From: Aquamicrobium sp.
Lineage (GTDB): Bacteria; Pseudomonadota; Alphaproteobacteria; Rhizobiales; Rhizobiaceae
NCBI GenBank assembly: GCA_019739225.1
Contig: JAHHDT010000005.1
Span: 682,001-746,000, forward strand
Length of the DNA stretch: 64,000 nt
Reading direction: 5' to 3'
Part shown: piece after piece, positions 1 through 64,000 of the stretch
Position numbering within the stretch: position 1 is the first letter of the stretch
How the letters are laid out: the number at the start of each line of letters is the position of its first letter
Notes under the pieces: generated by a model
What the model was told of the DNA's origin: nothing
The model's database searches: none
Seen by the model: only the letters and a program-made list of their open reading frames with translations
Made by a program: the position numbers and the translations under genes

Positions 1-1008
1 CTCGAGCGTCGCTCCGAGCGCATGATGCGCGCCCATATCGACACCATCCCGGATGGCACCTATGAAGCGAGCGCCTTCATGGACAGCGACGGGGTCGTCA
101 ATGAGCCGCTCGAGATCGCGGTCTCCGTCAAGGTGGATGGAAGCGACATCGAGTTTGATTTCTCCCGGTCGAGCCCGCCGTGCCAGGGGCCCCTGAACTC
201 TGTCTGGGCGACGACGCTTTCGGCAGTCTACGTCGCGCTCAAACACATATTCCCCGACGTGCCGATGAATGCCGGCTGCTTCGAGCCCATTGTCGTCCAC
301 AAGCCGCTCGGCACCTTCATCCATGCCGAATATCCGCGTCCCGTTGCAGGCTGCGCCGCCGAGGTATCGCAGCGCGTCATGGAGGCGGTGTTCCTGGCGC
401 TTGCCAAGGCGATCCCCGACCGGCTCTTTGCTGCGCCGGCTGGCACCAGCGGCAACCTCAGCCTTGGCGGACATGACCCGGAAACGGGCGAGAACTACAT
501 CATGTACTATTTCTCCGGCGGCGGTTACGGCGGCTGGTGGAACGGCGACGGTCTCACCAACGGCTGCTCGACCATCGGCATCTCCAAAAGCCAGCCCGTC
601 GAGATCCTCGAGCAGCGCTATCCGCTGCTTTTCGAAAGCTATGCCCTGCGCGAGGGGTCGGGCGGCGCCGGCCGTTTCCGCGGCGGCTTCGGCGTCAGCT
701 ACAAGCTGCGGCTGTTGCGGGGCCACGGCAAGGCATCGTTCCTTATGGAACACGGACGTTTCGGCCCTCCCGGCATCCTCGGTGGCGAAGCGGGTGCGCC
801 GAACCGCATCTCGATTTCCCAGAAGGGAAGGGCGATCGAGCCGGAACACATCTCGAAGGGCGAGGATTTCGTGCTTGGCCCCGGTGACACCATCGAGGTG
901 AACACGCCGGGCGGCGGAGGCTATGGCCTTCAGGCGGAAAGGGATTCCGAGGCCAATGCCGACGACCGCCTCCAGGCCTATTACCCTGATCATGCGGGGG
1001 CTGCATGA
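1..1008 (+). CDS. Hydantoinase B/oxoprolinase family protein (3' part)
   Basis: The reading frame is open from base 1, so the start lies left of the window; 335 codons are visible. The protein matches the C-terminal half of the HyuB/oxoprolinase-beta family, which with a HyuA partner opens cyclic amides such as hydantoins or 5-oxoproline in an ATP-dependent reaction. Support comes from the glycine-rich stretch SGGGYGGWWNGDG, the REGSGGAGRFRGGFG motif and the terminal NTPGGGGYG, all typical of the family. Its stop overlaps the start of the next gene (ATGA), so it is translationally coupled to the aminotransferases. HyuA is expected just upstream but cannot be seen. The family is clear; the substrate is not. 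Confidence 0.9.
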   Translation, partial: LERRSERMMRAHIDTIPDGTYEASAFMDSDGVVNEPLEIAVSVKVDGSDIEFDFSRSSPPCQGPLNSVWATTLSAVYVALKHIFPDVPMNAGCFEPIVVHKPLGTFIHAEYPRPVAGCAAEVSQRVMEAVFLALAKAIPDRLFAAPAGTSGNLSLGGHDPETGENYIMYYFSGGGYGGWWNGDGLTNGCSTIGISKSQPVEILEQRYPLLFESYALREGSGGAGRFRGGFGVSYKLRLLRGHGKASFLMEHGRFGPPGILGGEAGAPNRISISQKGRAIEPEHISKGEDFVLGPGDTIEVNTPGGGGYGLQAERDSEANADDRLQAYYPDHAGAA

Positions 1009-2339
1009 GCGCCATCCTGCACCGCAAGACGGACACGGTTCCGCCGGCCGTCGCGCAGGCGGACGGATTGTGGGTTACGGACAGCGATGGCCGCCGCTAT
1101 CTCGACGCGGTGTCGGGCGGCGCGGCGGTCTCGGCCATTGGTCATCGTGACGAGCGGGTACGCGATGCGATCCTGCGCCAGTTCGACGCCGTCTCCTATG
1201 CCCACGGCTCGTTCTTCACGAGTGAGCCCGCGGAGGAGCTTGCCGCCTATCTGGTCGGGAAGGCGCCTGCGGGGCTGTCGAAGGTTGTCTTCTGTTCGGG
1301 TGGTTCGGAAGCGGTCGAAACGGCTCTGAAGCTTGCCCGCCAGTATTGGGTCGAGCGCGGCGAACCCGGCCGTGGCAAGATCATCGCGCGCCGCCAGAGT
1401 TATCACGGGGCAACGCTGGGGGCTCTTTCCGTCGGCGGAAACCTGCCGCGCCGAGCGCTCTACGAGCCGCTGCTGTTCGAGGCCGAGCTGATCGCGCCAT
1501 GCTACGCCTATCGCGAGCGCCGCGAGGACGAGACCGAACGGGACTACGGGTTGCGCGCCGCGGCCGAGCTTGAGGACGCGATCCTGCGTCTCGGCCCGGA
1601 GACGGTTGCGGCCTTCATCGCCGAGCCGGTCGTTGGCGCGACGCTCGGTTGCGCGCCGGCCGTGGAGGGCTACCTCAAGGAGGTGCGTGCGATCTGCGAC
1701 CGCTACGGCGTTCTCCTGATCCTCGACGAGATCATGTGCGGCAGCGGGCGAACCGGCTATCGGTTCGCCTTCGAGGAGGACGGCGTCGTCCCCGACATCG
1801 TGACTGTCGCGAAGGGGCTGGGCGGCGGCTTCGTGCCGATGGGTGCCACGCTGGTCCATGACAGGATCGCAGACGCCATCGCTGGCGGTTCGGGGGCTCT
1901 CGCCCATGGCTTCACCTATATGGGCCACGCGCTCGCCTGCGCGGCCGCCCTGGCTGTGCAGCGCGCCATTGATGAGGATGGGCTGGTTGCGGCAGCCGCG
2001 GCGAGCGGTACAGCGCTGAGGCGCATGCTCGAAGCATCGCTGGGTCAGCACCGGCATGTCGGCGACATTCGCGGGCGCGGGCTGTTTATCGGGATAGAGC
2101 TCGTTGCGGATCGAGAGACCAAAGCGCCCTTCGACCCGGCCGCGAAGCTGCATGCCATGGTGAAGGCATCGGCCATGGACAACGGCCTGATGATCTACCC
2201 CTCGGGGGGCACGATAGACGGACGGGCCGGCGACCACATTCTCCTCGCGCCGGCGCTCAACGCACGCGAGGACGAACTTGCCGAGATCGTGGCCCGCCTT
2301 GGCAGGTCGCTCGACAATGCACTGGAGACGCTGAAATGA
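1005..2339 (+). CDS. Class III (omega) aminotransferase
   Basis: A 444-residue PLP enzyme of the class III aminotransferase family, normal length. It shows FCSGGSEAVETALK (about 97-110, cofactor phosphate region), the LDEI aspartate at 241 that contacts the pyridine nitrogen, and Schiff-base lysine K270 in VTVAKGLGGG. Such enzymes move an amino group between an amine or omega-amino acid and a keto acid. It begins in a 4-base ATGA overlap with the hydantoinase gene and ends in another with a second aminotransferase, so the three form one operon. The substrate cannot be told; an amino acid released from a cyclic amide or hydantoin would fit the context, by inference only. Confidence 0.92.
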   Translation: MSAILHRKTDTVPPAVAQADGLWVTDSDGRRYLDAVSGGAAVSAIGHRDERVRDAILRQFDAVSYAHGSFFTSEPAEELAAYLVGKAPAGLSKVVFCSGGSEAVETALKLARQYWVERGEPGRGKIIARRQSYHGATLGALSVGGNLPRRALYEPLLFEAELIAPCYAYRERREDETERDYGLRAAAELEDAILRLGPETVAAFIAEPVVGATLGCAPAVEGYLKEVRAICDRYGVLLILDEIMCGSGRTGYRFAFEEDGVVPDIVTVAKGLGGGFVPMGATLVHDRIADAIAGGSGALAHGFTYMGHALACAAALAVQRAIDEDGLVAAAAASGTALRRMLEASLGQHRHVGDIRGRGLFIGIELVADRETKAPFDPAAKLHAMVKASAMDNGLMIYPSGGTIDGRAGDHILLAPALNAREDELAEIVARLGRSLDNALETLK

Positions 2340-3628
2340 AGGCTGCCGGTAGACTGGACGACCTGCGTGAGGCGTATGTCCGCAAGCACCCGGAAAGCTG
2401 CGCGCGGCACGAGCGCGCGCAGGCATGGATGCCCGGCGGAAATACGCGCAGCGTCCTGCATTTCGATCCGTTCCCGCTCGTCATCGTGTCGGGCAGGGCG
2501 GACATGCTTACCGATGTCGACGGCTACGAATATATCGATTGCGCCGGGGAATTCTCGGCGGGTCTCTATGGCCACAGCGATCCGGTCATCGTGGCTGCAC
2601 TCCACGAGGTGCTGGACAACGGGCTCGTCCTTTCGGGTCCGAATACCGCCGAGAGCGAACTGGCCGAACTGTTGTGCCAGCGCTTTCCTTCGCTGGAGCG
2701 GCTGAGATTCTGCAATTCCGGTACTGAGGCCAACCTCTTCGCGCTTCTGACGGCGATCAACGCAACTGGCCGCAAGCGTGTCCTCGTGTTCGAGGATGCC
2801 TATCATGGCGGCGTTCTCACCTTCGCGGGCGGCGGCAGCCCGATGAACGTCCCGTTCGATTTCGTCACGGCGCCTTTCAACGACATCGAATCCACACGCG
2901 CCAGCGTGAAAGCCTGTGGAAACGAGCTTGCCGCCATCCTGGTCGAGCCGCTGCTGGGCGCGGCCGGCAACATCCCGGCCGAAGCGGCGTTTCTGGCGAT
3001 GCTGCGCGAGGAGGCGGCCCGCTGCGGCGCGGTGCTCATTTTTGATGAGGTGAAGACTTCGCGCCTCGGGCGCGCCGGCCTGCAAGGCCACTACGGTATC
3101 GTGCCCGACATGACGACCCTCGGCAAATATCTCGGCGCGGGCCTGTCCTTTGGCGCGTTCGGCGGCTCGAAGGCCCTGATGGACCGTTTCGATCCGCGCC
3201 TGCCGGGCGCGCTCAAGCATGCGGGAACCTTCAACAACAACATCATGTCGATGAGCGGAGGGCTTGCGGGCCTACGCTCGAGCTTCACACCCGACGCCGC
3301 CGATGCGTTCCTTCAGCGCACCGAGGCTTTCCGCGCGACGGTGAATGCACGGCTGGCGCAGGTGGGCCTCGATGTGTGCCTCAGCGGCATCGGGTCGATA
3401 CTCAGCCTCCATATCGGCGCGCAGCCGCCCATGAAGGTTGCCCAGATACACCCGCAAACGATGCTGCTGAGGCAACTCGTTCACCTGAACTGCCTGGAAC
3501 GCGGCCTCCTCCTGACACCGCGCGGCGACATCTTCCTGTCATTGCCGATGAACGAGGCCCGCCTTGGCGAGATCGCGGAAATCCTGGTGAATGCCGTAAT
3601 CCAGGAAAGCCCTGCCTTGGCAGACTGA
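2336..3628 (+). CDS. Class III aminotransferase, HemL-like
   Basis: A 430-residue PLP enzyme resembling the glutamate-1-semialdehyde 2,1-aminomutase branch of class III aminotransferases. Visible features are WMPGGNTRSV near the N-terminus (HemL-like), FCNSGTEAN (126-133), FDEVKTSR with D237, and the PLP lysine K264 in TTLGKYLGAG. Bacterial HemL-like paralogs in catabolic operons often act as beta- or omega-amino acid transaminases rather than in tetrapyrrole synthesis, and the operon partners here favour catabolism. It overlaps the previous gene by 4 bases. No downstream gene follows on this strand, so it ends the operon. Confidence 0.9.
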   Translation: MKAAGRLDDLREAYVRKHPESCARHERAQAWMPGGNTRSVLHFDPFPLVIVSGRADMLTDVDGYEYIDCAGEFSAGLYGHSDPVIVAALHEVLDNGLVLSGPNTAESELAELLCQRFPSLERLRFCNSGTEANLFALLTAINATGRKRVLVFEDAYHGGVLTFAGGGSPMNVPFDFVTAPFNDIESTRASVKACGNELAAILVEPLLGAAGNIPAEAAFLAMLREEAARCGAVLIFDEVKTSRLGRAGLQGHYGIVPDMTTLGKYLGAGLSFGAFGGSKALMDRFDPRLPGALKHAGTFNNNIMSMSGGLAGLRSSFTPDAADAFLQRTEAFRATVNARLAQVGLDVCLSGIGSILSLHIGAQPPMKVAQIHPQTMLLRQLVHLNCLERGLLLTPRGDIFLSLPMNEARLGEIAEILVNAVIQESPALAD

Positions 3629-3950
3629 GACCCAAACGCGGGATGGGTCGATCTGGCTGGCGGGCGCTTCGAACTGCTGCATAGTGCTGGTGGCACTTCA
3701 TCGCCGAATAAGCGGTAACCATGACGCGGATGGCCGCCGCCATCCTCGCTCGGATCCTCAACATGACCACGAAGATCATCGGATAGAGACGCTGTCATCG
3801 GATGCTGGCCCGTGTCCAGCCAGCCGGAATTCCCTCGATTCAGCCAACCAGTGAACCGCTCTTGCCTCGCGTTCGCGGGGCGCCTCTTTCTGGCAGGCTG
3901 GGTGCTTCCTGAAATGGTGCTCATCTCTCACCTGACGACGGCAAACGGCG
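3629..3950. other. 322-base gap between convergent genes, possible IS remnant
   Basis: No convincing gene is present between the aminotransferase and the convergent M20 peptidase gene. On the minus strand a short open stretch starting at 3798 reads MTASLSDDLRG, which resembles the N-terminus of IS630-type transposases, but the rest does not hold up in any single frame. A weak hairpin (CCTGACG, 3931-3937, paired with CGTCAGG, 3949-3955) overlaps the stop codon of the peptidase gene but has no T-run on either strand. I see nothing else supportable here. Confidence 0.3.
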
Positions 3951-5120
3951 TCAGGCGCGAGGAAAATCATCTCCGAGTTCCATGATCGTCAGCGCAAGGA
4001 TGCTTGCGCGATCGACCATGCTGTCCAGTTCGATATACTCCTCATCACTGTGATACTTTCCGCCCACCGGGCCGAGGCCGCAAATTGTAGGCGCACCGGC
4101 CGCGGCGGCAAATCCGGAATCCGCTGCTCCATGCGTGAGTTCGCCTGCGAGGCTAATTCCCATTTCGCTTGCAGATGCCTTGTAGCGCTTGAACAGGCTG
4201 TCCGACCCTTCCTCGTTGAACAGTGGCGGGAACTCGCCGTAGATTTCGAACGTGGCAGATGTCCCCTCCACCGAACGGCCGCGCGCAATCGCCGTGATGG
4301 CTTCGACCAGTGGGTCGCGATCGGCGGGCTGGAAATAGCGCAGGTCGATCGAGGCAGTCGCGAAAGGCGCGACGGTGTTGACGGATTGCCCCCCGGAGAT
4401 CAGACCGACATTGATGGAGATATTGCGTTCGAGATCTGTCAGTTGGCGAATCTCGACGATTTTGTGCGCCAGTTCCTCAATGGCGCTGCGACCGTCGCGG
4501 AAGTTGACGCCCGAATGGGCCGACTTGCCATGAACTTCGAGCTTGGCAAAGATGCATCCGCGTCGTGCGACCACGACATTGCCATTGGCGCGACCGGGCT
4601 CGGAATTGAACACTGCGAGGGCTTCGGTCGCCTCCTTGCGAATGATGTCTCCGGACGAGGGAGAAGCGATCTCCTCGTCTCCCGTGTAAAGAAGAACAAT
4701 CGGCGCCGGCGCGCCCCCGAATTTCGCGAACGCGGCTGCGACGAAACTGTTCATCACAAGGCCTGCCTTCATGTCCGCGACCCCGGGGCCATAGGCCCGG
4801 CCGTCCTCCACCCGAAAGGGTCTCTTCAGGGCTTCGCCTTTTGGAAACACGGTGTCGCGGTGCCCCATGACGAGGATGTTTCGGTTTCGGCCGCCCGTGC
4901 CAACGGTGGCCCGGATAACGTCGCCATGCTCCACCATCGACATTACGTCGAAGGGGATCGAATGCTTCTCCAGAAACGCTTCGATGACCTTGCCTGCGCG
5001 GTCGACACCTTCCTTGTCGTAGCTTCCACTGTCGACATTTACCAGTTGCTCGAGCAGGGCAATCATTTCTCCCTCCTGGCTCGCCAGCCAGTCGAGTATG
5101 CGGGTCTTCATGCTATCCAC
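3951..5120 (-). CDS. M20 family metallopeptidase (carboxypeptidase G2-like)
   Basis: A 389-residue zinc hydrolase of the M20 family, probably a glutamate-carboxypeptidase or N-acyl amino acid amidohydrolase. The metal and catalytic residues can be placed: H87 and D89 in GHRDTVFP, D116 in GVADMKAG, E149-E150 in GDEEIASP, and the late ligand in GGKYHSDEEY. No signal peptide is visible, so it is probably cytoplasmic. It is transcribed away from the IclR gene at 5355, and the gap between them holds one of the four shared operator-like sites. It may remove an amide- or peptide-linked group from the substrate brought in by the neighbouring transporter; that role is inferred. Confidence 0.9.
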   Translation of the reverse strand: MDSMKTRILDWLASQEGEMIALLEQLVNVDSGSYDKEGVDRAGKVIEAFLEKHSIPFDVMSMVEHGDVIRATVGTGGRNRNILVMGHRDTVFPKGEALKRPFRVEDGRAYGPGVADMKAGLVMNSFVAAAFAKFGGAPAPIVLLYTGDEEIASPSSGDIIRKEATEALAVFNSEPGRANGNVVVARRGCIFAKLEVHGKSAHSGVNFRDGRSAIEELAHKIVEIRQLTDLERNISINVGLISGGQSVNTVAPFATASIDLRYFQPADRDPLVEAITAIARGRSVEGTSATFEIYGEFPPLFNEEGSDSLFKRYKASASEMGISLAGELTHGAADSGFAAAAGAPTICGLGPVGGKYHSDEEYIELDSMVDRASILALTIMELGDDFPRA

Positions 5121-5301
5121 GTTTCACCATTCCATGTTTCGTATTCGACGTCAGAGCCCATTCTGTCTGCAAGGACGGTCTGCGATGATGCCTTCGCGAT
5201 GCCAATACCGTGCTTGTCTCCTCCCAGGCGCGACCTTGGTTGTGTTGCCAGACATGATCCGGTAGGGAAAATTCAGCTATGGGGGAGTAAAATAGTCGTA
5301 T

Positions 5302-5322
5302 CGTATTGTGATATGCTGTATC
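5302..5322 (+). promoter_or_regulatory. Operator-like site upstream of first IclR gene
   Basis: The sequence CGTATTGTGATATG followed by a GTATC motif matches, with two mismatches in the first 14 bases, a site found also at 6213, 12541 and 14332. It lies 33 bases before the IclR start and in the intergenic region shared with the divergent M20 gene. IclR proteins usually bind palindromic operators near their own promoters, so autoregulation is likely. This is the most diverged of the four sites. Confidence 0.6.
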
Positions 5323-5354
5323 TTAAGTCGCATGGTAATTCAGGGAGGTGACGA

Positions 5355-6146
5355 GTGTCAAACGAAGCGCGCGGGTCGCGCGATGAGGATGGCGGCAGTG
5401 GTCAGCCATCTGTGAAATCGGTCGAGAAGGCCTTCTCGATCCTTTCTGCTTTCAGTGGCCGAGACAGGTTCATGAGCCTCGCCCAGATCTCGCAAGCTGC
5501 GGGGCTCGACAAGAGCGCGGTTCAACGTTTCACGCGAACACTGTGCGGCTTGGGTTATCTCGAACAGGACCCGTCGACTCGCCAGTATTGTTTGGGGCGC
5601 AGGGTGCTAGGGCTCAGCTACGAGTATCTTCGCACCAATTCACTCATCGAGAAGGCCGCTCCGGTGCTGATCGACCTGCGCAGGACTGTGCGCGAACGAG
5701 TTGATTTGACCCTGCGGGATGGAGACGAGGTGGTGTATGTGTTCAGGCTCCAGTCCAAGCGCGAGACGATGCAGGCGGCACTGATCGGCCGCAGGGTGCC
5801 GATGTTCTGTTCGGCGGGTGGACGCGCCATCCTGTCGAGGATGCCGCGCGAAGAGGCTTCGTCTGTCATCCAGGCCACCAATCGGCGCCGCATCACACCG
5901 ATGACGCTTATCGATCCCGATGCGATCATGCATGAAGTGGATACGGCGCGGGAACGTGGCTTCGCGGTGCAGAACCAGGAGTGGAGGCTCGACGAGATCG
6001 TGGCGGCCGCCGCCATTCTGGACACCGACGGCAGGCCGGTCGCAGCCGTTCATATCGCGGCTTCGACAACGGAATGGGACGTCGCGGAATTCAGCGAGCG
6101 CATGGGCCCACTTGTTGCTGCCGCTGCCCAGGACGTGCAGCACTGA
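5355..6146 (+). CDS. IclR family transcriptional regulator (cassette A, first)
   Basis: A 263-residue IclR regulator: N-terminal winged helix (about 20-85, with SLAQISQAAGLDKSAVQRFTRTL as recognition region) and C-terminal ligand-binding domain (about 100-260) including FCSAGGRAILSRM. The start is GTG at 5355, preceded at good spacing by GGGAGGTGA. Its first codons, (G/T)TG TCA AAC, match those of the second IclR gene, supporting both starts. It precedes the hydrolase gene and a tripartite transporter that it probably controls. The two IclR proteins are closely alike through the helix-turn-helix, so they may recognise the same DNA. Confidence 0.95.
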   Translation: MSNEARGSRDEDGGSGQPSVKSVEKAFSILSAFSGRDRFMSLAQISQAAGLDKSAVQRFTRTLCGLGYLEQDPSTRQYCLGRRVLGLSYEYLRTNSLIEKAAPVLIDLRRTVRERVDLTLRDGDEVVYVFRLQSKRETMQAALIGRRVPMFCSAGGRAILSRMPREEASSVIQATNRRRITPMTLIDPDAIMHEVDTARERGFAVQNQEWRLDEIVAAAAILDTDGRPVAAVHIAASTTEWDVAEFSERMGPLVAAAAQDVQH

Positions 6147-6208
6147 TCCAGCCCGACTTACCCTTGACAGCGCCATAACGTTAGGTCCACAGTCGGGCTA
6201 TTCATGAT

Positions 6209-7048
6209 ATGGCGTATTGCAATATGATACATGATGATCAAGTCCGATACTTCGCCGCCAGCGACGGTGTGAAACTCGCATATAGGATCGACGACTTTAC
6301 GGACCCATGGCGTGACGCCGACACCGTCATTCTCAAGCACGCGGCGATGGGCAGCATGAATCGCATGTATGCTTGGGTAACAACGCTCGCTCGTCATTTC
6401 AGGGTCGTGCGCCTCGATATGCGAGGGCACGGTCGCTCGCAGATTCCGGGGCCTGACGGGCTTGCGCTCGATCGTCTGTCGCAAGATGTGGTCGAGCTGA
6501 TGGACGAGATCGGCGTAGAGCGTGCACATGTGGCCGGTTCTTCAGCCGGCGGCATTATCGCCATGTGGACTGCCATCGCTCGTCCGGAGCGCATGAAGAC
6601 GCTGGCTGCCTATGCCACGATCCCCGGCCTCAAGATGTCGGCGGGCCACACCGACTATCAGGGATGGATCAGGGCGATGCGGACCGAGGGGGTCGAGGCC
6701 TTCCTGCGCAGAACCGCGTCCGATCGCTTTGACCTCGACAAGGTCGAGCCGGGCTTTCTCGATTGGTTCGTAACTGAGGCCGCCCGTAACAACGTCGAGA
6801 TGCTGGTACGCATGGTGACTCTGATGTCGAGCACCGATTTTTCGGAGCGGATCGACGAAATCCGCTGCCCGTCTCTCATGGTGGTTCCGGGCGGGGATCC
6901 CAATCAGTCGCCTGAGGAATACGACGTACTCAAGCGCATCCCCGACTGTGATTTCCGGGTCTATGAAGGGTTGCCCCACAACATAACGGATGCCGCGCCG
7001 GAGCGTTGCGCGCGCGACCTCAAGGAGTTCCTGCTCGCGCGTGCCTGA
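6209..7048 (+). CDS. Alpha/beta hydrolase, 3-oxoadipate enol-lactonase-like (cassette A)
   Basis: A 279-residue alpha/beta-hydrolase fold protein. The nucleophile elbow is GSSAG with S112 (counted from this start); an acid residue lies near VVPGGDPN and the catalytic histidine in GLPHNI. The RLDMRGHGRS segment is typical of PcaD and related lactonases or C-C hydrolases. The start is uncertain: ATG at 6209 or 6224 are in frame, neither has a clear ribosome binding site, and the shared operator-like site (6213-6231) lies across both, so the mRNA may be nearly leaderless. A paralog heads cassette B at 14350. The substrate is unknown. Confidence 0.9.
   Translation: MAYCNMIHDDQVRYFAASDGVKLAYRIDDFTDPWRDADTVILKHAAMGSMNRMYAWVTTLARHFRVVRLDMRGHGRSQIPGPDGLALDRLSQDVVELMDEIGVERAHVAGSSAGGIIAMWTAIARPERMKTLAAYATIPGLKMSAGHTDYQGWIRAMRTEGVEAFLRRTASDRFDLDKVEPGFLDWFVTEAARNNVEMLVRMVTLMSSTDFSERIDEIRCPSLMVVPGGDPNQSPEEYDVLKRIPDCDFRVYEGLPHNITDAAPERCARDLKEFLLARA
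6213..6231 (+). promoter_or_regulatory. Operator-like site at the hydrolase start (cassette A)
   Basis: CGTATTGCAATATGATACA, a 19-base copy of the shared motif with palindromic core TATTGCAATA followed by a GATAC box. It overlaps the 5' end of the alpha/beta hydrolase reading frame. This is a strong match to the sites at 14332 and 12541 (reverse strand). The likely binder is one or both of the local IclR proteins, by inference. Confidence 0.7.
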
Positions 7049-7106
7049 TGGTTCGCCGCCAGTACGTCCGGATATTCGACATGGGCTTGATCGAAGGAGA
7101 GATGGA

Positions 7107-8078
7107 ATGAAACTGAAGTCAGGTTTTCTGGCCGGCGCGTTGATCGCGTTTGCCCTGGCAGCGCCCGCGTCAGCGCAGTCGTCGTTTCCCGAGAAGCCGG
7201 TGACCATCATAGTCCCGTTCGGCGCGGGTGGCGGCACCGACAATCTGATCCGCTCCTTCCAGCCCGCACTCGAGAAGGCTCTGGGCAAGCCGGTCGTCAT
7301 CGAGAACCGGCCGGGCGGCGGAAGCACGATCGGCACCGCTGTGGCGGCGCGAGCAAAGGCGGATGGCTACACCGTTCTCGCGGTCGACACCGCGATCACC
7401 GTAAACCCGTCGCTCTATAGCGATCTGCCCTACGACACCCTGAAGGATTTGGCCCCAGTATCCATGCTTGCCACGGGTCCGGTCATTCTTATCGGCAATG
7501 CCGGGGTCGAGGCGAAGACGGTGGACGATATCATCGCCTCTGCCAAGGCCGCGCCTGGTGTCCTCACATTCGCCTCCGGTGGAAACGGGGCGTCCACGCA
7601 TCTCGCACTTGAGTTGATGAAGCAGGTTACGGACATCGACGTCATCCATGTACCTTACAAGGGCACCGGTCCCGCAACGACCGATCTGGTAGGCGGGCAT
7701 GTCCAGTACATGTTCAACGGAATAAGCGCCTCGCGCCCTCACCTGGATTCCGGTGCGGTAATTCCGGTCGCAGTCACGGGTGACGAGCGCAATCCGGCGG
7801 TTCCCGACGTCCCGACTTTCGCTGAATTGGGCTACCCGGACATCGACCCGATGACGATCTGGGGCGCCTGGGTTCCGTCCGGCACACCTGATGATGTCGT
7901 GGGTATCTTGTCGGACGCGTTCCACGAAGCCGTTAACGATCCCGATGTCGTGGGCACCCTCAACGAGCTGGGCTTTTTCCCTGTCGGCAGCACTCCGGCC
8001 GAATACGGCGAGACAGCCACTTCCGAGATCGCCAAGTGGAAGCAGGTCATCGACACTGCGGACATCGTAGTCGAATAG
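7107..8078 (+). CDS. Tripartite tricarboxylate transporter receptor, TctC family (cassette A)
   Basis: A 323-residue periplasmic solute-binding protein. It has a Sec-type signal peptide (MKLKSGFLAGALIAFALAAPASA, cleavage near residue 23), then FPEKPVTIIVPFGAGGGTDNL, a hallmark of the Bug/TctC family. The start at 7107 follows GGAGAG; longer upstream reading overlaps the hydrolase and lacks a signal peptide. TctC proteins capture carboxylates and pass them to the TctA/TctB membrane pair; here the partners are at 8906 and 9347, separated by an SDR gene. Ligand unknown, probably a small or aromatic carboxylate. Confidence 0.94.
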   Translation: MKLKSGFLAGALIAFALAAPASAQSSFPEKPVTIIVPFGAGGGTDNLIRSFQPALEKALGKPVVIENRPGGGSTIGTAVAARAKADGYTVLAVDTAITVNPSLYSDLPYDTLKDLAPVSMLATGPVILIGNAGVEAKTVDDIIASAKAAPGVLTFASGGNGASTHLALELMKQVTDIDVIHVPYKGTGPATTDLVGGHVQYMFNGISASRPHLDSGAVIPVAVTGDERNPAVPDVPTFAELGYPDIDPMTIWGAWVPSGTPDDVVGILSDAFHEAVNDPDVVGTLNELGFFPVGSTPAEYGETATSEIAKWKQVIDTADIVVE

Positions 8079-8093
8079 CATCGGAGTGGCACG

Positions 8094-8858
8094 GTGAGCG
8101 ACTTTCAAGATCGAACAGTCGTCATCGTCGGCGGCGCGAGCGGGATAGGCCGAGCAGCAGCCGACCTGTTCGCCCGAGCGGGGGCCGAGGTCGTGATCTG
8201 CGACATCGACGACGCTGCGGGACGCGAGGCGGCGGCGGAGATCGGCGCCGGCTCGCGTTTCGTCGCGATGGACGTAACGCAGGATGCGTCTGTGCGATCT
8301 GCAATAGACCCGCTGGCGCGGATATCCGTGCTGGTCAACTGCGCGGGCGGGTCGATGGTGGAGGACGATGTCGTTACCGACGTCGACCTGGACCTGGTTT
8401 GGGACCGCACCATCGACATCAACCTCCGTGGAACGTTCCTGACATGCCGATACGCGATCCCGAAGATGATACGGGGCGGCGGCGGATCGATCGTGAACCT
8501 CTCGTCGGGGGCCGCATTGCGCGGGGCAAGTCCATCGCATGTCTATACGGCTGCGAAGGGCGCGGTTCTGTCGCTTACACGAGCCATTGCCGGCCGCTAT
8601 GCGCGCGACGGCATCCGAGCGAACGCGGTGTGCTCGGGCCGCGTTTATACCGACCGCATCGTGGCCGCTTATGGACGGCTTGGCGAGGCCGGCGCCAATG
8701 TCGACGTTCAGGACGCGGAGGGCAGGAGCGTCGAATATCCCTTCTGGACGGGCGAACCGGTCGACATGGCGGAAGTCATTGTGTTCCTCGCCGGTGAAGG
8801 ATCGCGAATGATCACCGGCGCGACGATACAGGCCGATGGCGGCCGCTCGGCCTATTAG
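8094..8858 (+). CDS. Short-chain dehydrogenase/reductase (SDR)
   Basis: A 254-residue classical SDR starting at GTG 8094. The NAD(P)-binding motif GGASGIG (about 13-19), the NCAGG segment, the catalytic serine in NLSSGA and the YTAAK catalytic pair are all present, as is the C-terminal ITGATIQADGG. The aspartate in VVICDIDDA suggests NAD(H) rather than NADP(H). The gene is embedded between tctC and tctB, exactly where cassette B carries a ketopantoate-reductase-like gene, so it probably oxidises or reduces the imported compound or a hydrolysis product. Confidence 0.93.
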   Translation: MSDFQDRTVVIVGGASGIGRAAADLFARAGAEVVICDIDDAAGREAAAEIGAGSRFVAMDVTQDASVRSAIDPLARISVLVNCAGGSMVEDDVVTDVDLDLVWDRTIDINLRGTFLTCRYAIPKMIRGGGGSIVNLSSGAALRGASPSHVYTAAKGAVLSLTRAIAGRYARDGIRANAVCSGRVYTDRIVAAYGRLGEAGANVDVQDAEGRSVEYPFWTGEPVDMAEVIVFLAGEGSRMITGATIQADGGRSAY

Positions 8859-8905
8859 CGGCCACCAACACCGAACGATCCGGAAACGACGGGAGCAGGC
8901 TTGGC

Positions 8906-9340
8906 ATGGCAGTGACGAAAGATCTCTTGTCCGGCGCGATCTTCGCGTTGGTCGGACTGATCGTGGTGATCGAGGCGCAGAACCACGCGATGGGTTCTCT
9001 GCTGCGAATGGGACCGGGGTATTATCCGACGTTCGTCGGTGTCCTCGCCATACTCATCGGCGCGGCGCTGATCGCCAAGTCAGTGATGCAGGGTGGTCCG
9101 GCCGTGCCGCGTATAGCGTTTCGCGAAACTGCAATACTGACCGCCTCCATCATCGTGTTCGCCGTTTCGCTGGAGCGTCTGGGGCTGGTCATCTCGACCT
9201 ACCTACTGATCGGCATAGGCAGTCTGGCCGCACGTCCCTACCGTCCACTGGAAACCTTGCTGCTCTCCACGGCACTCGTCATCGTGGGGGCGGCGGTCTT
9301 CTGGTGGTTTCTGCAACTGCCAATCCCCCTCTGGCCCTGA
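8906..9340 (+). CDS. Tripartite tricarboxylate transporter small membrane subunit, TctB family (cassette A)
   Basis: A 144-residue protein with about four hydrophobic segments (roughly 9-26, 44-62, 76-95, 98-136) and the LLRMGPGYYPTFVG motif characteristic of TctB. The small subunit of the transporter pairs with TctA, encoded six bases downstream. The spacing and order (B then A) are normal; having an enzyme gene between C and B is less usual and is repeated in cassette B. Confidence 0.9.
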   Translation: MAVTKDLLSGAIFALVGLIVVIEAQNHAMGSLLRMGPGYYPTFVGVLAILIGAALIAKSVMQGGPAVPRIAFRETAILTASIIVFAVSLERLGLVISTYLLIGIGSLAARPYRPLETLLLSTALVIVGAAVFWWFLQLPIPLWP

Positions 9341-9346
9341 TAGACG

Positions 9347-10870
9347 ATGGAACTCCTTCAAAATCTCGCATTCGGGTTCGGCGTCGCGCTCAGCTTCTCG
9401 AACATTCTCTACTGCCTGATAGGCGTCACCGTAGGCACCTTCGTCGGCGTCCTTCCGGGCATCGGACCGATGGCCGCGATCTCCATGCTGCTGCCGATCA
9501 CATTCGGGCTCGATCCCGTCGGTGCGCTGATCATGCTGGCGGGAATTTACTACGGCGCGCAGTTCGGTTCCTCCGTAACTTCGATCCTTCTCAATATCCC
9601 CGGTCACGCTGCTGCCGCCGTCATCTGTCTCGATGGCCATCCGATGGCAAAGCAGGGCAGAGCAGCGGTCGGGCTGGTTGGCAGCGCCATTGCATCTTTC
9701 ATCGGCGGCAGTCTTGCCATCATTCTTGTCATGCAGTTCGCGCCACCGCTGGCCGTCTTCGCGCTGCGTTTCGGGCCGACGGAATATTTCTCGATGATGT
9801 TGCTGGCGTTGCTGGCGGCCGCGGCGCTCACTCAGGGTTCGTTCCTGCGCGGTTTCGGGATGGTCGTGATGGGGCTGATCATCGGCACTGTCGGCATCGA
9901 CGTCAATTCCGGCGCGCAACGCCTCACATTCGGAAACTGGAATCTCGCGGATGGCGTTTCCTTCGTCATCGTGGCGATGGGCTTCTTTGCAATCGCGGAG
10001 GTGCTTTCCAATCTGGAGCCGAATTCAAAGCCGCAGATGATCGGGTCGGACTTCAAGTGGCGTGAACTTGTGCCGACCTGGCATGATTTCAAACAAGCGT
10101 TCGGTTCCATCATCCGTGGCTTCGGCGTCGGCTCTTTGTTTGGCGTTCTGCCCGGCAGCGGCCCGACTATCGCGTCGTTCGTTTCCTACTCAGTGGAAAA
10201 GAAGGTATCTCGAACTCCGGAAAGGTTCGGAAAAGGCGCGCTCGAAGGCGTCACCGGGCCGGAATCCGCCAACAACGCCGCGGCGGTAGCCGGTTTCATA
10301 CCGACGCTGACCCTGGGTGTTCCCGGCGATGCCATCATGGCCCTGATGCTCGGTTGCCTGATGATCTTCGGCATCCAACCTGGACCGAGCGTCATTACCG
10401 ACAATCCCGAACTTTTCTGGGGTCTGATGGCGAGCATGTGGATAGGCAACTTGCTGTTGCTGATCCTCAACATTCCGATGGTCGGTGTATGGGTCAGGGT
10501 CCTGAAGATTCCTTATCGCATCCTGTTCCCGTCGATCCTGCTGTTCATTTGCATCGGCGTTTATGCGACCAACAACAACGTGTTCGACATTCTCATGCTG
10601 GCAGGCTTCGGTGTCGTCGGCTACGTTCTATCGAAACTCGACTGTCCGGCCGCGCCGCTGCTGCTGGGTGTGATCCTCGGTCCATTGATCGAAGAGAACC
10701 TGCGGCGCGCGCTCTTGATCAGCGGTGGAGACCCTAGCGTTTTCATCACTCACCCGATCAGCCTTGGCCTGCTCCTCGTAGCGGCCGCAGTCGTGGTTGT
10801 CTTCAGCTATTCAGGACTTCGCGCCCGCTCCAATAAGCCGGCGCCCATCGCTTCGCCCGACAACGACTAG
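9347..10870 (+). CDS. Tripartite tricarboxylate transporter large permease, TctA family (cassette A)
   Basis: A 507-residue polytopic inner-membrane protein of the TctA family, normal length and roughly 10-12 membrane spans. It shows the family signature VLPGIGPMAAISMLLP near residue 38 and a second copy-like segment GVLPGSGPTIASF near 263, the glycine/proline motifs of the internal repeat. It drives carboxylate uptake with an ion gradient. It is close to, but clearly not identical with, the TctA of cassette B at 17817. Confidence 0.95.
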   Translation: MELLQNLAFGFGVALSFSNILYCLIGVTVGTFVGVLPGIGPMAAISMLLPITFGLDPVGALIMLAGIYYGAQFGSSVTSILLNIPGHAAAAVICLDGHPMAKQGRAAVGLVGSAIASFIGGSLAIILVMQFAPPLAVFALRFGPTEYFSMMLLALLAAAALTQGSFLRGFGMVVMGLIIGTVGIDVNSGAQRLTFGNWNLADGVSFVIVAMGFFAIAEVLSNLEPNSKPQMIGSDFKWRELVPTWHDFKQAFGSIIRGFGVGSLFGVLPGSGPTIASFVSYSVEKKVSRTPERFGKGALEGVTGPESANNAAAVAGFIPTLTLGVPGDAIMALMLGCLMIFGIQPGPSVITDNPELFWGLMASMWIGNLLLLILNIPMVGVWVRVLKIPYRILFPSILLFICIGVYATNNNVFDILMLAGFGVVGYVLSKLDCPAAPLLLGVILGPLIEENLRRALLISGGDPSVFITHPISLGLLLVAAAVVVVFSYSGLRARSNKPAPIASPDND

Positions 10871-10879
10871 GAGCCCGAG

Positions 10880-11719
10880 ATGGGATCGCACAAAGTATGC
10901 CTATCCTTTGATTTCGACGCCATGACCGGAATGGTCGCGCGCGGATTGAAGACCCCCACACCGATCTCGCGCGGCGAGTTCGGCGCGATCGGAGTGGAGC
11001 GCATCCTGCGCACGCTCGAGGACTCGAATATCCTCGGATCCTGGTTTGTGCCGGGAACCGTGATCAAGACATATCCTGAGCTTTGTCGGAAAATCTATGC
11101 CGCGGGCCACGAAATCGGCAATCATGGCTGGACACACGTTCCCCCGGCCAGCCTCTCGCCCGAGAGCGAAGAATCGGGCCTTGTCCGTGCCAACGAAGCC
11201 ATTGTCGAGATAACCGGCGCTCCGCCCGCAGGCTACCGATCGCCTTCCTGGGATCTGAGCCCCGTGACAATCGACCTTCTGATCAGGCATGGCTTTGTCT
11301 ACGACAGCAGCATGATGGGTCACGATTGCCAAGCCTATTTTGCTCGTACTGGCGATATCGTCCACGACGAGGAGCCGATCGAGTTCGGCAAGGAATCGAA
11401 ACTCGTGGAACTCCCTGTGAGCTGGTCGCTCGACGATTTTCCGCATTTCGAATATCTGCGCATGCCCAATTCGTTGGCTCCAGGCCTCGCCAATGCGCGC
11501 CTGGTCCTTGAGAACTTCCTTGCCGATTTCGATTACATGCAGAGAACCGAAGAGACGGGCTTCCTGGTGTACACCTTCCATCCATTCGTCGTCGGACGTG
11601 GGCATCGCATGGAGCTGCTGGAAAAGCTCATCGAGGGGCTGAAGAAGCGAGGCGCCGAATTCGTCCGAATGGACGAGGTCGCGCGCGAGTTTCTAGCCGC
11701 CTCTGAAAATCGAACCTGA
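10880..11719 (+). CDS. Polysaccharide deacetylase family hydrolase, possibly a cyclic amidase
   Basis: A 279-residue NodB-fold hydrolase. The metal and catalytic residues fit: FDFD at 10-13, H81 and H85 in GNHGWTH, the YRSPSWDLS loop near 120, and a late histidine in YTFHPF. There is no signal peptide, so it acts in the cytoplasm. This argues against cell-wall deacetylation and for the subgroup that includes PuuE allantoinase and cyclic imide hydrolases. A role in opening a C-N bond of the imported compound is inferred from its place at the end of the transporter operon. It ends 6 bases from the convergent IclR gene. Confidence 0.88.
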   Translation: MGSHKVCLSFDFDAMTGMVARGLKTPTPISRGEFGAIGVERILRTLEDSNILGSWFVPGTVIKTYPELCRKIYAAGHEIGNHGWTHVPPASLSPESEESGLVRANEAIVEITGAPPAGYRSPSWDLSPVTIDLLIRHGFVYDSSMMGHDCQAYFARTGDIVHDEEPIEFGKESKLVELPVSWSLDDFPHFEYLRMPNSLAPGLANARLVLENFLADFDYMQRTEETGFLVYTFHPFVVGRGHRMELLEKLIEGLKKRGAEFVRMDEVAREFLAASENRT

Positions 11720-11725
11720 TACCCA

Positions 11726-12502
11726 TCATCGGGAGATTTCCTGCGCTGCCGAGACGATGAGGGACGCGACACGTTCCTCGAAACGCGAGATCGACCATTC
11801 GTTGAGGCTCGCGGCTACGTGAACCGCCGCGACCGGAGTGCCGTCGCTGTCCGTAATCGCAGCGGCGGCGGCGACTTCATCCAGCTTGCCCTCTTCGGCC
11901 TGTATCGCGTAACCCCGATCGCGCGCCCGGCGAACCGCCTGCATGATCGCCTCGACATCCGTCTGTGTCTTAGGCGTGCGCTTGAGCCTGTCCGAGCGTG
12001 TCACGATCGCATGAGCTTCCTCATCGGAAAGCTTGGACAACATGGCCCGTCCGCCGGCCGAAAAATACAAAGGAAGGCGGCGGCCGATGAGCCCCGCGGA
12101 GTAGGTCTCGCGCTTGTGCTGCAGGCGCATGACATAGAGCAGCATATCTCCGTGCCGCAGTGAGAGATCTACACGTTCCTGCAGCGTGTTGCGCAGATCC
12201 AGAAGGATGGGGGCGGCTCGCGCGATGAGTTCCTGCCCGCGAAGAAAATCGAACGATACAGCAAGTATCTGCCGTCCAAGCGCGAAGCGACGCGTATTCG
12301 GATCCTGCTCCAGATAGCCGCGCTGGACCAGCGTATGGGTGAAGCGCTGGACAGCGCTCTTGTCGAGACCAGTGGCCTTAACGAGATCGCCCAGGCTGAG
12401 ATGGCGCGGCCGATCCTCGAAGGCCTCAAGTATGTCCAATGCCTTGAACACAGATTTCACGTTGAGTGGGTTGTCCGTCCTCGGCTTCGCAATGTTTGAC
12501 AA
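11726..12502 (-). CDS. IclR family transcriptional regulator (second)
   Basis: About 258 residues with winged helix (LSLGDLVKATGLDKSAVQRFTHT region) and C-terminal effector domain (YFSAGGRAMLSKL). I place the start at TTG 12502, because GGGAGGGAG precedes it and the codons TTG TCA AAC match the start of the first IclR gene; an in-frame ATG at 12529 would add nine residues but has no ribosome binding site. It is a paralog of the regulator at 5355. It is divergent from the carboxymuconolactone-decarboxylase-like gene, with the shared operator motif between them. Confidence 0.93.
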   Translation of the reverse strand: MSNIAKPRTDNPLNVKSVFKALDILEAFEDRPRHLSLGDLVKATGLDKSAVQRFTHTLVQRGYLEQDPNTRRFALGRQILAVSFDFLRGQELIARAAPILLDLRNTLQERVDLSLRHGDMLLYVMRLQHKRETYSAGLIGRRLPLYFSAGGRAMLSKLSDEEAHAIVTRSDRLKRTPKTQTDVEAIMQAVRRARDRGYAIQAEEGKLDEVAAAAAITDSDGTPVAAVHVAASLNEWSISRFEERVASLIVSAAQEISR

Positions 12503-12540
12503 AAACTCCCTCCCGGATACAAAATTCATTTGGCGCTATT

Positions 12541-12560
12541 ATGTATCGCATTGCAATACA
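12541..12560 (-). promoter_or_regulatory. Operator-like site between second IclR gene and CMD gene
   Basis: Read on the minus strand this is TGTATTGCAATGCGATACAT, matching the sites at 6213 and 14332 at nearly every position. It lies about 40 bases before the TTG start of the IclR gene and about 80 bases before the divergent CMD gene, so it could control both. Confidence 0.7.
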
Positions 12561-12637
12561 ATAGTCCAGCCTTATCGCCATGTTGGAACCTAGGAGGCCG
12601 GTCATTTCACGAAGTCGCCGGCCGGAAGAGAGAGAAT

Positions 12638-13201
12638 ATGTCACGACTTCCACCGGTTGAGGATTCGGCCGTTCAGGAACTTTTCGCACGCATTGCTGAA
12701 AGCCGCGGATGGGTGTCCAATCTGCTTGGCGCCCTAGGGCATTCGCCGAAGGCGCTAGATGCTTTTCAGCGGCTGGGCCATTTCGGGCGATACGAAACCG
12801 ATCTCACTGAGCGCGAGCGAGAACTGGTCATCGTCATCGCAGGCCGCTCTGTGCCTTATGCCTGGGCGCATCATGCGCCTCTCGCCATGCAGGTGGGGAT
12901 TACCGAGACGCAACTCGACAAGATCAAGAGGGGAGAGGTGCCTGAAGGGTTATCCGCTTCAGAAGCGGCCTTGTGCGCCTACTGCCTGGCGTACACCTCG
13001 TTCAAGGGCATACCCGACGACGTATTTTCCACGCTGTCGAGTCACTATTCGAACCGACAGGTCACCGATATCAGCGTCCTATCGAGCTACTATCTCGGCG
13101 CCGGAGCTATTCTGATCGGGCTGAAGATCGTAACAGAGCCACCGGAGGTCCTGCAGATCGAACTCGATTGGCAGAAGAAGACGATGGCCGCATCCGACTG
13201 A
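12638..13201 (+). CDS. Carboxymuconolactone decarboxylase-like protein
   Basis: A 187-residue, mostly helical protein of the CMD/AhpD fold. The region LTERERELVIVIAGRSVPYAWAHHAPLA aligns with the CMD core helix. The CxxC pair of the peroxidase branch is absent while the histidine is kept, which favours the decarboxylase-like branch over AhpD. ATG 12638 is chosen because it follows an AGAGAG sequence; earlier starts would run through the operator region. Similar proteins sit in aromatic-acid pathways (PcaC), and two PcaD-like hydrolases lie nearby. The reaction is not known. Confidence 0.82.
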   Translation: MSRLPPVEDSAVQELFARIAESRGWVSNLLGALGHSPKALDAFQRLGHFGRYETDLTERERELVIVIAGRSVPYAWAHHAPLAMQVGITETQLDKIKRGEVPEGLSASEAALCAYCLAYTSFKGIPDDVFSTLSSHYSNRQVTDISVLSSYYLGAGAILIGLKIVTEPPEVLQIELDWQKKTMAASD

Positions 13202-13208
13202 CGCTCCT

Positions 13209-13240
13209 GCGCCGACGGCTATTGATCCCGCCGTCGGCGC
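13209..13240. terminator. Hairpin between convergent CMD and DapA-family genes
   Basis: A perfect 10-base inverted repeat, GCGCCGACGG (13209-13218) and CCGTCGGCGC (13231-13240), with a 12-base loop, sits in the gap between two converging genes. There is no long T-run, so termination would be weak or factor-assisted, but position and symmetry suit a bidirectional terminator. Confidence 0.55.
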
Positions 13241-14232
13241 TAAGTCGCGTTGGGCCTGTCTGCATCAATCAGTCCTTCGCTCGCGAGCACAGCCAAGCAT
13301 TCACGCAACTCTTCAGGGCCGGGGCGCGCGATCGGTGCCCGCACTGGCCCTGTCACCATTCCAAGGCGGCCAGCCAACGCCTTGAAGAGCCCGACATGGT
13401 GAAACCCGCTGGCGAAGTATCTGCTCTGGAGCTTTTCCGCGATCGCGAGAATTGTGCGCATGTGCACGGCGGCTTCGTCGTGACGGCCGCTCATCATCGC
13501 GTCGAAGAATCTTCCGCAATGAGGTCGGTCTCGCGTTTGGCAGAAGATAGGGCGAGAAGAGCCGATCATGAAATCCGGGGTTGCATCCGGGAAAGCTGAT
13601 TTGCCAAAGAAGAAATACTCTTCGAGGGAGGTAGCGACCGGTAGACGATCCCCGACGGCTCGCAGCATTGAAGCGTATTGTGCCAGATTGAGCGTTGTAT
13701 TCTGTACTCCGCATATATTGGGAATGTGTAGCAAGTCGGCGACCTGACTGGGATCGAGATAGTAGCCGAGCTCCGAAAGAGTGGTGCTGTAGACCAGCAT
13801 GCCGACATCGAGATCCGCCGCTACCGCCTCGTAGTAGGCGCGTACACCCGATGCGTCTCGAGGGCCGTAATAGGAAGGCCATACCATCACCAGGTCGGCC
13901 CCCGCAGATTGCGCATGCCGGCAGAAATCGGCGGTCGCCTTCCATGACGGATCGGTGCAGCCGACGATGACGGGCATGCGGCCTGCCACCTCGTCGATCG
14001 TCGCTTCAACCAGCCGTCGCCGCTCGTCCGTGGTCAGTGTCCAGTATTCCTGATGCAGCGTATTGACCGAGATGCCCCCAACGCCGGGCAAATCCATGGT
14101 GCGGCGTACATTGGCCCGAAGGCCACTGAAGTCTATGGCGCCGTCCGTGTCGAAGGGTGTGTAAAGCGCCGTCATGTAGCCTTTGAGGTTCGACCTAACC
14201 CACGCAGCCGCACCGGCTCTGTCGTATTTCAT
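13240..14232 (-). CDS. DapA/NanA-family protein lacking the Schiff-base lysine
   Basis: A 330-residue TIM-barrel protein of the dihydrodipicolinate synthase/N-acetylneuraminate lyase family. The start ATG 14232 follows GGGAG; an earlier in-frame codon is possible. The barrel strands are recognisable (MTALYTPF, GISVNTLHQEYWTLT, PVIVGCTD), and the conserved tyrosine is kept (Y148 in MLVYSTT). At the position of the essential Schiff-base lysine (usual motif GIK) the sequence reads ICGVQNTT, with Q177. Without that lysine it is unlikely to be a class I aldolase; it may be a hydratase, lactonase-like or binding protein. It is divergent from the cassette B hydrolase, with an operator motif between. 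Confidence 0.88.
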   Translation of the reverse strand: MKYDRAGAAAWVRSNLKGYMTALYTPFDTDGAIDFSGLRANVRRTMDLPGVGGISVNTLHQEYWTLTTDERRRLVEATIDEVAGRMPVIVGCTDPSWKATADFCRHAQSAGADLVMVWPSYYGPRDASGVRAYYEAVAADLDVGMLVYSTTLSELGYYLDPSQVADLLHIPNICGVQNTTLNLAQYASMLRAVGDRLPVATSLEEYFFFGKSAFPDATPDFMIGSSRPIFCQTRDRPHCGRFFDAMMSGRHDEAAVHMRTILAIAEKLQSRYFASGFHHVGLFKALAGRLGMVTGPVRAPIARPGPEELRECLAVLASEGLIDADRPNAT

Positions 14233-14331
14233 GTGTTTCGACTCCCGTCCGATTGGCGCGTCTCGCACCTTGCGCGCTAGACGCGCTTGACAATGTGGAC
14301 CAATCAGGCTGAACTAACAATACGACATAAA

Positions 14332-14350
14332 GTATTGCAATACGATACAA
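14332..14350 (+). promoter_or_regulatory. Operator-like site before the cassette B hydrolase
   Basis: GTATTGCAATACGATACAA, the cleanest copy of the shared motif, with the full palindrome GTATTGCAATAC. It ends at the first base of the hydrolase ATG (14350) and also lies in the region shared with the divergent DapA-family gene. A TTGACA hexamer is present at 14287, but I see no good -10 element at the right spacing. Confidence 0.7.
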
Positions 14351-15240
14351 TGATGTTGCGGGTCAGGATGGCGCGTTCAGTCATCGACCTCGGAAACGGC
14401 GAGCGCAGCGAGGCCAAATTGAAGCACTTCCAGACGAGCGATCATGAACGGATCGCCTATTGCATCGACGATTTCAGCGATCCCTGGGCGCCGGCGCCGA
14501 CAGTCCTGATGCTCCATTCGCTGATGGGTCATTCCGGCAGGTTCCATGCGATGGTGCCGGCTCTGGCGCGATACTTCCGCGTCGTGCGTATGGACATGCG
14601 CGGACACGGGGGGTCGACCGTCCCGGACAGGACCAAACCGCTGACGCTCGAGCGGATGACGCAGGACGTACGCGAACTTTTGGATCATCTGGAACTCGAC
14701 GGCGCCCATGTGATCGGCAATTCCGCGGGCGGCTACCTGTCGCAGACGCTGGCCATAGAAAGCCCCGAGCGGGTAACAAGCCTGAGCCTGTTCGGCTCGA
14801 CGCCAGGCCTCAGTCGAAGCGGCGCGGCGAAATGGCTTCCGCAGATCGCCGAGAAAGGACTTCGCCCCTTCCTCGCGGAAACCATTTCCGACCGGTTTCC
14901 GGTCGAGCAGGAAAAACACGAGAAGATCGAGTGGTTTCTCGATGAATGCGCGAAGAACGACACCGGTTTCATCACTGCTGCGCTCGAGCTGTTCACGTCG
15001 CTGGACTGGAGCGACAAGCTCTCCGAAATCCGATGCCCAACCCTGATTGTCGCGGCCGGCGGCGAGACAGTCGGAAGCGCCGACCACTATACCGATATGA
15101 AGCAGCGCATCTTGGATTCGACCCTCATCTACTACCAGGACATGCCGCACAACATCTGTGACATCCAGCCGGATCGCTGTTCCGACGACGTGCTGCATTT
15201 TCTCAGATGGAATTTCCCGGCGCTCGACCACATCCGTTAG
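14350..15240 (+). CDS. Alpha/beta hydrolase, 3-oxoadipate enol-lactonase-like (cassette B)
   Basis: About 296 residues; paralog of the hydrolase at 6209, sharing the IDDFSDPW segment, the RMDMRGHGGS motif, the nucleophile elbow GNSAG and the catalytic-histidine segment DMPHNI. Start choice is open: ATG 14350 or 14368 are both possible and neither has a strong ribosome binding site; a TTG at 14287 would put the operator inside the gene and is unlikely. It is the first gene of the cassette B transporter operon. Substrate unknown; a lactone, ester or C-C bond of a ring-cleavage product would fit the family. Confidence 0.9.
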   Translation: MMLRVRMARSVIDLGNGERSEAKLKHFQTSDHERIAYCIDDFSDPWAPAPTVLMLHSLMGHSGRFHAMVPALARYFRVVRMDMRGHGGSTVPDRTKPLTLERMTQDVRELLDHLELDGAHVIGNSAGGYLSQTLAIESPERVTSLSLFGSTPGLSRSGAAKWLPQIAEKGLRPFLAETISDRFPVEQEKHEKIEWFLDECAKNDTGFITAALELFTSLDWSDKLSEIRCPTLIVAAGGETVGSADHYTDMKQRILDSTLIYYQDMPHNICDIQPDRCSDDVLHFLRWNFPALDHIR

Positions 15241-15309
15241 CCGGCCATAATTTCAAGGAGCCGCAAAGAGCTTCGATCGGAAAACAACCGCAACCACAGG
15301 GGAATACCA

Positions 15310-16290
15310 ATGACCATCACCAGACGCATTCTTCTCGGCGGGCTCGCCGCGGGCGCCGCCATTGCTTCCTTCGCTTCCTCATCGGCACTTGCTCAGGACT
15401 GGCCCACGGAAACCATCACCATTCTCGTCGGATATCCGGCCGGCGGCGCGAACGATCTCGTGGCCCGGGCGATGACGGACGGCCTGTCGGAACGGCTCGG
15501 CGTTTCCGTGGTGGTGGAAAACCGCACCGGCGCCGCCGGCGTGGTGGCCGGCGACGCGACGTGGCGCGCGGAACCCAACGGATACACGCTGTACATGATG
15601 TCGAGCGCGCAGACGCTGGCCCCCAGCATCCGGGAAGTCAGTTTTGATCCGGCAGCATTCGAGCCGATAGCACTGGGCGCATCCGGAAGCTATCTGCTAC
15701 TGACACGCAAGGATCTCGGAGCCGGGACGGTCCCCGATCTCATCGCCATGGCGAAGGAAAAGCCCGGCGCGCTGACCTATGCTTCGTCGGGGATCGGCGC
15801 CGGACCGCATCTGACCGGCGAACTTTTCAAGACGATGGCGGAGGTCGATATTCTTCACGTGCCTTATCGCGGAGACACGCCGGTACTGACTGACATGCTC
15901 GCGGGCCGTGTCGACATGGGCTTCGTCGCGGTGGCGCCGTCGCAACAGTATGTCGAGAACGGAGATCTTGTCGCGCTCGCCGTGTCCGGCGCGGAACGCG
16001 TTGACACGTTCTCCGAGCTCCCGACGGTCGAGGAAGCGGGAAATCTCGAAGGCTTCGCCATGGGAGCGTGGTGGGGCCTGGTCGCTCCGCCCGAGACGCC
16101 GCAGGAGATCGTGGACCGCGTTACCGAGGCTGCGATCGAAACATTGGCGACCGAGAAAGTTCAGTCGACCCTCACCGGGCTGGGCTTCGAGCCGGGTTCG
16201 CTGTCGGGCGCCGAGTTCGGCGAGTTCATTGCGTCGGAGGTCGGAAAGTTCGCCGGCATCGTCGAGAAGGCGAAGATCGAGGTCGAGTAA
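15310..16290 (+). CDS. Tripartite tricarboxylate transporter receptor, TctC family (cassette B)
   Basis: A 326-residue periplasmic binding protein with the family segment WPTETITILVGYPAGGANDLVA just after the export signal. The signal starts MTITRRILLGGLAAGAAIA and contains a twin-arginine-like pair, so Tat export is possible, unlike the Sec-type signal of the cassette A receptor. It is followed directly by a ketopantoate-reductase-like gene and then tctB and tctA. The ligand is unknown but probably related to that of cassette A, since the flanking hydrolases and regulators are paralogous. Confidence 0.94.
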   Translation: MTITRRILLGGLAAGAAIASFASSSALAQDWPTETITILVGYPAGGANDLVARAMTDGLSERLGVSVVVENRTGAAGVVAGDATWRAEPNGYTLYMMSSAQTLAPSIREVSFDPAAFEPIALGASGSYLLLTRKDLGAGTVPDLIAMAKEKPGALTYASSGIGAGPHLTGELFKTMAEVDILHVPYRGDTPVLTDMLAGRVDMGFVAVAPSQQYVENGDLVALAVSGAERVDTFSELPTVEEAGNLEGFAMGAWWGLVAPPETPQEIVDRVTEAAIETLATEKVQSTLTGLGFEPGSLSGAEFGEFIASEVGKFAGIVEKAKIEVE

Positions 16291-16291
16291 C

Positions 16292-17374
16292 GTGGCTCAC
16301 GGATCCGTTGCGATCCTCGGTGCCGGTGCCATAGGCGGATATGTCGGCGCGATGCTGCATTGCGCCGGCGTGCCGGTGGTTCTGGTCGATCACTGGTCGG
16401 AGCATGTCGAGGCGGTCCGCCGCCACGGGCTTCGTATCGAGAGCTCCGAGGGAAACTTGATCGAGCATCCGCCGATCTTTCACATATCGCAGATGCAGGC
16501 AGTGTGCGCGCACGCGCCCGAACTCTCGATCATGAGCGTGAAACTCTACGATACCGAATGGGCGGCGGCGCTTCTCGCTACATATTTGGAGGCGCGCGTG
16601 CCGATCATCACCCTTCAGAACGCGCTCGTGGAGGAGACCGTCGCGCGCATCGTGGGGTGGCAACGAACGCTCGGCGGCATAGCAACCGGCATGAACGTCG
16701 AGTTGACCGAGCCTGGCGTTGTGCGCCGGATGAGTGCCCGTTTTTCCGGCGCACCTGTCTTCAAGATCGGCGAACTGAGCGGACGCGATACGCCGCGCGT
16801 TCGTCACGCGGTTGAACTGCTCTCCACGGTTGATACGTCGGTCGTCACCACCGACCTCTGGAACGACCGCTGGCTGAAACTCACCATCAACTCGATGGTG
16901 TCTCCTCTTGGAGCATTGTCCGACCTGCCGCTCGATCAGGTGCTAATGCGGCCGGATGCGCAGCAGATCGTGACCCGTCTGGCGGCCGAATGTTTCGCAG
17001 TCGGCGAGGCGCTGGGCTTTGTCCCGCATCCTGTCTTCGGACTGGAAGGAAGCGGATGGCGCAAAGCGGCCGAGGGAGACCCTGATGCGTGTTCAGCCGT
17101 CGACCAGGCCTGTCGCCGCGAGGCGGGCCGGGTCGCGAAGGGCTATGTTTCCGGCACCGGGCAGGACCTTCGCAAAGGGCGCAAGAGCGAGGTCGATTTT
17201 TTCAACGGATATATTGCCGCGCGAGGGAGGGAATGCGGCGTAGATGCGCTCACACATTCAGCCGTGGCGCGCACGGTCAAAGCGATCGAGGCGGGACAAT
17301 TCGTGCCCGAAATCGGTCTTTTGGCGCAATTAGGAGGGCGATCGACAACAGCTCGAGGGGTACAGGGGCAATGA
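16292..17374 (+). CDS. Ketopantoate reductase (PanE/ApbA) family dehydrogenase
   Basis: A 360-residue NAD(P)-dependent dehydrogenase starting at GTG 16292, one base after the tctC stop. The Rossmann motif GAGAIGGYVG is near residue 10; the family lysine appears in NDRWLKLTINS, and the RKGRKSEVDFFNGYI block that ends PanE active sites is present. Family members reduce 2-oxo acids or oxidise 2-hydroxy acids. Being locked between tctC and tctB, it is more likely a catabolic dehydrogenase for the imported acid than pantothenate synthesis. It overlaps tctB by 4 bases (ATGA). Confidence 0.9.
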   Translation: MAHGSVAILGAGAIGGYVGAMLHCAGVPVVLVDHWSEHVEAVRRHGLRIESSEGNLIEHPPIFHISQMQAVCAHAPELSIMSVKLYDTEWAAALLATYLEARVPIITLQNALVEETVARIVGWQRTLGGIATGMNVELTEPGVVRRMSARFSGAPVFKIGELSGRDTPRVRHAVELLSTVDTSVVTTDLWNDRWLKLTINSMVSPLGALSDLPLDQVLMRPDAQQIVTRLAAECFAVGEALGFVPHPVFGLEGSGWRKAAEGDPDACSAVDQACRREAGRVAKGYVSGTGQDLRKGRKSEVDFFNGYIAARGRECGVDALTHSAVARTVKAIEAGQFVPEIGLLAQLGGRSTTARGVQGQ

Positions 17375-17820
17375 GGACCACAGTGCGGGATCCGCAGAAT
17401 CTGCTGTTCGGTGTTTTTCTGATCCTTCTGGGTGCCGGCGGCGTCTATTTCGGGGCGCGCCTGGACATGGGAAGCGCGCTGGACATGGGACCGGGCTACA
17501 TGCCCACCATCCTGAGCGGCGCCATACTGGCCATGGGTGTCGGCTTCACGCTGTTCTCCTTCGTCCATGCTGGAGCGGCCATCTCCAATGTGGCATGGCG
17601 TGGTCTGGTCGTCGTCCTATCGGTGGTCGTGCTCTTCGGCCTCTCCATCAAATGGCTGGGACTGATGGTAACCATCGTGATCTCGGTGATGCTGTCCGCG
17701 CTCGCCACGCCGAATAGGTCGTGGATGCAAACCGCGATCTTCGCCATCGTCCTCGCTGCGGCTTGCGTGCTCGTGTTCAACGTCGCCCTCAATCTCCCGC
17801 TTCCGGTGTGGCCAAGATGA
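17371..17820 (+). CDS. Tripartite tricarboxylate transporter small membrane subunit, TctB family (cassette B)
   Basis: A 149-residue, four-span membrane protein. The start ATG 17371 overlaps the stop of the dehydrogenase gene, and the end overlaps the tctA start by 4 bases. The ALDMGPGYMPTILSG motif is the TctB signature. Partner of the permease that follows. Confidence 0.9.
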   Translation: MRTTVRDPQNLLFGVFLILLGAGGVYFGARLDMGSALDMGPGYMPTILSGAILAMGVGFTLFSFVHAGAAISNVAWRGLVVVLSVVVLFGLSIKWLGLMVTIVISVMLSALATPNRSWMQTAIFAIVLAAACVLVFNVALNLPLPVWPR

Positions 17821-19322
17821 CTGAACTTCTCGACCACCTCGCAATAGGCTTTTCGCTGGCTTTATCGCTGGAGAATCTCTTCTATTGCTTCACTGGAGCG
17901 CTCATCGGGACCTTGATCGGCGTTTTGCCGGGGATCGGTCCACTGGCGACGGTGGCTCTTCTTCTGCCGATCACGTTCACGCTTGAGCCGGTGAGCTCCC
18001 TGATAATGCTCTCGGGAATCTACTACGGGGCCCAATATGGCGGCTCGACCACGGCCATCCTCGTCAACCTTCCGGGTGAGGCGTCGGCGGTGGTGACGAC
18101 GCTGGACGGTCACCAGATGGCGCGTCAGGGACGTGCGGGTCCGGCACTAGCGATCGCGGCGCTCGCTTCATTCTTCGCGGGAACTGTTGCGACAATCATG
18201 ATCGCCACGCTGGCGCTTCCACTTGCGGGTGTCGCGCTACGCTTTGGGCCGGCCGACTATGCCGGACTGATGATCTTCGGCCTCATCGGGGCGGTCGTCC
18301 TTGCCAGCGGTTCGCTGCCGAAAGCGATCGCAATGGTCTTCGTCGGATTGCTTCTCGGCCTGATCGGCATCGATATCAATTCAGGTGCCATGCGGTACAC
18401 GTTCGGGCTCCCTCCCTTGACCGACGGGATCAATTTCGTCGCACTGGCGGTGGGCCTCTTCGGGTTGGGTGAGATCATCCGAAACCTTGAAGGCTCCGGC
18501 CAGCCCAGCGTGCTTTCGGGCAAGATCGGACGGTTGATGCCGAGCTGGTCCGAAATCAAGCAATCCTTTCCCGCGGCCGTCCGCGGCACGTTCGTCGGCT
18601 CGCTGCTGGGCGTTCTTCCGGGCGGTGGAGCGACGCTGGGGTCGTTTGCTTCCTATGCGCTCGAGAAGAAGGTTGCGCGCGACCCGTCGCGATTCGGCAC
18701 CGGCGCTATCGAGGGCGTGGCCGGTCCGGAGGCTGCGAACAACGCGGGCGCGCAAGGCTCATTCATCCCCATGCTCACACTCGGAATTCCTGCGAACGCG
18801 GTCATGGCGCTGATCATTGGAGCCTTGACCATCCAGGGAATTCAGCCTGGACCACGCGTGATGCAGGCCGAACCGGAGCTGGTTTGGGGGTTGATTGCAA
18901 GCATGTGGCTAGGCAACCTCATGCTACTCGTCATCAATCTTCCGCTGATCGGATTGTGGGTGCGGCTGCTGAAAGTGCCCTACAGGCTGATGTTTCCTGC
19001 GATCATCATTTTCTGCGCAGTGGGCGCCTTCACCATCAACAACTCCACCTTCGACATCTATATGACAGCGCTGTTCGGGTTGCTGGGCTATTTCTTCCTG
19101 AAGGTCGGGGCCGAAGCTGCCCCATTGATACTAGGGTTCGTGCTCGGTCCGCTTCTCGAGGAGAATGTCCGTCGCGCGCTCATCTTCTCGCGCGGCGATC
19201 CCATGACCTTTCTGGACAATCCCATCTGCGCGGTTTTCCTCGCCCTGTCCGCTTTGCTCCTGCTCATGATGGCAGTCCCGCATCTTCGGCGCGGTCGGCG
19301 AGAAGCATTCAGGGAGGAGTGA
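17817..19322 (+). CDS. Tripartite tricarboxylate transporter large permease, TctA family (cassette B)
   Basis: A 501-residue polytopic membrane protein with the TctA signature GVLPGIGPLATVALLLP near residue 38 and the internal-repeat counterpart GVLPGGGATLGSF. The start ATG 17817 is fixed by the ATGA overlap with tctB. It is a paralog of the cassette A permease, aligning along its whole length. It forms the carboxylate channel with TctB and the upstream TctC. Confidence 0.95.
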   Translation: MTELLDHLAIGFSLALSLENLFYCFTGALIGTLIGVLPGIGPLATVALLLPITFTLEPVSSLIMLSGIYYGAQYGGSTTAILVNLPGEASAVVTTLDGHQMARQGRAGPALAIAALASFFAGTVATIMIATLALPLAGVALRFGPADYAGLMIFGLIGAVVLASGSLPKAIAMVFVGLLLGLIGIDINSGAMRYTFGLPPLTDGINFVALAVGLFGLGEIIRNLEGSGQPSVLSGKIGRLMPSWSEIKQSFPAAVRGTFVGSLLGVLPGGGATLGSFASYALEKKVARDPSRFGTGAIEGVAGPEAANNAGAQGSFIPMLTLGIPANAVMALIIGALTIQGIQPGPRVMQAEPELVWGLIASMWLGNLMLLVINLPLIGLWVRLLKVPYRLMFPAIIIFCAVGAFTINNSTFDIYMTALFGLLGYFFLKVGAEAAPLILGFVLGPLLEENVRRALIFSRGDPMTFLDNPICAVFLALSALLLLMMAVPHLRRGRREAFREE

Positions 19323-19375
19323 CGGCAGTGGCCAATCTCGTCACCGCACGGTGCGGATTCCGGACGGGGGGCTGA

Positions 19376-20668
19376 GTGTCTGGGATTCAAGGCAAGCCGG
19401 CGAGACGCGGGCTGCCCCTTTGGTTGAAGGCGCTGGTTGCGACCCTTGGCATGCAGACGGTCGCTTCGTTCCTCGATCAGAGCGTTGCTGTGGTGGCGCC
19501 ACTGTTCACGCGCGATGCAGGTATTGCACCGGAGCGGATCGGTAACCTGACGTCGCTCAGCGCGCTGGGCGTGGTTCTGTTCCTTCTGTTCGGAGGGCCG
19601 TTCCTGGCTCGTCTGGGCCCGGTGCGCACGCTGCAGGTGGGTGCGTTGATCGCTTTATGCGGCCTGCTCGCAATGACATTCGCGTGGTGGCCCCTGGCAT
19701 TATCAGCCGCGATCTTGATGGGCATGGGATACGGACCGACGCCGCCTGCCGGCAGCCGCATCCTGCATTCGACAGCGCCAGCGCGACACCGTTCCCTTAT
19801 CTTCTCCATCAAGCAGGCTGGTGCGCCGCTGGGCGGAATGCTGGCCGGGCTTCTCCTGCCGCCGGTTGCCGCCTATTTCGGGTGGCGCATCGCTATCGCT
19901 TTCTCCTTGGTCGTGGGTGCCTGCGCCATCCTGGCCGTCGGAACCATGCGTGATCGTCTTGACGAGGAGCGCGACGCCGCGCGCAGCATTTCGCCACGTG
20001 ATCTGTTCCGTCCGAGAATCGTCGCGCAACCCTTCCAGATGATCGCTGCCAATCCGACCCTCGTCTCGATCGTCAGCCTCGGGTTTTCGTTCGCGATCGT
20101 TCAGGGATCGCTTTTTTCCTTCACCGTGACCTATCTGTCAGGCAGCCTGCAGATGACGTTGGCGAGTGCCGGACTTGCCTATGCATCGATGCAGTTCAGC
20201 GGCGTATGTGCTCGCATAATCCTCGGCTTTCTGGCGGACCGGTCGGGCAAGCCCGCGCTGTTTCTCGGATGCCAAGCCATGTTCGCCGCGGCGGCCGTAC
20301 TTCTCGTCGCAAGCCTGCCTGTATCGCCCGACCTCTTGGTCGCGGCCGGCGCATGCGCTGCAGCCGGCTTTTTCGCGGCGAGCTGGAACGGCATTTTCCT
20401 CGCCGAGGTGGCCAATCATGCCGGAAGCGACAAGATTGCCGACGTTACATCGGCAAGCACCATCGTGGTCTTCTGCGGATACATCATCGGGCCGACCACC
20501 TTCTCGCTGCTGGCGGGTTGGACCGACGGCTACCTTATTCCATTCGCACTCATAGCGGCACAACTTGTGCTTATGGCGCTGGTGCAAATCTTGGCGACTC
20601 ACCGCAGGGCAAGGACATCTAATTTATGCGCTGACAGCAGCGATGTTAAGTCTTCCGATATTCATTAA
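19376..20668 (+). CDS. MFS transporter
   Basis: A 430-residue major facilitator protein with about 12 membrane spans, starting at GTG 19376 after a GGGGGG-rich ribosome binding site. Typical elements are the long loop between spans 2 and 3, MGMGYGPTPPAGSRIL in the middle of the first half, and the FLADRSGKPALFLG motif between spans 8 and 9. It follows the cassette B permease by 53 bases and may be co-transcribed. It could export a product or import a related acid; the substrate cannot be told. Confidence 0.9.
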   Translation: MSGIQGKPARRGLPLWLKALVATLGMQTVASFLDQSVAVVAPLFTRDAGIAPERIGNLTSLSALGVVLFLLFGGPFLARLGPVRTLQVGALIALCGLLAMTFAWWPLALSAAILMGMGYGPTPPAGSRILHSTAPARHRSLIFSIKQAGAPLGGMLAGLLLPPVAAYFGWRIAIAFSLVVGACAILAVGTMRDRLDEERDAARSISPRDLFRPRIVAQPFQMIAANPTLVSIVSLGFSFAIVQGSLFSFTVTYLSGSLQMTLASAGLAYASMQFSGVCARIILGFLADRSGKPALFLGCQAMFAAAAVLLVASLPVSPDLLVAAGACAAAGFFAASWNGIFLAEVANHAGSDKIADVTSASTIVVFCGYIIGPTTFSLLAGWTDGYLIPFALIAAQLVLMALVQILATHRRARTSNLCADSSDVKSSDIH

Positions 20669-20677
20669 GAAATATAA

Positions 20678-21007
20678 TTATATGGTATGCGATTCTGAGT
20701 ACTGAATTGCATTATCTACGAATTCGCTTTCAATGTTGGTGAGAAAATTATCTTTCCTTCTTATAAAGCTTATACTGCAGAAGATCGGCGCAGAAAGTGG
20801 TCTCACTATGCCTCCTCCCGCCGCATGGACGGCGGCGGTTCGAGGATCGGCCACAGCAATTCCCACACCCGCCATGACGAGCTTTTGCATGAGATAAGCG
20901 AGTTGGCACTCGACGATCGACCTGCACTTTATGTCATTCTCCAGGAGCATGTTCCACGCCAGATCACCCAACTGTGCTCCGTTTATCGTGTTCCGCGATA
21001 ACGGGCA
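20678..21007 (-). pseudogene. LysR regulator remnant (C-terminal part)
   Basis: An open stretch of about 110 codons reads like the end of a LysR effector-binding domain: LSRNTINGAQLGDLAWNMLL, then VECQLAYLMQKLVMAGVGIAVADP, then a short tail after VRPLSAPIFCSISFIRR. A stop codon lies immediately upstream in frame and the DNA-binding half is missing. Base composition is lower in GC than the neighbours at the 3' end. It is best read as a decayed gene fragment at the edge of the accessory region. Confidence 0.7.
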
Positions 21008-21179
21008 TCACCGGGCACACGCTCGAATCCGCGAACCGGTTCTTGATCGCTACGTCGCCCAGACGAAGCGCCTTTCGGAAGCTACCCTCCGCCTGTTTGA
21101 GAACGCAGCTGCAATACAGTCTGCAAACCGCGAGTGCTGACCGGCAGTCATTCGGCGAAAATGAAAAGGGTTTGGTAGA

Positions 21180-21256
21180 TGGCGCGCCCGAAAGGATTCG
21201 AACCTCTGACCCCCAGATTCGTAGTCTGGTGCTCTATCCAGCTGAGCTACGGGCGC
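21180..21256 (-). tRNA. tRNA-Arg (anticodon ACG)
   Basis: A 77-base tRNA on the minus strand with CCA encoded (21182-21180). The acceptor stem GCGCCCG pairs with CGGGCGC, the D-arm includes AGCTCAGCTGGATAGAGC, the anticodon stem CCAGA/TCTGG encloses loop CTACGAA giving anticodon ACG, and the T-arm carries GGTTCGAATCC. Its 3' end faces the accessory catabolic region, a common insertion point for islands. Confidence 0.97.
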
Positions 21257-21380
21257 GCAACAGGCCGGGAGACCGGCCAAACCAGCGGCGACGAATTTAC
21301 CGCCGCGTTTCGTGCGGCGTTACCTAGCCACTCATTGCGAGAATTGCAAGCGCCTGTCGCAAAACTTTAATGGGGATCGA

Positions 21381-22868
21381 TCAGGCCGGGCGCCGCAGCG
21401 CGTCGCGTGCCGCGTCGAGGTCGACCGGCTGGTCGGGAATGGTGATTGAAAAGACGGTGCGGCCGCCGCGGCTCTCCACCAGCTCCAGCGTGCCGCCATG
21501 GGCGCGCACCAGCTCATGCGCGATTGCCAGGCCGAGGCCCGTACCGCCGCTGCGGGCGGAGCCGCGAAACGCGGTGAAGAGGTGTTCGCGGGCCTTCGGC
21601 GGCAGGCCGGGGCCGGTATCCGCCACGAGAATCCTGCATATCGTGCCGGTCCGCTCGGCGTGAACCGACAGGCGCCGCACCAGCGTTCCTTCCTGGTCGG
21701 CGGCCATCGCCTGAATGGCATTGCGCGACAGATTCGAGAGAACCCGGAACAGCTGTTCGGAATCGGCGTCGACCTCGAAGTCGGGTTCCACCGCATTGAC
21801 GAACTCGATGCCGGTGGCGGGGTCGAGGCCAAGCAGTTCCTGAACCTCGTCGACCAGTTGCCGCAGCCGCAGCCGCCTGCGGGCTGGCGGAGCCTCCTGC
21901 GTGCGGCCGTAAGAGAGCACCCCGTTTGAATAGGAAACCGCGCGGTCCAGGGCGCGTACCAGCCGCGGCGCGACGCGCTGCGCGGTCGGGTCCATGACCT
22001 TGGCCAGCCTGTCCGACATCAGTTGCGCCGCTGCGAGCATGTTGCGCATGTCGTGGTTGATCTTGGAGACAGCGAGGCCGAGATCGGCAAGGTGCTTCTG
22101 CTCGCCGAGCGTGCGCTGGAGCTGGCTCTGCATGGCGGCGAGCTCGCGCTCGGCAACGCCGATTTCGTCTTCCCGGGCTTCCGGACGAATGATCCGGGCG
22201 GGATCGTCGGGCGCCTCGGCAAACTCCAGCATCGAGCGCGTCATGGTCCGGATCGGCCGGATCATGATGCGGTTGATGGCGTAGAAGACCAGCATCGCCG
22301 TGGTCAGGGACAGGATCAACGACAATACGGCGACGTTGCGGGCATAGATGAGCAGTGCCTTGCGAAGCTGGGTGTCGCCGATCAGCAGCTCGAATTCCGT
22401 GCCGTTCTCGCCCACCGGTCCGAAGACTCGTAATACGCGGCCGCCGCCGAACAGGGCCGTATAGATCGCCTCCTGCATGGCCGTGAGCGGCGGCGTGTTG
22501 GCCAGGTCGACATGGACGTCCACCTGCGGGGGCATCGCCGTCACCACTAGAAGCCGGGACGCCCCGTCGGCGCGCACGGCCACGGCCTTGGCGCCAAGCG
22601 CTATCAGGACGTCGTCCTGCACCTCGCGCGAGAGGCTGTCAGGGTCGCTCTCCATTAATACGATGCCGACGGCCGCCGCCGTGGCCAGGCGCTCCTCGAG
22701 CCAGCGTAACCGGAAATTCGCGATCGAGGGCAGAAAGATCAGCACCTCCGCCAGCATCACGAACAGGATCGTCAGCAACAGCAGCTTGGTCGAAAGACCG
22801 CGCGACAGCGGTACCTGCTGGCCGGTGCGATCTTTTTCCTTGTGGTCCGTGGTGCCGTTGAGCGGCAA
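21381..22868 (-). CDS. Sensor histidine kinase with HAMP domain
   Basis: A 495-residue membrane kinase. Membrane spans near 28-48 and 174-198 flank a periplasmic sensor of about 125 residues; a HAMP region (about 199-255) leads to the phospho-acceptor H272 in INHDMRNML. The ATPase domain shows the N box LSRNAIQAM, the G1 box VADTGPGLP and the G2 box GGTGLGLAI. The acceptor motif departs from the common HELR pattern. No response regulator gene is adjacent, so the partner lies elsewhere. Signal unknown. Confidence 0.93.
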   Translation of the reverse strand: MPLNGTTDHKEKDRTGQQVPLSRGLSTKLLLLTILFVMLAEVLIFLPSIANFRLRWLEERLATAAAVGIVLMESDPDSLSREVQDDVLIALGAKAVAVRADGASRLLVVTAMPPQVDVHVDLANTPPLTAMQEAIYTALFGGGRVLRVFGPVGENGTEFELLIGDTQLRKALLIYARNVAVLSLILSLTTAMLVFYAINRIMIRPIRTMTRSMLEFAEAPDDPARIIRPEAREDEIGVAERELAAMQSQLQRTLGEQKHLADLGLAVSKINHDMRNMLAAAQLMSDRLAKVMDPTAQRVAPRLVRALDRAVSYSNGVLSYGRTQEAPPARRRLRLRQLVDEVQELLGLDPATGIEFVNAVEPDFEVDADSEQLFRVLSNLSRNAIQAMAADQEGTLVRRLSVHAERTGTICRILVADTGPGLPPKAREHLFTAFRGSARSGGTGLGLAIAHELVRAHGGTLELVESRGGRTVFSITIPDQPVDLDAARDALRRPA

Positions 22869-22885
22869 ACCTGCCTCCCTGTCGT

Positions 22886-24319
22886 CTAGCCGGAGCCGCG
22901 CAGCCTGCCGGTCAACCGTTGCATGATCGACGCACGGCGCTTGCCCGCAAAATACGCCGAGGCCGCCTGTTTGCCAATTTCCCCGAATGAAGGGTAGGGG
23001 GGCAGATAGGATGACATGTCTTCTGCTGTAAGGCCTCGGGCGATTGCCAGCGCCCAGACGCCGATCAGTTCGTTGGCCTCGGCGCCGACCATCGCCACAC
23101 CCAGCATGAGTCCGCGCTCGTCGCAGACGAGCTTGACGAAGCCCGCGCTGCGGCCTTCGGCCTGTGCCCGGTCGTTGCCTGCATAGGCAGAGCGTAGCAC
23201 GCGGATCGACCTGTGCCGACGGCGCGCTTCGGTCTCCGTCAGGCCGACGCTGGCAAGAGCAGGCTCGGTGCCGACCACGCGCGGAATGAGCAGTTGATCG
23301 GCTCGTGCCGTGCCTTTGCCAAGGATGGCATCCAGCACGATTTCGGCCTGTCGGGCGGCAGCATGTATCGACTGTTGCGCGCCGGTCACGTCGCCGATTG
23401 CATAGACCTTGCGGTTTGTCGTGCGCATGCGATCGGAGATGGTGATGCCGCCCTGGTCGGTCCGGATGCCGGCCCGCTTGAGGTCAAGTTCAACGATGGC
23501 GGGCTTTCGGGCGGGCAGGACGAGAAGATGCGTACCATCGATGGCCTCTTCGCCGTCCGCCTCGCCTGAAATGTGCAGGCGTACGCCGCTTCGGCCCTTT
23601 CGCTCGATCCGCGTCGCGGTGGTGTCCTCGCGAATGTCGACGCCTTCGGCGCGCAGCGTGCGCAACAGGATCGATACGGCCTCCGGATCCTGCGACGCAA
23701 GCTGGCCCGGTGTGCCGATGATGACGACCTGTGATCCGAGCCTGCCGAACGCTTGGGCCAGTTCGAGCACACCATGGCCTGCCCCAGTGATGAGCACTTT
23801 GGCTGGACGGCGGGGCAGGTCGTAGATCGTTTCCCAGGTCAGGCAGCCCGCTTCGTCAAGGCCCATGATCGGCGGCATTTCGGGCACCCCGCCGGTCGCC
23901 AAGACGAAATGCCGCGCCTTCACCTCGAAGTCGCCGGCCTGGACCGTGTGACGATCCTTGAAGCGCGCATGCGCCGCGAGGATACGCACGCCCAGGGCGC
24001 CAAGCCGCTCGTCTCCTGTGTCGGGTGCCACGGCAGCGGTGGCGTTGCGCACGTGGCGCAGCATCTTGCGGAAATCGATCTCCGCCGAGCCTGCAGCGAC
24101 CCCGAAATGTGAACCTCGGTTTATGGCGTGTACCTGCGCTGCCGCGGTGCAAAGCGCGCGGACTGAGACGCCCGGATGGCGGGCATGGAGGCCGTGTGCC
24201 GCGTCGTTTCCAACGAGAACGACCGCCGCGCCGGCCGTTGCAGCAGCGGCTGCCAGGGAACGGCCGGCGGCCCCCGCGCCGATGACGCAGATGTCGGGTT
24301 TGAGAATCTGGGCGTTCAA
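22886..24319 (-). CDS. FAD/NAD oxidoreductase, dihydrolipoamide-dehydrogenase-like without redox disulfide
   Basis: A 477-residue flavoprotein with the architecture of the class I pyridine nucleotide-disulfide oxidoreductases: FAD motif GAGAAG (14-19), NAD motif LITGAGHGVLELAQAFGRLG, second FAD motif VYAIGDVTG, and a C-terminal dimerisation domain ending near LPPYPSFGEIGKQAA. Where family members carry the active CxxxxC pair after the first FAD strand, this protein reads HARHPGVSVRALCTAAA, with only one cysteine (C57). It therefore cannot run the usual disulfide cycle and may be an FAD-dependent oxidase or transhydrogenase-like protein. It lies 17 bases upstream of the sensor kinase. Confidence 0.88.
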   Translation of the reverse strand: MNAQILKPDICVIGAGAAGRSLAAAAATAGAAVVLVGNDAAHGLHARHPGVSVRALCTAAAQVHAINRGSHFGVAAGSAEIDFRKMLRHVRNATAAVAPDTGDERLGALGVRILAAHARFKDRHTVQAGDFEVKARHFVLATGGVPEMPPIMGLDEAGCLTWETIYDLPRRPAKVLITGAGHGVLELAQAFGRLGSQVVIIGTPGQLASQDPEAVSILLRTLRAEGVDIREDTTATRIERKGRSGVRLHISGEADGEEAIDGTHLLVLPARKPAIVELDLKRAGIRTDQGGITISDRMRTTNRKVYAIGDVTGAQQSIHAAARQAEIVLDAILGKGTARADQLLIPRVVGTEPALASVGLTETEARRRHRSIRVLRSAYAGNDRAQAEGRSAGFVKLVCDERGLMLGVAMVGAEANELIGVWALAIARGLTAEDMSSYLPPYPSFGEIGKQAASAYFAGKRRASIMQRLTGRLRGSG

Positions 24320-24464
24320 GGGGCTGGTCTGTCCTTTCGGGCATTGTCAGGCATGCCCGCCTGTTCGGCTGGCGGCATTCGCGACCCCTTCGCGTTCTCT
24401 TACGATGGAGCCGCAGGCCGCCGCAAGGGCCGGCAATGGACTAGCGTGCCGCGCTAACGCCTCA

Positions 24465-24493
24465 TTGACACGATCCCGGCACATCCCTATAAG
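24465..24493 (+). promoter_or_regulatory. Sigma-70-type promoter for rpmH
   Basis: TTGACA (24465-24470) and TATAAG (24488-24493) are separated by exactly 17 bases, about 120 bases before the rpmH start. This is the best housekeeping promoter in the window and fits a highly expressed ribosomal protein gene. The rest of the 296-base gap (24320-24615) shows nothing else I can support. Confidence 0.8.
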
Positions 24494-24615
24494 CCCGCTC
24501 ACGCTCGGACCCATGGTCCGGCGCAGCCTTGTGCTGTGCATGAACCGGTCGGGCGAACGCTCCTGCTCATATAGAGACAGATCCAAGAAGGGCCGCACCC
24601 CGCGGTATTAAACAA

Positions 24616-24750
24616 ATGAAGCGCACCTATCAGCCCTCCAAGCTTGTTCGCAAGCGCCGTCACGGTTTCCGTGCACGCATGGCCACCAAGGGCGGCCGTG
24701 GCGTGATCGCCGCCCGCCGCAATCGCGGTCGTAAGCGGCTGTCGGCCTGA
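24616..24750 (+). CDS. rpmH: 50S ribosomal protein L34
   Basis: A 44-residue, strongly basic protein beginning [19 protein letters not shown] and ending RKRLSA, which is unmistakably L34 of the large ribosomal subunit. It is followed by rnpA after 20 bases, the standard pairing in bacteria. Confidence 0.99.
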
Positions 24751-24770
24751 CGTGGCCGCAGGCCGGACAG

Positions 24771-25118
24771 TTGTCGAACCGGCCGATCGGCACATCACCC
24801 GGGCGCTTGAAGAAGCGCTCGGAATTTCTGGCTGTCCGGCGGGGCGAAAAGCGCCGCGGGCGGCTGTTTTTGCTTGAGGTTCTCGATCGCGCGGATGACG
24901 CGCCGCCCCGCTTCGGACTGACGGTTACGAAGAAAGTCGGGAACGCTGCGGTAAGAAACCGCATCAGAAGGCGGCTGAAAGAGGCCGCGCGCGTCCATGC
25001 CGGTGGTGACATGTCGCCCGGCAACGACTATGTGATCGTCGGGCGACGCGAGGTGCTGACAGTCCCCTTCGACGAGCTCAAGCACGAACTTTCCCGCAGG
25101 ATACGCGGCGCGCGGTAA
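24771..25118 (+). CDS. rnpA: Ribonuclease P protein component
   Basis: A 115-residue basic protein that assists the RNase P RNA in trimming tRNA 5' ends. It carries [17 protein letters not shown] near the start, [20 protein letters not shown] with the RNR signature, and the helix RRLKEAAR. The likely start is TTG at 24771, 20 bases after rpmH; no nearer ATG fits the family length. It is followed by yidC after 9 bases. Confidence 0.97.
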
Positions 25119-25127
25119 GGGAACCGT

Positions 25128-26963
25128 ATGGAAAACAATCGTAACTTCTTCATCACGATCGCGCTTTCCGTGCTGATTCTGGTGCTGTGGCAGGTGTTCT
25201 ACATGAACCCGCGCATCGAGGCGCAGCGTGAGGCGGCGCGCATCGAAGCCGAACAGCAGGGGCAGGCACAGCAATCGACCACGCCACAGGCGGGCCAGCC
25301 TTCCACGGCCGGCAGTACCGATCTGCCGGGTGGCGAGACCCCCACCACGGGCGTGCCGGGTGCCGGCAGCGCGGTGCCGGCCGGCGCGAGCCGTGCCGAC
25401 GCGATCGCGTCTTCGGGCCGCGTGGCCATCGATACGCCCCGCATTTCTGGTTCGCTCAACCTGACCGGCGCACGGATCGACGATCTGATCCTCAAGGACT
25501 ATCGCACCACCGTCGAGCGCAACTCGCCAAACATCGAACTGCTGAACCCGGCGGCGATGGCCGACGGCTATTATGCCGAGGTCGGTTATATCGGCAACGA
25601 GGCGGTGGGCTCCTTGCCCGGTCCCGACACGGTCTGGACGGTCGAAGGCGAGCCGACGCTGACCCCCGACACGCCTGTAACGCTGACCTACACTAACGAC
25701 CGCGGACTGACCTTCGCGCGCACCGTCGCCATCGACAACAACTACCTTTTCACGGTCTCCGATACGGTGACCAATGAAAGCGGCGAGGCGGTCTCGCTTT
25801 CGAACTATGGGCGCGTCTCCCGCATTGGCACCCCGAACATCGAAGGGTTCTTCATTCTGCATGAGGGCCTGATCGGCGTCACCGGCGAGGAAGGCCTGCA
25901 GGAGATCAAGTACAGCAATCTTGCCGAGGAACGTCAGATCGTGCCGGGCAAGTCGCAGGATGGCTGGCTTGGCATCACGGATAAATACTGGGCGGTTGCG
26001 ATGGTGCCCTCCGGGGCCCAGCCCTTCCAGCCGCGCTACGCCTATTTCGATGATGGCCGCGTCCGCTTCCAGGCCGACTATCTGACCGACCCGCTGGTGG
26101 TGCAGCCCGGCCAGTCGCAGACTGTCGAAACGCTGGTCTTTGCCGGCGCGAAGGAAACCGGTCTCATCGACACCTACGAGGCCGACCGCCAGATTCGCCA
26201 GTTCGACCTGTTGATCGACTGGGGCTGGTTCTACTTCATCACCAAGCCGATGTTCTACCTGATCGACTGGCTGTTCCGGGTGCTCGGCAATTTCGGCCTC
26301 GCAATCCTGGCCACCACCGTCATCGTGAAAGCGATCTTCTTCCCGCTCGCCAACAAGTCGTACAAGTCGATGGCGAACATGAAGAAGATGCAGCCGAAAA
26401 TGCTGGAAATCCGCGAAAAATACGCGGACGACCGGATGAAGCAGCAGCAGGCGATGATGGAGCTCTACAAGACGGAGAAGATCAATCCGATCGCAGGCTG
26501 CTGGCCCGTGCTTATCCAGATCCCCGTCTTCTTCGCGCTCTACAAGGTGCTCTACGTCACCATCGAGATGCGGCATGCGCCGTTCTTCGGCTGGATTCGC
26601 GATCTGTCGGCGCCCGATCCGACGTCGGTGTTCAACCTGTTCGGCCTGCTGCCTTACGATGTGCCGTCGTTCCTGATGATCGGCGTATGGCCTCTGATCA
26701 TGGGCGTCACCATGTTCCTGCAGATGCGCATGAACCCGACGCCGCCCGATCCGACACAGGCGATGATCTTCAACTGGATGCCGGTGGTCTTCACCTTCAT
26801 GCTGGCGACGTTCCCGGCAGGCCTGGTGATCTACTGGGCGTGGAACAACACGCTCTCGATCATCCAGCAGGGCGTGATCATGAAACGCCAGGGCGCCAAG
26901 ATCGAGTTGTGGGACAATCTGATGGGCTTGTTCCGAAAGAAACCGAGTCAACCGGCGGAATAG
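25128..26963 (+). CDS. yidC: Membrane protein insertase YidC
   Basis: A 611-residue YidC of the long Gram-negative type: N-terminal membrane anchor (about 8-24), a large periplasmic domain (about 60-360) preceded by a low-complexity Gln/Thr/Pro linker, then five core spans. The second core region includes NPIAGCWPVLIQIPVFFALYK and the final span FPAGLVIYWAWNNTLSI, both conserved. It inserts proteins into the inner membrane alone or with SecYEG. No yidD gene is evident between rnpA and yidC. Confidence 0.98.
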   Translation: MENNRNFFITIALSVLILVLWQVFYMNPRIEAQREAARIEAEQQGQAQQSTTPQAGQPSTAGSTDLPGGETPTTGVPGAGSAVPAGASRADAIASSGRVAIDTPRISGSLNLTGARIDDLILKDYRTTVERNSPNIELLNPAAMADGYYAEVGYIGNEAVGSLPGPDTVWTVEGEPTLTPDTPVTLTYTNDRGLTFARTVAIDNNYLFTVSDTVTNESGEAVSLSNYGRVSRIGTPNIEGFFILHEGLIGVTGEEGLQEIKYSNLAEERQIVPGKSQDGWLGITDKYWAVAMVPSGAQPFQPRYAYFDDGRVRFQADYLTDPLVVQPGQSQTVETLVFAGAKETGLIDTYEADRQIRQFDLLIDWGWFYFITKPMFYLIDWLFRVLGNFGLAILATTVIVKAIFFPLANKSYKSMANMKKMQPKMLEIREKYADDRMKQQQAMMELYKTEKINPIAGCWPVLIQIPVFFALYKVLYVTIEMRHAPFFGWIRDLSAPDPTSVFNLFGLLPYDVPSFLMIGVWPLIMGVTMFLQMRMNPTPPDPTQAMIFNWMPVVFTFMLATFPAGLVIYWAWNNTLSIIQQGVIMKRQGAKIELWDNLMGLFRKKPSQPAE

Positions 26964-26980
26964 CCGGCTGCCCAACTACC

Positions 26981-27012
26981 AACGGCCCGCCTTGCGCGGG
27001 CCGTTTTCGTTT
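26981..27012 (+). terminator. Rho-independent terminator after yidC
   Basis: A 10-base perfect stem, AACGGCCCGC (26981-26990) with GCGGGCCGTT (26996-27005), five-base loop, followed by TTTCGTTT. It starts 17 bases after the yidC stop and closes the rpmH-rnpA-yidC operon. Confidence 0.9.
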
Positions 27013-27021
27013 CGATGCCAG

Positions 27022-27666
27022 TCAGAGCGCGGCCAGTTCCCGGTCCGCCATCCGCTTGAAACCATCGACAATCGTGCGCCCCTCATCAGGCGGCAGTTGC
27101 AACGCGATGCGCATCGTTGCCTCGCCAAGATGCATGATCAGGAAGGCGGAGGTTGAAACCATCTCGGCGTCGGCATCGGGCCTGAGCGTCATGATGGCTT
27201 CGGCGAGCAGCGCCCCGTTGCGACGGCTTTCGGCCAGTTCCAGCGCGGCCAGCGACTTGTCGGTCTGCATCGCCCCCCAGATGTCCCGCATGACCGGTTC
27301 TGCGAGGAAGATCGCGTAATACTCGTCGATCAAATCGGCGAATGAGCTGCGCAGGGCCATCATTTCCCGCGCGCCTGCCAGGCCGTCCTCGATGCACTGG
27401 CGGCTTTCCGCATGAGTGCGCTCCGCCAGCACCCGAACGATCGACGCCTTGTCTGGGAAGAACTGATAGAGCGAGCCGATCGGAACCCCCGCACGTGCAG
27501 CGATGTCGCTCATCTTCATGGCATCGCTGCCGCCTTGCGTAATCAGCTCCTTTGCCGCCTCCAACATGCGCTCGTAGCGCTCGCGGCTGCGCTTCTGTAC
27601 CGGCTCGCGCCGCGGCGCGGGCGCCTTGGTCGCGTCGCTATTCTCCGACAGTCGGCCATCTATCAT
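27022..27666 (-). CDS. TetR family transcriptional regulator
   Basis: A 214-residue TetR-type repressor. The helix-turn-helix is at about 28-75 (KMSDIAARAGVPIGSLYQFFPDK), with a variable ligand-binding C-terminal domain. It is divergent from the NmrA-like gene. A 19-base near-repeat abuts its own start codon and recurs just before the divergent gene, suggesting it represses both. The inducer is unknown. Confidence 0.93.
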   Translation of the reverse strand: MIDGRLSENSDATKAPAPRREPVQKRSRERYERMLEAAKELITQGGSDAMKMSDIAARAGVPIGSLYQFFPDKASIVRVLAERTHAESRQCIEDGLAGAREMMALRSSFADLIDEYYAIFLAEPVMRDIWGAMQTDKSLAALELAESRRNGALLAEAIMTLRPDADAEMVSTSAFLIMHLGEATMRIALQLPPDEGRTIVDGFKRMADRELAAL

Positions 27667-27685
27667 GAGTAGTCCTCATATTTTG
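27667..27685. promoter_or_regulatory. Operator-like repeat at the TetR start
   Basis: GAGTAGTCCTCATATTTTG begins one base from the TetR start codon. Seventeen of its 19 bases recur at 27728-27746. The first 11 bases form an imperfect palindrome (GAG...CTC). It is a plausible TetR-binding site for autoregulation. Confidence 0.6.
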
Positions 27686-27727
27686 CTTGACGCCCATAAT
27701 ACGAGGATGTATCACGTTTGCAAATGC

Positions 27728-27746
27728 GAGCAGTACTCATATTTTG
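27728..27746. promoter_or_regulatory. Operator-like repeat before the NmrA-like gene
   Basis: GAGCAGTACTCATATTTTG, the second copy of the repeat, ends 14 bases before the NmrA-like start and overlaps the region where its promoter or ribosome binding site should be. Its core GAGCAGTACTC is nearly symmetrical. Confidence 0.6.
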
Positions 27747-27759
27747 AAGGAGAGATCAA

Positions 27760-28599
27760 ATGAGTGGCATCAATGCAGGCAGTGGTCCGGTTCTGTTGAT
27801 CGGGGGAAGGGGCAAGACGGGCAGTCGCGTGGCCGACGCTCTGGAGGCCAAGGGGATAGCGGTCCGACTGGGCTCCCGATCCGCCACGCCGTCTTTCGAT
27901 TGGCACGACGCAAGCACCTGGCCTGCGGCAATAGAAGGCGCAAGCGCGGCCTACATTACCTATTATCCAGACGTTACGGTTCCCGGCGCCGTTGAGGCAA
28001 TCGAAGCTTTCGTCCGGCTTGCGCTTGATAGCGGCCTGCGTCGTCTCGTCTTGCTGTCGGGTCGTGGTGAAGAGGAGGCGATCCGTGCCGAACAGGTGCT
28101 CATAGGCTCCGGAGCGGACTGGACGGTGGTTCGTGCATCGTGGTTCATGCAGAACTTCAGCGAGAGCTTCCTCGCGGAGGGCGTCGTTTCTGGGGAAGTT
28201 GTCTTCGCCGCCGATGCTGTGCGCGAGCCCTTTGTCGATGTCGAGGATATCGCCGACGTGGTCGTGGAAGCGCTCATCGGTGACGGCCACGTGGGGCAGA
28301 TCTATGAAGTGACCGGCCCGCGCCTCATAACATTTGCGGAGGCTGTTGGGGAAATCGCGGAAGTGACGGGGCGGCAGATCCGCTACGTCCCACTCAGTGT
28401 CGATAACTATGCGGAGGGCCTTAGGCAGGCAGGCGTCCCGGACGAATATGTCGATCTGCTGGTGATGCTCACCCGCGAGGTTCTAGACGGCCGGAACGAG
28501 AGCCTGTCCGACGGTGTACGCCGCTCGCTCGGCCGCGAACCGCGCGACTTCCGGGACTACGCGCGTGCCGCTGCGGCATCGGGCGTCTGGAAAGGATGA
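27760..28599 (+). CDS. NmrA-like NAD(P)-binding protein
   Basis: A 279-residue atypical SDR of the NmrA/NAD(P)H-binding type. The dinucleotide motif is altered to GGRGKTGSRVADAL (about 12-25). It lacks a YxxxK catalytic pair in the usual place, consistent with a regulator or a quinone/NADPH sensor rather than a classical dehydrogenase. The start follows AAGGAGAG. It overlaps the DUF1772 gene by 4 bases and is probably under the divergent TetR protein. Confidence 0.88.
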   Translation: MSGINAGSGPVLLIGGRGKTGSRVADALEAKGIAVRLGSRSATPSFDWHDASTWPAAIEGASAAYITYYPDVTVPGAVEAIEAFVRLALDSGLRRLVLLSGRGEEEAIRAEQVLIGSGADWTVVRASWFMQNFSESFLAEGVVSGEVVFAADAVREPFVDVEDIADVVVEALIGDGHVGQIYEVTGPRLITFAEAVGEIAEVTGRQIRYVPLSVDNYAEGLRQAGVPDEYVDLLVMLTREVLDGRNESLSDGVRRSLGREPRDFRDYARAAAASGVWKG

Positions 28600-29090
28600 A
28601 GGCCATGAGTCCGATCGTGTATTCGACCACGGTTGCCGCGGCGCTTGGGGCCGGCCTGATGGGGGGCTTCTTCTTCGCATTCTCCAATCTCGTCATGCCT
28701 TCGCTGCGGCGGCTAACGCCGCAGGCCGGCATCGAGGCTATGCAGGTCATCAATGAGGTCGTGCTGAACCCGATCTTCTTTCTCGGCTTCTTCGGCACGG
28801 CGCTTCTGGCTTTGGTTCTGGTAGCTGTCGCGGCCATGAACTTTGCCGGGCTTGGCATGCCCTGGCTGCTTGCCGCAGGCATAGCTTATCTGGCCGGGGT
28901 GATCCTGGTCACCGCGTTCTTCAACGTGCCGATGAACAACGCCCTGGCTGCGGTCGATCCGTCGAGCGCAGCCGGAGCAGCCTTGTGGGCGGACTATCTC
29001 GATCGCTGGACGATGTGGAACCATGTCCGCACGGTGGGCGGATTGGTTTCCAGCGGCGCCTTCATCCTCGCCGTAAGGGCCGCCACATGA
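28596..29090 (+). CDS. DUF1772 membrane protein (anthrone oxygenase-like)
   Basis: A 164-residue protein with four likely membrane spans (about 8-30, 52-78, 84-106, 140-160). The motif NEVVLNPIFFLGFFG and the WADYLDRWTMWNHVRT segment are typical of the DUF1772 family, which includes anthrone oxygenase-like proteins. It is translationally coupled to the NmrA-like gene by ATGA overlap, a pairing also expected where the TetR protein responds to an aromatic or quinone compound (inference). An alternative start at 28605 is possible. Confidence 0.85.
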   Translation: MKAMSPIVYSTTVAAALGAGLMGGFFFAFSNLVMPSLRRLTPQAGIEAMQVINEVVLNPIFFLGFFGTALLALVLVAVAAMNFAGLGMPWLLAAGIAYLAGVILVTAFFNVPMNNALAAVDPSSAAGAALWADYLDRWTMWNHVRTVGGLVSSGAFILAVRAAT

Positions 29091-29193
29091 TGAAACGCAA
29101 GGCGCGGTAGCCCTCTTTGTCGCCGTGCCTTGCCCTCGGACTGGTCGCGATGGATTATTGCTCTGCGATCTGCAGCAGGATTGGAGAGCGTCC

Positions 29194-29838
29194 ATGGAAG
29201 GAAGTGGCCCAAGACCCGAGATCAAGCATCCCATCCCGATGCACCCGCGCGTCGGCTTTCTCAAGCCACTCATCAGTCGGCCCAATATCGAGATCGGCGA
29301 CTTCACCTACTACGACGATCCCGACGGACCTGATGCCTTTGCCGAGAAGTGCGTGCTGCATCACTATGAGTTCATTGGCGACAGGCTGGTGATCGGCAGG
29401 TTCACGGCGATTGCCGAAGGCGCGCGCTTCATCATGAACGGCGCAAACCACGCCATGTCCGGCTTCTCCACCTATCCCTTCAATATTTTCGGTGCGGGAT
29501 GGGAGGAAGGCTTCGATGAGACGACCTGGGAGCGCGAGCTGCGCGGCGACACTGTGATCGGCAACGATGTGTGGATCGGCATGGAGGCGGTGGTGATGCC
29601 GGGTGTGACGATCGGCGACGGCGCCATCGTTGCGGCGCGTTCGGTAGTCACGCACGATGTGCCGCCCTACGCCATTGCCGCCGGCAATGCGGCGCGCGTC
29701 GTCAAGATGCGCTTCGACAAGCAGACGGTCCGCCGCCTTCTCTCTGTGGCGTGGTGGGATTGGCCGGTTGACAAGATCACCCGCAACCTTGATGCCATCC
29801 GCGGCGCCGACATCGATCGGCTCGAACGGTCGGCATGA
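29194..29838 (+). CDS. CatB-related O-acetyltransferase (hexapeptide repeat)
   Basis: A 214-residue xenobiotic acetyltransferase of the left-handed beta-helix type. The repeats [21 protein letters not shown] and [20 protein letters not shown] are visible, as is the [12 protein letters not shown] loop that carries the catalytic histidine in chloramphenicol and streptogramin acetyltransferases. The start ATG 29194 follows GGAGAG at proper spacing. Similar chromosomal proteins often have no known drug substrate, so resistance should not be assumed. It precedes engB by 10 bases. Confidence 0.92.
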
Positions 29839-29848
29839 GGCAAATGCG

Positions 29849-30505
29849 ATGAACAATGATGCTGAGGACGCGGCACGCGACCTGTTCTCGCGCCCGTGGG
29901 TTTTCATCCGCGGCGTCCCCTCGATGAAGTTTCTGCCGCCGGAAGGTCCGGCAGAGATCGCGTTTGCCGGCCGGTCGAATGTCGGCAAGTCCTCGCTCAT
30001 CAATGCGCTGGTCGGCAAGAAGGGTCTCGCGCGCACCTCAAACACACCCGGCCGCACGCAGGAGCTCAACTATTTCGTGCCCGATGGATTCTCCGGCGCG
30101 AAAGACGACCTGCCGCCTATGGCGCTCGTCGACATGCCTGGCTACGGCTATGCCAAGGCTCCCAAGGCACAGGTGGACGCCTGGACGAAGCTCGTCTTCG
30201 ACTATCTCAAGGGGCGCGTGACCCTGAAGCGCGTCTATCTGCTGATTGACGCGCGCCACGGCGTCAAGAAGAACGACGAGGAGGTCATGGACTTGCTCGA
30301 CAAGGCAGCCGTTTCCTACCAGATCGTCTTGACCAAGGCGGACAAGATCAAGGCGGCCGGCGTGCCGCGCGTCATTGAGGAGACGGCCGCGAAGGTGCGC
30401 AAGCGGCCCGCAGCCTATCCGGCGATCATTGCAACATCGTCGGAAAAGGGCGAGGGGATGGATGAGCTGCGCGCGGCCGTCGCGCTTGCGGTGGCCGGAG
30501 GCTGA
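29849..30505 (+). CDS. engB: Ribosome biogenesis GTP-binding protein EngB
   Basis: A 218-residue small GTPase (YsxC/YihA). The P-loop GRSNVGKSS has K47; switch elements [16 protein letters not shown] and the specificity motif TKADK are all present. It assists large-subunit ribosome assembly. In many alphaproteobacteria it follows yidC directly; here four accessory genes have come between. Confidence 0.97.
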
Positions 30506-30581
30506 GCGTCCTTCCGCCGCACATTGCCCGGACCGGGCGTGCGCCTATATCCGATTGGTGTTCAATCGAAAGGATATCGCC

Positions 30582-30857
30582 ATGCGCGTCACTCCCCTCC
30601 TCGTTGCCCTCACAGCCTCGCCACTCGTCGCCGTTACCGCAATGGCTGACACTCATTGCGGTAACGTGCCGCAAGCAGACTGGATGAGCGTCGCCGAGGT
30701 TGCGACAGCGGTTACCGAGGCCGGATATGAGGTGCGCGAGGTGGAGCGGGACGATGGCTGCTTCGAAATCAAGGCCGTCGACGCGCAGGGCCAGCGGTTC
30801 GATCTAGACGTCAATCCGGGCACCGGCGAAATCGTCAGAAGCGACCGCGACGACTGA
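30582..30857 (+). CDS. Small periplasmic PepSY-domain protein
   Basis: A 91-residue protein with a signal peptide (cleavage probably near TAMA-DTHC, residues 19-23) and one PepSY-like domain: WMSVAEVATAVTEAGYEVREVE then FEIKAVDAQGQRFDLDVNPGTGEIV. PepSY proteins are thought to inhibit peptidases or bind ligands in the cell envelope. The start ATG follows AAAGGATA. It stands alone between engB and the BMP gene. Confidence 0.85.
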   Translation: MRVTPLLVALTASPLVAVTAMADTHCGNVPQADWMSVAEVATAVTEAGYEVREVERDDGCFEIKAVDAQGQRFDLDVNPGTGEIVRSDRDD

Positions 30858-31034
30858 TCGGCGGTATCGCAGAACCTTGCCTGTACGGCGGCGGGAAACC
30901 GGCGCCGTTTTTTCTGTGTCTTGAGGCGATCCAGCAGCGTCCGGCGTTGTCGGCCCTGGCAATATCGCATAGCCTCGACCGAATAATAAAAGACGGGATT
31001 CCAACAGAGTTTCGCGCCAGCCAGAGGTGGTTCA

Positions 31035-32072
31035 ATGTCACGATTTCCCAGCAAGTACAGAACTTTGCCCGTATCGCGCCGTTCCCTGCTCAAAACCGCA
31101 GGCGCGGGTGCCGCGCTCGGTCTCGCCGGCACCTTGCCGTCGCGGCTCTTCGCACAGGAGCCGCTCAAGGTCGCGGCCGTCTACACCGTGCCGACCGAGC
31201 AGCAGTGGGTGAGCCGTATTCACCTCGCGGCCAATGCCGCAAAGGAGCGCGGCGACATCGAATATGTCTATTCGGAAAACACCGCCAACAACGACTATGA
31301 GCGCGTCATGCGCGAATATTGCGAGGCTGGCCACAAGCTGATCCTCGGCGAGGTGTTCGGTGTCGAGGATGCGGCGCGCGACGTTGCCCGCGACTATCCG
31401 GACGTCGCCTTCCTGATGGGCTCCAGCTTCAAGGAAGACCCATCGGTGCCGAACTTCGCGCCGTTCGACAATTACATCCAGGATGCGTCCTACCTGACCG
31501 GACTGATCGCGGGCGCCATGTCGCAGACCAAGAATTTCGGCATGGTTGGCGGCTACCCGATACCGGAGGTCAACCGGCTGATGCATGCCTTCATGGCCGG
31601 TGTGCGCGAGGTGGCGGCGGACGCGAAGTTCCAGGTCGCCTTCATTGGTTCGTGGTTCGACCCGCCGAAAGCTAAGGAAACCGCCTTCGCCCAGATCGAT
31701 GCCGGCGCGGATGTCATGTACGCCGAGCGCTTCGGCGTATCGGACGCCGCACAGGAGCGCGGCATCCTTGCCATCGGCAATGTTATCGACACCCAGGCAG
31801 ACTATCCGGAGACGGTGGTGGCCTCCGCGATCTGGCATTTCGAGCCGACGCTCGACAAGGCGATCGAGCAGGTGAAGGCAGGCAGCTTCACCGCGGCCGA
31901 TTACGGGGTCTATTCCTTCATGAAGGAGGGGGGCTGCTCGCTCGCACCGCTCGGCACGTTCGAAGGCAAGGTGCCGGAAGAGACGATGGCCCTGGTGGCC
32001 GAAAAGGAAGCCGCCATCAAGGACGGCAGCTTCACGGTCGAGATCAACGACGAGGAGCCGAAGTCGAGCTAG
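31035..32072 (+). CDS. BMP family ABC transporter substrate-binding protein
   Basis: A 345-residue periplasmic binding protein of the basic membrane protein (Med/PnrA) family. A twin-arginine-type signal SRRSLLKTAGAGAALGLAG precedes cleavage near LFAQEPL. The mature part has the BMP features VYTVPTEQQWVSRIH and FGMVGGYPIPEVNRL. Family members bind nucleosides or related bases. It heads the ABC operon at 32302-36032, though a perfect 46-base palindromic repeat lies between this gene and the ATPase gene. Confidence 0.95.
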   Translation: MSRFPSKYRTLPVSRRSLLKTAGAGAALGLAGTLPSRLFAQEPLKVAAVYTVPTEQQWVSRIHLAANAAKERGDIEYVYSENTANNDYERVMREYCEAGHKLILGEVFGVEDAARDVARDYPDVAFLMGSSFKEDPSVPNFAPFDNYIQDASYLTGLIAGAMSQTKNFGMVGGYPIPEVNRLMHAFMAGVREVAADAKFQVAFIGSWFDPPKAKETAFAQIDAGADVMYAERFGVSDAAQERGILAIGNVIDTQADYPETVVASAIWHFEPTLDKAIEQVKAGSFTAADYGVYSFMKEGGCSLAPLGTFEGKVPEETMALVAEKEAAIKDGSFTVEINDEEPKSS

Positions 32073-32154
32073 GTACCCGTTCTTCTCCTCGCTTGCAGAG
32101 AACCTACCCGTGGCGCACACGATGATACTGCTTGGCGATGCTGACCGGTGTCAT

Positions 32155-32261
32155 GGTGCGTCCTTCGAGGCTCGCTGCGCTCACACCTCAGGATGAGGGA
32201 GGCTAATGCGCGACATCCCTCATCCTGAGGTGTGAGCGCAGCGAGCCTCGAAGGACGCACC
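32155..32261. repeat. Palindromic repeat family A, copy 1
   Basis: Two perfect 46-base inverted arms (32155-32200 and 32216-32261) around a 15-base loop. Arms begin GGTGCGTCCTTCGAGGCTCG. It is the only copy in the window lying inside an operon, between the binding-protein and ATPase genes of the BMP transporter. Transcribed, it would form a very stable hairpin that could shield the 3' end of the binding-protein mRNA. Confidence 0.95.
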
Positions 32262-32301
32262 TCGTCGATAACCGGCAGTTGGACTCTCTTAGTATGGCGT
32301 C

Positions 32302-33831
32302 ATGACCGCATCCGCCCTCCTCATTTCCGGCATCACCAAGCGCTTCGGGTCGCTCGTCGCCAACGACGCGATCTCGCTCGAGCTCGGGCAGGGCGAGGTG
32401 GTGGCCCTGCTGGGCGAGAACGGCGCGGGCAAGACGACGCTGATGAACATCCTCTTCGGCCATTATGTCGCCGATGAGGGCACCGTCGAGGCGTTCGGCC
32501 AGGCGCTGCCGCCCGGTGACCCGCGTGCGGCACTGGCTGCCGGCATCGGCATGGTGCACCAGCACTTCACGCTGGCCGACAATATGAGCGTGCTCGAAAA
32601 CATTGTGCTGGGCACGCAGAGCCCGTGGTCATTGCGGCTGGATCGTGCGCAGGCCCGGTCGCGCATCCGCGAGCTCTCGCGTGATTTCGGCCTCGCGGTG
32701 GAACCCGACCGGCAGGTCGCAGCCCTGTCCGTCGGTGAACGCCAGCGCGTCGAGATACTCAAGGCGCTCTATCGCGATGCCAGAATCCTCATCCTCGACG
32801 AACCGACCGCGGTGCTCACCCCGGGCGAGACCGACGCCCTTTTCGCCACGCTGAAGATGCTGGTCGCCAAGGGGCTTTCGATCATCTTCATCTCACACAA
32901 GCTGCACGAAGTCATGGCCGTCAGCGACCGCGTGCTGGTTCTGCGCGCCGGCCGCATCGCCGGGGAGCGAACCACGCGCGACACGACTCGGCAGGAATTG
33001 GCCGCGCTGATGGTCGGAGAGGAGGTCCAGGCGCCGGCCGTTGCGCCGGTATCCCGGGGCCGGGCGTTGCTGACGCTCGACAATGTCTCCACGGCGCCGC
33101 TGGGCGGCGGCAGCCGGCTGGATGGTGTCTCGCTCGCGCTGCATGAGGGCGTCATCACCGGGCTCGCCGGTGTGTCCGGCAACGGACAGGCTGCGCTTGC
33201 CGCACTTCTCGCCGGCACAGCCGTTCCGGCAGATGGCGTCATGATGATCGATGCAGAAGCGATCGCAAACTGGTCACCGCGTACAGCCCTTGCAAAAGGC
33301 GTCGCGCGCATCCCCGAGGACCGTCACGCCGTCGGAACAATCGCCGATATGAGTGTGACCGAAAACGTGATTTCCGAGCGCTACCGCTCCGAGCGTTTCA
33401 GCAGTCGCGGCATTGTCGATTGGAAGGCCGCGCGCGGGTTTGCCGAAACGCTCATCCGCGACTACGACGTGAAATGCCCATCGCCCGACACGCGCATTCG
33501 CTTGCTCTCCGGCGGAAATATCCAGAAGCTTATCCTGGGCCGTGCGCTCGACCCCGAGCCGAAGATCATCCTTGCCAACCAGCCGACGCGGGGCCTCGAC
33601 GTCGGCGCTGTCGCCTACGTGCATGGCCGGCTGCTGGAGGCCCGGGCGAGGGGCGCCGCGATCCTGCTGATCTCGGAGGACCTCGATGAGATCATGGCTC
33701 TGTCCGACGAGGTGAGGGTGATGTTTCGCGGCCGCATTTCAGCCCCCTCGCAACGCGGCGAGCGCTCGATCCGCGAGCTCGGCGAGCTGATGGCTGGCCA
33801 TGGAGCGGAGGCGGCGCATCATGCGGCTTGA
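32302..33831 (+). CDS. ABC transporter ATP-binding protein (nucleoside/sugar type, two ATPase domains)
   Basis: A 509-residue tandem ATPase. The first domain has Walker A GENGAGKTT, signature LSVGERQ and Walker B LILDEPTA; the second has a degenerate P-loop GVSGNGQAA but a proper LLSGGNIQK signature, the usual pattern for this carbohydrate/nucleoside subclass (RbsA- and NupA-like). It powers the two permeases encoded downstream. It overlaps the next gene by 11 bases. Confidence 0.96.
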   Translation: MTASALLISGITKRFGSLVANDAISLELGQGEVVALLGENGAGKTTLMNILFGHYVADEGTVEAFGQALPPGDPRAALAAGIGMVHQHFTLADNMSVLENIVLGTQSPWSLRLDRAQARSRIRELSRDFGLAVEPDRQVAALSVGERQRVEILKALYRDARILILDEPTAVLTPGETDALFATLKMLVAKGLSIIFISHKLHEVMAVSDRVLVLRAGRIAGERTTRDTTRQELAALMVGEEVQAPAVAPVSRGRALLTLDNVSTAPLGGGSRLDGVSLALHEGVITGLAGVSGNGQAALAALLAGTAVPADGVMMIDAEAIANWSPRTALAKGVARIPEDRHAVGTIADMSVTENVISERYRSERFSSRGIVDWKAARGFAETLIRDYDVKCPSPDTRIRLLSGGNIQKLILGRALDPEPKIILANQPTRGLDVGAVAYVHGRLLEARARGAAILLISEDLDEIMALSDEVRVMFRGRISAPSQRGERSIRELGELMAGHGAEAAHHAA

Positions 33832-34870
33832 AGCCAAGCCCGCGCCGACGCTTGCCGTCACGCTGCTGTTTCCGCTCGGCGCCGTGGTCGTGACGGTCGT
33901 TTTGTCGTCGCTGCTGGTGCTGGCTGCCGGCGCATCGCCGTTCTCGGTGTTCGGCCTCGTGGTCAAGGGCGCAGCGGGCTCGCCTTTCGCGCTCGTCGAG
34001 ACACTGACGCGGGCGACGCCGCTGATCTTCACCGGCCTTGCCGTTGCCGTGGCCTTTCGAGCCAAGCTCTGGAACATAGGTGCCGAAGCACAGCTCTATG
34101 CCGGCGCCGTCATCACCGTGGTCTTGGGAACCGGCGCATTGCCGCTGCCCGCGCTCGTGCTCATCCCGCTGCTGATGATCGTTTCGATGGTTGCCGGCGG
34201 GCTGCTGCTGCTTGGACCGGCAATCCTCAAAACCCGCTTCGGGGTCGACGAGGTGGTGACGACGCTGCTGCTCAACTTCATCATGCTGCTGTTCGTCTCC
34301 ATGCTGCTCGAAGGCGTGCTGAAGGACCCGATGGGTCTCGGCTGGCCGCAGTCCCAGCGGGTCGTTGCGGAGGCGCGGCTGCCGCGTCTGGTTCAGGGCT
34401 GGCGGCTCCACGCCGGCTTCCTGATTGCCGTTCTTGCCGCCGTCGCCGTCTGGGTCGTCATGAAGAAGACGACGCTCGGCTACGAGATGCGCGCCGTCGG
34501 GCAGAACGCCGAGGCCGCGCGTTTTGCCGGCATCCCCGTCAACGGGGTGCTGATGAAGACCGCGTTTCTGTCCGGAGGGCTGGCGGCTCTCGCCGGTTTC
34601 TCCGAGGTCGCCGGCCTCAAGGGCAACCTGACGCTCGATCTGTCGCCGGGCTTCGGCTACACGGGCATCGTCGTTGCCATGCTCGCCATGCTCAATCCGC
34701 TCGGCGTGGTGCTGGCGGCGATCTTCGTCGCAGGCATCTTCGTCGGCGCCGACGCCATGAGCCGTACGGCCGGCGTGCCGTCCTACATCGCCGAGGTGAT
34801 GGTCGCGACCGCGCTGCTGACCATGGTCGTCGCGATCATGCTGACGCGCTTCCGGGTGCGGTGGAGATGA
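33821..34870 (+). CDS. ABC transporter permease (nucleoside type, first)
   Basis: A 349-residue inner-membrane permease of the BPD_transp_2 family, partner of the BMP protein and tandem ATPase. The motif NIGAEAQLYAGA and the loop EMRAVGQNAEAARFAGI are diagnostic for this permease class. The start ATG 33821 follows GGAGG and lies inside the end of the ATPase gene. About 9-10 membrane spans. Confidence 0.95.
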   Translation: MRLEAKPAPTLAVTLLFPLGAVVVTVVLSSLLVLAAGASPFSVFGLVVKGAAGSPFALVETLTRATPLIFTGLAVAVAFRAKLWNIGAEAQLYAGAVITVVLGTGALPLPALVLIPLLMIVSMVAGGLLLLGPAILKTRFGVDEVVTTLLLNFIMLLFVSMLLEGVLKDPMGLGWPQSQRVVAEARLPRLVQGWRLHAGFLIAVLAAVAVWVVMKKTTLGYEMRAVGQNAEAARFAGIPVNGVLMKTAFLSGGLAALAGFSEVAGLKGNLTLDLSPGFGYTGIVVAMLAMLNPLGVVLAAIFVAGIFVGADAMSRTAGVPSYIAEVMVATALLTMVVAIMLTRFRVRWR

Positions 34871-34890
34871 GGCGAATGTTGGCGCTCCAC

Positions 34891-35050
34891 GTTGCCCCCC
34901 TCTGTCCTGCCGGACATCTCCCCCACAAGGGGGGAGATCAGCCGACCGTTCGGTTTTCGCCAATCGCCGGAATTGCAGAAGGAACGATGGGCGTGAAGCT
35001 GCCGATCTCCCCCCATGTGGGGGAGATGTCCGGCAGGACAGAGGGGGGCG
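34891..35050. repeat. Palindromic repeat family B, copy 1
   Basis: An element of about 160 bases. The outer inverted arms share CCCCCCTCTGTCCTGCCGGA (left) and its complement (right), and each side also holds a nested ATCTCCCCC...GGGGGAGAT hairpin. It sits between the two permease genes of one operon. Its unique centre is related to that of copy 2 (43715), but in the opposite orientation. Confidence 0.9.
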
Positions 35051-35087
35051 CGAAGGAGCGCGGGCGTATCCTTAACGGAGATGTCCC

Positions 35088-36032
35088 ATGATCGAAGCCT
35101 TCGAGATCCTTTTCACGGCCTCGTTCTGGGTTGCTGCGATCCGCATCGCCTCGCCACTGATCTTCGCCACCATGGGTGAGCTGATCTGCGAACGGGCCGG
35201 CGTACTCAATCTCGGCATCGAGGGCATCATGGTGGTCGGTGCCTTCGCCGGCTGGCTCACGGTCTATATGGGTGGCGATTTGTGGTTCGGCGTGGCGGTC
35301 GCAGCCCTTGCGGGCGCAGCCTTCGGCCTGCTTCACGCGACGCTGACCGTGCCACTGGGCCTTTCGCAGCATGTCGTCGGCATCGGCATCACGCTGCTCG
35401 CCACCAGCCTCACTTATTTCACCTACCGGATCGTGCTGCCGGAAGTGACGTCGCCGCCGCGCATCGAGCCTTTCCAGCCACTGCCGGTGCCGCTGCTCTC
35501 CGACATTCCCGTCGTGGGGCCAGCACTCTTCAACCAGACGCCGCTGACCTACCTTGCCTTCGCAACCGTCGCGGTGGTCGCCTGGGTGCTCTATCGCACG
35601 CCGCTCGGGCTCGCCGTGCGCGCCGCGGGCGAGAATCCGTCCGCCGTCGAGGCGCAGGGCATCAGCGTCAATGCGGTGCGTATGGGCGCGGTGATGGTGG
35701 GCAGCGCGCTGATGGCGATCGGCGGCGCGTTCCTGACGATGTCGGCCTTTAACTCGTTCTTCTTCGAGATGATCAACGGGCGCGGCTGGATCTGCATTGC
35801 GCTTGTCGTGTTCGGCTCGTGGCGGCCGGGCAAGGCGCTGCTTGGGGCAATTCTGTTCGCCGCCTTCGACGCCTATCAGGTGCGGCTCCAGCAGCTCACC
35901 GGCGGTGTCGTGCCCTACCAGCTCTTCCTGATGATGCCCTTCGTGCTGTCGATCCTTGCCCTCGTCGTCATGTCGCGGCGCGCGGCCTATCCGAAGGCGC
36001 TGATGATCCCCTACCAGAAAGGCGAGAGATGA
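35088..36032 (+). CDS. ABC transporter permease (nucleoside type, second)
   Basis: A 314-residue permease, second half of the heterodimeric channel. It shows GELICERAGVLNLGIEGIM near the N-terminus and LGLAVRAAGENPSAVEAQGI in the coupling loop, both family hallmarks. Its stop overlaps the start of the deaminase-like gene (ATGA), linking uptake to a hydrolytic step on a nucleobase-like compound. Confidence 0.95.
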   Translation: MIEAFEILFTASFWVAAIRIASPLIFATMGELICERAGVLNLGIEGIMVVGAFAGWLTVYMGGDLWFGVAVAALAGAAFGLLHATLTVPLGLSQHVVGIGITLLATSLTYFTYRIVLPEVTSPPRIEPFQPLPVPLLSDIPVVGPALFNQTPLTYLAFATVAVVAWVLYRTPLGLAVRAAGENPSAVEAQGISVNAVRMGAVMVGSALMAIGGAFLTMSAFNSFFFEMINGRGWICIALVVFGSWRPGKALLGAILFAAFDAYQVRLQQLTGGVVPYQLFLMMPFVLSILALVVMSRRAAYPKALMIPYQKGER

Positions 36033-37312
36033 GTTTCGACCTGATCGTGAAGGGCGGCACCCTGCCATCGGGCGAGTCTGCCGACATAGCCATTTCCGGA
36101 GAGCGGATCGCGGCAATCGAACCGCGCATCGAGGCCGAGGCAGGCCGCATGGTGGACGCATCCGGCTGCCTCGTCTCGCCACACTTCGTCGACCCGCATT
36201 TCCACATGGATGCGACGCTCTCCTATGGCATCCCGCGCATCAACACGTCGGGCACGCTGCTTGAGGGCATCGCGCTCTGGGGCGAGCTGAAGCCGCTGCT
36301 GACTCACGAGGCGGTGAAAGAACGCGCGCTCGCGTATTGCGACTGGGCCGTCTCCATGGGGCTGCTTGCCATCCGCACCCATGTCGACGTCTGCGACGAC
36401 CGGCTCCTGACGGTCGAGGCGCTGCTGGAGGTGAAAAGGCAAGTCGCGCCCTATATCGACCTTCAACTCGTCGCCTTCCCCCAGGATGGCCTCTACCGTT
36501 CGCCGACGGCGAAGGAGAACACCATCCGCGCGCTCGACATGGGCGTCGATGTCGTCGGCGGCATCCCGCATTTCGAGCGCACGATGGACGACGGCAGGCG
36601 ATCGGTGACGGAGCTGTGCGAGATCGCCGCCGAGCGCGGTCTGCTGGTCGACATGCATTGCGACGAGACCGATGACCCGCTGTCCCGCCATATCGAGCAG
36701 CTCGCCTATGAGACGCAGCGGCTCGGCCTGCATGGCAGGGTAGCGGGTTCGCACCTGACCTCCATGCATTCGATGGACAATTATTATGTCTCCAAGCTGC
36801 TGCCGCTGATTGCGGAGGCACAGGTCGCCGCCATTCCCAACCCGCTCATCAACATCATGCTGCAAGGCAGGCATGACACCTTCCCCAAACGGCGCGGTCT
36901 CACGCGTGTGAAGGAAATGCTGGCGCATGGCATCCGCGTCGGCTTCGGACAGGATTGCGTTCTCGACCCTTGGTACTCGCTCGGCACCGCCGACATGCTC
37001 GACGTCGCCTTCATGGGCTTGCACGTCGCGCAGATGTCGCATCCCGACGAGATGCGCCGCTGCTTCGACATGGTGACGACGGAAAGCGCAGGCATCATGG
37101 GCCTCGATGGTTACGGCCTTGCGGTCGGCAACAAGGCGAGCCTCGTCGTGCTCGACGCCGGCAACCCGGTGGAAGCGATCCGCCTGCGTGCCGACCGGCT
37201 TTGTGTCGTCGCCAAGGGCAAGGTGGTCGCCGAACGCGAGAGGCGCGACATGGCCCTGGCACTGCCCGGCCGGCCAGCGAGCATTCATCGCCGCCATACG
37301 GCGCCCCACTGA
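36029..37312 (+). CDS. Cytosine deaminase-like amidohydrolase
   Basis: A 427-residue metal-dependent amidohydrolase. Metal motifs are VDPHFHMDATLS (HxH, near residue 55), DMHCDETDDP, AGSHLTSM and the aspartate in GFGQDCVLDPWYSLG, the pattern of cytosine deaminase CodA and related aminohydrolases. Translational coupling to a nucleoside-type ABC permease supports a role in converting an imported base or N-heterocycle. An N-isopropylammelide-type or creatinine-type activity cannot be excluded. Confidence 0.9.
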   Translation: MSFDLIVKGGTLPSGESADIAISGERIAAIEPRIEAEAGRMVDASGCLVSPHFVDPHFHMDATLSYGIPRINTSGTLLEGIALWGELKPLLTHEAVKERALAYCDWAVSMGLLAIRTHVDVCDDRLLTVEALLEVKRQVAPYIDLQLVAFPQDGLYRSPTAKENTIRALDMGVDVVGGIPHFERTMDDGRRSVTELCEIAAERGLLVDMHCDETDDPLSRHIEQLAYETQRLGLHGRVAGSHLTSMHSMDNYYVSKLLPLIAEAQVAAIPNPLINIMLQGRHDTFPKRRGLTRVKEMLAHGIRVGFGQDCVLDPWYSLGTADMLDVAFMGLHVAQMSHPDEMRRCFDMVTTESAGIMGLDGYGLAVGNKASLVVLDAGNPVEAIRLRADRLCVVAKGKVVAERERRDMALALPGRPASIHRRHTAPH

Positions 37313-37402
37313 GGCCAGGTTCCAAAGCAGCTTTCCATCCAGTTGACGCTGCGGCATCATTCACCTGCCTGCGAGAGTCGCCGGCAGGGGGAGGAGGGAC
37401 AC

Positions 37403-38638
37403 ATGGCTGCCATCGGAACGATCGTCATCTACATCATCATGGCATGCGCCGTCGCCGGCGCGATTGCCTCGATCAGGAATGCGGACGAGGGGCTGGGCAA
37501 GGAGTTCCGCGAAGGCATTTATGCGATAGGCCCGATCTTCATTCCGGTGGCCGGCATCATGGCGGCTATCCCGTATCTGTCGGAGTTCGTGCGCGTGCTG
37601 GTCGGGCCGCTGTTTTCCGCGATCGGCGCCGATCCGGCAATCGCGGCGACCACAATCATCGCCGTCGACATGGGCGGCTACCAGCTCGCCGACGCGCTGG
37701 CGCAAACGCGCGACGGCTGGATCATGGCCGCCGTGGTCGGCTACATGGCGGGCGCCACGATCATCTTCTCCATTCCCGTCGGGCTGGCGATGCTGGAGAA
37801 ACGCGATCACAAATACATGGCGCTGGGCATCATGTCAGGCATCCTCAGCGTGCCCATCGGCGTCTTTATCACCTGCGCGCTGCTTGCGGTTTCAGGGCTG
37901 GAGGTGCGCCCGGTCGTTGCGACCGCCGACCCCGAAACCATGCACGCCATCGGCCTCACCTTCGGCGCGATCTTCGCCAACCTGCTGCCGCTGATCGTGT
38001 TCTGCGTGGCGATCGCGCTCGGCCTGCGCTTCGCGCCCGATGCGATGATCGCCGGCTTCCTCTGGTTCGGCCGCATCATGTATGCCGGGATCACGCTGGT
38101 GCTGGTCTTCTCCATCGTCGAATATTTCACCGGCTTCTTCACCAACGTGTTGGGAGGTTGGGGCTTCGACCCGATCATCGCCGACGAGGCCGACCAGTTC
38201 CGCGCGCTGGAGATCGCCGGCTATATCGGCATCATGCTCGCGGGCGCCTTCCCGATGGTTTACCTGCTGACCAAATATCTTGCGACGCCGATGGAGGCGC
38301 TTGGCAAGCGCATTGGTGTTGAGGCGCAAGGTGCGGCGGGACTGCTGGCGGCCTGCGCGAATATCCTGGCTATGTACCGGCTGGTCGGCTCCATGCGTCC
38401 CCGGGACAAGGTGCTGGCGATTGCCTTTGCCGTATGCGCGGCGTTCATGTTCGGCGACCATCTTGCATTCTCGGCCAATTTCCAGCCCGCCACGATCCTG
38501 CCGCTGATACTCGGCAAGCTCGGCGGTGGGATTGCCGGTTTCGCGATCGCGTTGTGGCTGTCGGTGCCCAAGGCCGTCGAACTGGCGGCCAGAGAGCCGA
38601 CCATGGCGGGGCCAGAGCCTGTAGTTGTAACAGGCTAA
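37403..38638 (+). CDS. eutH: Ethanolamine permease EutH family
   Basis: A 411-residue integral membrane protein with about ten spans. The segments GPIFIPVAGIMAAIPYLS, AVDMGGYQLADALA and IIFSIPVGLAMLEKRDHKYMALG match EutH ethanolamine carriers. The start ATG 37403 follows GGGAGGAGGGA. There are no microcompartment or lyase eut genes in the window, so it works outside the classic eut operon. It follows the deaminase gene by 90 bases and may belong to the same transcript. Substrate assignment rests on family alone. Confidence 0.88.
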   Translation: MAAIGTIVIYIIMACAVAGAIASIRNADEGLGKEFREGIYAIGPIFIPVAGIMAAIPYLSEFVRVLVGPLFSAIGADPAIAATTIIAVDMGGYQLADALAQTRDGWIMAAVVGYMAGATIIFSIPVGLAMLEKRDHKYMALGIMSGILSVPIGVFITCALLAVSGLEVRPVVATADPETMHAIGLTFGAIFANLLPLIVFCVAIALGLRFAPDAMIAGFLWFGRIMYAGITLVLVFSIVEYFTGFFTNVLGGWGFDPIIADEADQFRALEIAGYIGIMLAGAFPMVYLLTKYLATPMEALGKRIGVEAQGAAGLLAACANILAMYRLVGSMRPRDKVLAIAFAVCAAFMFGDHLAFSANFQPATILPLILGKLGGGIAGFAIALWLSVPKAVELAAREPTMAGPEPVVVTG

Positions 38639-38744
38639 CTGAACAGGCTGCGGCAGCGCGGCAGGAATCTGTTGAGCCGCCCCTTGCCAAAGTAGACTGT
38701 CGCGCTCAATTTTGTTGCATCATCCCGGATGTCGCGAGGACACC

Positions 38745-39008
38745 ATGAAGCCGATCGTTCCGACCCTGTTTGCCCTGGCCGTTCTGGCCGGCTGCACCAC
38801 GATGACGCCGGAGGAGCGCCGCGCGGCGGATGAGGAGACGTGTCGCGAATACGGATTCCGCAAGGGCAGCGAGGCATTCGCCGAGTGCCTGCAGCGCATC
38901 GAGCTCGACCGGCGGGCGGAACGCCGCGCCAACATGGCTTCGTTCGAATTCAGCCGGCCGATGGTGGTGTATAGGCCGGTCCCGGTGCCCGTGCCGCCGT
39001 CGAACTAG
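38745..39008 (+). CDS. Small putative lipoprotein
   Basis: An 87-residue protein with a signal peptide ending in the lipobox LAGC (cysteine 17), so it is probably lipid-anchored. The mature part is charged and includes the segment ETCREYGFRKGSEAFAECLQ, with two cysteines spaced for a disulfide, and a proline/valine-rich tail. The start ATG 38745 follows GAGGA. I do not recognise a function; such small entericidin-like or cell-envelope lipoproteins are common in the order. Confidence 0.8.
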   Translation: MKPIVPTLFALAVLAGCTTMTPEERRAADEETCREYGFRKGSEAFAECLQRIELDRRAERRANMASFEFSRPMVVYRPVPVPVPPSN

Positions 39009-39009
39009 C

Positions 39010-41460
39010 TCACGCCTTCACGCGGCTGGACGACGGATCGTAGAGCGGTTCGAGATGGATTTCGGCCGGCACGTTTTCCATGGCCACCACCAGCTCGTAG
39101 CGGCTTGAGCGGAGGAAGTCCTCGGAAACACCTTCCGCGTTGCGGACATAGCCGTAACCGATGCCCTTGCCGACCGTGTAGCCGTGGCCACCGGAGGTCA
39201 GGTAGCCGACCGGCTCTCCGTCGCGCAGGATCGTTTCACGGCCCAGCAGCACAACGTCGGGATCGTCCACAGTGAAGCAGGCCAACCGCTTGCCGATAGG
39301 CTTCGCGGACATTTCTTTGGCGGCCTTCCGGCCGAGGAAATCGATGTCCTTCTTCAGCTTCACCGCCCACCCGAGCCCCGCCTCGAACGGCGAGTCGTTG
39401 GGAGTGATGTCGGAACCCCAGGCGCGGTAGCCTTTCTCCAGCCGCAGCGATTCCAGCGCGCGGTAGCCGACCGGCTTTATCTCGAACGGCTTGCCGGCCT
39501 CCATCAACGCGTCGAAAACCTCGCCGGTTGCCGCGATGGGAACATGAAGCTCCCAGCCGAGCTCTCCTACATAGGTGACGCGCAGTGCTCGAACGGTGTG
39601 GCCGGCGATCGCGATCTCGCGAACATGGCCGAACGGGAAGCCTGTGTTGGAGACGTCGGCATCCGTCACCGTCGCAAGCACGTTGCGCGCCTCCGGCCCC
39701 ATCAGCGACAGCGTTCCGAAATCTTCGGTCACATCCCGCAGCTTGGCGTCGCTGCCCGCCTCGATGTGGTCCTCGATCCAGCCGAAATCGTGGGTGCGGA
39801 AGCCGGTGCCGGTGACGATGTAGAACCGGTCTTCGGCAAGCCGCGCCACCGTCAGGTCAGCCTCGATGCCGCCGCGGGTGTTGAGAAGCTGCGTATAGGT
39901 TAGCCGTCCGGCGGGTTTCGACACGTCGTTGGCGCAGATGAAATCCAGCGTCTTTTGCGCGTCGGCGCCGGTCAGTTCGTATTTGGCAAAGGACGACTGG
40001 TCGAAGATACCGACCTTCTCGCGCACATGCGCGTGTTCCGCGCCGACGGCGTCGAACCAGTTCTGCCGACCCATCGAATATTCGTCCCGAGCGCCGGGGA
40101 TCGTCGAGAACCAGTTGGGGCGTTCCCAGCCGAGCTTGGAACCGAAGACCGCGCCGTGCGCCTTCAGGCGCTCGTAGAGCGGCGACACGATGCGGGGGCG
40201 GCCGCTTTCATATTCCTCGTGCGGGAAGGCGACGGTGTAATGCTTGCCATAGGCTTCCAGCGTGCGCGCGCAGACCCAGTCGCGATCCTTGTGCAGCCCG
40301 GAGAAACGGCGGATGTCGACCGTCCACAGGTCGAGTGGCGCTTCGCCGTCTATCGTCCATTGCGCCAGAACCCAGCCCGCGCCGCCGCCGGACGCGATGC
40401 CGAAGGCGTTGAAGCCCGCACCGACGAACATGTTGGCGCATTCGGGTGCGGTGCCGAGGATGAAGTTGCCGTCGGGCGTGAAACTCTCTGGGCCGTTGAT
40501 CATCTGCTTGACGCCGGCGGTTTCGAGCGCGGGAACGCGAGCGATCGCCTGCATCATATGCTGCTCGAAATGGTCGAAATCGTCGTCGAACAGCCGGAAC
40601 TCCCAGTCGTCCGGCACGTCCCCGCCGGAGAGGTTCGTTTCCCAGGCCTGCGGGTCGGGCTCGTAGCCGCCCATCACCAACCCGCCGACCTCCTCCTTGA
40701 AATAGGTGCGCCGGTCCGGGTCGCGGATCGTCGGCGCGTCGGCCGAAAGCCCGTCGATCGCCTCGGTGATGATGTACTGATGCTTCACCGGCTGCAGGGG
40801 CACATTGATGCCGGCCATCGCACCCACCTGCCGGGCCCATTGTCCTGCGCAGTTGACCACCTTTTCGCAGCCGATGTCGCCCTGCGTCGTCTTGACTTTG
40901 ACGATGCGCTGGCCGTCCATCTCGAAACCGCTGACGCGCACGTCCTCGAACAGTTTCGCGCCGTGCATGCGCGCGCCCTTGGCAAGCGATTGGGTGATGT
41001 CGGACGGGCTCGCCTGGCCATCGGTCGGCAGCCATGACGCGCCAACGAGGTCGCTGGTGTCCATCAGTGGCCATATGCGCTTGACCTCGTCCGGCGAGAC
41101 GAGGTGCATATCCATGCCGAAGCTCCTGGCCGTCGTCGCCAGTCGCTTGAATTCGGTCCAGCGGTCCTGATTGGTGGCAAGCCGCAGGCAGCCGGTCATC
41201 TTCCAGCCGGTGGCAAGCCCCGTCTCGGCCTCGAGTTCCTTGTAGAGGTCGACCGAATATTTCAGCACCCGCGTGATCGAGGCTGACGAGCGCAGTTGCC
41301 CGACGAGCCCGGCCGCATGCCAGGTCGAACCCGAGGTGAGCTTGCCCTGCTCCAGCAGCACCACATCGGCCTTGTGGTCGCGAGCCAGATGATAGGCGGT
41401 CGAGCAGCCGATGATACCACCGCCGATGACGACGATCTGGGCGTGTGATGGCAGGTTCAT
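39010..41460 (-). CDS. Dimethylglycine/sarcosine dehydrogenase-like flavoprotein with GcvT domain
   Basis: An 816-residue two-part enzyme. The N-terminal half is a DAO-type FAD oxidoreductase with GGGIIG (13-18) and H48 in GSTWHAAGL, which corresponds to the histidine that holds FAD covalently in dimethylglycine dehydrogenase. The C-terminal half (about 430-816) is a GcvT-like folate-binding domain. Such enzymes demethylate N-methyl amines and pass the one-carbon unit to tetrahydrofolate. It starts one base after the upstream kinase-like gene stop, so the two are coupled. The exact substrate is open. Confidence 0.92.
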   Translation of the reverse strand: MNLPSHAQIVVIGGGIIGCSTAYHLARDHKADVVLLEQGKLTSGSTWHAAGLVGQLRSSASITRVLKYSVDLYKELEAETGLATGWKMTGCLRLATNQDRWTEFKRLATTARSFGMDMHLVSPDEVKRIWPLMDTSDLVGASWLPTDGQASPSDITQSLAKGARMHGAKLFEDVRVSGFEMDGQRIVKVKTTQGDIGCEKVVNCAGQWARQVGAMAGINVPLQPVKHQYIITEAIDGLSADAPTIRDPDRRTYFKEEVGGLVMGGYEPDPQAWETNLSGGDVPDDWEFRLFDDDFDHFEQHMMQAIARVPALETAGVKQMINGPESFTPDGNFILGTAPECANMFVGAGFNAFGIASGGGAGWVLAQWTIDGEAPLDLWTVDIRRFSGLHKDRDWVCARTLEAYGKHYTVAFPHEEYESGRPRIVSPLYERLKAHGAVFGSKLGWERPNWFSTIPGARDEYSMGRQNWFDAVGAEHAHVREKVGIFDQSSFAKYELTGADAQKTLDFICANDVSKPAGRLTYTQLLNTRGGIEADLTVARLAEDRFYIVTGTGFRTHDFGWIEDHIEAGSDAKLRDVTEDFGTLSLMGPEARNVLATVTDADVSNTGFPFGHVREIAIAGHTVRALRVTYVGELGWELHVPIAATGEVFDALMEAGKPFEIKPVGYRALESLRLEKGYRAWGSDITPNDSPFEAGLGWAVKLKKDIDFLGRKAAKEMSAKPIGKRLACFTVDDPDVVLLGRETILRDGEPVGYLTSGGHGYTVGKGIGYGYVRNAEGVSEDFLRSSRYELVVAMENVPAEIHLEPLYDPSSSRVKA

Positions 41461-41461
41461 G

Positions 41462-42346
41462 TCAGGGCTTTCTGTAGGTCGAACGATAAATGTCCAGCGC
41501 GGCGGCAAGGTGCTCGAGGTTTTCTTCGCTGTAAGCGACGAAATCGACGCCCGGCGTATCCAGGTGAAGTTCGGATACCATGCTCCACATCGCCTCGCGC
41601 AGTAGCGAGGCGCATTGCATGGCGGCGAGCGAGCGCTTCAGTTCCGGCGAGGGTGGTGCGTCGAAATAGGCCTCCAGCAGCGCCTCGGATTCCGAGGTGG
41701 AGAAGCCGGCGTTCGACGACAGGCCCGCAAGGTCGAACATGGCGGTCGAGAAACCGGCATATTCGAAATCGATCAGCCAGAGCCGGTCGCTGGTGTCGAG
41801 CAGGTTTGCGGGCAGCAGGTCGTTATGCCCGAAGACGATCGGCAGAGGTACCTGAGCCTTCTCCATCTCTTCGGCAAGCGCGAGGTAGCCCGGCAGGTCG
41901 GCGACCTTGCGGCTTTTACCTGCTTCCAGCGTGCGCGCGTAGTCGCGAATGACGTGGAACACCCAGAAGATGAATCCCGCGCCGGTCACATGGGCTGGCA
42001 TGGTTGTATGGAAACCACGCATAAGCGCGGCCACCCGGCCGATATTGGCTCGCACGTCCTCAGCGCCGTAGGTTTTCGCGCCGAGAAACTGGCTGACCAT
42101 CACGCCCGGCTCGGCGAACTCCAGCGCGGGGGCAAAGCCTGCTTCATGGGCTGCGCGGGCCGTCATCCTCTCGCGCTCGCGAAAGACATGGTGGAAAGGA
42201 TAGTCATCGCCGAACCGCACGACATGCTTGCCGGCATCGTCGACGACGAGAAAGTTCTCGTTTGAAAGGCCCCCATGCAGCGGAGAAATCGTGATGTCGC
42301 CTTGCCAGCAGGGAAGATTGCGAATGGCGGTGTCGAGAGCGTCCAT
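41462..42346 (-). CDS. Choline/ethanolamine kinase-like phosphotransferase
   Basis: A 294-residue aminoglycoside-phosphotransferase-fold protein. The catalytic loop VFGHNDLLPANLL and the metal-binding segment LIDFEYAG match choline/ethanolamine kinases. It precedes and is coupled to the methylamine dehydrogenase-like gene. An ethanolamine permease gene lies nearby on the opposite strand, which favours an amino-alcohol substrate by context. The protein could equally be a LicA- or Ycb-like kinase. Confidence 0.88.
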   Translation of the reverse strand: MDALDTAIRNLPCWQGDITISPLHGGLSNENFLVVDDAGKHVVRFGDDYPFHHVFRERERMTARAAHEAGFAPALEFAEPGVMVSQFLGAKTYGAEDVRANIGRVAALMRGFHTTMPAHVTGAGFIFWVFHVIRDYARTLEAGKSRKVADLPGYLALAEEMEKAQVPLPIVFGHNDLLPANLLDTSDRLWLIDFEYAGFSTAMFDLAGLSSNAGFSTSESEALLEAYFDAPPSPELKRSLAAMQCASLLREAMWSMVSELHLDTPGVDFVAYSEENLEHLAAALDIYRSTYRKP

Positions 42347-42379
42347 GGCCGCAGAGTGTTTCGAGGTCTAGCGGCTTGT

Positions 42380-42543
42380 CAATCGCTCCCGGCCTTCCGT
42401 GCACCGTGTCATCCGTCCGTCACATCGGCGGGGTAGAAACGAGCCAGCAAGAGATCGCCTTTGCCTGGTGACCGCGGATGAACCGGCTCCAGAATGAAGG
42501 CGCGGGGAAGGGTCGGGTTTCACCCGGCCTTTTTCGTTTTTCT
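42380..42543 (+). other. Possible small RNA ending at an orphan terminator
   Basis: The plus strand here has no protein gene, yet it ends in a textbook terminator (42511-42540). An independent short transcript would explain it. I cannot identify a matching RNA family or a convincing promoter, and the 5' boundary is arbitrary. On the other strand this region is the leader of the kinase-like gene. Confidence 0.3.
42511..42540 (+). terminator. Orphan Rho-independent terminator
   Basis: GGTCGGGT (42511-42518) pairs with ACCCGGCC (42522-42529; one G-T pair) around a three-base loop, followed by TTTTTCGTTTTT. No plus-strand gene lies upstream within 3 kb; the nearest plus-strand gene ends at 39008 and the genes in between run the other way. 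Confidence 0.75.
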
Positions 42544-42575
42544 CGTTCTTGGGCGATGCCCCTCCCCTTATCCGT

Positions 42576-42592
42576 GCCTCGAAGGACGCACG
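42576..42592. repeat. Fragment of repeat family A
   Basis: GCCTCGAAGGACGCACG is one outer arm end of repeat family A with no partner arm nearby. It lies just beyond the fdsD stop and is probably the remains of a deleted copy. Confidence 0.7.
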
Positions 42593-42604
42593 GAAAGGCT
42601 GAAT

Positions 42605-42865
42605 CTATCCCGCCTTGCGCTCTTCGGCCGGGCGCCGGATCGAGGCCGACGCTTCGAGAACGATGGGCAGAAGTCCCTCGCCGCCGGCGTCGACGACCTC
42701 GAAGAAGTGTCGCCGCATGCGCGGCTCCCAGAATTTGTTGATGTGCTCGGCCGTGCCGGCAACACCCTCATCGTGCGGTTTGGACAGGAAGAAGGTGCCG
42801 ATCTGGTTCGCCATGCGGATCAGCTTCGCGTGCGGGCCACCGGCCCCGGTATCGTCATGCGACAT
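42605..42865 (-). CDS. fdsD: Formate dehydrogenase delta subunit
   Basis: An 86-residue protein matching FdsD, the small subunit needed for active NAD-dependent formate dehydrogenase in several alpha- and betaproteobacteria. The core KLIRMANQIGTFFLSKP followed by INKFWEPRMRR is conserved. I chose ATG 42865, which has GGAG nine bases upstream; a GTG at 42880 is the alternative. The gene overlaps the end of fdhD by 11 bases and is the last of the operon. Confidence 0.9.
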   Translation of the reverse strand: MSHDDTGAGGPHAKLIRMANQIGTFFLSKPHDEGVAGTAEHINKFWEPRMRRHFFEVVDAGGEGLLPIVLEASASIRRPAEERKAG

Positions 42866-43679
42866 GCCTGGCCACTCCACTTGTCAGACGATGGGGATGG
42901 GTGAAAACGTCGAACTCCTCGCCGCGCACCAGCGCAACCAGCGTCATGCCGGCGTCCTCGGCGGTGCGGATCGCAAGGGCGGTTGGCGCGGAAATGGCGA
43001 TGATGACGGGCGAGCCGATGGCTGCCGCCTTCTGAACCATTTCGACCGAGACGCGCGACGTCACCACGACCGCGCCGGTCGATCCGTCGACGCCTGCTAG
43101 AGCCAGCGCGCCGGCAAGCTTGTCGAGCGCGTTGTGGCGGCCGACATCCTCGCGCGCTGCGACGATGCCCTTGCCTGCCAGGTAGAAGCCCGCGGCGTGA
43201 ACTGCGCCGGTCTGCGCATGCAGCGGTTGCAGTCGCGACAGGTCACCGACGGCTTGGACAATATCTTCCGCAGAAAGCGTAAGCGGAGACGCACTGACGT
43301 CGCGCGTCTGGCGCATTGCCTCGTCGATCGATTCGATGCCGCAGAGCCCGCAACCGACGGGGCCAGCCAGACGCCGACGCCGCGCCTCGAACTGCCGGTT
43401 GGCGGTGTCCTTCAGGCGGATCTGTATATCGATGCCTTCGCCCGCTTCTTCCACCGTGATCGCATCGATCTCCTCCGGCGAGGCGACGATGCCCTCCGTC
43501 AGCGAGAAGCCGGTGGCGAAATCCTCAAGGTCGGCGGGCGACGCCATCATCACCGCGTGGGTCGTACCGGCATAACTCAGCGCGACCGGCGTTTCCTCAG
43601 GCACCATCCGTGCCGCAGCCTTGGTGCCGCCGGCCCGGCGCGCGATGCGTGTGGTTGAGGCGAGGGGAGGCCGGGTCAT
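42855..43679 (-). CDS. fdhD: Formate dehydrogenase accessory sulfurtransferase FdhD
   Basis: A 274-residue FdhD (also FdsC), which moves sulfur to the molybdenum cofactor of formate dehydrogenase. The catalytic cysteines C110 and C113 lie in GCGLCGIES, and EDVGRHNALDKLAGA binds the cofactor. Start ATG 43679 fits the family; the frame stays open for 70 more codons through the palindromic repeat upstream, which is not coding. It is separated from fdsA by that repeat but is on the same strand in the usual operon order. Confidence 0.96.
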   Translation of the reverse strand: MTRPPLASTTRIARRAGGTKAAARMVPEETPVALSYAGTTHAVMMASPADLEDFATGFSLTEGIVASPEEIDAITVEEAGEGIDIQIRLKDTANRQFEARRRRLAGPVGCGLCGIESIDEAMRQTRDVSASPLTLSAEDIVQAVGDLSRLQPLHAQTGAVHAAGFYLAGKGIVAAREDVGRHNALDKLAGALALAGVDGSTGAVVVTSRVSVEMVQKAAAIGSPVIIAISAPTALAIRTAEDAGMTLVALVRGEEFDVFTHPHRLTSGVARHVA

Positions 43680-43714
43680 TATACGGTCACCGGGCAGGGC
43701 CGATGACGCTCTAC

Positions 43715-43875
43715 GTTGCCCCCCTCTGTCCTGTCGGACATCTCCCCCACAGGGGGGAAGATAGGAGGGGCGCCTACCTTCCGTCCTTTCTCCGACGTTG
43801 GCGATTGGCGAAACCGAATGTGAAGGCCGATCTCCCCCATTGTGGGGGAGATGTCCGGCAGGACAGAGGGGGGCG
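43715..43875. repeat. Palindromic repeat family B, copy 2
   Basis: A second 160-base element with inverted outer arms (CCCCCCTCTGTCCTGTCGGA on the left, complement of the copy 1 arm on the right) and nested ATCTCCCCC hairpins. It lies inside the formate dehydrogenase operon between fdsA and fdhD. Its central unique sequence (TTGGCGATTGGCGAAACCG) is the reverse complement of related sequence in copy 1. Confidence 0.9.
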
Positions 43876-43907
43876 CGAAGGAATTCCACATTTCCGTATC
43901 GGCGAAG

Positions 43908-46794
43908 CTACTCCGCCGCCTCCAGCCGGCCGGCGATGCGGCGGGACTGGCGGGACAGTTCCTCGTATTCCTCCTGCCATTCCGACGGGCCGTTGGACGG
44001 GCCGACCTGAACCGCGGTCACCTTGTATTCCGGGCAGTTGGTCGCCCAGTCTGAGAAGTCCGTGGTGATGACGTTGGCCTGGGTGTCGGGGTGGTGGAAG
44101 GTCGTGTAGACGACGCCCGGCGACACCCGATCGGTGATCTGTGCTCTCAGCGTGGTCTCGCCTGCCCGGCTCGTCAGCCGCACCCAGTCGCCGTCGCGGA
44201 CCCCGCGCTGTTCGGCATCGTGCGGGTGGATTTCCAGCACGTCCTGATCGTGCCAGATCACGTTTTCGGTGCGGCGCGTCTGCGCGCCGACATTGTATTG
44301 CGAAAGGATGCGGCCGGTGGTGAGCAGCAGAGGGAAGCGCGGCCCCGTCTTCTCGTCGGTCGCGACATATTCGGTGCGGATGAACTTGCCCTTGCCGCGC
44401 ACGAAGCCGCCGACATGCATGATCGGCGTGCCTTCCGGCGCCTTCTCGTTGCAGGGCCACTGCACCGAGCCCTTTTCGTCCAGCAACGCATAGCTGACAT
44501 TCTGGAAGCTCGGCGTGGTGGTGGCGATCTCGTCCATGATCTGCGACGGGTGCGTGTAGTTCCAGTCGAGCCCCATGGCCTGGGCGAGCTTCTGCGTCAC
44601 CTCCCAGTCGGCATAGCCGTTCCTCGGCGCCATCACCTTGCGCACGCGGTTGATGCGGCGCTCGGCATTGGTGAATGTCCCGTCTTTCTCGAGGAAGGTC
44701 GAGCCCGGCAGGAACACGTGGGCGTAGTTGGCGGTTTCGTTGAGGAACAGGTCATGCACGACGACGCATTCCATCGCGGCAAGGCCGGCAGAGACGTGCT
44801 TGGTGTCGGGGTCGGACTGCAGGATGTCCTCACCCTGGATGTAGATGCCCTTGAAGGAACCTTCGACCGCGGCATCCAGCATGTTCGGAATGCGCAGGCC
44901 CGGCTCGTTGTCGAGCTTGACGCCCCACAGCGCTTCGTAGATGTCGCGCACCGCATCGCCGGAGACGTGGCGGTAGCCCGGCAGCTCGTGCGGGAAGGAG
45001 CCCATGTCGCAGGAGCCCTGCACATTGTTCTGGCCGCGCAGCGGGTTCACGCCAACGCCGGGGCGGCCGATATTGCCGGTCAGCATGGCGAGGTTGGCGA
45101 TGCCCATCACCGTGGTGGAGCCCTGGCTGTGCTCCGTCACGCCGAGGCCATAATAGATCGCGCCGTTGCCACCGGTGGCATAGAGCCGCGCGGCCGCGCG
45201 GATGGTCTCCGGATCGACGCCAGCGAGCTTGCCGACAACCTCCGGGGAATTGCTTTCGTCGGCGACGAAGGACGCATAATCCTCGAACTCCGACCAGTCG
45301 CAGCGCTCGCGGATGAAGGCCTCGTTGAAAAGGCCCTCGGTGACGATGACATGCGCGAGCGCGGTGACGACGGCAACATTGGTGCCGGGCCGCAGCGGAA
45401 GGTGATGCGTTGCCTTCGCATGGACAGAATCCACAGTCTCGGTGACGCGCGGATCGAGCACGATCAGCTTGGCACCCTGGCGGATGCGCTTCTTCATACG
45501 GGAGGCAAAGACCGGATGCGCGGCGGAAGGATTGGCGCCGATCACCATGATGACGTCGGAATGCTCGACCGAGTCGAAATCCTGCGTGCCGGCCGAGGTG
45601 CCGTAGGTCTGGCCGAGGCCGTAGCCCGTCGGCGAGTGGCAGACGCGGGCACAGGTGTCGACATTGTTGTTGCCGAAGCCCTGCCGGATGAGCTTCTGGA
45701 CGATATAGGTCTCTTCGTTGGTGCAGCGCGAGGATGTGATACCGCCGATCGAGCCCCTGCCGTACTGGTACTGGATGCGGCGGAACTCGCTGGCGATATG
45801 CGCGAACGCTTCTTCCCAGCTCACCTCGCGCCAGGGATCGGTGATCTTTTCGCGCACCATCGGGTTGAGGATGCGCTCCTTGTGGGTGGCGTAACCCCAG
45901 GCGAACCGGCCCTTGACGCAGCTATGGCCCCGATTGGCCTTGCCGTCCTTCCAGGGCACCATGCGCACCAGTTCGTCGCCGCGCATCTCGGCCTTGAACG
46001 AGCAGCCGACGCCGCAATAGGCACAGGTGGTGACGACGGAATGTTCCGGCTGGCCGATCTCGATGACCGATTTTTCGGTCAGCGTCGCCGTCGGGCAGGC
46101 CTGAACGCAGGCACCGCAGGATACGCACTCGGACGAGAGGAAATCCTGGTGCATGCCGGGCGATACGCGGCTTTCGAAACCGCGGCCCTCGATCGTCAGC
46201 GCGAAGGTGCCCTGCACCTCCTCGCAGGCCCGCACGCAGCGCGAGCAGACGATGCACTTCGAAGGATCGTAGGTGAAATAAGGGTTGGATTCGTCCTTCG
46301 GCATCCAGCGGAAATTGTCCGCTCCGTCGGTGCGGTCCTTGGCGAAGACGTGGTTGTCGCCCTCATAGCCGTAGCGCACGTCGCGAAGGCCCACTGCGCC
46401 TGCCATGTCCTGCAACTCGCAGTCGCCATTGGCGGCGCAGGTGAGGCAGTCGAGCGGGTGGTCGGAGATGTAGAGCTCCATCACGCCGCGGCGGATGTCC
46501 TTGAGGCGCCCGGTCTGTGTATGCACCACCATGCCCGGCGCAACCGGCGTGGTGCAGGAGGATGGGGTGCCGTTGCGGCCCTCGATCTCGACCAGGCACA
46601 ACCGGCAGGAGCCGAATGCGTCGACCATGTCGGTGGCGCACAGCTTCGGGATCTGGATGCCTGCTTCCATCGAGGCGCGCATGACCGAGGTGCCTTCGGG
46701 CACGGTGACCTCGAAGCCGTCGACTGTCAGCGTGACCTGTTTTTTCGGCCTTCGAAGCGGGGGTGCCGTAGTCGATTTCGTGGATGAGACCCAT
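43908..46794 (-). CDS. fdsA: NAD-dependent formate dehydrogenase alpha subunit (apparent frameshift)
   Basis: The molybdenum-containing catalytic subunit, 961 residues if one base is removed. From ATG 46794 the N-terminus reads MGLIHEIDYGTPASKAEK, as in other FdsA proteins; the continuing KQVTLTVDG lies in a different frame, because an A6 run (T6 on the plus strand, 46740-46745) has one base too many. Corrected numbering places [2Fe-2S] cysteines at 52, 63, 66 and 80, further clusters in CIVCSRCVRAC and CVSCGACVQAC, the CAYCGVGC cluster, and the molybdenum-ligand cysteine 385 in ARVCHSP. Everything after the run is intact. It may be a sequencing error, slippage or a real mutation. Confidence 0.93.
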
Positions 46795-46804
46795 GGGAAT
46801 GCTC

Positions 46805-47017
46805 CTAGCGGTCCTTGTTCTCTGTCAGCGTGTGCGCGACGAGTGCGTTTGCGTGACCATGGCCGAGGCCGTGCTCGCTCTTCAGCCAGTTCACGATTTC
46901 CATGTGTTTCGCGCCGACCCGCTGCTGGATCAGCGTCTTCCAATGGTCGATCGGCTGGCCATAGGTCTTTTCGATCGATGGGAAATAGGAAGCGGGGCCT
47001 TTGACCTTCTCGTTCAT
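46805..47017 (-). CDS. DUF4287-containing small protein within the fds operon
   Basis: A 70-residue protein: segments GPASYFPSIEKTYGQPIDHW and HMEIVNWLKSEHGLGHGHAN identify DUF4287. Its ATG overlaps the fdsB stop (ATGA), and it ends 10 bases before fdsA, so it is firmly inside the formate dehydrogenase operon. The fold resembles the start of DUF5655-type proteins. Its role is unknown; an assembly or stability factor for the dehydrogenase is a guess from position only. Confidence 0.88.
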   Translation of the reverse strand: MNEKVKGPASYFPSIEKTYGQPIDHWKTLIQQRVGAKHMEIVNWLKSEHGLGHGHANALVAHTLTENKDR

Positions 47018-48570
47018 TCCGCGGCCTCCAGCTTCGCCTGCGGCGCGAAATCGTCCGGAAAATGGTTGATCGCGCTCATGACAGGGTAGGGCGTGAAGCC
47101 GCCCAGCGCGCAGAGCGATCCGAACTTCATCGTGTTGCAGAGGTCGGTAACGAGTGCGCGGTTCTTTTCGGGCTCGATGCCGGCAGCGATCTTGTCGAGC
47201 GTTTCCACCCCGCGCGTCGAGCCGATGCGGCAGGGCGTGCACTTGCCACAACTTTCGATGGCGCAGAACTCCATCGCGAAACGGGCCTGCTTGAGCATGT
47301 CGGCCGTCTCGTCGAAGACGGTGATGCCGGCATGGCCGATGAGGCCGTCCTTGGCTGCAAAGGCCTCGTAGTCGAACGGCGTATCGAACAGGTCGCGCGG
47401 GAAATAGGCGCCAAGCGGCCCGCCGACCTGAACGGCTTTCACCGGCCGGCCTGTGGCCGTGCCGCCGCCGATCTCGTCGACGATCTCGCCCAGCGAGAGG
47501 CCGAAGCCAGCCTCGAACAGGCCGCCATGCTTCACGTTGCCGGCGATCTGGATCGGGATCGTGCCGCGCGAGCGCCCCATGCCGAAGTCGCGGTAGAATT
47601 CGCCGCCCTTGTCGAGGATGATCGGCACCGAGGCGAGCGAGATCACATTGTTGATGACGGTCGGCTTGCCGAACAGCCCCTGGATGGCCGGCAGCGGCGG
47701 CTTGGCGCGCACCACGCCGCGCTTGCCTTCGAGCGAATTGAGCAGCGACGTTTCCTCGCCGCAGACATAGGCGCCGGCGCCGGCGCGAATCTCGATGTCG
47801 AATGCGTTGGGCGAGCCGAGAACGGCTGGACCCAGAACACCGGCGCGCCGCGCGACACCGACCGCCGCCTCCATGGCGCGGATAGCGTGCGGGTATTCGG
47901 AGCGGATATAGACGAAGCCCTTTGTCGCGCCGGTGGCGATGCCTGCAATCGCCATGCCCTCGATCAGCACGAAGGGGTCGCCCTCCATGATCATGCGGTC
48001 CGCGAAGGTCGCGCTGTCGCCTTCGTCGGCGTTGCAGACGATGTATTTGCGCTCGGCAACCGTGTCGTGGACGGTCTTCCACTTGATACCTGTCGGGAAG
48101 CCCGCGCCGCCGCGCCCGCGCAGGCCGGAATCCGTCACCGTCTGCACGATGTCGGCCGGCGTCATCGCCACGGCCTTCCTCAGGCCGGCCAGCCCGCCAT
48201 GGGCCTCGTAATCGTCGAGCGAAAGCGGGTCGGTGACGCCGCAGCGCGCGAAGGTCAGCCGGGTCTGCTTCGCCAGGAACGGTATCTGTTCAGGATTACC
48301 AAGCGATAGCCGATGCTGCCCGCCCGAGAGCAGCCCGGCATCGAACATCGAGGCGACGTCGGACGGCTTCACCGGACCATAGGCGACGCGGCCGGCGTCA
48401 GTCGCGACCTCGAGCATCGGCTCCAGCCAGTAGAGGCCACGCGAGCCGTTGCGCACGATGGTCGCCTCGATGCCGCGTTTTTCGAGCTCTGCGGCGATGG
48501 CCTTCGCGACCTTCTCCGCGCCAAGCGCCAGCGCGCCGGAATCGCCGGGAATGTAGATGACGGGAGTCAC
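47014..48570 (-). CDS. fdsB: NAD-dependent formate dehydrogenase beta subunit
   Basis: A 518-residue NuoF-like subunit that carries FMN, an NAD site and a [4Fe-4S] cluster. It shows SGLRGRGGAGFPTGIKW (FMN loop), GAGAYVCGEETSLLNSLEG (NAD loop) and the cluster cysteines in ESCGKCTPCRIG plus a later cysteine near SLCALGG. The start GTG 48570 overlaps the fdsG stop (GTGA). It passes electrons from FdsA to NAD. Confidence 0.96.
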   Translation of the reverse strand: MTPVIYIPGDSGALALGAEKVAKAIAAELEKRGIEATIVRNGSRGLYWLEPMLEVATDAGRVAYGPVKPSDVASMFDAGLLSGGQHRLSLGNPEQIPFLAKQTRLTFARCGVTDPLSLDDYEAHGGLAGLRKAVAMTPADIVQTVTDSGLRGRGGAGFPTGIKWKTVHDTVAERKYIVCNADEGDSATFADRMIMEGDPFVLIEGMAIAGIATGATKGFVYIRSEYPHAIRAMEAAVGVARRAGVLGPAVLGSPNAFDIEIRAGAGAYVCGEETSLLNSLEGKRGVVRAKPPLPAIQGLFGKPTVINNVISLASVPIILDKGGEFYRDFGMGRSRGTIPIQIAGNVKHGGLFEAGFGLSLGEIVDEIGGGTATGRPVKAVQVGGPLGAYFPRDLFDTPFDYEAFAAKDGLIGHAGITVFDETADMLKQARFAMEFCAIESCGKCTPCRIGSTRGVETLDKIAAGIEPEKNRALVTDLCNTMKFGSLCALGGFTPYPVMSAINHFPDDFAPQAKLEAAE

Positions 48571-49040
48571 GTCCGCACCTCCGCCGCGATTTCCGCGATC
48601 GTGTCCGCGTCCAGCCGTCCGATCACCTCGCCGTCGAGCATGGCGGCTGGCGCACATGCGCAGAGGCCGAGGCAATAGACCGGTTCAAGCGTGACCGAAC
48701 CATCCGCCGCCGTCTGGTGGAAGTCGACGCCGAGCGCGGTCTTGACCTGCGCGGCGATCGCGTCCGAACCCATCGACTGGCAGGCTTCCGCCTGGCAGAG
48801 CTTGAGCACATGCCGGCCGGCAGGCTGGCTGCGATAGTCGTGATAGAAGGTGACGACGCCGTGCACCTCTGCTTTGGAGAGGTTCAGCGCCTCGGCGATG
48901 ACGGGAAGCGCCTCGGTGGGCACGTAGCCGAACTCTTCCTGAACGCCGTGGAGGATGGGCAGAAGCGGCCCCTCGAGGCCCTTAAGTTCCTCGATAATCG
49001 CGGCGACCTGCGCCTCGGTTTCGGTACCTTGCGACTGCAT
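48567..49040 (-). CDS. fdsG: NAD-dependent formate dehydrogenase gamma subunit
   Basis: A 157-residue NuoE-like thioredoxin-fold protein with a [2Fe-2S] cluster: the four cysteines lie in CQAEACQSMG and CLGLCACAP. ATG 49040 is chosen; a GTG immediately before it is equally possible, and GGGAGGG lies just upstream. It is the first structural gene of the fds operon and sits 138 bases downstream of the LysR gene on the same strand. Confidence 0.95.
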   Translation of the reverse strand: MQSQGTETEAQVAAIIEELKGLEGPLLPILHGVQEEFGYVPTEALPVIAEALNLSKAEVHGVVTFYHDYRSQPAGRHVLKLCQAEACQSMGSDAIAAQVKTALGVDFHQTAADGSVTLEPVYCLGLCACAPAAMLDGEVIGRLDADTIAEIAAEVRT

Positions 49041-49178
49041 CACGCTGCAGCGCCCTCCCTGTTCCTTGCCGGAATTCGCTAAGTCTTTATGAGAACAGAC
49101 GAAACCGGCAATATCAATAAAGCAGTCCCGTCGTTTGATAGAAGTTGTCTATCGTTCGGGTCGTGCCGGGATCATGGA

Positions 49179-50078
49179 TCAGAGACGTTCGGCAAAATCG
49201 CCTGCCAGCGTCATCGCCTCGTCAAGCAGCGCCGCCACCAGCGGCGTGTGCGGTTCGCGCTTGGCTGCCACGAGGCCGACGATGTGGCGAGCATCGGGTT
49301 CGATGATGGGGATCGCGCGGATCGGCTCCGAGAAACCGAAGGTTTCCGCGAGGTTGAGCGGCATGATAGACGACCATTTCCCGGTGCGGATATGGGAAAA
49401 CAGCACGATCATCGAATTGGATTCCAGCGTCGGCCGCGCCCCGGTGCCGGCTTCTGCCAGATGCTGGTCGATGATGCGGCGGTTCTGCATGTCGGGGGTC
49501 AGCAGGCACAGCGGTAATTCGGCGACCTCGGCCCAGGTTACGCGTTCCCGGTCGGCGAGCGGCGTTCCCGCCGCCGTGATGAGCTGGTAGCGCTCGGCGT
49601 AAAGCGGCACCGAGACGACGCGGCCAAGCGGCTCGTTGTCGAGATAGGTGATGCCGGCGTCGATGTCGAAATTGCCGAGCAGCGACAGCACCTCGATCGA
49701 GGTGCGCGACAGGATGGTGAAGGTGACGCCGGGGTGCTTCTTGCGGAACGGCGTGGTCAGAAGCGGCGTCATGGCGAGCGCGGTCGGAATGGCCGCGATC
49801 CGCAGACGGCCGGAAAGGCCATGGCGGGCTGCGCGCATCTCCTCCTTCATCGTGCGGGCGTCGCCGGTGATGCGCCGCGCCCAGGCAAGCACCTGTTCGC
49901 CTTCCGGCGTCAGGCCCTGAAAGCGCGATCCGCGTTGCACCAGCATCACGCCAAGCTGGTCCTCGAGTTGCTTGACGGCGGCCGAAAGCGTCGGCTGGGT
50001 GATGCCCAGTTCCTCGGCTGCCTTGCCGAAATGCCGCGTGCGCGCCAGCGCTATAAAGAACTCAAGCTTGTCGATCAT
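49179..50078 (-). CDS. LysR family regulator, probable formate dehydrogenase activator
   Basis: A 299-residue LysR protein: winged helix at about 1-60 (HFGKAAEELGITQPTLSAAVKQLE) and an effector domain with segments such as LSLLGNFDIDAGITYLDNEPL. It lies upstream of fdsG on the same strand. An equivalent LysR gene (fdsR) next to fds genes is known in other bacteria, so a link with the operon is likely, though only by position here. It is divergent from mrp at 50196. Confidence 0.92.
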   Translation of the reverse strand: MIDKLEFFIALARTRHFGKAAEELGITQPTLSAAVKQLEDQLGVMLVQRGSRFQGLTPEGEQVLAWARRITGDARTMKEEMRAARHGLSGRLRIAAIPTALAMTPLLTTPFRKKHPGVTFTILSRTSIEVLSLLGNFDIDAGITYLDNEPLGRVVSVPLYAERYQLITAAGTPLADRERVTWAEVAELPLCLLTPDMQNRRIIDQHLAEAGTGARPTLESNSMIVLFSHIRTGKWSSIMPLNLAETFGFSEPIRAIPIIEPDARHIVGLVAAKREPHTPLVAALLDEAMTLAGDFAERL

Positions 50079-50195
50079 GCGTAGACACTAGCCTTGCCCG
50101 CGCCGGATCGCCACAGTCACGGTGGGCCTGCCCTTGGCCACGCATGCAAACTGCATTATCTGGGCAGCACAGAGAAACAAGCGGAAGCAAACGCC

Positions 50196-51356
50196 ATGTC
50201 CGTGACCACGGAAGCAGTCCTCGAAACGCTGAGGACGATCAAGGGCCCCGATTTCGAGGGCGACATCGTCTCGCTGGGGCTGGTCTCCGACATCTTCATC
50301 GCCAATTCCAAGGTGTTCTTTTCCGTCACCGTACCGGCCGATCGCGCGCAGGCGCTGGAACCGCTGCGCGCGGCCGCCGAGCGCGCGGTGAAGGCGATGC
50401 CGGGCGTCGAGGGCGCCGTCGTGGCATTGACGGCCGAAAAGAAGGGCGGCGGCATGGAAGCGGCGCCGACAGCACCGCCCCGGCCGGCCGCGCCGCCGCG
50501 TCCGGCGCCGGCCCAGGCGGCGCCCGCCGGGAAGCAGCGCGGCAAAGCCGGCGTGCCGGGCGTCGAGGCGATCATCGCGGTCGCATCGGGCAAGGGCGGT
50601 GTCGGCAAGTCGACCACCGCCGTCAATCTCGCGCTCGGGCTTGCGGCCAACGGGCTCAAGGTCGGCATTCTCGATGCCGACATATACGGCCCCTCGATGC
50701 CGCGGCTTCTCGGCATCTCCGGCAGGCCGCAGACGGTCGACGGCAAGATCCTGAAGCCGATGGAGAATTATGGCGTAAAGGTCATGTCGATGGGCTTCCT
50801 CGTCGACGAGGAGACCCCGATGATCTGGCGCGGGCCGATGGTGATGTCGGCGCTGACCCAGATGCTGCGCGAGGTCGAGTGGGGCACGCTCGACGTGCTC
50901 GTGGTCGACATGCCGCCCGGCACCGGCGACGCGCAGCTCACCATGGCGCAGGCCGTGCCGCTCGCGGGCGCGGTCATCGTCTCCACGCCGCAGGACCTCG
51001 CCCTGATCGATGCTCGCAAGGGCTTGAACATGTTCCACAAGGTCGATGTGCCGCTGCTCGGCATCGTCGAGAACATGAGCTATTTCCTCGCGCCCGATAC
51101 GGGGACGCGCTACGACATCTTCGGCCATGGCGGCGCGCGCAGGGAGGCCGAACGCCTCGGTGTGCCGTTCCTCGGCGAGGTACCGCTGACGATGGACGTG
51201 CGCGAATCCTCCGACGCCGGCACGCCAGTCGTCGTCTCCGACCCGCAGGGCGCACAGGCTACGGTCTATCGCGAGATCGCCGGCAAGGTCTGGGAGCAGG
51301 TGAAGGCCGCAAGCGCTGCGTCTGCAGCGTCAGCGCCGGCAATCGTATTCGAGTAG
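50196..51356 (+). CDS. apbC: Iron-sulfur carrier P-loop ATPase (Mrp/ApbC)
   Basis: A 386-residue Mrp/NBP35-type protein: N-terminal DUF59/MIP18 domain (about 5-85), a proline/alanine-rich linker (about 95-120), and a MinD-like ATPase with P-loop SGKGGVGKST and the segment VVDMPPGTGDAQLT. It loads [4Fe-4S] clusters onto target proteins. The start ATG 50196 is where family homology begins. Its nearness to the iron-sulfur-rich formate dehydrogenase is suggestive but may be chance. Confidence 0.95.
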   Translation: MSVTTEAVLETLRTIKGPDFEGDIVSLGLVSDIFIANSKVFFSVTVPADRAQALEPLRAAAERAVKAMPGVEGAVVALTAEKKGGGMEAAPTAPPRPAAPPRPAPAQAAPAGKQRGKAGVPGVEAIIAVASGKGGVGKSTTAVNLALGLAANGLKVGILDADIYGPSMPRLLGISGRPQTVDGKILKPMENYGVKVMSMGFLVDEETPMIWRGPMVMSALTQMLREVEWGTLDVLVVDMPPGTGDAQLTMAQAVPLAGAVIVSTPQDLALIDARKGLNMFHKVDVPLLGIVENMSYFLAPDTGTRYDIFGHGGARREAERLGVPFLGEVPLTMDVRESSDAGTPVVVSDPQGAQATVYREIAGKVWEQVKAASAASAASAPAIVFE

Positions 51357-51370
51357 GGGATTAGGGGAAT

Positions 51371-51427
51371 AGGGCAGTAAGGCAGTGGGGTGAGAAGAGC
51401 TTGAATGCCCTACTGCCTTACTCCCCT
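51371..51427 (+). terminator. Hairpin between mrp and paaG-like gene
   Basis: AGGGCAGTAAGGCAGT (51371-51386) and ACTGCCTTACTCCCCT (51412-51427) pair at 15 of 16 positions around a 25-base loop. It begins 15 bases after the mrp stop. No T-run follows, so it may act as an attenuator or mRNA-end protector rather than a true terminator. Confidence 0.5.
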
Positions 51428-51454
51428 AGTTACCAGCGATTCAGGGAGGAACTT

Positions 51455-52255
51455 TTGTCCGAAACACCCGTCATTCATGAACGCCGCGACGGCTATGCCG
51501 TCATCACGTTGAACCGGCCCGAACGGCTGAATGCGTTCAACGAGGGCCAGCACCTGGCTTTGCGCGCCGCACTGGAGGCCTGCGAGGCCGACAGGGATTG
51601 CGGCGCGATCGTATTGACGGGGGCAGGGCGCGGCTTCTGCGCCGGGCAGGACCTGTCCGACCGCGATCCGACGATCCTGGGCGAGAGTCCCGACCTCGGC
51701 ATGACTCTGGAGACCTATTACAACCCACTGGTGCGCAAGCTGCGGGCGCTGGAAATGCCGGTCATCTGCGCCGTCAACGGCGTGGCTGCGGGCGCAGGCG
51801 CAAACATCGCCCTTGCCTGCGATGTCGTGCTGGGGGCCAAGTCGGCGAAGTTCATCCAGGCCTTCTCGAAGATCGGTCTCATCCCCGATGCAGGCGGCAC
51901 CTACTGGCTGACGAAACATCTCGGCGAGGCGCGCGCCAAGGCGCTGGCGCTGACGGCGCATCCGCTCTCCGCAGAGGATGCGGCGCAGTGGGGGCTGATC
52001 TGGAAGGCGGTGGACGACGATAGGCTAATGGAGGAAGCGACGGCCCTTGCCGAAAGCTTCGCCAACGGGCCCACGCGTGCCTATGCTCTGACGAAACAGG
52101 CGATCCAGGCTGCGACGATGAACGACCTCGATGCGCAGCTCGAGGTCGAGCGGAGCTTGCAGCGCGAAGCCGGCTGGTCCGACGACTACAAGGAAGGTGT
52201 CGCCGCCTTCCTGCAGAAGCGGCCAGCGGATTTCAAAGGGCGCAGAAGCAGCTAG
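51455..52255 (+). CDS. Enoyl-CoA hydratase/isomerase family protein, PaaG-like
   Basis: A 266-residue crotonase-fold enzyme close in pattern to PaaG, the 2-(1,2-epoxy-1,2-dihydrophenyl)acetyl-CoA isomerase of phenylacetate breakdown: LNRPERLNAFN, the oxyanion loop GRGFCAGQDL, and VNGVAAGAGANIALACD with SKIGLIPDAGGTYWL. The start is TTG 51455, preceded by GGGAGGAAC; the open frame upstream contains the hairpin. No other paa genes are in the window. Confidence 0.88.
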   Translation: MSETPVIHERRDGYAVITLNRPERLNAFNEGQHLALRAALEACEADRDCGAIVLTGAGRGFCAGQDLSDRDPTILGESPDLGMTLETYYNPLVRKLRALEMPVICAVNGVAAGAGANIALACDVVLGAKSAKFIQAFSKIGLIPDAGGTYWLTKHLGEARAKALALTAHPLSAEDAAQWGLIWKAVDDDRLMEEATALAESFANGPTRAYALTKQAIQAATMNDLDAQLEVERSLQREAGWSDDYKEGVAAFLQKRPADFKGRRSS

Positions 52256-52290
52256 TCTCCCGTATCACTTCGGGAAGCGGTCTGTTTGGT

Positions 52291-52527
52291 CGTGCGTCCT
52301 TCGAGGCTCGCTGCGCTCGCACCTCAGGATGAGGACTGTCGTGCATGCGTCCTCAGCATAGTGGGTTCGAACATCGGTGTTGCGGCGAACGCGGTTGGCT
52401 TCGGCATATATCAAGCCCACGGCGTGGTAGCTCCGAGAGCCAACCTCCCTCATCCTGAGGTGCGAGCCCCCGGGTCTTGCCTCCGGCAAGCCCGAGGACA
52501 GGCTCCGCGAGCCTCGAAGTACGCACG
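52291..52527. repeat. Palindromic repeat family A, copy 2 (variant with insert)
   Basis: Outer arms of about 44 and 80 bases (CGTGCGTCCTTCGAGGCTCG... and its complement) flank about 110 bases of unique sequence. The right arm carries a 41-base insert at 52468-52508 that includes the mini-hairpin CTTGCC-tcc-GGCAAG and is shared with copy 4. It sits between the convergent paaG-like and HAD genes. Confidence 0.93.
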
Positions 52528-52534
52528 GTAAGCA

Positions 52535-53245
52535 TTACGCCTGTACAGCCAGGTACTTCGGCAGGTCCGCCACCGAATCGAGGATCACGTCGGCGAGCTG
52601 GCTGAGCGAGTCGCGCGTGCCGGTGCCCGAAAGCACACCGACGGCGAGCCCGGCGCCGGCTGCCTTCGCCATTTCGAGGTCGTGGCGGTTGTCGCCCACC
52701 ATGGCTACCTGCGAAGGCCGCAGGCCGGTGAAGTCGCAGAACGCGTAGACCGTGTCAGGCGCCGGCTTCGGATTGGCGACGGCGTCGTATCCGTAAGTCG
52801 CGGCGAACATTTGTGCGACCCCCAGCGCAAGCAGCGTTCGTTCGGCGCCGCCTGTGGAATCGTTGGTTGCGATGCCGAGGTGACGGCCTGTCGCGTGGAG
52901 CGCTGTCAGCGCTTCCCGGCAGCCGGGCAGCACGACCGGCTTGGATGCGCCTTCCTCGGTGGTGAAGCGATCGAATTCGGCGATCAGCGCCTGCCGGGCG
53001 CCGTTGGCAAGATGTGGATACCAGAGGCTGACGATATCGGCATTTGTGCCGGCGGCGAAGATCGAGTCCGGCCGGAAGCTGTGCGTCGTGAAATCGAAGC
53101 CCGCAACGTCGAGCAGATCGTTGGCGCGGTCGCGGTCGCCGTCCGCCGCTCGCAGCGCAAGAATGTCACCGATCGCGAACCATGTGGCGTGGAAATCGAC
53201 AAGTGTGCCGTCCTTGTCGAAAAGGATGCCCTTGATGTCGGCCAA
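52535..53245 (-). CDS. HAD family phosphatase (phosphoglycolate phosphatase-like)
   Basis: About 236 residues with the four HAD motifs: nucleophile FDKDGTLVD (motif I), TNDS (II), a lysine in ANPKPAPD (III) and GDNRHDLEMAKAAG (IV). A cap of about 80 residues makes it subfamily IA, as in phosphoglycolate phosphatase Gph. The start is uncertain: TTG 53245 with AAGG upstream is my choice, because the frame further up overlaps pgi. It follows pgi on the same strand. Confidence 0.88.
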   Translation of the reverse strand: MADIKGILFDKDGTLVDFHATWFAIGDILALRAADGDRDRANDLLDVAGFDFTTHSFRPDSIFAAGTNADIVSLWYPHLANGARQALIAEFDRFTTEEGASKPVVLPGCREALTALHATGRHLGIATNDSTGGAERTLLALGVAQMFAATYGYDAVANPKPAPDTVYAFCDFTGLRPSQVAMVGDNRHDLEMAKAAGAGLAVGVLSGTGTRDSLSQLADVILDSVADLPKYLAVQA

Positions 53246-53259
53246 GTCGGTCGCCTTCG

Positions 53260-54897
53260 CTACTGCAATTCGCGCATGTGTCGCACGAGGCCGGCGGTGG
53301 ATGCGTCGCGCCCTGCGGCATCCTCCTTGCCTTCCAGGACAGGCAGAAGCCCCGTGGCCAGCTCCTTGCCAAGCTCCACGCCCCACTGGTCGAACGCGTT
53401 GATGTTGAAGAGCTGCGCTTCCACGAACACCCGGTGCTCGTAGAGCGCGATCAGCCTGCCGAGCGTGAATGGATCGAGCGTGCGGTAGAGCAGCGTTATC
53501 GACGGCCTGTTGCCGGAGAAAACACGGTGCGGCGCGATGCGCTCGACCTCCTGTGTGGCCATGCCTTTCGCAAGCATCTGCGCGCGCGCCTCTTCCAGCG
53601 TGCGGCCTTTCATCAACGCTTCAGACTGGGCGAAGCAATTGGCGACGAGCAGGTCGTGATGATGGCGCAGCTCCGGCTCGTGGCCGACGGCCGCGATGAG
53701 GAATTCCACCGGAATGACGTCCGTGCCCTGGTGCAGGAGTTGGAAAAAGGCGTGCTGGCCGTTAGTGCCGGGCTCGCCCCAAACAAGCGGGCCGGTGGGT
53801 GTGGAAACCGGCGTTCCGTCGAGCGTGACGCCCTTGCCGTTCGATTCCATGTCGAGCTGCTGGAGATAAGCCGGCAATCGGGCAAGACGCTGGTCGTAGG
53901 GGATCACCGCACGGGCGGGATAATCGGAGACGACGCGATGCCAGTAGCCGACCAGCCCCAGCATCATCGGCAGATTGTCCTGCAGTGGCGCAGTCTCGAA
54001 ATGCCGATCCATCGCATTGGCACCGTCGAGCAGCCTGCCGAAATTCTCCGGCCCGATCGCGATCATCACCGGCAGGCCGATGGCCGACCACATCGAATAA
54101 CGCCCCCCGACCCAATCCCAGAAGCCGAAGACCCGGTCTTCAGCGATGCCAAAAGCAGCCACCCTTTCGAGCGCCGTCGAGACGGCCGCGAAATGCGCCG
54201 ACACGGCATCCTCGCCAAGTGCAGAGGCGATCCAGCGCCGGGCCGTCTCGGCGTTGGTCATGGTTTCGATGGTGGTGAAGGTCTTCGATGCGACGATGAA
54301 AAGCGTCGAGGCGGGGTCGAGCCCCTTCAAGGTGTCGGCGATATGAGCGCCGTCGACATTGGAGACGTAATGCGCGCGCGGGCCGTCATGATAGGGCGCG
54401 AGCGCCAGCGTCGCCATGGCTGGTCCCAGGTCGGAACCGCCGATGCCGATATTGACTACGTCGGTGATCTTGCTGCCGGTGGCGCCGGCGATCGCACCGG
54501 AGCGGATGCCGTTGGCGAAAGCTGCCATCGCATCCAGGACCGCGCGCACGTCGCCCTTCACGTCGGCGCCGTCGACCTTTACGGCACGATCCGAGCGGTT
54601 GCGCAGGGCGGTGTGCAGGACTGCGCGCCCCTCGGTAGTATTGATCGCTTCGCCGGCAAACATGGCGGCGCGGCGCTCCTCGACATGGGCCGCGCGGGCA
54701 AGCTGTTCGAGCAGCGCCAGCGTTTCGGCATTCACCGCGCACTTGGAGAAGTCGAAGAGCAGGTCGTCGAAACGCAGCGAGAAGGCCTCGAAACGGCCCG
54801 GGTCGGATGTGAAAGCGGCACGCATATCGAGCGGCATCAGCGCGGCGTGGTGGGCCTTGAGCGCAGCGAGCGCCTCGTCGAAACCGGTCCTGTCCAT
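53260..54897 (-). CDS. pgi: Glucose-6-phosphate isomerase
   Basis: A 545-residue Pgi, normal length for the bacterial enzyme. Signatures: [31 protein letters not shown], the catalytic glutamate region [10 protein letters not shown], the segment [15 protein letters not shown] with catalytic histidine, and [15 protein letters not shown] near the C-terminus. It interconverts glucose- and fructose-6-phosphate in the cytoplasm. The HAD gene starts 15 or fewer bases after its stop, so the two are likely one transcript. Confidence 0.98.
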
Positions 54898-55020
54898 ATC
54901 TGTCTCCGCCAGCTTTTGGGGCAGCCGCGACCGGTCGTGCCGGCGCGCGCGGATTCATAAGCCTTGGGCAGCCGAAGGTTCAAGCGGCAAATGGCCCAAG
55001 CGCCGATCTATCAGTGGCAC

Positions 55021-55062
55021 AAATTGGTATCATCAATTTATTTCATTGGCTTAAGTCATTGG
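55021..55062. promoter_or_regulatory. ATTGG repeats in the pgi-MocR gap
   Basis: Three direct ATTGG copies (55023, 55045, 55058), the last two within CATTGG 13 bases apart, and an inverted pair ATTGgtatcatCAAT (55022-55036). MocR/PdxR proteins typically bind pairs of short direct repeats close to their own promoter, so this may be the autoregulatory site of the gene at 55124. Confidence 0.45.
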
Positions 55063-55123
55063 ACCAGTCTTGAATGCGTTACGCCAGAGACCGTCGAGTC
55101 TCTAGGCATTCGGGAGTGAAGCC

Positions 55124-56620
55124 ATGCCTACGCGAACCGATCCGGCCATATGGTCCGGCTTGTTCAGGATTTCGGCCGATTCCGGCCAGACGCTTCAGGC
55201 GCAGATCCGGCAGGCCATCGTGGCCGCCATCCTCGATCGGCAGATCGCAGCTTCAATGCCGCTGCCGTCCTGCCGCATCCTTGCCGAAAAGCTCGGCGTT
55301 GCGCGCGGAACCGTCGTGCTGGCGTTCCAGCAGCTCGTCGACCAGGGATTTCTCATCGCCAAGGAGCGTCGCGGCCATTTCGTGAATCCGGAAGTGCTCG
55401 CAACCCCCGGACGCATGCGCGAGGTTCCGAACCGCGAGCAGCAGGACAAGATCGACTGGAAGGCGCGCCGGCAGATCGCCGCTTCCGACATGCCCGAGCC
55501 GACCAAGCAGGAGAACTGGATCAAGTCGTCCTATCCGTTCGTCTACGGACAGTTCGACCCGGCGCTTTTTCCAACCGCCGAGTGGCGCGAGTGCAACCGC
55601 ATGGCGCTTGCCGTGCTGGAAATCCGCAACTGGGCGGCCGACATGGTCGACCGCGACGATCCGCTGCTGATCGAGCAGATCCAGGCCCGCCTGCTGCCGC
55701 GTCGCGGCATCTTCGCCAATCCGGACGAGATCATCGTCACGCTGGGCGCGCAGAACGCGCTCTACATGCTGGCCACGCTGCTGATGAACAAGGGTTCGCG
55801 GGTGGCTATGGAGGATCCGGGCTATCCCGATGCGCGCTCCATCTTCCAGCTTGCAGGTGCCGAGGTCGCGCCAGTCGGGGTCGACAAGGACGGCATCGAT
55901 GTAGGCGCCATCCCCCGCGAGAGCGACTTTGTCTTCGTGACGCCCAACCACCATTGCCCGACGATGGTGTCGCTGAGCGAGGCGCGTCGCCGGCAGTTGC
56001 TGGCCGATGCCGAGGCGCAAGACCGCATCATCATCGAGGATGGCTATGACAGCCAGCTCATGGACGACGCGCCGCAGCAGGCGCTACGCGGCATGGACCG
56101 TTCCGGGCGGGTGGTCTACGTCGGATCGATGTCCAAGACGCTCGCGCCGGGCCTGCGGCTCGGCTACATCGTCGCGTCCGCCGGCCTGATCGCCGAGCTG
56201 CGCGCACTGCGCCGTTTCATGCTGCGGCATCCGCCGGCAAACAACCAGCGCGCCGTGGCGCTGTTCCTCTCGCTCGGTCACCACGAGGCGCTGGTGCGCC
56301 GGCTCTCGGCCGCGTTCGCGGAACGCCGCAAGCGGCTTGCCCATGCGGTCGACGCCTTCTTGCCGGAATGGCGCTTCGGTGAGACGCCGGGTGGAACCTC
56401 GCTCTGGCTGGAAGGTCCGCGCGGCACCGACAGTGCCGCGCTGGCTCAGATGGCTGAGGCGCGCGGGGTTCTGGTCGAGCCGGGCGCACGCTTCTTCGAC
56501 CGACCCGAGAAGAACGGCCACTTCCTGCGGCTGGGCATTTCGTCGATCGCGCTGCAGCACATCGAGCCGGGCATCCGAGAACTGGCGACGGCGGCAGGTC
56601 GCAGGCCGGCCGCCGCCTGA
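55124..56620 (+). CDS. MocR/PdxR-type transcriptional regulator
   Basis: A 498-residue GntR-aminotransferase fusion. The N-terminal winged helix (about 10-90) reads LPSCRILAEKLGVARGTVVLAFQQL; the C-terminal fold-type I domain (about 130-498) keeps the PLP lysine K338 in SMSKTLAPGLRLG. Such proteins sense PLP or amino compounds. It is followed by a trimethylamine-methyltransferase-like gene after about 160 bases, which is the likely target. Confidence 0.94.
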   Translation: MPTRTDPAIWSGLFRISADSGQTLQAQIRQAIVAAILDRQIAASMPLPSCRILAEKLGVARGTVVLAFQQLVDQGFLIAKERRGHFVNPEVLATPGRMREVPNREQQDKIDWKARRQIAASDMPEPTKQENWIKSSYPFVYGQFDPALFPTAEWRECNRMALAVLEIRNWAADMVDRDDPLLIEQIQARLLPRRGIFANPDEIIVTLGAQNALYMLATLLMNKGSRVAMEDPGYPDARSIFQLAGAEVAPVGVDKDGIDVGAIPRESDFVFVTPNHHCPTMVSLSEARRRQLLADAEAQDRIIIEDGYDSQLMDDAPQQALRGMDRSGRVVYVGSMSKTLAPGLRLGYIVASAGLIAELRALRRFMLRHPPANNQRAVALFLSLGHHEALVRRLSAAFAERRKRLAHAVDAFLPEWRFGETPGGTSLWLEGPRGTDSAALAQMAEARGVLVEPGARFFDRPEKNGHFLRLGISSIALQHIEPGIRELATAAGRRPAAA

Positions 56621-56782
56621 TCCGATCATTTGGGCCAGCATTTCAGTGCTGGCTCATCTTCGCCGAATCGGCTGGCACAATCCCGCAAACCGCGACCGCG
56701 CCATAGTTCCCGAAGGCGCAGCGACAAGAGTGGCCCGTAGATGGCCGCCCCCGCTGCCCGAACGCCAGTTGGGGAACTGTCG

Positions 56783-58366
56783 ATGCCGGTCACGGTCGAT
56801 GAACAACAGGCTGCCGCACCCGCTTCAAGGCGCTCGGGCGGCCGCGAGGCGCGGCGTGCGATGCGGGCGGCGCCCCTTGCGCAGGACATAAACCCGGTCA
56901 GGCCGGGGCTTGAAGGCGGCCGCTACCAACCGCTCGACCGGAACGACATGGACCAGATCCACGAGGCGGTCCTGACGATCCTCCAAACGGTCGGCTTCGC
57001 CAACGCCATTCCGAGCTGTATCGCCGCGCTGACGCAGGCCGGGGCGCAATATGGCGCAGACGGCCGCATCCGCTTTCCGCGCGCGCTGGTGCTGGAGACG
57101 ATCGCAAAGGCCGCGCGCCACTTCACCCTCCACGGCCAGGATGAGCGGCACGACATGGTCGTGCAGGGTAGTCGGGTGCATTACGGCACGGCGGGCGCGG
57201 CGGTGCATGTGGTCGATGTCGAAAAGCGCGAATACCGGGAATCGCTGCTGCAGGACATCTACGATGCCGCGCGCATCGTCGACGCGATGGACAACATCCA
57301 TTTCTTCCAGCGCCCGATGGTGGCACGCGACATGGTCGACCCCGCCGATCTCGACCTGAACACGCTTTATGCCTGTCTGATGGGCACGACCAAGCATGTC
57401 GGCACCAGCTTCACGGTTCGCGAAAACGTCGCGCCGGCGCTCGACATGCTTTATGCCATCGCCGGCGGCGAAGCGAGTTTCCGCGCCCGACCTTTCGTCT
57501 CCAACTCAAACTGCTTCGTCGTGCCGCCGATGAAGTTCGCCGAGGATGCCTGCGGCGTGCTGGAAGCCTGTGTCGAAGGTGGGATACCGATCCTTTTGCT
57601 GTCGGCAGGGCAGGCGGGCGCGACGGCTCCTGCTGCCATCGCCGGCGCGGTGGTACAGGCCGTTGCCGAGGTGCTGGCAGGCCTCGTCTATGTCAATGCG
57701 CTCGCGCCCGGCCATCCCTGCATATTCGGCACCTGGCCCTTCGTGTCGGACTTGCGCACCGGTGCGATGTCGGGCGGCTCCGGCGAGCAGGCGCTCTTGA
57801 CGGCGGCCTGCGCGCAGATGGCGCAATATTACGACCTGCCCGGCGGCTCGGCGGCCGGCATGGCCGATTCCAAGCTGCCCGACGCCCAGTCAGGTTACGA
57901 GAAGGGCATCACCGACGTGATGGCGGGCCTTTCCGGGCTCAATCTGGTCTACGAGTCGGCCGGCATGCACGCCTCTCTCCTCGGCTTTTGCCTGGAGAGC
58001 CTCATCATCGACAACGACATGATCGGCCAGTGCCTGCGCTGCGTGCGTGGCATCGAGGTGTCGGAGGCGAGCCTGTCGGTCGCTTCGATCGCCGACGTCT
58101 GCCTCAACGGGCCGGGTCACTATCTCGGCCACGAGCAGACCTTGCGGCTGATGCAGACGGAATATTTCTATCCGGCCATCGCCGACCGGTTCAGCCCGAA
58201 GGAATGGAACGAGAAGAGCAGGCCCGACATCCTGCAGCGCGCGATCGCCGAGAAGCGGCGTATCCTGGAAACGCATTTTCCGCGGCACGTATCCCGCGAA
58301 ATCGACGATGCGCTACGCGCCCGCCATGCCAACATCTACCTGCCGCGCAAGGCGATGGGCTGGTAG
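56783..58366 (+). CDS. Trimethylamine methyltransferase family (MttB-like, no pyrrolysine)
   Basis: About 527 residues in one uninterrupted frame, so no in-frame TAG for pyrrolysine; it belongs to the non-Pyl MttB/MtgB branch, whose members demethylate quaternary amines such as glycine betaine with a corrinoid partner. Segments include GTTKHVGTSF, RPFVSNSNCFVVPPMKF and LPGGSAAGMADSKLPDAQSGYEKG. I chose ATG 56783 (GGGGAA upstream); ATG 56741 would add 14 residues. No corrinoid protein gene is adjacent. The dimethylglycine dehydrogenase-like gene at 39010 could act on such a product. Confidence 0.9.
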   Translation: MPVTVDEQQAAAPASRRSGGREARRAMRAAPLAQDINPVRPGLEGGRYQPLDRNDMDQIHEAVLTILQTVGFANAIPSCIAALTQAGAQYGADGRIRFPRALVLETIAKAARHFTLHGQDERHDMVVQGSRVHYGTAGAAVHVVDVEKREYRESLLQDIYDAARIVDAMDNIHFFQRPMVARDMVDPADLDLNTLYACLMGTTKHVGTSFTVRENVAPALDMLYAIAGGEASFRARPFVSNSNCFVVPPMKFAEDACGVLEACVEGGIPILLLSAGQAGATAPAAIAGAVVQAVAEVLAGLVYVNALAPGHPCIFGTWPFVSDLRTGAMSGGSGEQALLTAACAQMAQYYDLPGGSAAGMADSKLPDAQSGYEKGITDVMAGLSGLNLVYESAGMHASLLGFCLESLIIDNDMIGQCLRCVRGIEVSEASLSVASIADVCLNGPGHYLGHEQTLRLMQTEYFYPAIADRFSPKEWNEKSRPDILQRAIAEKRRILETHFPRHVSREIDDALRARHANIYLPRKAMGW

Positions 58367-58410
58367 CCGGGGCTGGAGATCGCGCGGCACGGTCTATCGC
58401 TGCTATGATC

Positions 58411-58595
58411 GGTGCGTCCTTCGAGGCTCGCTACGCTCGCACCTCAGGATGAGGACTGTTGTGCAGTGCTCCTGCAAGGTTGGTGGGCTCGAGGATCGGT
58501 CTGTTGGACGCAGATCGAGCCCACAGCGGGGAGTGTTCGATCAACCTACTTTCCTCATCCTGAGGTGCGAGCGTAGCGAGCCTCGAAGGACGCAC
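58411..58595. repeat. Palindromic repeat family A, copy 3
   Basis: Arms GGTGCGTCCTTCGAGGCTCG... (58411 onward) and the complementary ...GCCTCGAAGGACGCAC (ending 58595) enclose about 95 bases of unique sequence. The arms are simple, without the 41-base insert found in copies 2 and 4. It lies between convergent mttB-like and hypothetical genes. Confidence 0.93.
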
Positions 58596-58630
58596 GACAG
58601 AGCCGCATGCCGTCGTCGGGTTTGCTGAAT

Positions 58631-59053
58631 CTACTCGACGCTCAGCTCGAAGCGGGCGATGATTTCAGGGTGCATCAGTCTCGCATGAAGCGCCAGAAGC
58701 ACCAGTTGCGCGTCGATGCCGCCATTGCCCTCCAATGCGTGTTCGATCCGGGTCTCCACATCGTCCACACGCTCGAGGCCGTTGACCGCAGCGAACGCCT
58801 CGCGACCCACGGCGCAGTAGGCAAACAGCCCGGCCAGCGGCGGGTAGGCTTCCGGCGGCGGCTCGGAATCGGGCCAGTGGTCCTTCATCAGGTTCACGAT
58901 CGTCAACTTGACGCCTTCGGGAACGAGTGCCGGATGAAGGTCGACCGACCGGAGTGCCGCATCCAGCCGGCGCAGATCCTCCGAGCGGCCGAACATGCCG
59001 AAAAAGCCGAGAGATGAATTGCGTCTGGTCAAGAATACGTTCCGTTCAGCCAC
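58631..59053 (-). CDS. Conserved protein of unknown function
   Basis: A 140-residue soluble protein that I do not recognise. It starts MAERNVFLTRRNSSLGFFGMF and has recurring acidic and leucine-rich helices (PDSEPPPEAYPPLAGLFAYC, VDDVETRIEHALEGNGGIDA), suggesting an all-helical fold. Codon use resembles the flanking genes. It is convergent with the mttB-like gene across a repeat, and divergent from the DUF1059 gene. Confidence 0.7.
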   Translation of the reverse strand: MAERNVFLTRRNSSLGFFGMFGRSEDLRRLDAALRSVDLHPALVPEGVKLTIVNLMKDHWPDSEPPPEAYPPLAGLFAYCAVGREAFAAVNGLERVDDVETRIEHALEGNGGIDAQLVLLALHARLMHPEIIARFELSVE

Positions 59054-59191
59054 AAAAGCGGGACCGGTTACTTATACGCAATAATGTGACGGCACATCTT
59101 TTTTGCGTAGAGCAAACCGTATGACGAGCAGCCGGGACAGGAGTACAATACGCCCCAAGCGGGGTTTGTGCCTGGTACCGGGAGGTTCGAC

Positions 59192-59395
59192 ATGGCGCGC
59201 AAATACATAGACTGCCGCGAATTTCCAAGTGAAATGAAATGCACGGTTGCAATCTCGGCCGACGGCGAAGACGAACTGGTCGAAGCCGCCGTTCAGCACG
59301 CGGTTTCCGTGCACGGAGAGCACGACACGCCGGATTTCCGAAAGGAGATCCGGAATGCCATGCATGAAGGCACGCCGCCTCTGACGGTGGCGTAG
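59192..59395 (+). CDS. DUF1059 small protein
   Basis: A 67-residue protein: MARKYIDCREFPSEMKCTVA, then AAVQHAVSVHGEHDTP and a short charged tail, the layout of DUF1059 proteins. Two cysteines (8 and 18) and two histidines (about 42 and 48) are conserved-looking and could bind metal. The start ATG 59192 follows GGGAGG. Function unknown. Confidence 0.88.
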   Translation: MARKYIDCREFPSEMKCTVAISADGEDELVEAAVQHAVSVHGEHDTPDFRKEIRNAMHEGTPPLTVA

Positions 59396-59402
59396 CGACC
59401 CG

Positions 59403-59434
59403 AAACGGGACCGCGCCTCGGCGCGGCCCCGTTT
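59403..59434. terminator. Bidirectional terminator between DUF1059 and dehydratase genes
   Basis: AAACGGGACCGCGCC (59403-59417) pairs with GGCGCGGCCCCGTTT (59420-59434), 14 of 15 positions, two-base loop. Short A and T runs flank both ends, so it can stop transcription from either side. It overlaps the dehydratase stop codon on the minus strand. Confidence 0.88.
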
Positions 59435-61232
59435 AGTGGTTGTTCCGCGGCACGCCTTTTTCCTGCGCGACCCGCCGGTATTTCACCGCGGGCTTCAGCA
59501 CCATGCCGGCTGAAAGCTGGTCGACCATGCCGCGCTGGATTTCCTGCCACGGCGTCTGGTGCTCGGGATAGGCGTAGCCGCCATCGGCTTCCAGTTTCGC
59601 GCGGCGCTCGGTGAGTTCCGCGTCCGAAATCAGGATGTCGGCTGTCGCCTTGCGCAAGTCGATCCGCACGCGGTCTCCGCTTTTCAGCAGAGCCAGCCCG
59701 CCGCCGACCGCGGCCTCCGGTGACGCGTTGAGGATCGACGGACTGCCCGACGTGCCGGACTGCCGGCCGTCGCCGATGCAGGGCAGGGCGTGCACGCCCT
59801 TCTTGATGAGATAGGCCGGGGGCTGCATGTTCACGACTTCCGCCGCACCCGGGTAACCGACCGGCCCGGTCCCGCGCATGAACAGAATGGTGTTCTCGTC
59901 GATGCCGAGCGCAGGGTCCTCTATGCGGTCGTGATAGTCTTCCGGTCCGTCGAACACCATCGCCTTGCCTTCGAAGGCGTCCGGATCCTCGGGGTTGGAA
60001 AGGTATCGTTCGCGGAATTCCGTCGAGATCACGCTCGTCTTCATGATGGCGGAATCGAACAGGTTGCCCTTGAGGTTGATAAAGCCGGCATGCTCCTTGA
60101 GCGGTGCGGAAACCGATCGGATCACCTTTTCGTCGAGGTTTTCCGTCTCGGCGCAATTCTCGCCCATCGTCCGGCCATTGACGGTGCGCGCATCGGGATG
60201 CGGCAGCAGCCCACCCTTCATCAGCTCGGCCACCACAGCCGGCACGCCGCCGGCATGGTGATAGTCCTCGCCGAGATATTCGCCGGCCGGCTGCAAATTG
60301 ACCAGCAGCGGCACATGGTGGCCGACGCTCTGCCAGTCGTCATTGTCGAGCGGCACGCCGAGATGGCGCGCGATGGCATTGAGATGGATCGGCGCGTTGG
60401 TCGAGCCGCCGATGGCGGAGTTGACGACGATGGCGTTCTCGAACGCCTCGCGGGTCATGATGTCCGACGGCTTCAGGTCCTCGTGCACCATCTCCACCGC
60501 ACGCCGACCGGTGTCATAGGCGATCTGGCCACGCTCGCGGTAGGGGGCGGGGATCGCCGCCGAACCCGGAAGCTGCATGCCCAGCGCCTCGGCAAGGCTG
60601 TTCATCGTCGTGGCCGTGCCCATCGTGTTGCAGTAGCCGACCGAAGGGGCCGACGAGGCGACGAGGTCCATGAAGCCGCTATAGTCGATCTCGCCTGCGG
60701 CCAGCATCTCGCGGGCCTTCCAGACGATGGTGCCAGAGCCGGTGCGCTCGCCGCGATGCCAGCCATTGAGCATTGGGCCTACCGAAAGCGCGATGGCGGG
60801 AATGTTGACCGTGGCAGCGCCCATCAGCATCGCCGGCGTGGTCTTGTCGCAGCCGATGGTGAGCACAACGCCGTCGAGCGGATAGCCGTAAAGCACCTCG
60901 ACCAGTCCGAGATAAGCGAGGTTGCGGTCGAGCGAGGCGGTCGGGCGCTTGCCGGTCTCCTGAATGGGGTGAACCGGAAACTCGAAGGCGAGCCCGCCGG
61001 CCGCGGTGATGCCGTCGCGCACGCGTTTGGCGAGTTCGATGTGGTGGCGGTTGCAGGGCGACAGGTCGGAGCCGGTCTGTGCGATGCCGATGATCGGCTT
61101 GCCGGACTGAAGCTCCTCGCGGGTAAGCCCGTAGTTGAGATAGCGTTCGATGTAGAGTGCGGTCATGCCCGGGTCGGCGGGGTTATCGAACCATTGCTGG
61201 GACCGAAGTTTCGTCCTGGCTGTACCGGCCAT
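59433..61232 (-). CDS. IlvD/Edd family dehydratase, probably for a sugar acid
   Basis: A 599-residue iron-sulfur dehydratase. Cluster cysteines can be placed at C60 ([10 protein letters not shown]), C128 ([10 protein letters not shown]) and C201 (GYCNTMGTA). Length and the [21 protein letters not shown] segment are closer to L-arabinonate/pentonate dehydratases than to the branched-chain enzyme IlvD. The reaction would remove water from an aldonic acid to give a 2-keto-3-deoxy acid. Start ATG 61232 follows AGAGGG. No sugar-uptake gene is adjacent. Confidence 0.9.
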
Positions 61233-61325
61233 GTGCGTTTCCCTCTTTTGTAGCAGGCTCCATTTATTGCATGCTCGCACGCGATTGCGCTACATGTGAG
61301 CGAGCCACCCGGGAGGATTTGAGCC

Positions 61326-61778
61326 ATGGCGATGACGATCGAAGGCGAAGAGCGGATCGAGGCGCCTATCGGCAAGGTCTGGGAAGCGCTGAACGACCCG
61401 GAAGTTCTGGCCGCCAGCATTCCCGGCTGCGAAAGCCTCGAGAAGAAATCCGATACCGAGCTTGAGGCGGTGGTGACGCTCAAGATCGGCCCGATCAAGG
61501 CCAAGTTCAACGGCGAGGTCGAGCTCAAGAACCTCAAGCCGCCGCATTCCTACACGATCCAGGGCGAGGGCAAGGGCGGAATCGCCGGCTTCGCCAAGGG
61601 CGGCGCCGACGTGACGCTGACCGAGGATGGCCCTGATGCGACGATCCTGCGCTACGAGGCGAAAGCCGATGTCGGCGGCAAGATCGCCCAGCTCGGCAGC
61701 AGGCTCATCACCTCGACGTCGAAGAAGCTGGCGGGTCAGTTCTTTTCCAACTTCAATAAAAAGGTAAGTGCTAGCTGA
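61326..61778 (+). CDS. SRPBCC family protein, CoxG-like
   Basis: A 150-residue START/SRPBCC-fold protein related to the carbon monoxide dehydrogenase accessory factor CoxG. Typical segments are IEAPIGKVWEALNDPEVLAASIPGCE and the later GGKIAQLGSRLI. CoxG anchors molybdenum CO dehydrogenase to the membrane, but no cox genes are in the window, and stand-alone paralogs are common. It is divergent from the dehydratase gene with 93 bases between them. Confidence 0.88.
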   Translation: MAMTIEGEERIEAPIGKVWEALNDPEVLAASIPGCESLEKKSDTELEAVVTLKIGPIKAKFNGEVELKNLKPPHSYTIQGEGKGGIAGFAKGGADVTLTEDGPDATILRYEAKADVGGKIAQLGSRLITSTSKKLAGQFFSNFNKKVSAS

Positions 61779-61817
61779 CGGAGTGCGTTCGGCGAAGCCA
61801 CGGCCTTCATAGACGAT

Positions 61818-62034
61818 GTGCGTCCTTCGAGGCTCGCTGCGCTCGCACCTCAGGATGAGGGCTGTTGCGCATCGAGCCCGCAACGCTGTGGGTCCGAGGG
61901 TCGTTTTGCTGGCGCCCTTCGAGCCCGTAGTGAGGAGGTGCGATCAACCCACCTCCCTCATCCTGAGGTGCGAGCCCCCGGGTCTTGCCTCCGGCAAGCC
62001 CGAGGACAGGCTCCGCGAGCCTCGAAGGACGCAC
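61818..62034. repeat. Palindromic repeat family A, copy 4 (variant with insert)
   Basis: Arms GTGCGTCCTTCGAGGCTCG... (from 61818) and its complement (ending 62034) flank unique sequence. The right arm holds the same 41-base insert as copy 2 (61976-62016), containing CTTGCC-tcc-GGCAAG. It lies between the convergent coxG-like and acyl-CoA synthetase genes. Confidence 0.93.
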
Positions 62035-62066
62035 CATCCTCGCTGCCCAACGGCGCGCCTCTTAGG

Positions 62067-64000
62067 CTACCGCAGCTCGCGCCGAAGAATCTTGCCGACA
62101 TTGGTCTTCGGCAGCTCGGTGCGGAACTCGACCTGTCTGGGCCGCTTGTAGCCGGTCAGCTTGTCCTTGCAGAACTCGATGAGGTCCTTGTCGGTAAGGT
62201 TCGGGTCCTTCTTCACGACGAAGATCTTCGGCACCTCGCCGGATTTCTCGTCGGGCACGCCGACCGCCGCGACTTCGAGTACGCCCGGATGCATGGCGAT
62301 GACATCCTCGATCTCGTTGGGATAGACGTTGAAGCCGGAGACCAGGATCATGTCCTTCTTGCGGTCGACGATCTTCACATGGCCGCGCTCGTCCATGAAG
62401 CCCATGTCGCCCGACTTGAAGAAGCCGTCCTTGGTCATGACCTTGGCGGTCTCGTCCGGGCGGTTCCAGTAACCGGCCATGACCTGAGGGCCCCTGATGC
62501 AGATCTCGCCGACTTCGCCGAGCGGCACGTCCTTGCCGTCCTCGTCGCGGATGGCGATCTCCGTCGACGGGATCGGCAGGCCGATCGTGCCGGAGAACTC
62601 GTCGGCGTCGAAACGGTTGGCGGTCGCGACGGGTGATGTCTCCGACAAGCCGTAGCCCTCGGAGATCACGATCCCCGTCAGCTTCTTCCAGCGTTCGGCG
62701 ACGGCCTTCTGAACGGCCATGCCGCCGCCGAAGGTCAGGAGCAGCGGCTTGAAGTCGAGCTTCTGGAAATCCTCGTTGTTGAGCAGCGCGTTGAACAGCG
62801 TGTTGAGGCCCGGGAAGACGTTGACCGGATACTTCTGCAGTTCCTTCACGAAGGCCGGAATGTCGCGCGGATTGGCGATGAGGATGTTTTCGGCCCCCTG
62901 CTGCATACCCATCAGCGCGTTCACGGTGAGTGCGTAGATGTGATAGAGCGGCAGCGCGCAGACATAGATCAGCCGGTCCGGCTTCGGCCGCTTCACATAG
63001 GCGCTTTCCACCCACAGCGCGTTCTGCGCGACATTGGCCAGCACGTTGCTGTGGAGCAGCGCCGCTCCCTTCGAAACGCCGGTCGTGCCGCCGGTGTATT
63101 GCAGGAACGCAACATCATCGAGGCCGACATCGGGCTTCTTGAAGGTCTTCGACCGACCCTGGCTGAGTGCGTCGTTGAACTTCACATGGCCGGGCAGCGA
63201 CCATGCCGGCACCATCTTCTTTACCCGGCGCACGACCAGATTGACGATGAAACCCTTGAGGCCAAGCATGTCGCCCATGGCGGCGACGATCACGTGTTTG
63301 ACCGGGGTGTTCTTGAGCACCGACTGGAGGGTGGTGGCGAAGTTTTCCAGAATGACGATCGCCTCGGCGCCGGAATCCTTCAACTGGTGCTCGAGTTCGC
63401 GCGGCGTGTATAGCGGATTGACGTTGACCACGGTGTAGCCGGCCCGCAGGACTGCCATCATCGTCACCGGATATTGTAGCACGTTGGGCATCATGATCGC
63501 GACGCGCGCGCCCTTGGCGAGACCCTTCGACTGGAGGTAGGCGGCGAGGTGGCGCGAATGCTCCTCGAGTTGCGAGAAGGTGAGCGTCTTGCCCATGGAC
63601 GTGAAAGCCGGCCGCGCAGCGAAGGTCGCGCACGACTTGACCATCATGTCGCCGATCGAAGCGTCGGCAATCGGCTCGATCTCGTGCTTGACGACGTCGG
63701 GGTAGCTGGCAAGCCACGGCTTTGCCGATGCCTTGACAGATGCGGCCTTCTTTGGCGTGGAGGCCGCCTTTGTGGTCTTGCTGGATGCCTTTGCAGCGGC
63801 AGCAGTCTTTGCCGGTGCCGTGTGCTTTGCCACCGCAGCTTTCGCGCTGGGCTCCTTGGCTGCCTGTGCCTTGCTTGAAGCGGTTTTCGCGGCTGGAGCC
63901 TTGCTTGCCGCCGCCTTAGACGTCGCGCCGGCCTTGGTGGCAGCCTTGGCAGAAGCCGGCTTCGAGGCGGCTGCCTTCGCCGGAGACTTCGGTGCCGATG
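62067..64000 (-). CDS. Long-chain acyl-CoA synthetase with Lys/Ala-rich N-terminal extension (5' end outside window)
   Basis: An AMP-forming acyl-CoA ligase of the FadD type: the P-loop-like YTGGTTGVSKGA, the GYGLSETSPV motif, and the hinge region GDMGFMDERGHVKIVDRKKDM. The catalytic part starts near the WLASYPDVVKHEIEP segment (about 63,720). Before it lies at least 90 residues of alternating Lys, Ala, Pro, Ser and Thr, like histone H1 or AlgP tails. A GTG at 63833 could be an internal start, but the frame stays open in this same composition to base 64000, so the real start is probably beyond the window. Confidence 0.92.
   Translation of the reverse strand, partial: SAPKSPAKAAASKPASAKAATKAGATSKAAASKAPAAKTASSKAQAAKEPSAKAAVAKHTAPAKTAAAAKASSKTTKAASTPKKAASVKASAKPWLASYPDVVKHEIEPIADASIGDMMVKSCATFAARPAFTSMGKTLTFSQLEEHSRHLAAYLQSKGLAKGARVAIMMPNVLQYPVTMMAVLRAGYTVVNVNPLYTPRELEHQLKDSGAEAIVILENFATTLQSVLKNTPVKHVIVAAMGDMLGLKGFIVNLVVRRVKKMVPAWSLPGHVKFNDALSQGRSKTFKKPDVGLDDVAFLQYTGGTTGVSKGAALLHSNVLANVAQNALWVESAYVKRPKPDRLIYVCALPLYHIYALTVNALMGMQQGAENILIANPRDIPAFVKELQKYPVNVFPGLNTLFNALLNNEDFQKLDFKPLLLTFGGGMAVQKAVAERWKKLTGIVISEGYGLSETSPVATANRFDADEFSGTIGLPIPSTEIAIRDEDGKDVPLGEVGEICIRGPQVMAGYWNRPDETAKVMTKDGFFKSGDMGFMDERGHVKIVDRKKDMILVSGFNVYPNEIEDVIAMHPGVLEVAAVGVPDEKSGEVPKIFVVKKDPNLTDKDLIEFCKDKLTGYKRPRQVEFRTELPKTNVGKILRRELR

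Follow-up and report, generated by a model that had tools for sequence, protein, structure and literature searches.

The window (the whole 64-kb stretch of DNA that was analysed) contains two cassettes, each of which pairs a gene for an IclR-family regulator with an alpha/beta-fold hydrolase gene and tct genes. The genes, the four operator-like sites and the predicted promoters are listed below, with the scores of the sites given in bits of the matrix described later.

3951..5120, minus strand: M20/M25/M40-family metallohydrolase (PF01546, PF07687), predicted target of site 1
5298..5314: site 1, core GTATCGTATTGTGATAT, between the M20-family gene (minus) and iclR1 (plus); 21.9 bits
5318..5322, plus strand: GTATC, a possible third half-site towards iclR1, with 3 bp between it and the site 1 core
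5332..5361, minus strand: predicted promoter of the M20-family gene, TTGACA (5361-5356), 18 nt, TACCAT; the -35 overlaps the iclR1 start codon
5355..6146, plus strand: iclR1, IclR-family regulator (68% ortholog in Afifella)
6164..6193, plus strand: predicted promoter of hydrolase 1, TTGACA, 18 nt, CACAGT
6214..6230: site 2, core GTATTGCAATATGATAC, overlapping the likely start codon of hydrolase 1; 24.2 bits
6224..7048, plus strand: hydrolase 1, of alpha/beta fold and PcaD-like with a score under the family cut-off (ATG at 6209 or 6224)
7107..11719, plus strand: remainder of cassette 1 (TctC-like receptor, SDR, TctB, TctA, polysaccharide-deacetylase-family protein)
11726..12499, minus strand: iclR2, IclR-family regulator (inferred TTG start after GGGAGGGAG; longest open reading frame from 12529)
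12496..12525, plus strand: predicted promoter of the CMD-family gene, TTGACA, 18 nt, CAAAAT; the -35 overlaps the inferred iclR2 start codon
12543..12559: site 3, core GTATCGCATTGCAATAC, between iclR2 (minus) and the CMD-family gene (plus); 25.7 bits
12638..13201, plus strand: carboxymuconolactone-decarboxylase-family (CMD) protein (PF02627, 25.1 bits, cut-off 23), predicted target of site 3
13240..14268, minus strand: dihydrodipicolinate-synthase-family protein (PF00701), divergent from hydrolase 2
14287..14292, plus strand: -35 TTGACA of the predicted hydrolase 2 promoter, with no clear -10 (GAACTA at 18 nt)
14332..14348: site 4, core GTATTGCAATACGATAC, upstream of hydrolase 2; 25.4 bits
14368..15240, plus strand: hydrolase 2, alpha/beta fold (start 14368 or 14350)
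15310..20668, plus strand: remainder of cassette 2 (TctC, ApbA/PanE-type reductase, TctB, TctA, MFS transporter)

The TctC and TctB genes of cassette 1 are putative, named from gene position. Both IclR1 and IclR2 score above the cut-offs for PF09339 (N-terminal HTH) and PF01614 (C-terminal effector domain). Their best NCBIfam match is TIGR02431 (PcaR/PcaU/PobR), at 178.9 and 162 bits, below the curated cut-off of 284.75; against the BhcR model NF045644 they score 126.9 and 113.7 bits, below the curated cut-off of 350.

The four motif copies claimed in the earlier note are real, as judged by pattern counts and by an independent matrix. The pattern GTATTGCAATAYGATACA, allowing up to 3 mismatches, has 3 matches in the window, at 6214 (plus strand, no mismatch), 14332 (plus strand, no mismatch) and 12542-12559 (minus strand, 1 mismatch); 0.01 matches are expected by chance, and none of 100 shuffles gave 3. 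The diverged fourth copy lies at 5298-5314 and was found at 3 mismatches with a pattern one base shorter. The palindromic core that had been proposed, TATTGCAATA, is not the main symmetry: the motif common to the relatives is a 17-bp odd-centred palindrome, GTATYGNNNNNCRATAC. Upstream of the iclR genes of 80 relatives, the form GTATC-N7-GATAC occurs in 19 and GTATT-N7-AATAC in 16, and the 12-bp perfect form GTATTGCAATAC, present in just 6 of the 80, was rejected as the operator.

The matrix was learned de novo from the upstream regions of iclR genes at 80 loci in other genomes. Its top four scores in the window are exactly sites 3, 4, 2 and 1; the next separate site reaches 13.9 bits, and 60 dinucleotide shuffles gave at most 17.6 bits. 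Retraining on distant loci only (63 of the 80, with the nearest 24-row clade left out) picked out the same four sites (24.8, 24.5, 23.1 and 20.4 bits, next separate site 12.6), with a training likelihood score of 713 compared with 29-35 for four shuffled training sets. No full tandem copy stands beside the window sites (best 0.5 bits).

Across the genome, the pattern one base shorter, allowing up to 3 mismatches, gave 10 matches compared with 3 for a reversed-pattern control, and 2 of the 10 are just opposite-strand overlaps with sites 3 and 4. A survey for IclR-type HTH proteins, in which 150 of 314 first-look candidates were scored, found at least 16 matches. Among those 16, the motif stands upstream (at least 19.6 bits) of 3, namely IclR1, IclR2 and a paralog elsewhere in the genome; the best upstream score of the other 13 is at most 12.2 bits. 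The random-frequency check proposed in the earlier note was run in part: a relaxed pattern with up to 1 mismatch occurs at 41 places genome-wide and its control at 42, which gives no hint of a large regulon; the window's four sites are the four best matrix scores among those 41 places. Two more putative sites lie outside IclR genes, at C6:924539 and C5:655726 (19.6 and 19.7 bits), the former between genes read as a GntR/MocR-type regulator and an EamA-like transporter.

Each core follows, at a distance of 39-44 bp, a TTGACA aimed at the M20-family hydrolase, hydrolase 1, the CMD-family gene or hydrolase 2, and the only four TTGACA hexamers on either strand of 5201-14400 all lie 39-44 nt upstream of a core. 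The -10 elements are fair at three of the predicted promoters and poor at hydrolase 2. The earlier note had assigned each copy to the 5' end of one of the iclR or hydrolase genes, which holds for position and leaves the list of targets incomplete: the intergenic regions that contain sites 1 and 3 are divergent, and these two sites align with the promoters of the M20-family and CMD-family genes. The orientation of TTGACA therefore indicates that they face these divergent targets, besides perhaps the iclR genes.

The same layout was looked for in a family set of 91 sites of at least 14 bits from 103 loci (88 distinct rows). An exact TTGACA on the iclR side, 20-60 nt from the core and pointing away from iclR, accompanies 31 of the 91 sites (200 shuffles: mean 0.75, at most 4), at distances of 38-42 nt in 20 cases, 26-30 nt in 9 and 45-47 nt in 2. 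At 18 nt past TTGACA, 25 non-redundant family sites show T at 0.60, A at 0.56 and the final T at 0.88. In 23 of the 31 family cases TTGACA falls on an in-frame NTG of the iclR gene, and at sites 1 and 3 it falls on the iclR start codon, so its conservation may be partly coding. A third box of more than 2 bits stands 4 bp from the core at 55 of the 91 sites; it is an exact GTAT at just 16, and it is clear at one of the four window sites (site 1). The site-promoter layout recurs in many relatives, often with a looser putative third half-site.

A motif search of relatives that carry the cassettes, as the earlier note had suggested, located sites at orthologous promoters in Afifella and, more weakly, in G299, a genome of the same order. 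The cassette 1 orthologs are in order in both, and the cassette 2 orthologs are in order in G299. In Afifella (L035), both cassette 1 sites are in matching places (22.2 bits, and 22.1 bits for the site 2 equivalent). In G299, sites of 15.7 and 12.9 bits precede hydrolase 1 and hydrolase 2, and the CMD gene has no equivalent of site 3 (best 2.4 bits). Counted by eye, TTGACA lies 42 nt upstream of the hydrolase 1 site in Afifella and G299 as well, and 33 nt from the hydrolase 2 site in G299. No IclR2 was found in G299 at E <= 1e-30, with all 42 candidates scored in a genome that is 91% complete. Orthologs of hydrolase 1 and of hydrolase 2 each occur in 3 of 397 same-order genomes, our own included (up to 6 candidates scored per genome). 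The 385 same-class genomes yielded one more hydrolase 2 relative, which has no other cassette gene on the 17.5 kb examined, and no IclR2 at E <= 1e-75 was found in same-class genomes outside our own genome. The motif itself is also seen in front of iclR relatives from other families; 7 of the 80 relatives lack an upstream match of 10 bits. Among 72,556 plasmid records, 24 hold a relative at E <= 1e-50, all below 60% identity. Of the two such loci examined, one (L153) carries a site of 20.9 bits upstream of its iclR gene; the other (L152) has no site of 11 bits there, and scores 15.6 bits before the next gene (TctB) and 21.1 bits further on.

The computation establishes the motif, its link to this IclR subfamily, its placement and its recurrence in relatives. 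Because the matrix is independent of the window, the motif is absent at the other IclR genes found, and orthologous sites exist, the presence of an IclR-type operator at the four promoters is well supported as a prediction from sequence; of the IclR regulon first proposed, this part stands, and the palindrome register and the target list are those that had to be revised. The four sites are very probably operators of one IclR subfamily at which the local repressors IclR1 and IclR2 block four target promoters. We infer binding, repression rather than activation, the transcription start and a ligand. IclR1 and IclR2 would be the local regulators of the four operators, and a regulator seated on a core, just past the expected transcription start, would block the promoter until it was released by a small molecule that these pathways import or produce. 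The targets would be catabolic or uptake units, that is, the M20-family gene, the hydrolase 1 operon, the CMD-family gene and the hydrolase 2 operon, and sites 1 and 3, upstream of iclR1 and iclR2, may also serve autoregulation.

We give about even chances to the reading that both IclR1 and IclR2 use all four sites. The HTH regions of the two proteins are alike, as the earlier note had observed (59% over 37 amino acids, with GLDKSAVQRFT identical); in the family comparison, the HTH stretch was extracted with a pattern demanding QR, which makes QR invariant by definition and excluded six rows that did not match. Two IclR repressors on one operator could form a two-input gate, in which both cassettes would open only once both paralogous repressors were released, and in this subfamily the -35 of the divergent target would be read on the other strand as the iclR start (NTG TCA A), which would couple the two physically; this conjecture is somewhat less likely than not. 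If the sites are shared, nature would here have kept paralogous sensors on a single DNA code, an example that bears on the merging and separation of catabolic regulons.

Somewhat short of even is the chance that the circuits are insulated, with IclR1 on sites 1 and 2 only and IclR2 on sites 3 and 4 only, the sites being alike since each of them strongly matches a single subfamily motif. The whole proteins are only 55.6% identical, and DNA-binding proteins even 60-70% identical may recognise different motifs, according to the parts of PMC8222616 consulted; against this, the recognition helices are identical across GLDKSAVQRFT. A rapidly built tree, with SH-aLRT as its sole support measure, places IclR1 together with Afifella and G299 (99) and leaves the long-branched IclR2 out of that group, in one 8-row clade (99). 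The record of G299 points both ways: the CMD site is absent where iclR2 is absent, but the weak hydrolase 2 site is kept though no IclR2 passes the threshold given above. Identities between sites of different cassettes (13, 14, 15 and 16 of 17) have the same average as those within cassettes (13 and 16), which speaks against insulation. The overall resemblance among the four sites (14.5 of 17 on average) was rejected as proof of a shared operator: random family quartets unmatched for score reach 14.5 in 0.3% of draws, but quartets of at least 21.9 bits average 13.3 and reach it in 5.3%, and those of at least 23 bits in 17%. Since score-matched quartets reach it more often, site likeness is weak evidence for sharing.

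It is unlikely that the regulators are instead activators, or dual in role, working on promoters other than those predicted. Activators and dual regulators exist in the IclR family (described in PMC8222616), and BhcR has been proposed as dual (in the portion of PMC11323563 available to us); however, each of the four cores follows a predicted -35, in three cases with a fair -10, a position that suits a repressor. That the repeats are leftovers of a duplication of cassette DNA rather than functional operators is very improbable, for although the cassettes pair (iclR 55.6%, hydrolase 41%, TctC 35%, TctB 29% and TctA 54% identical) and the 60-bp stretches preceding sites 1 and 3 match at 45%, above the random range (97.5% limit 38%), both of these stretches contain the 5' ends of iclR genes, the other five upstream comparisons (22-33%) and all six made downstream of the sites (18-27%) give no more than random likeness (mean 26%), and the motif also stands upstream of iclR relatives in other families.

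The predicted repressor switch can be set beside known IclR systems. For group 1 operators of the family, the sections of PMC8222616 that we consulted give the consensus GKTYCRYW3-4RYGRAMC and describe tandem operators 18-22 nt apart. The present motif is likewise an odd-length palindrome of equal size, agrees at most positions, and is placed upstream of the regulator gene and adjacent units; by contrast, its position 3 is A (GTAT...ATAC; 99% of the matrix), where the consensus has T, and it is not among the four named subgroups TGT, GTT, WTT and NGT (PMC8222616, same sections). Like the three-box operators of PcaU and PobR, it combines a palindrome with a third half-site, here a possible one, in alternating direction, but the PcaU sequence is TTTGTTCGATWATCGMACAMA, and the third box is clear at only one window site (PMC8222616, as far as consulted). 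PheR of Sphingobium is also an IclR-family repressor, with a footprint over the transcription start (+23 to -21), whereas it has another operator sequence and controls phenanthrene breakdown (PMC13273656, in the part seen). In the consulted portions of the open-licence literature on IclR regulators, including PMC8222616, PMC13273656, PMC11323563 and PMC12285266, the operator GTATYGNNNNNCRATAC was not found. The motif thus provides a concrete predicted operator for an IclR branch spread over Alpha- and Betaproteobacteria, and its matrix can suggest target genes for uncharacterised IclR relatives. A repressor switch of this kind is already known; that two related repressors possibly act on one operator is a testable prediction.

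The motif that the earlier note had claimed for this region was present in exact form at 6214 and 14332, with one mismatch at 12542–12559 on the minus strand, and as a diverged copy at 5298–5314; the chance expectation for the first three copies together was 0.01 matches. We designate the 17-bp cores at 5298–5314, 6214–6230, 12543–12559 and 14332–14348 sites 1 to 4. The genes surrounding them are, in order:

M20-family gene, minus strand
5355–6146, plus strand, IclR-family regulator gene iclR1
PcaD-like hydrolase gene (hydrolase 1) with a TctC/SDR/TctB/TctA/polysaccharide-deacetylase-family operon (cassette 1)
11726–12499, minus strand, IclR-family regulator gene iclR2
Carboxymuconolactone-decarboxylase (CMD)-family gene, plus strand
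Dihydrodipicolinate-synthase-family gene, minus strand
Second hydrolase gene (hydrolase 2) with TctC/PanE/TctB/TctA and an MFS transporter (cassette 2)

Upstream of the M20-family gene, 22–3628 holds two aminotransferase-like genes and a hydantoinase-B/oxoprolinase gene that is truncated by the boundary of the window.

The motif was recovered from relatives of the regulators, encoded at 80 loci in named genomes (43–60% identical; the best 80 of 244 confirmed). The top inverted 5-mers upstream of these iclR genes were GTATC-N7-GATAC and GTATT-N7-AATAC, found at 19 and 16 of the 80 loci, compared with at most 3 in 20 base shuffles, and a de novo palindrome search with random starting points converged on GTATYGNNNNNCRATAC. 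In the 64-kb window, the four top places of the resulting matrix were the four sites (25.7, 25.4, 24.2 and 21.9 bits), followed by a 15.8-bit match overlapping site 3 and a separate place at 13.9 bits, against a maximum of 17.6 bits in 60 dinucleotide shuffles. A matrix retrained without the nearest clade, on the remaining 63 loci, gave the same result for the four sites. Hits of at least 10 bits occurred upstream of iclR in 73 of the 80 relatives, a count not independent of the matrix, which was trained on the same loci. Outside this upstream zone, the 80 loci held 60 additional hits, some of them directly 3' of iclR, as is site 2, compared with 21 hits in one shuffle of all. The 13.9-bit match, at 42849–42865, lies just 3' of an FdhD-family ORF and scores within the shuffle range.

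Within the genome, 16 IclR HTH family matches were found among the 150 of 314 candidates scored, one of which (L140) looks MarR-like. The upstream motif scored 21.9 bits for IclR1, 25.7 bits for IclR2 and 19.6 bits for a third member, located on contig C6, and the upstream maximum of the remaining 13 was 12.2 bits. A relaxed pattern with one mismatch matched 41 places genome-wide versus 42 in the control, the four window sites being the top scorers. The regulon appears small and local. The third gene, of the same subfamily (C6:274772, L033), has its own motif copy, GTATCGACAGGCGATAC, which is identical in two related genomes (L021 and L022). Another 19.6-bit match, at C6:924539, has no adjoining IclR gene and lies between genes read as a GntR/MocR-type regulator and an EamA-like transporter.

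TTGACA occurs four times in 5201–14400, counting both strands, and every copy precedes a core by 39–44 nt. The four copies are directed towards the M20, hydrolase 1, CMD and hydrolase 2 genes; 18 nt after them stand TACCAT, CACAGT, CAAAAT and GAACTA (poor), respectively. In a generic promoter scan, the two top-ranked promoters were those of the M20 and CMD genes (10 of 12 positions each), the scan's total of 5 promoters not exceeding shuffles (3.5). Of 91 family sites (88 distinct) from 103 loci, 31 had exact TTGACA on the side facing iclR, at 20–60 nt from the core (at most 4 in 200 shuffles), and 60 lacked it in this zone. Core distances were 38–42 nt (n = 20), 26–30 nt (n = 9) and 45–47 nt (n = 2), and in 25 non-redundant cases the first T, second A and last T of the −10 element had frequencies of 0.60, 0.56 and 0.88. 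Because TTGACA overlaps an in-frame iclR NTG codon (NTG TCA A) in 23 of the 31, coding may account for part of its conservation; the two readings of the overlap are that a Met-Ser start is conserved or that the −35 element incorporates the start codon. TTGACA is also present at hydrolases 1 and 2, where no iclR starts. At 55 of the 91 sites, a third half-site (>2 bits) lay on the side of the core facing iclR, 4 bp away, and exact GTAT occurred at 16 of the 91; in the window the third half-site was clear at site 1 only, 3 bp off.

Afifella sp. IM 167 keeps the gene order of cassette 1 (68% identity for IclR1, 80% for the hydrolase and 87% for TctA), and the two corresponding positions carry sites scoring 22.2 and 22.1 bits. 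In the same-order genome G299, the two cassettes adjoin each other and the sites are weaker (12.9 bits before hydrolase 2, 15.7 before hydrolase 1), and the CMD gene lacks one (best 2.4 bits); its IclR1 is cut off at a contig end, and IclR2 was not found in this 91% complete genome.

The recognition helices of IclR1 and IclR2 match, with GLDKSAVQRFT in each protein and 59% identity over a stretch of 37 residues. Likeness among the window sites was not split by cassette (13, 14, 15 and 16 of 17 positions across, 13 and 16 within), and the C6 paralog's site shared 11–13 positions with them. Random family quartets averaged 11.9, and the window mean of 14.5 was attained in 0.3% of draws, a rarity partly due to the strength of the window sites: among score-matched quartets, it was attained in 5.3% at ≥21.9 bits (mean 13.3) and in 17% at ≥23 bits. 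Site likeness averaged 12.1 for regulators with 55–65% HTH identity (787 pairs) and 13.9 where both sites belonged to a single iclR locus (22 pairs). In a quick tree, IclR1 formed a group with those of Afifella and G299 (support 99), whereas IclR2 fell outside this group, within the same 8-row clade, so the likeness of the sites is not accounted for by a recent duplication. Apart from the stretches upstream of sites 1 and 3, which contain the 5' ends of the iclR genes, the site flanks were no more alike than random. Judged from sequence, an operator common to both regulators is plausible, with roughly even chances.

Both regulators scored under the cut-offs of TIGR02431 and BhcR. The main text of PMC8222616 gives IclR group 1 operators as GKTYCRYW3-4RYGRAMC, which the window motif equals in length and symmetry but from which it differs by an A at position 3. 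The motif falls outside the four subgroups named in that main text, in which a word search found neither GTAT nor ATAC, and its class may already be listed in the supplementary tables. Tandem sites 18–22 nt apart and three-box sites are also described for IclR operators (PMC8222616, main text). The four sites are a well-supported predicted operator set of a known kind, and the aspect that merits testing is their possible sharing by two repressors.
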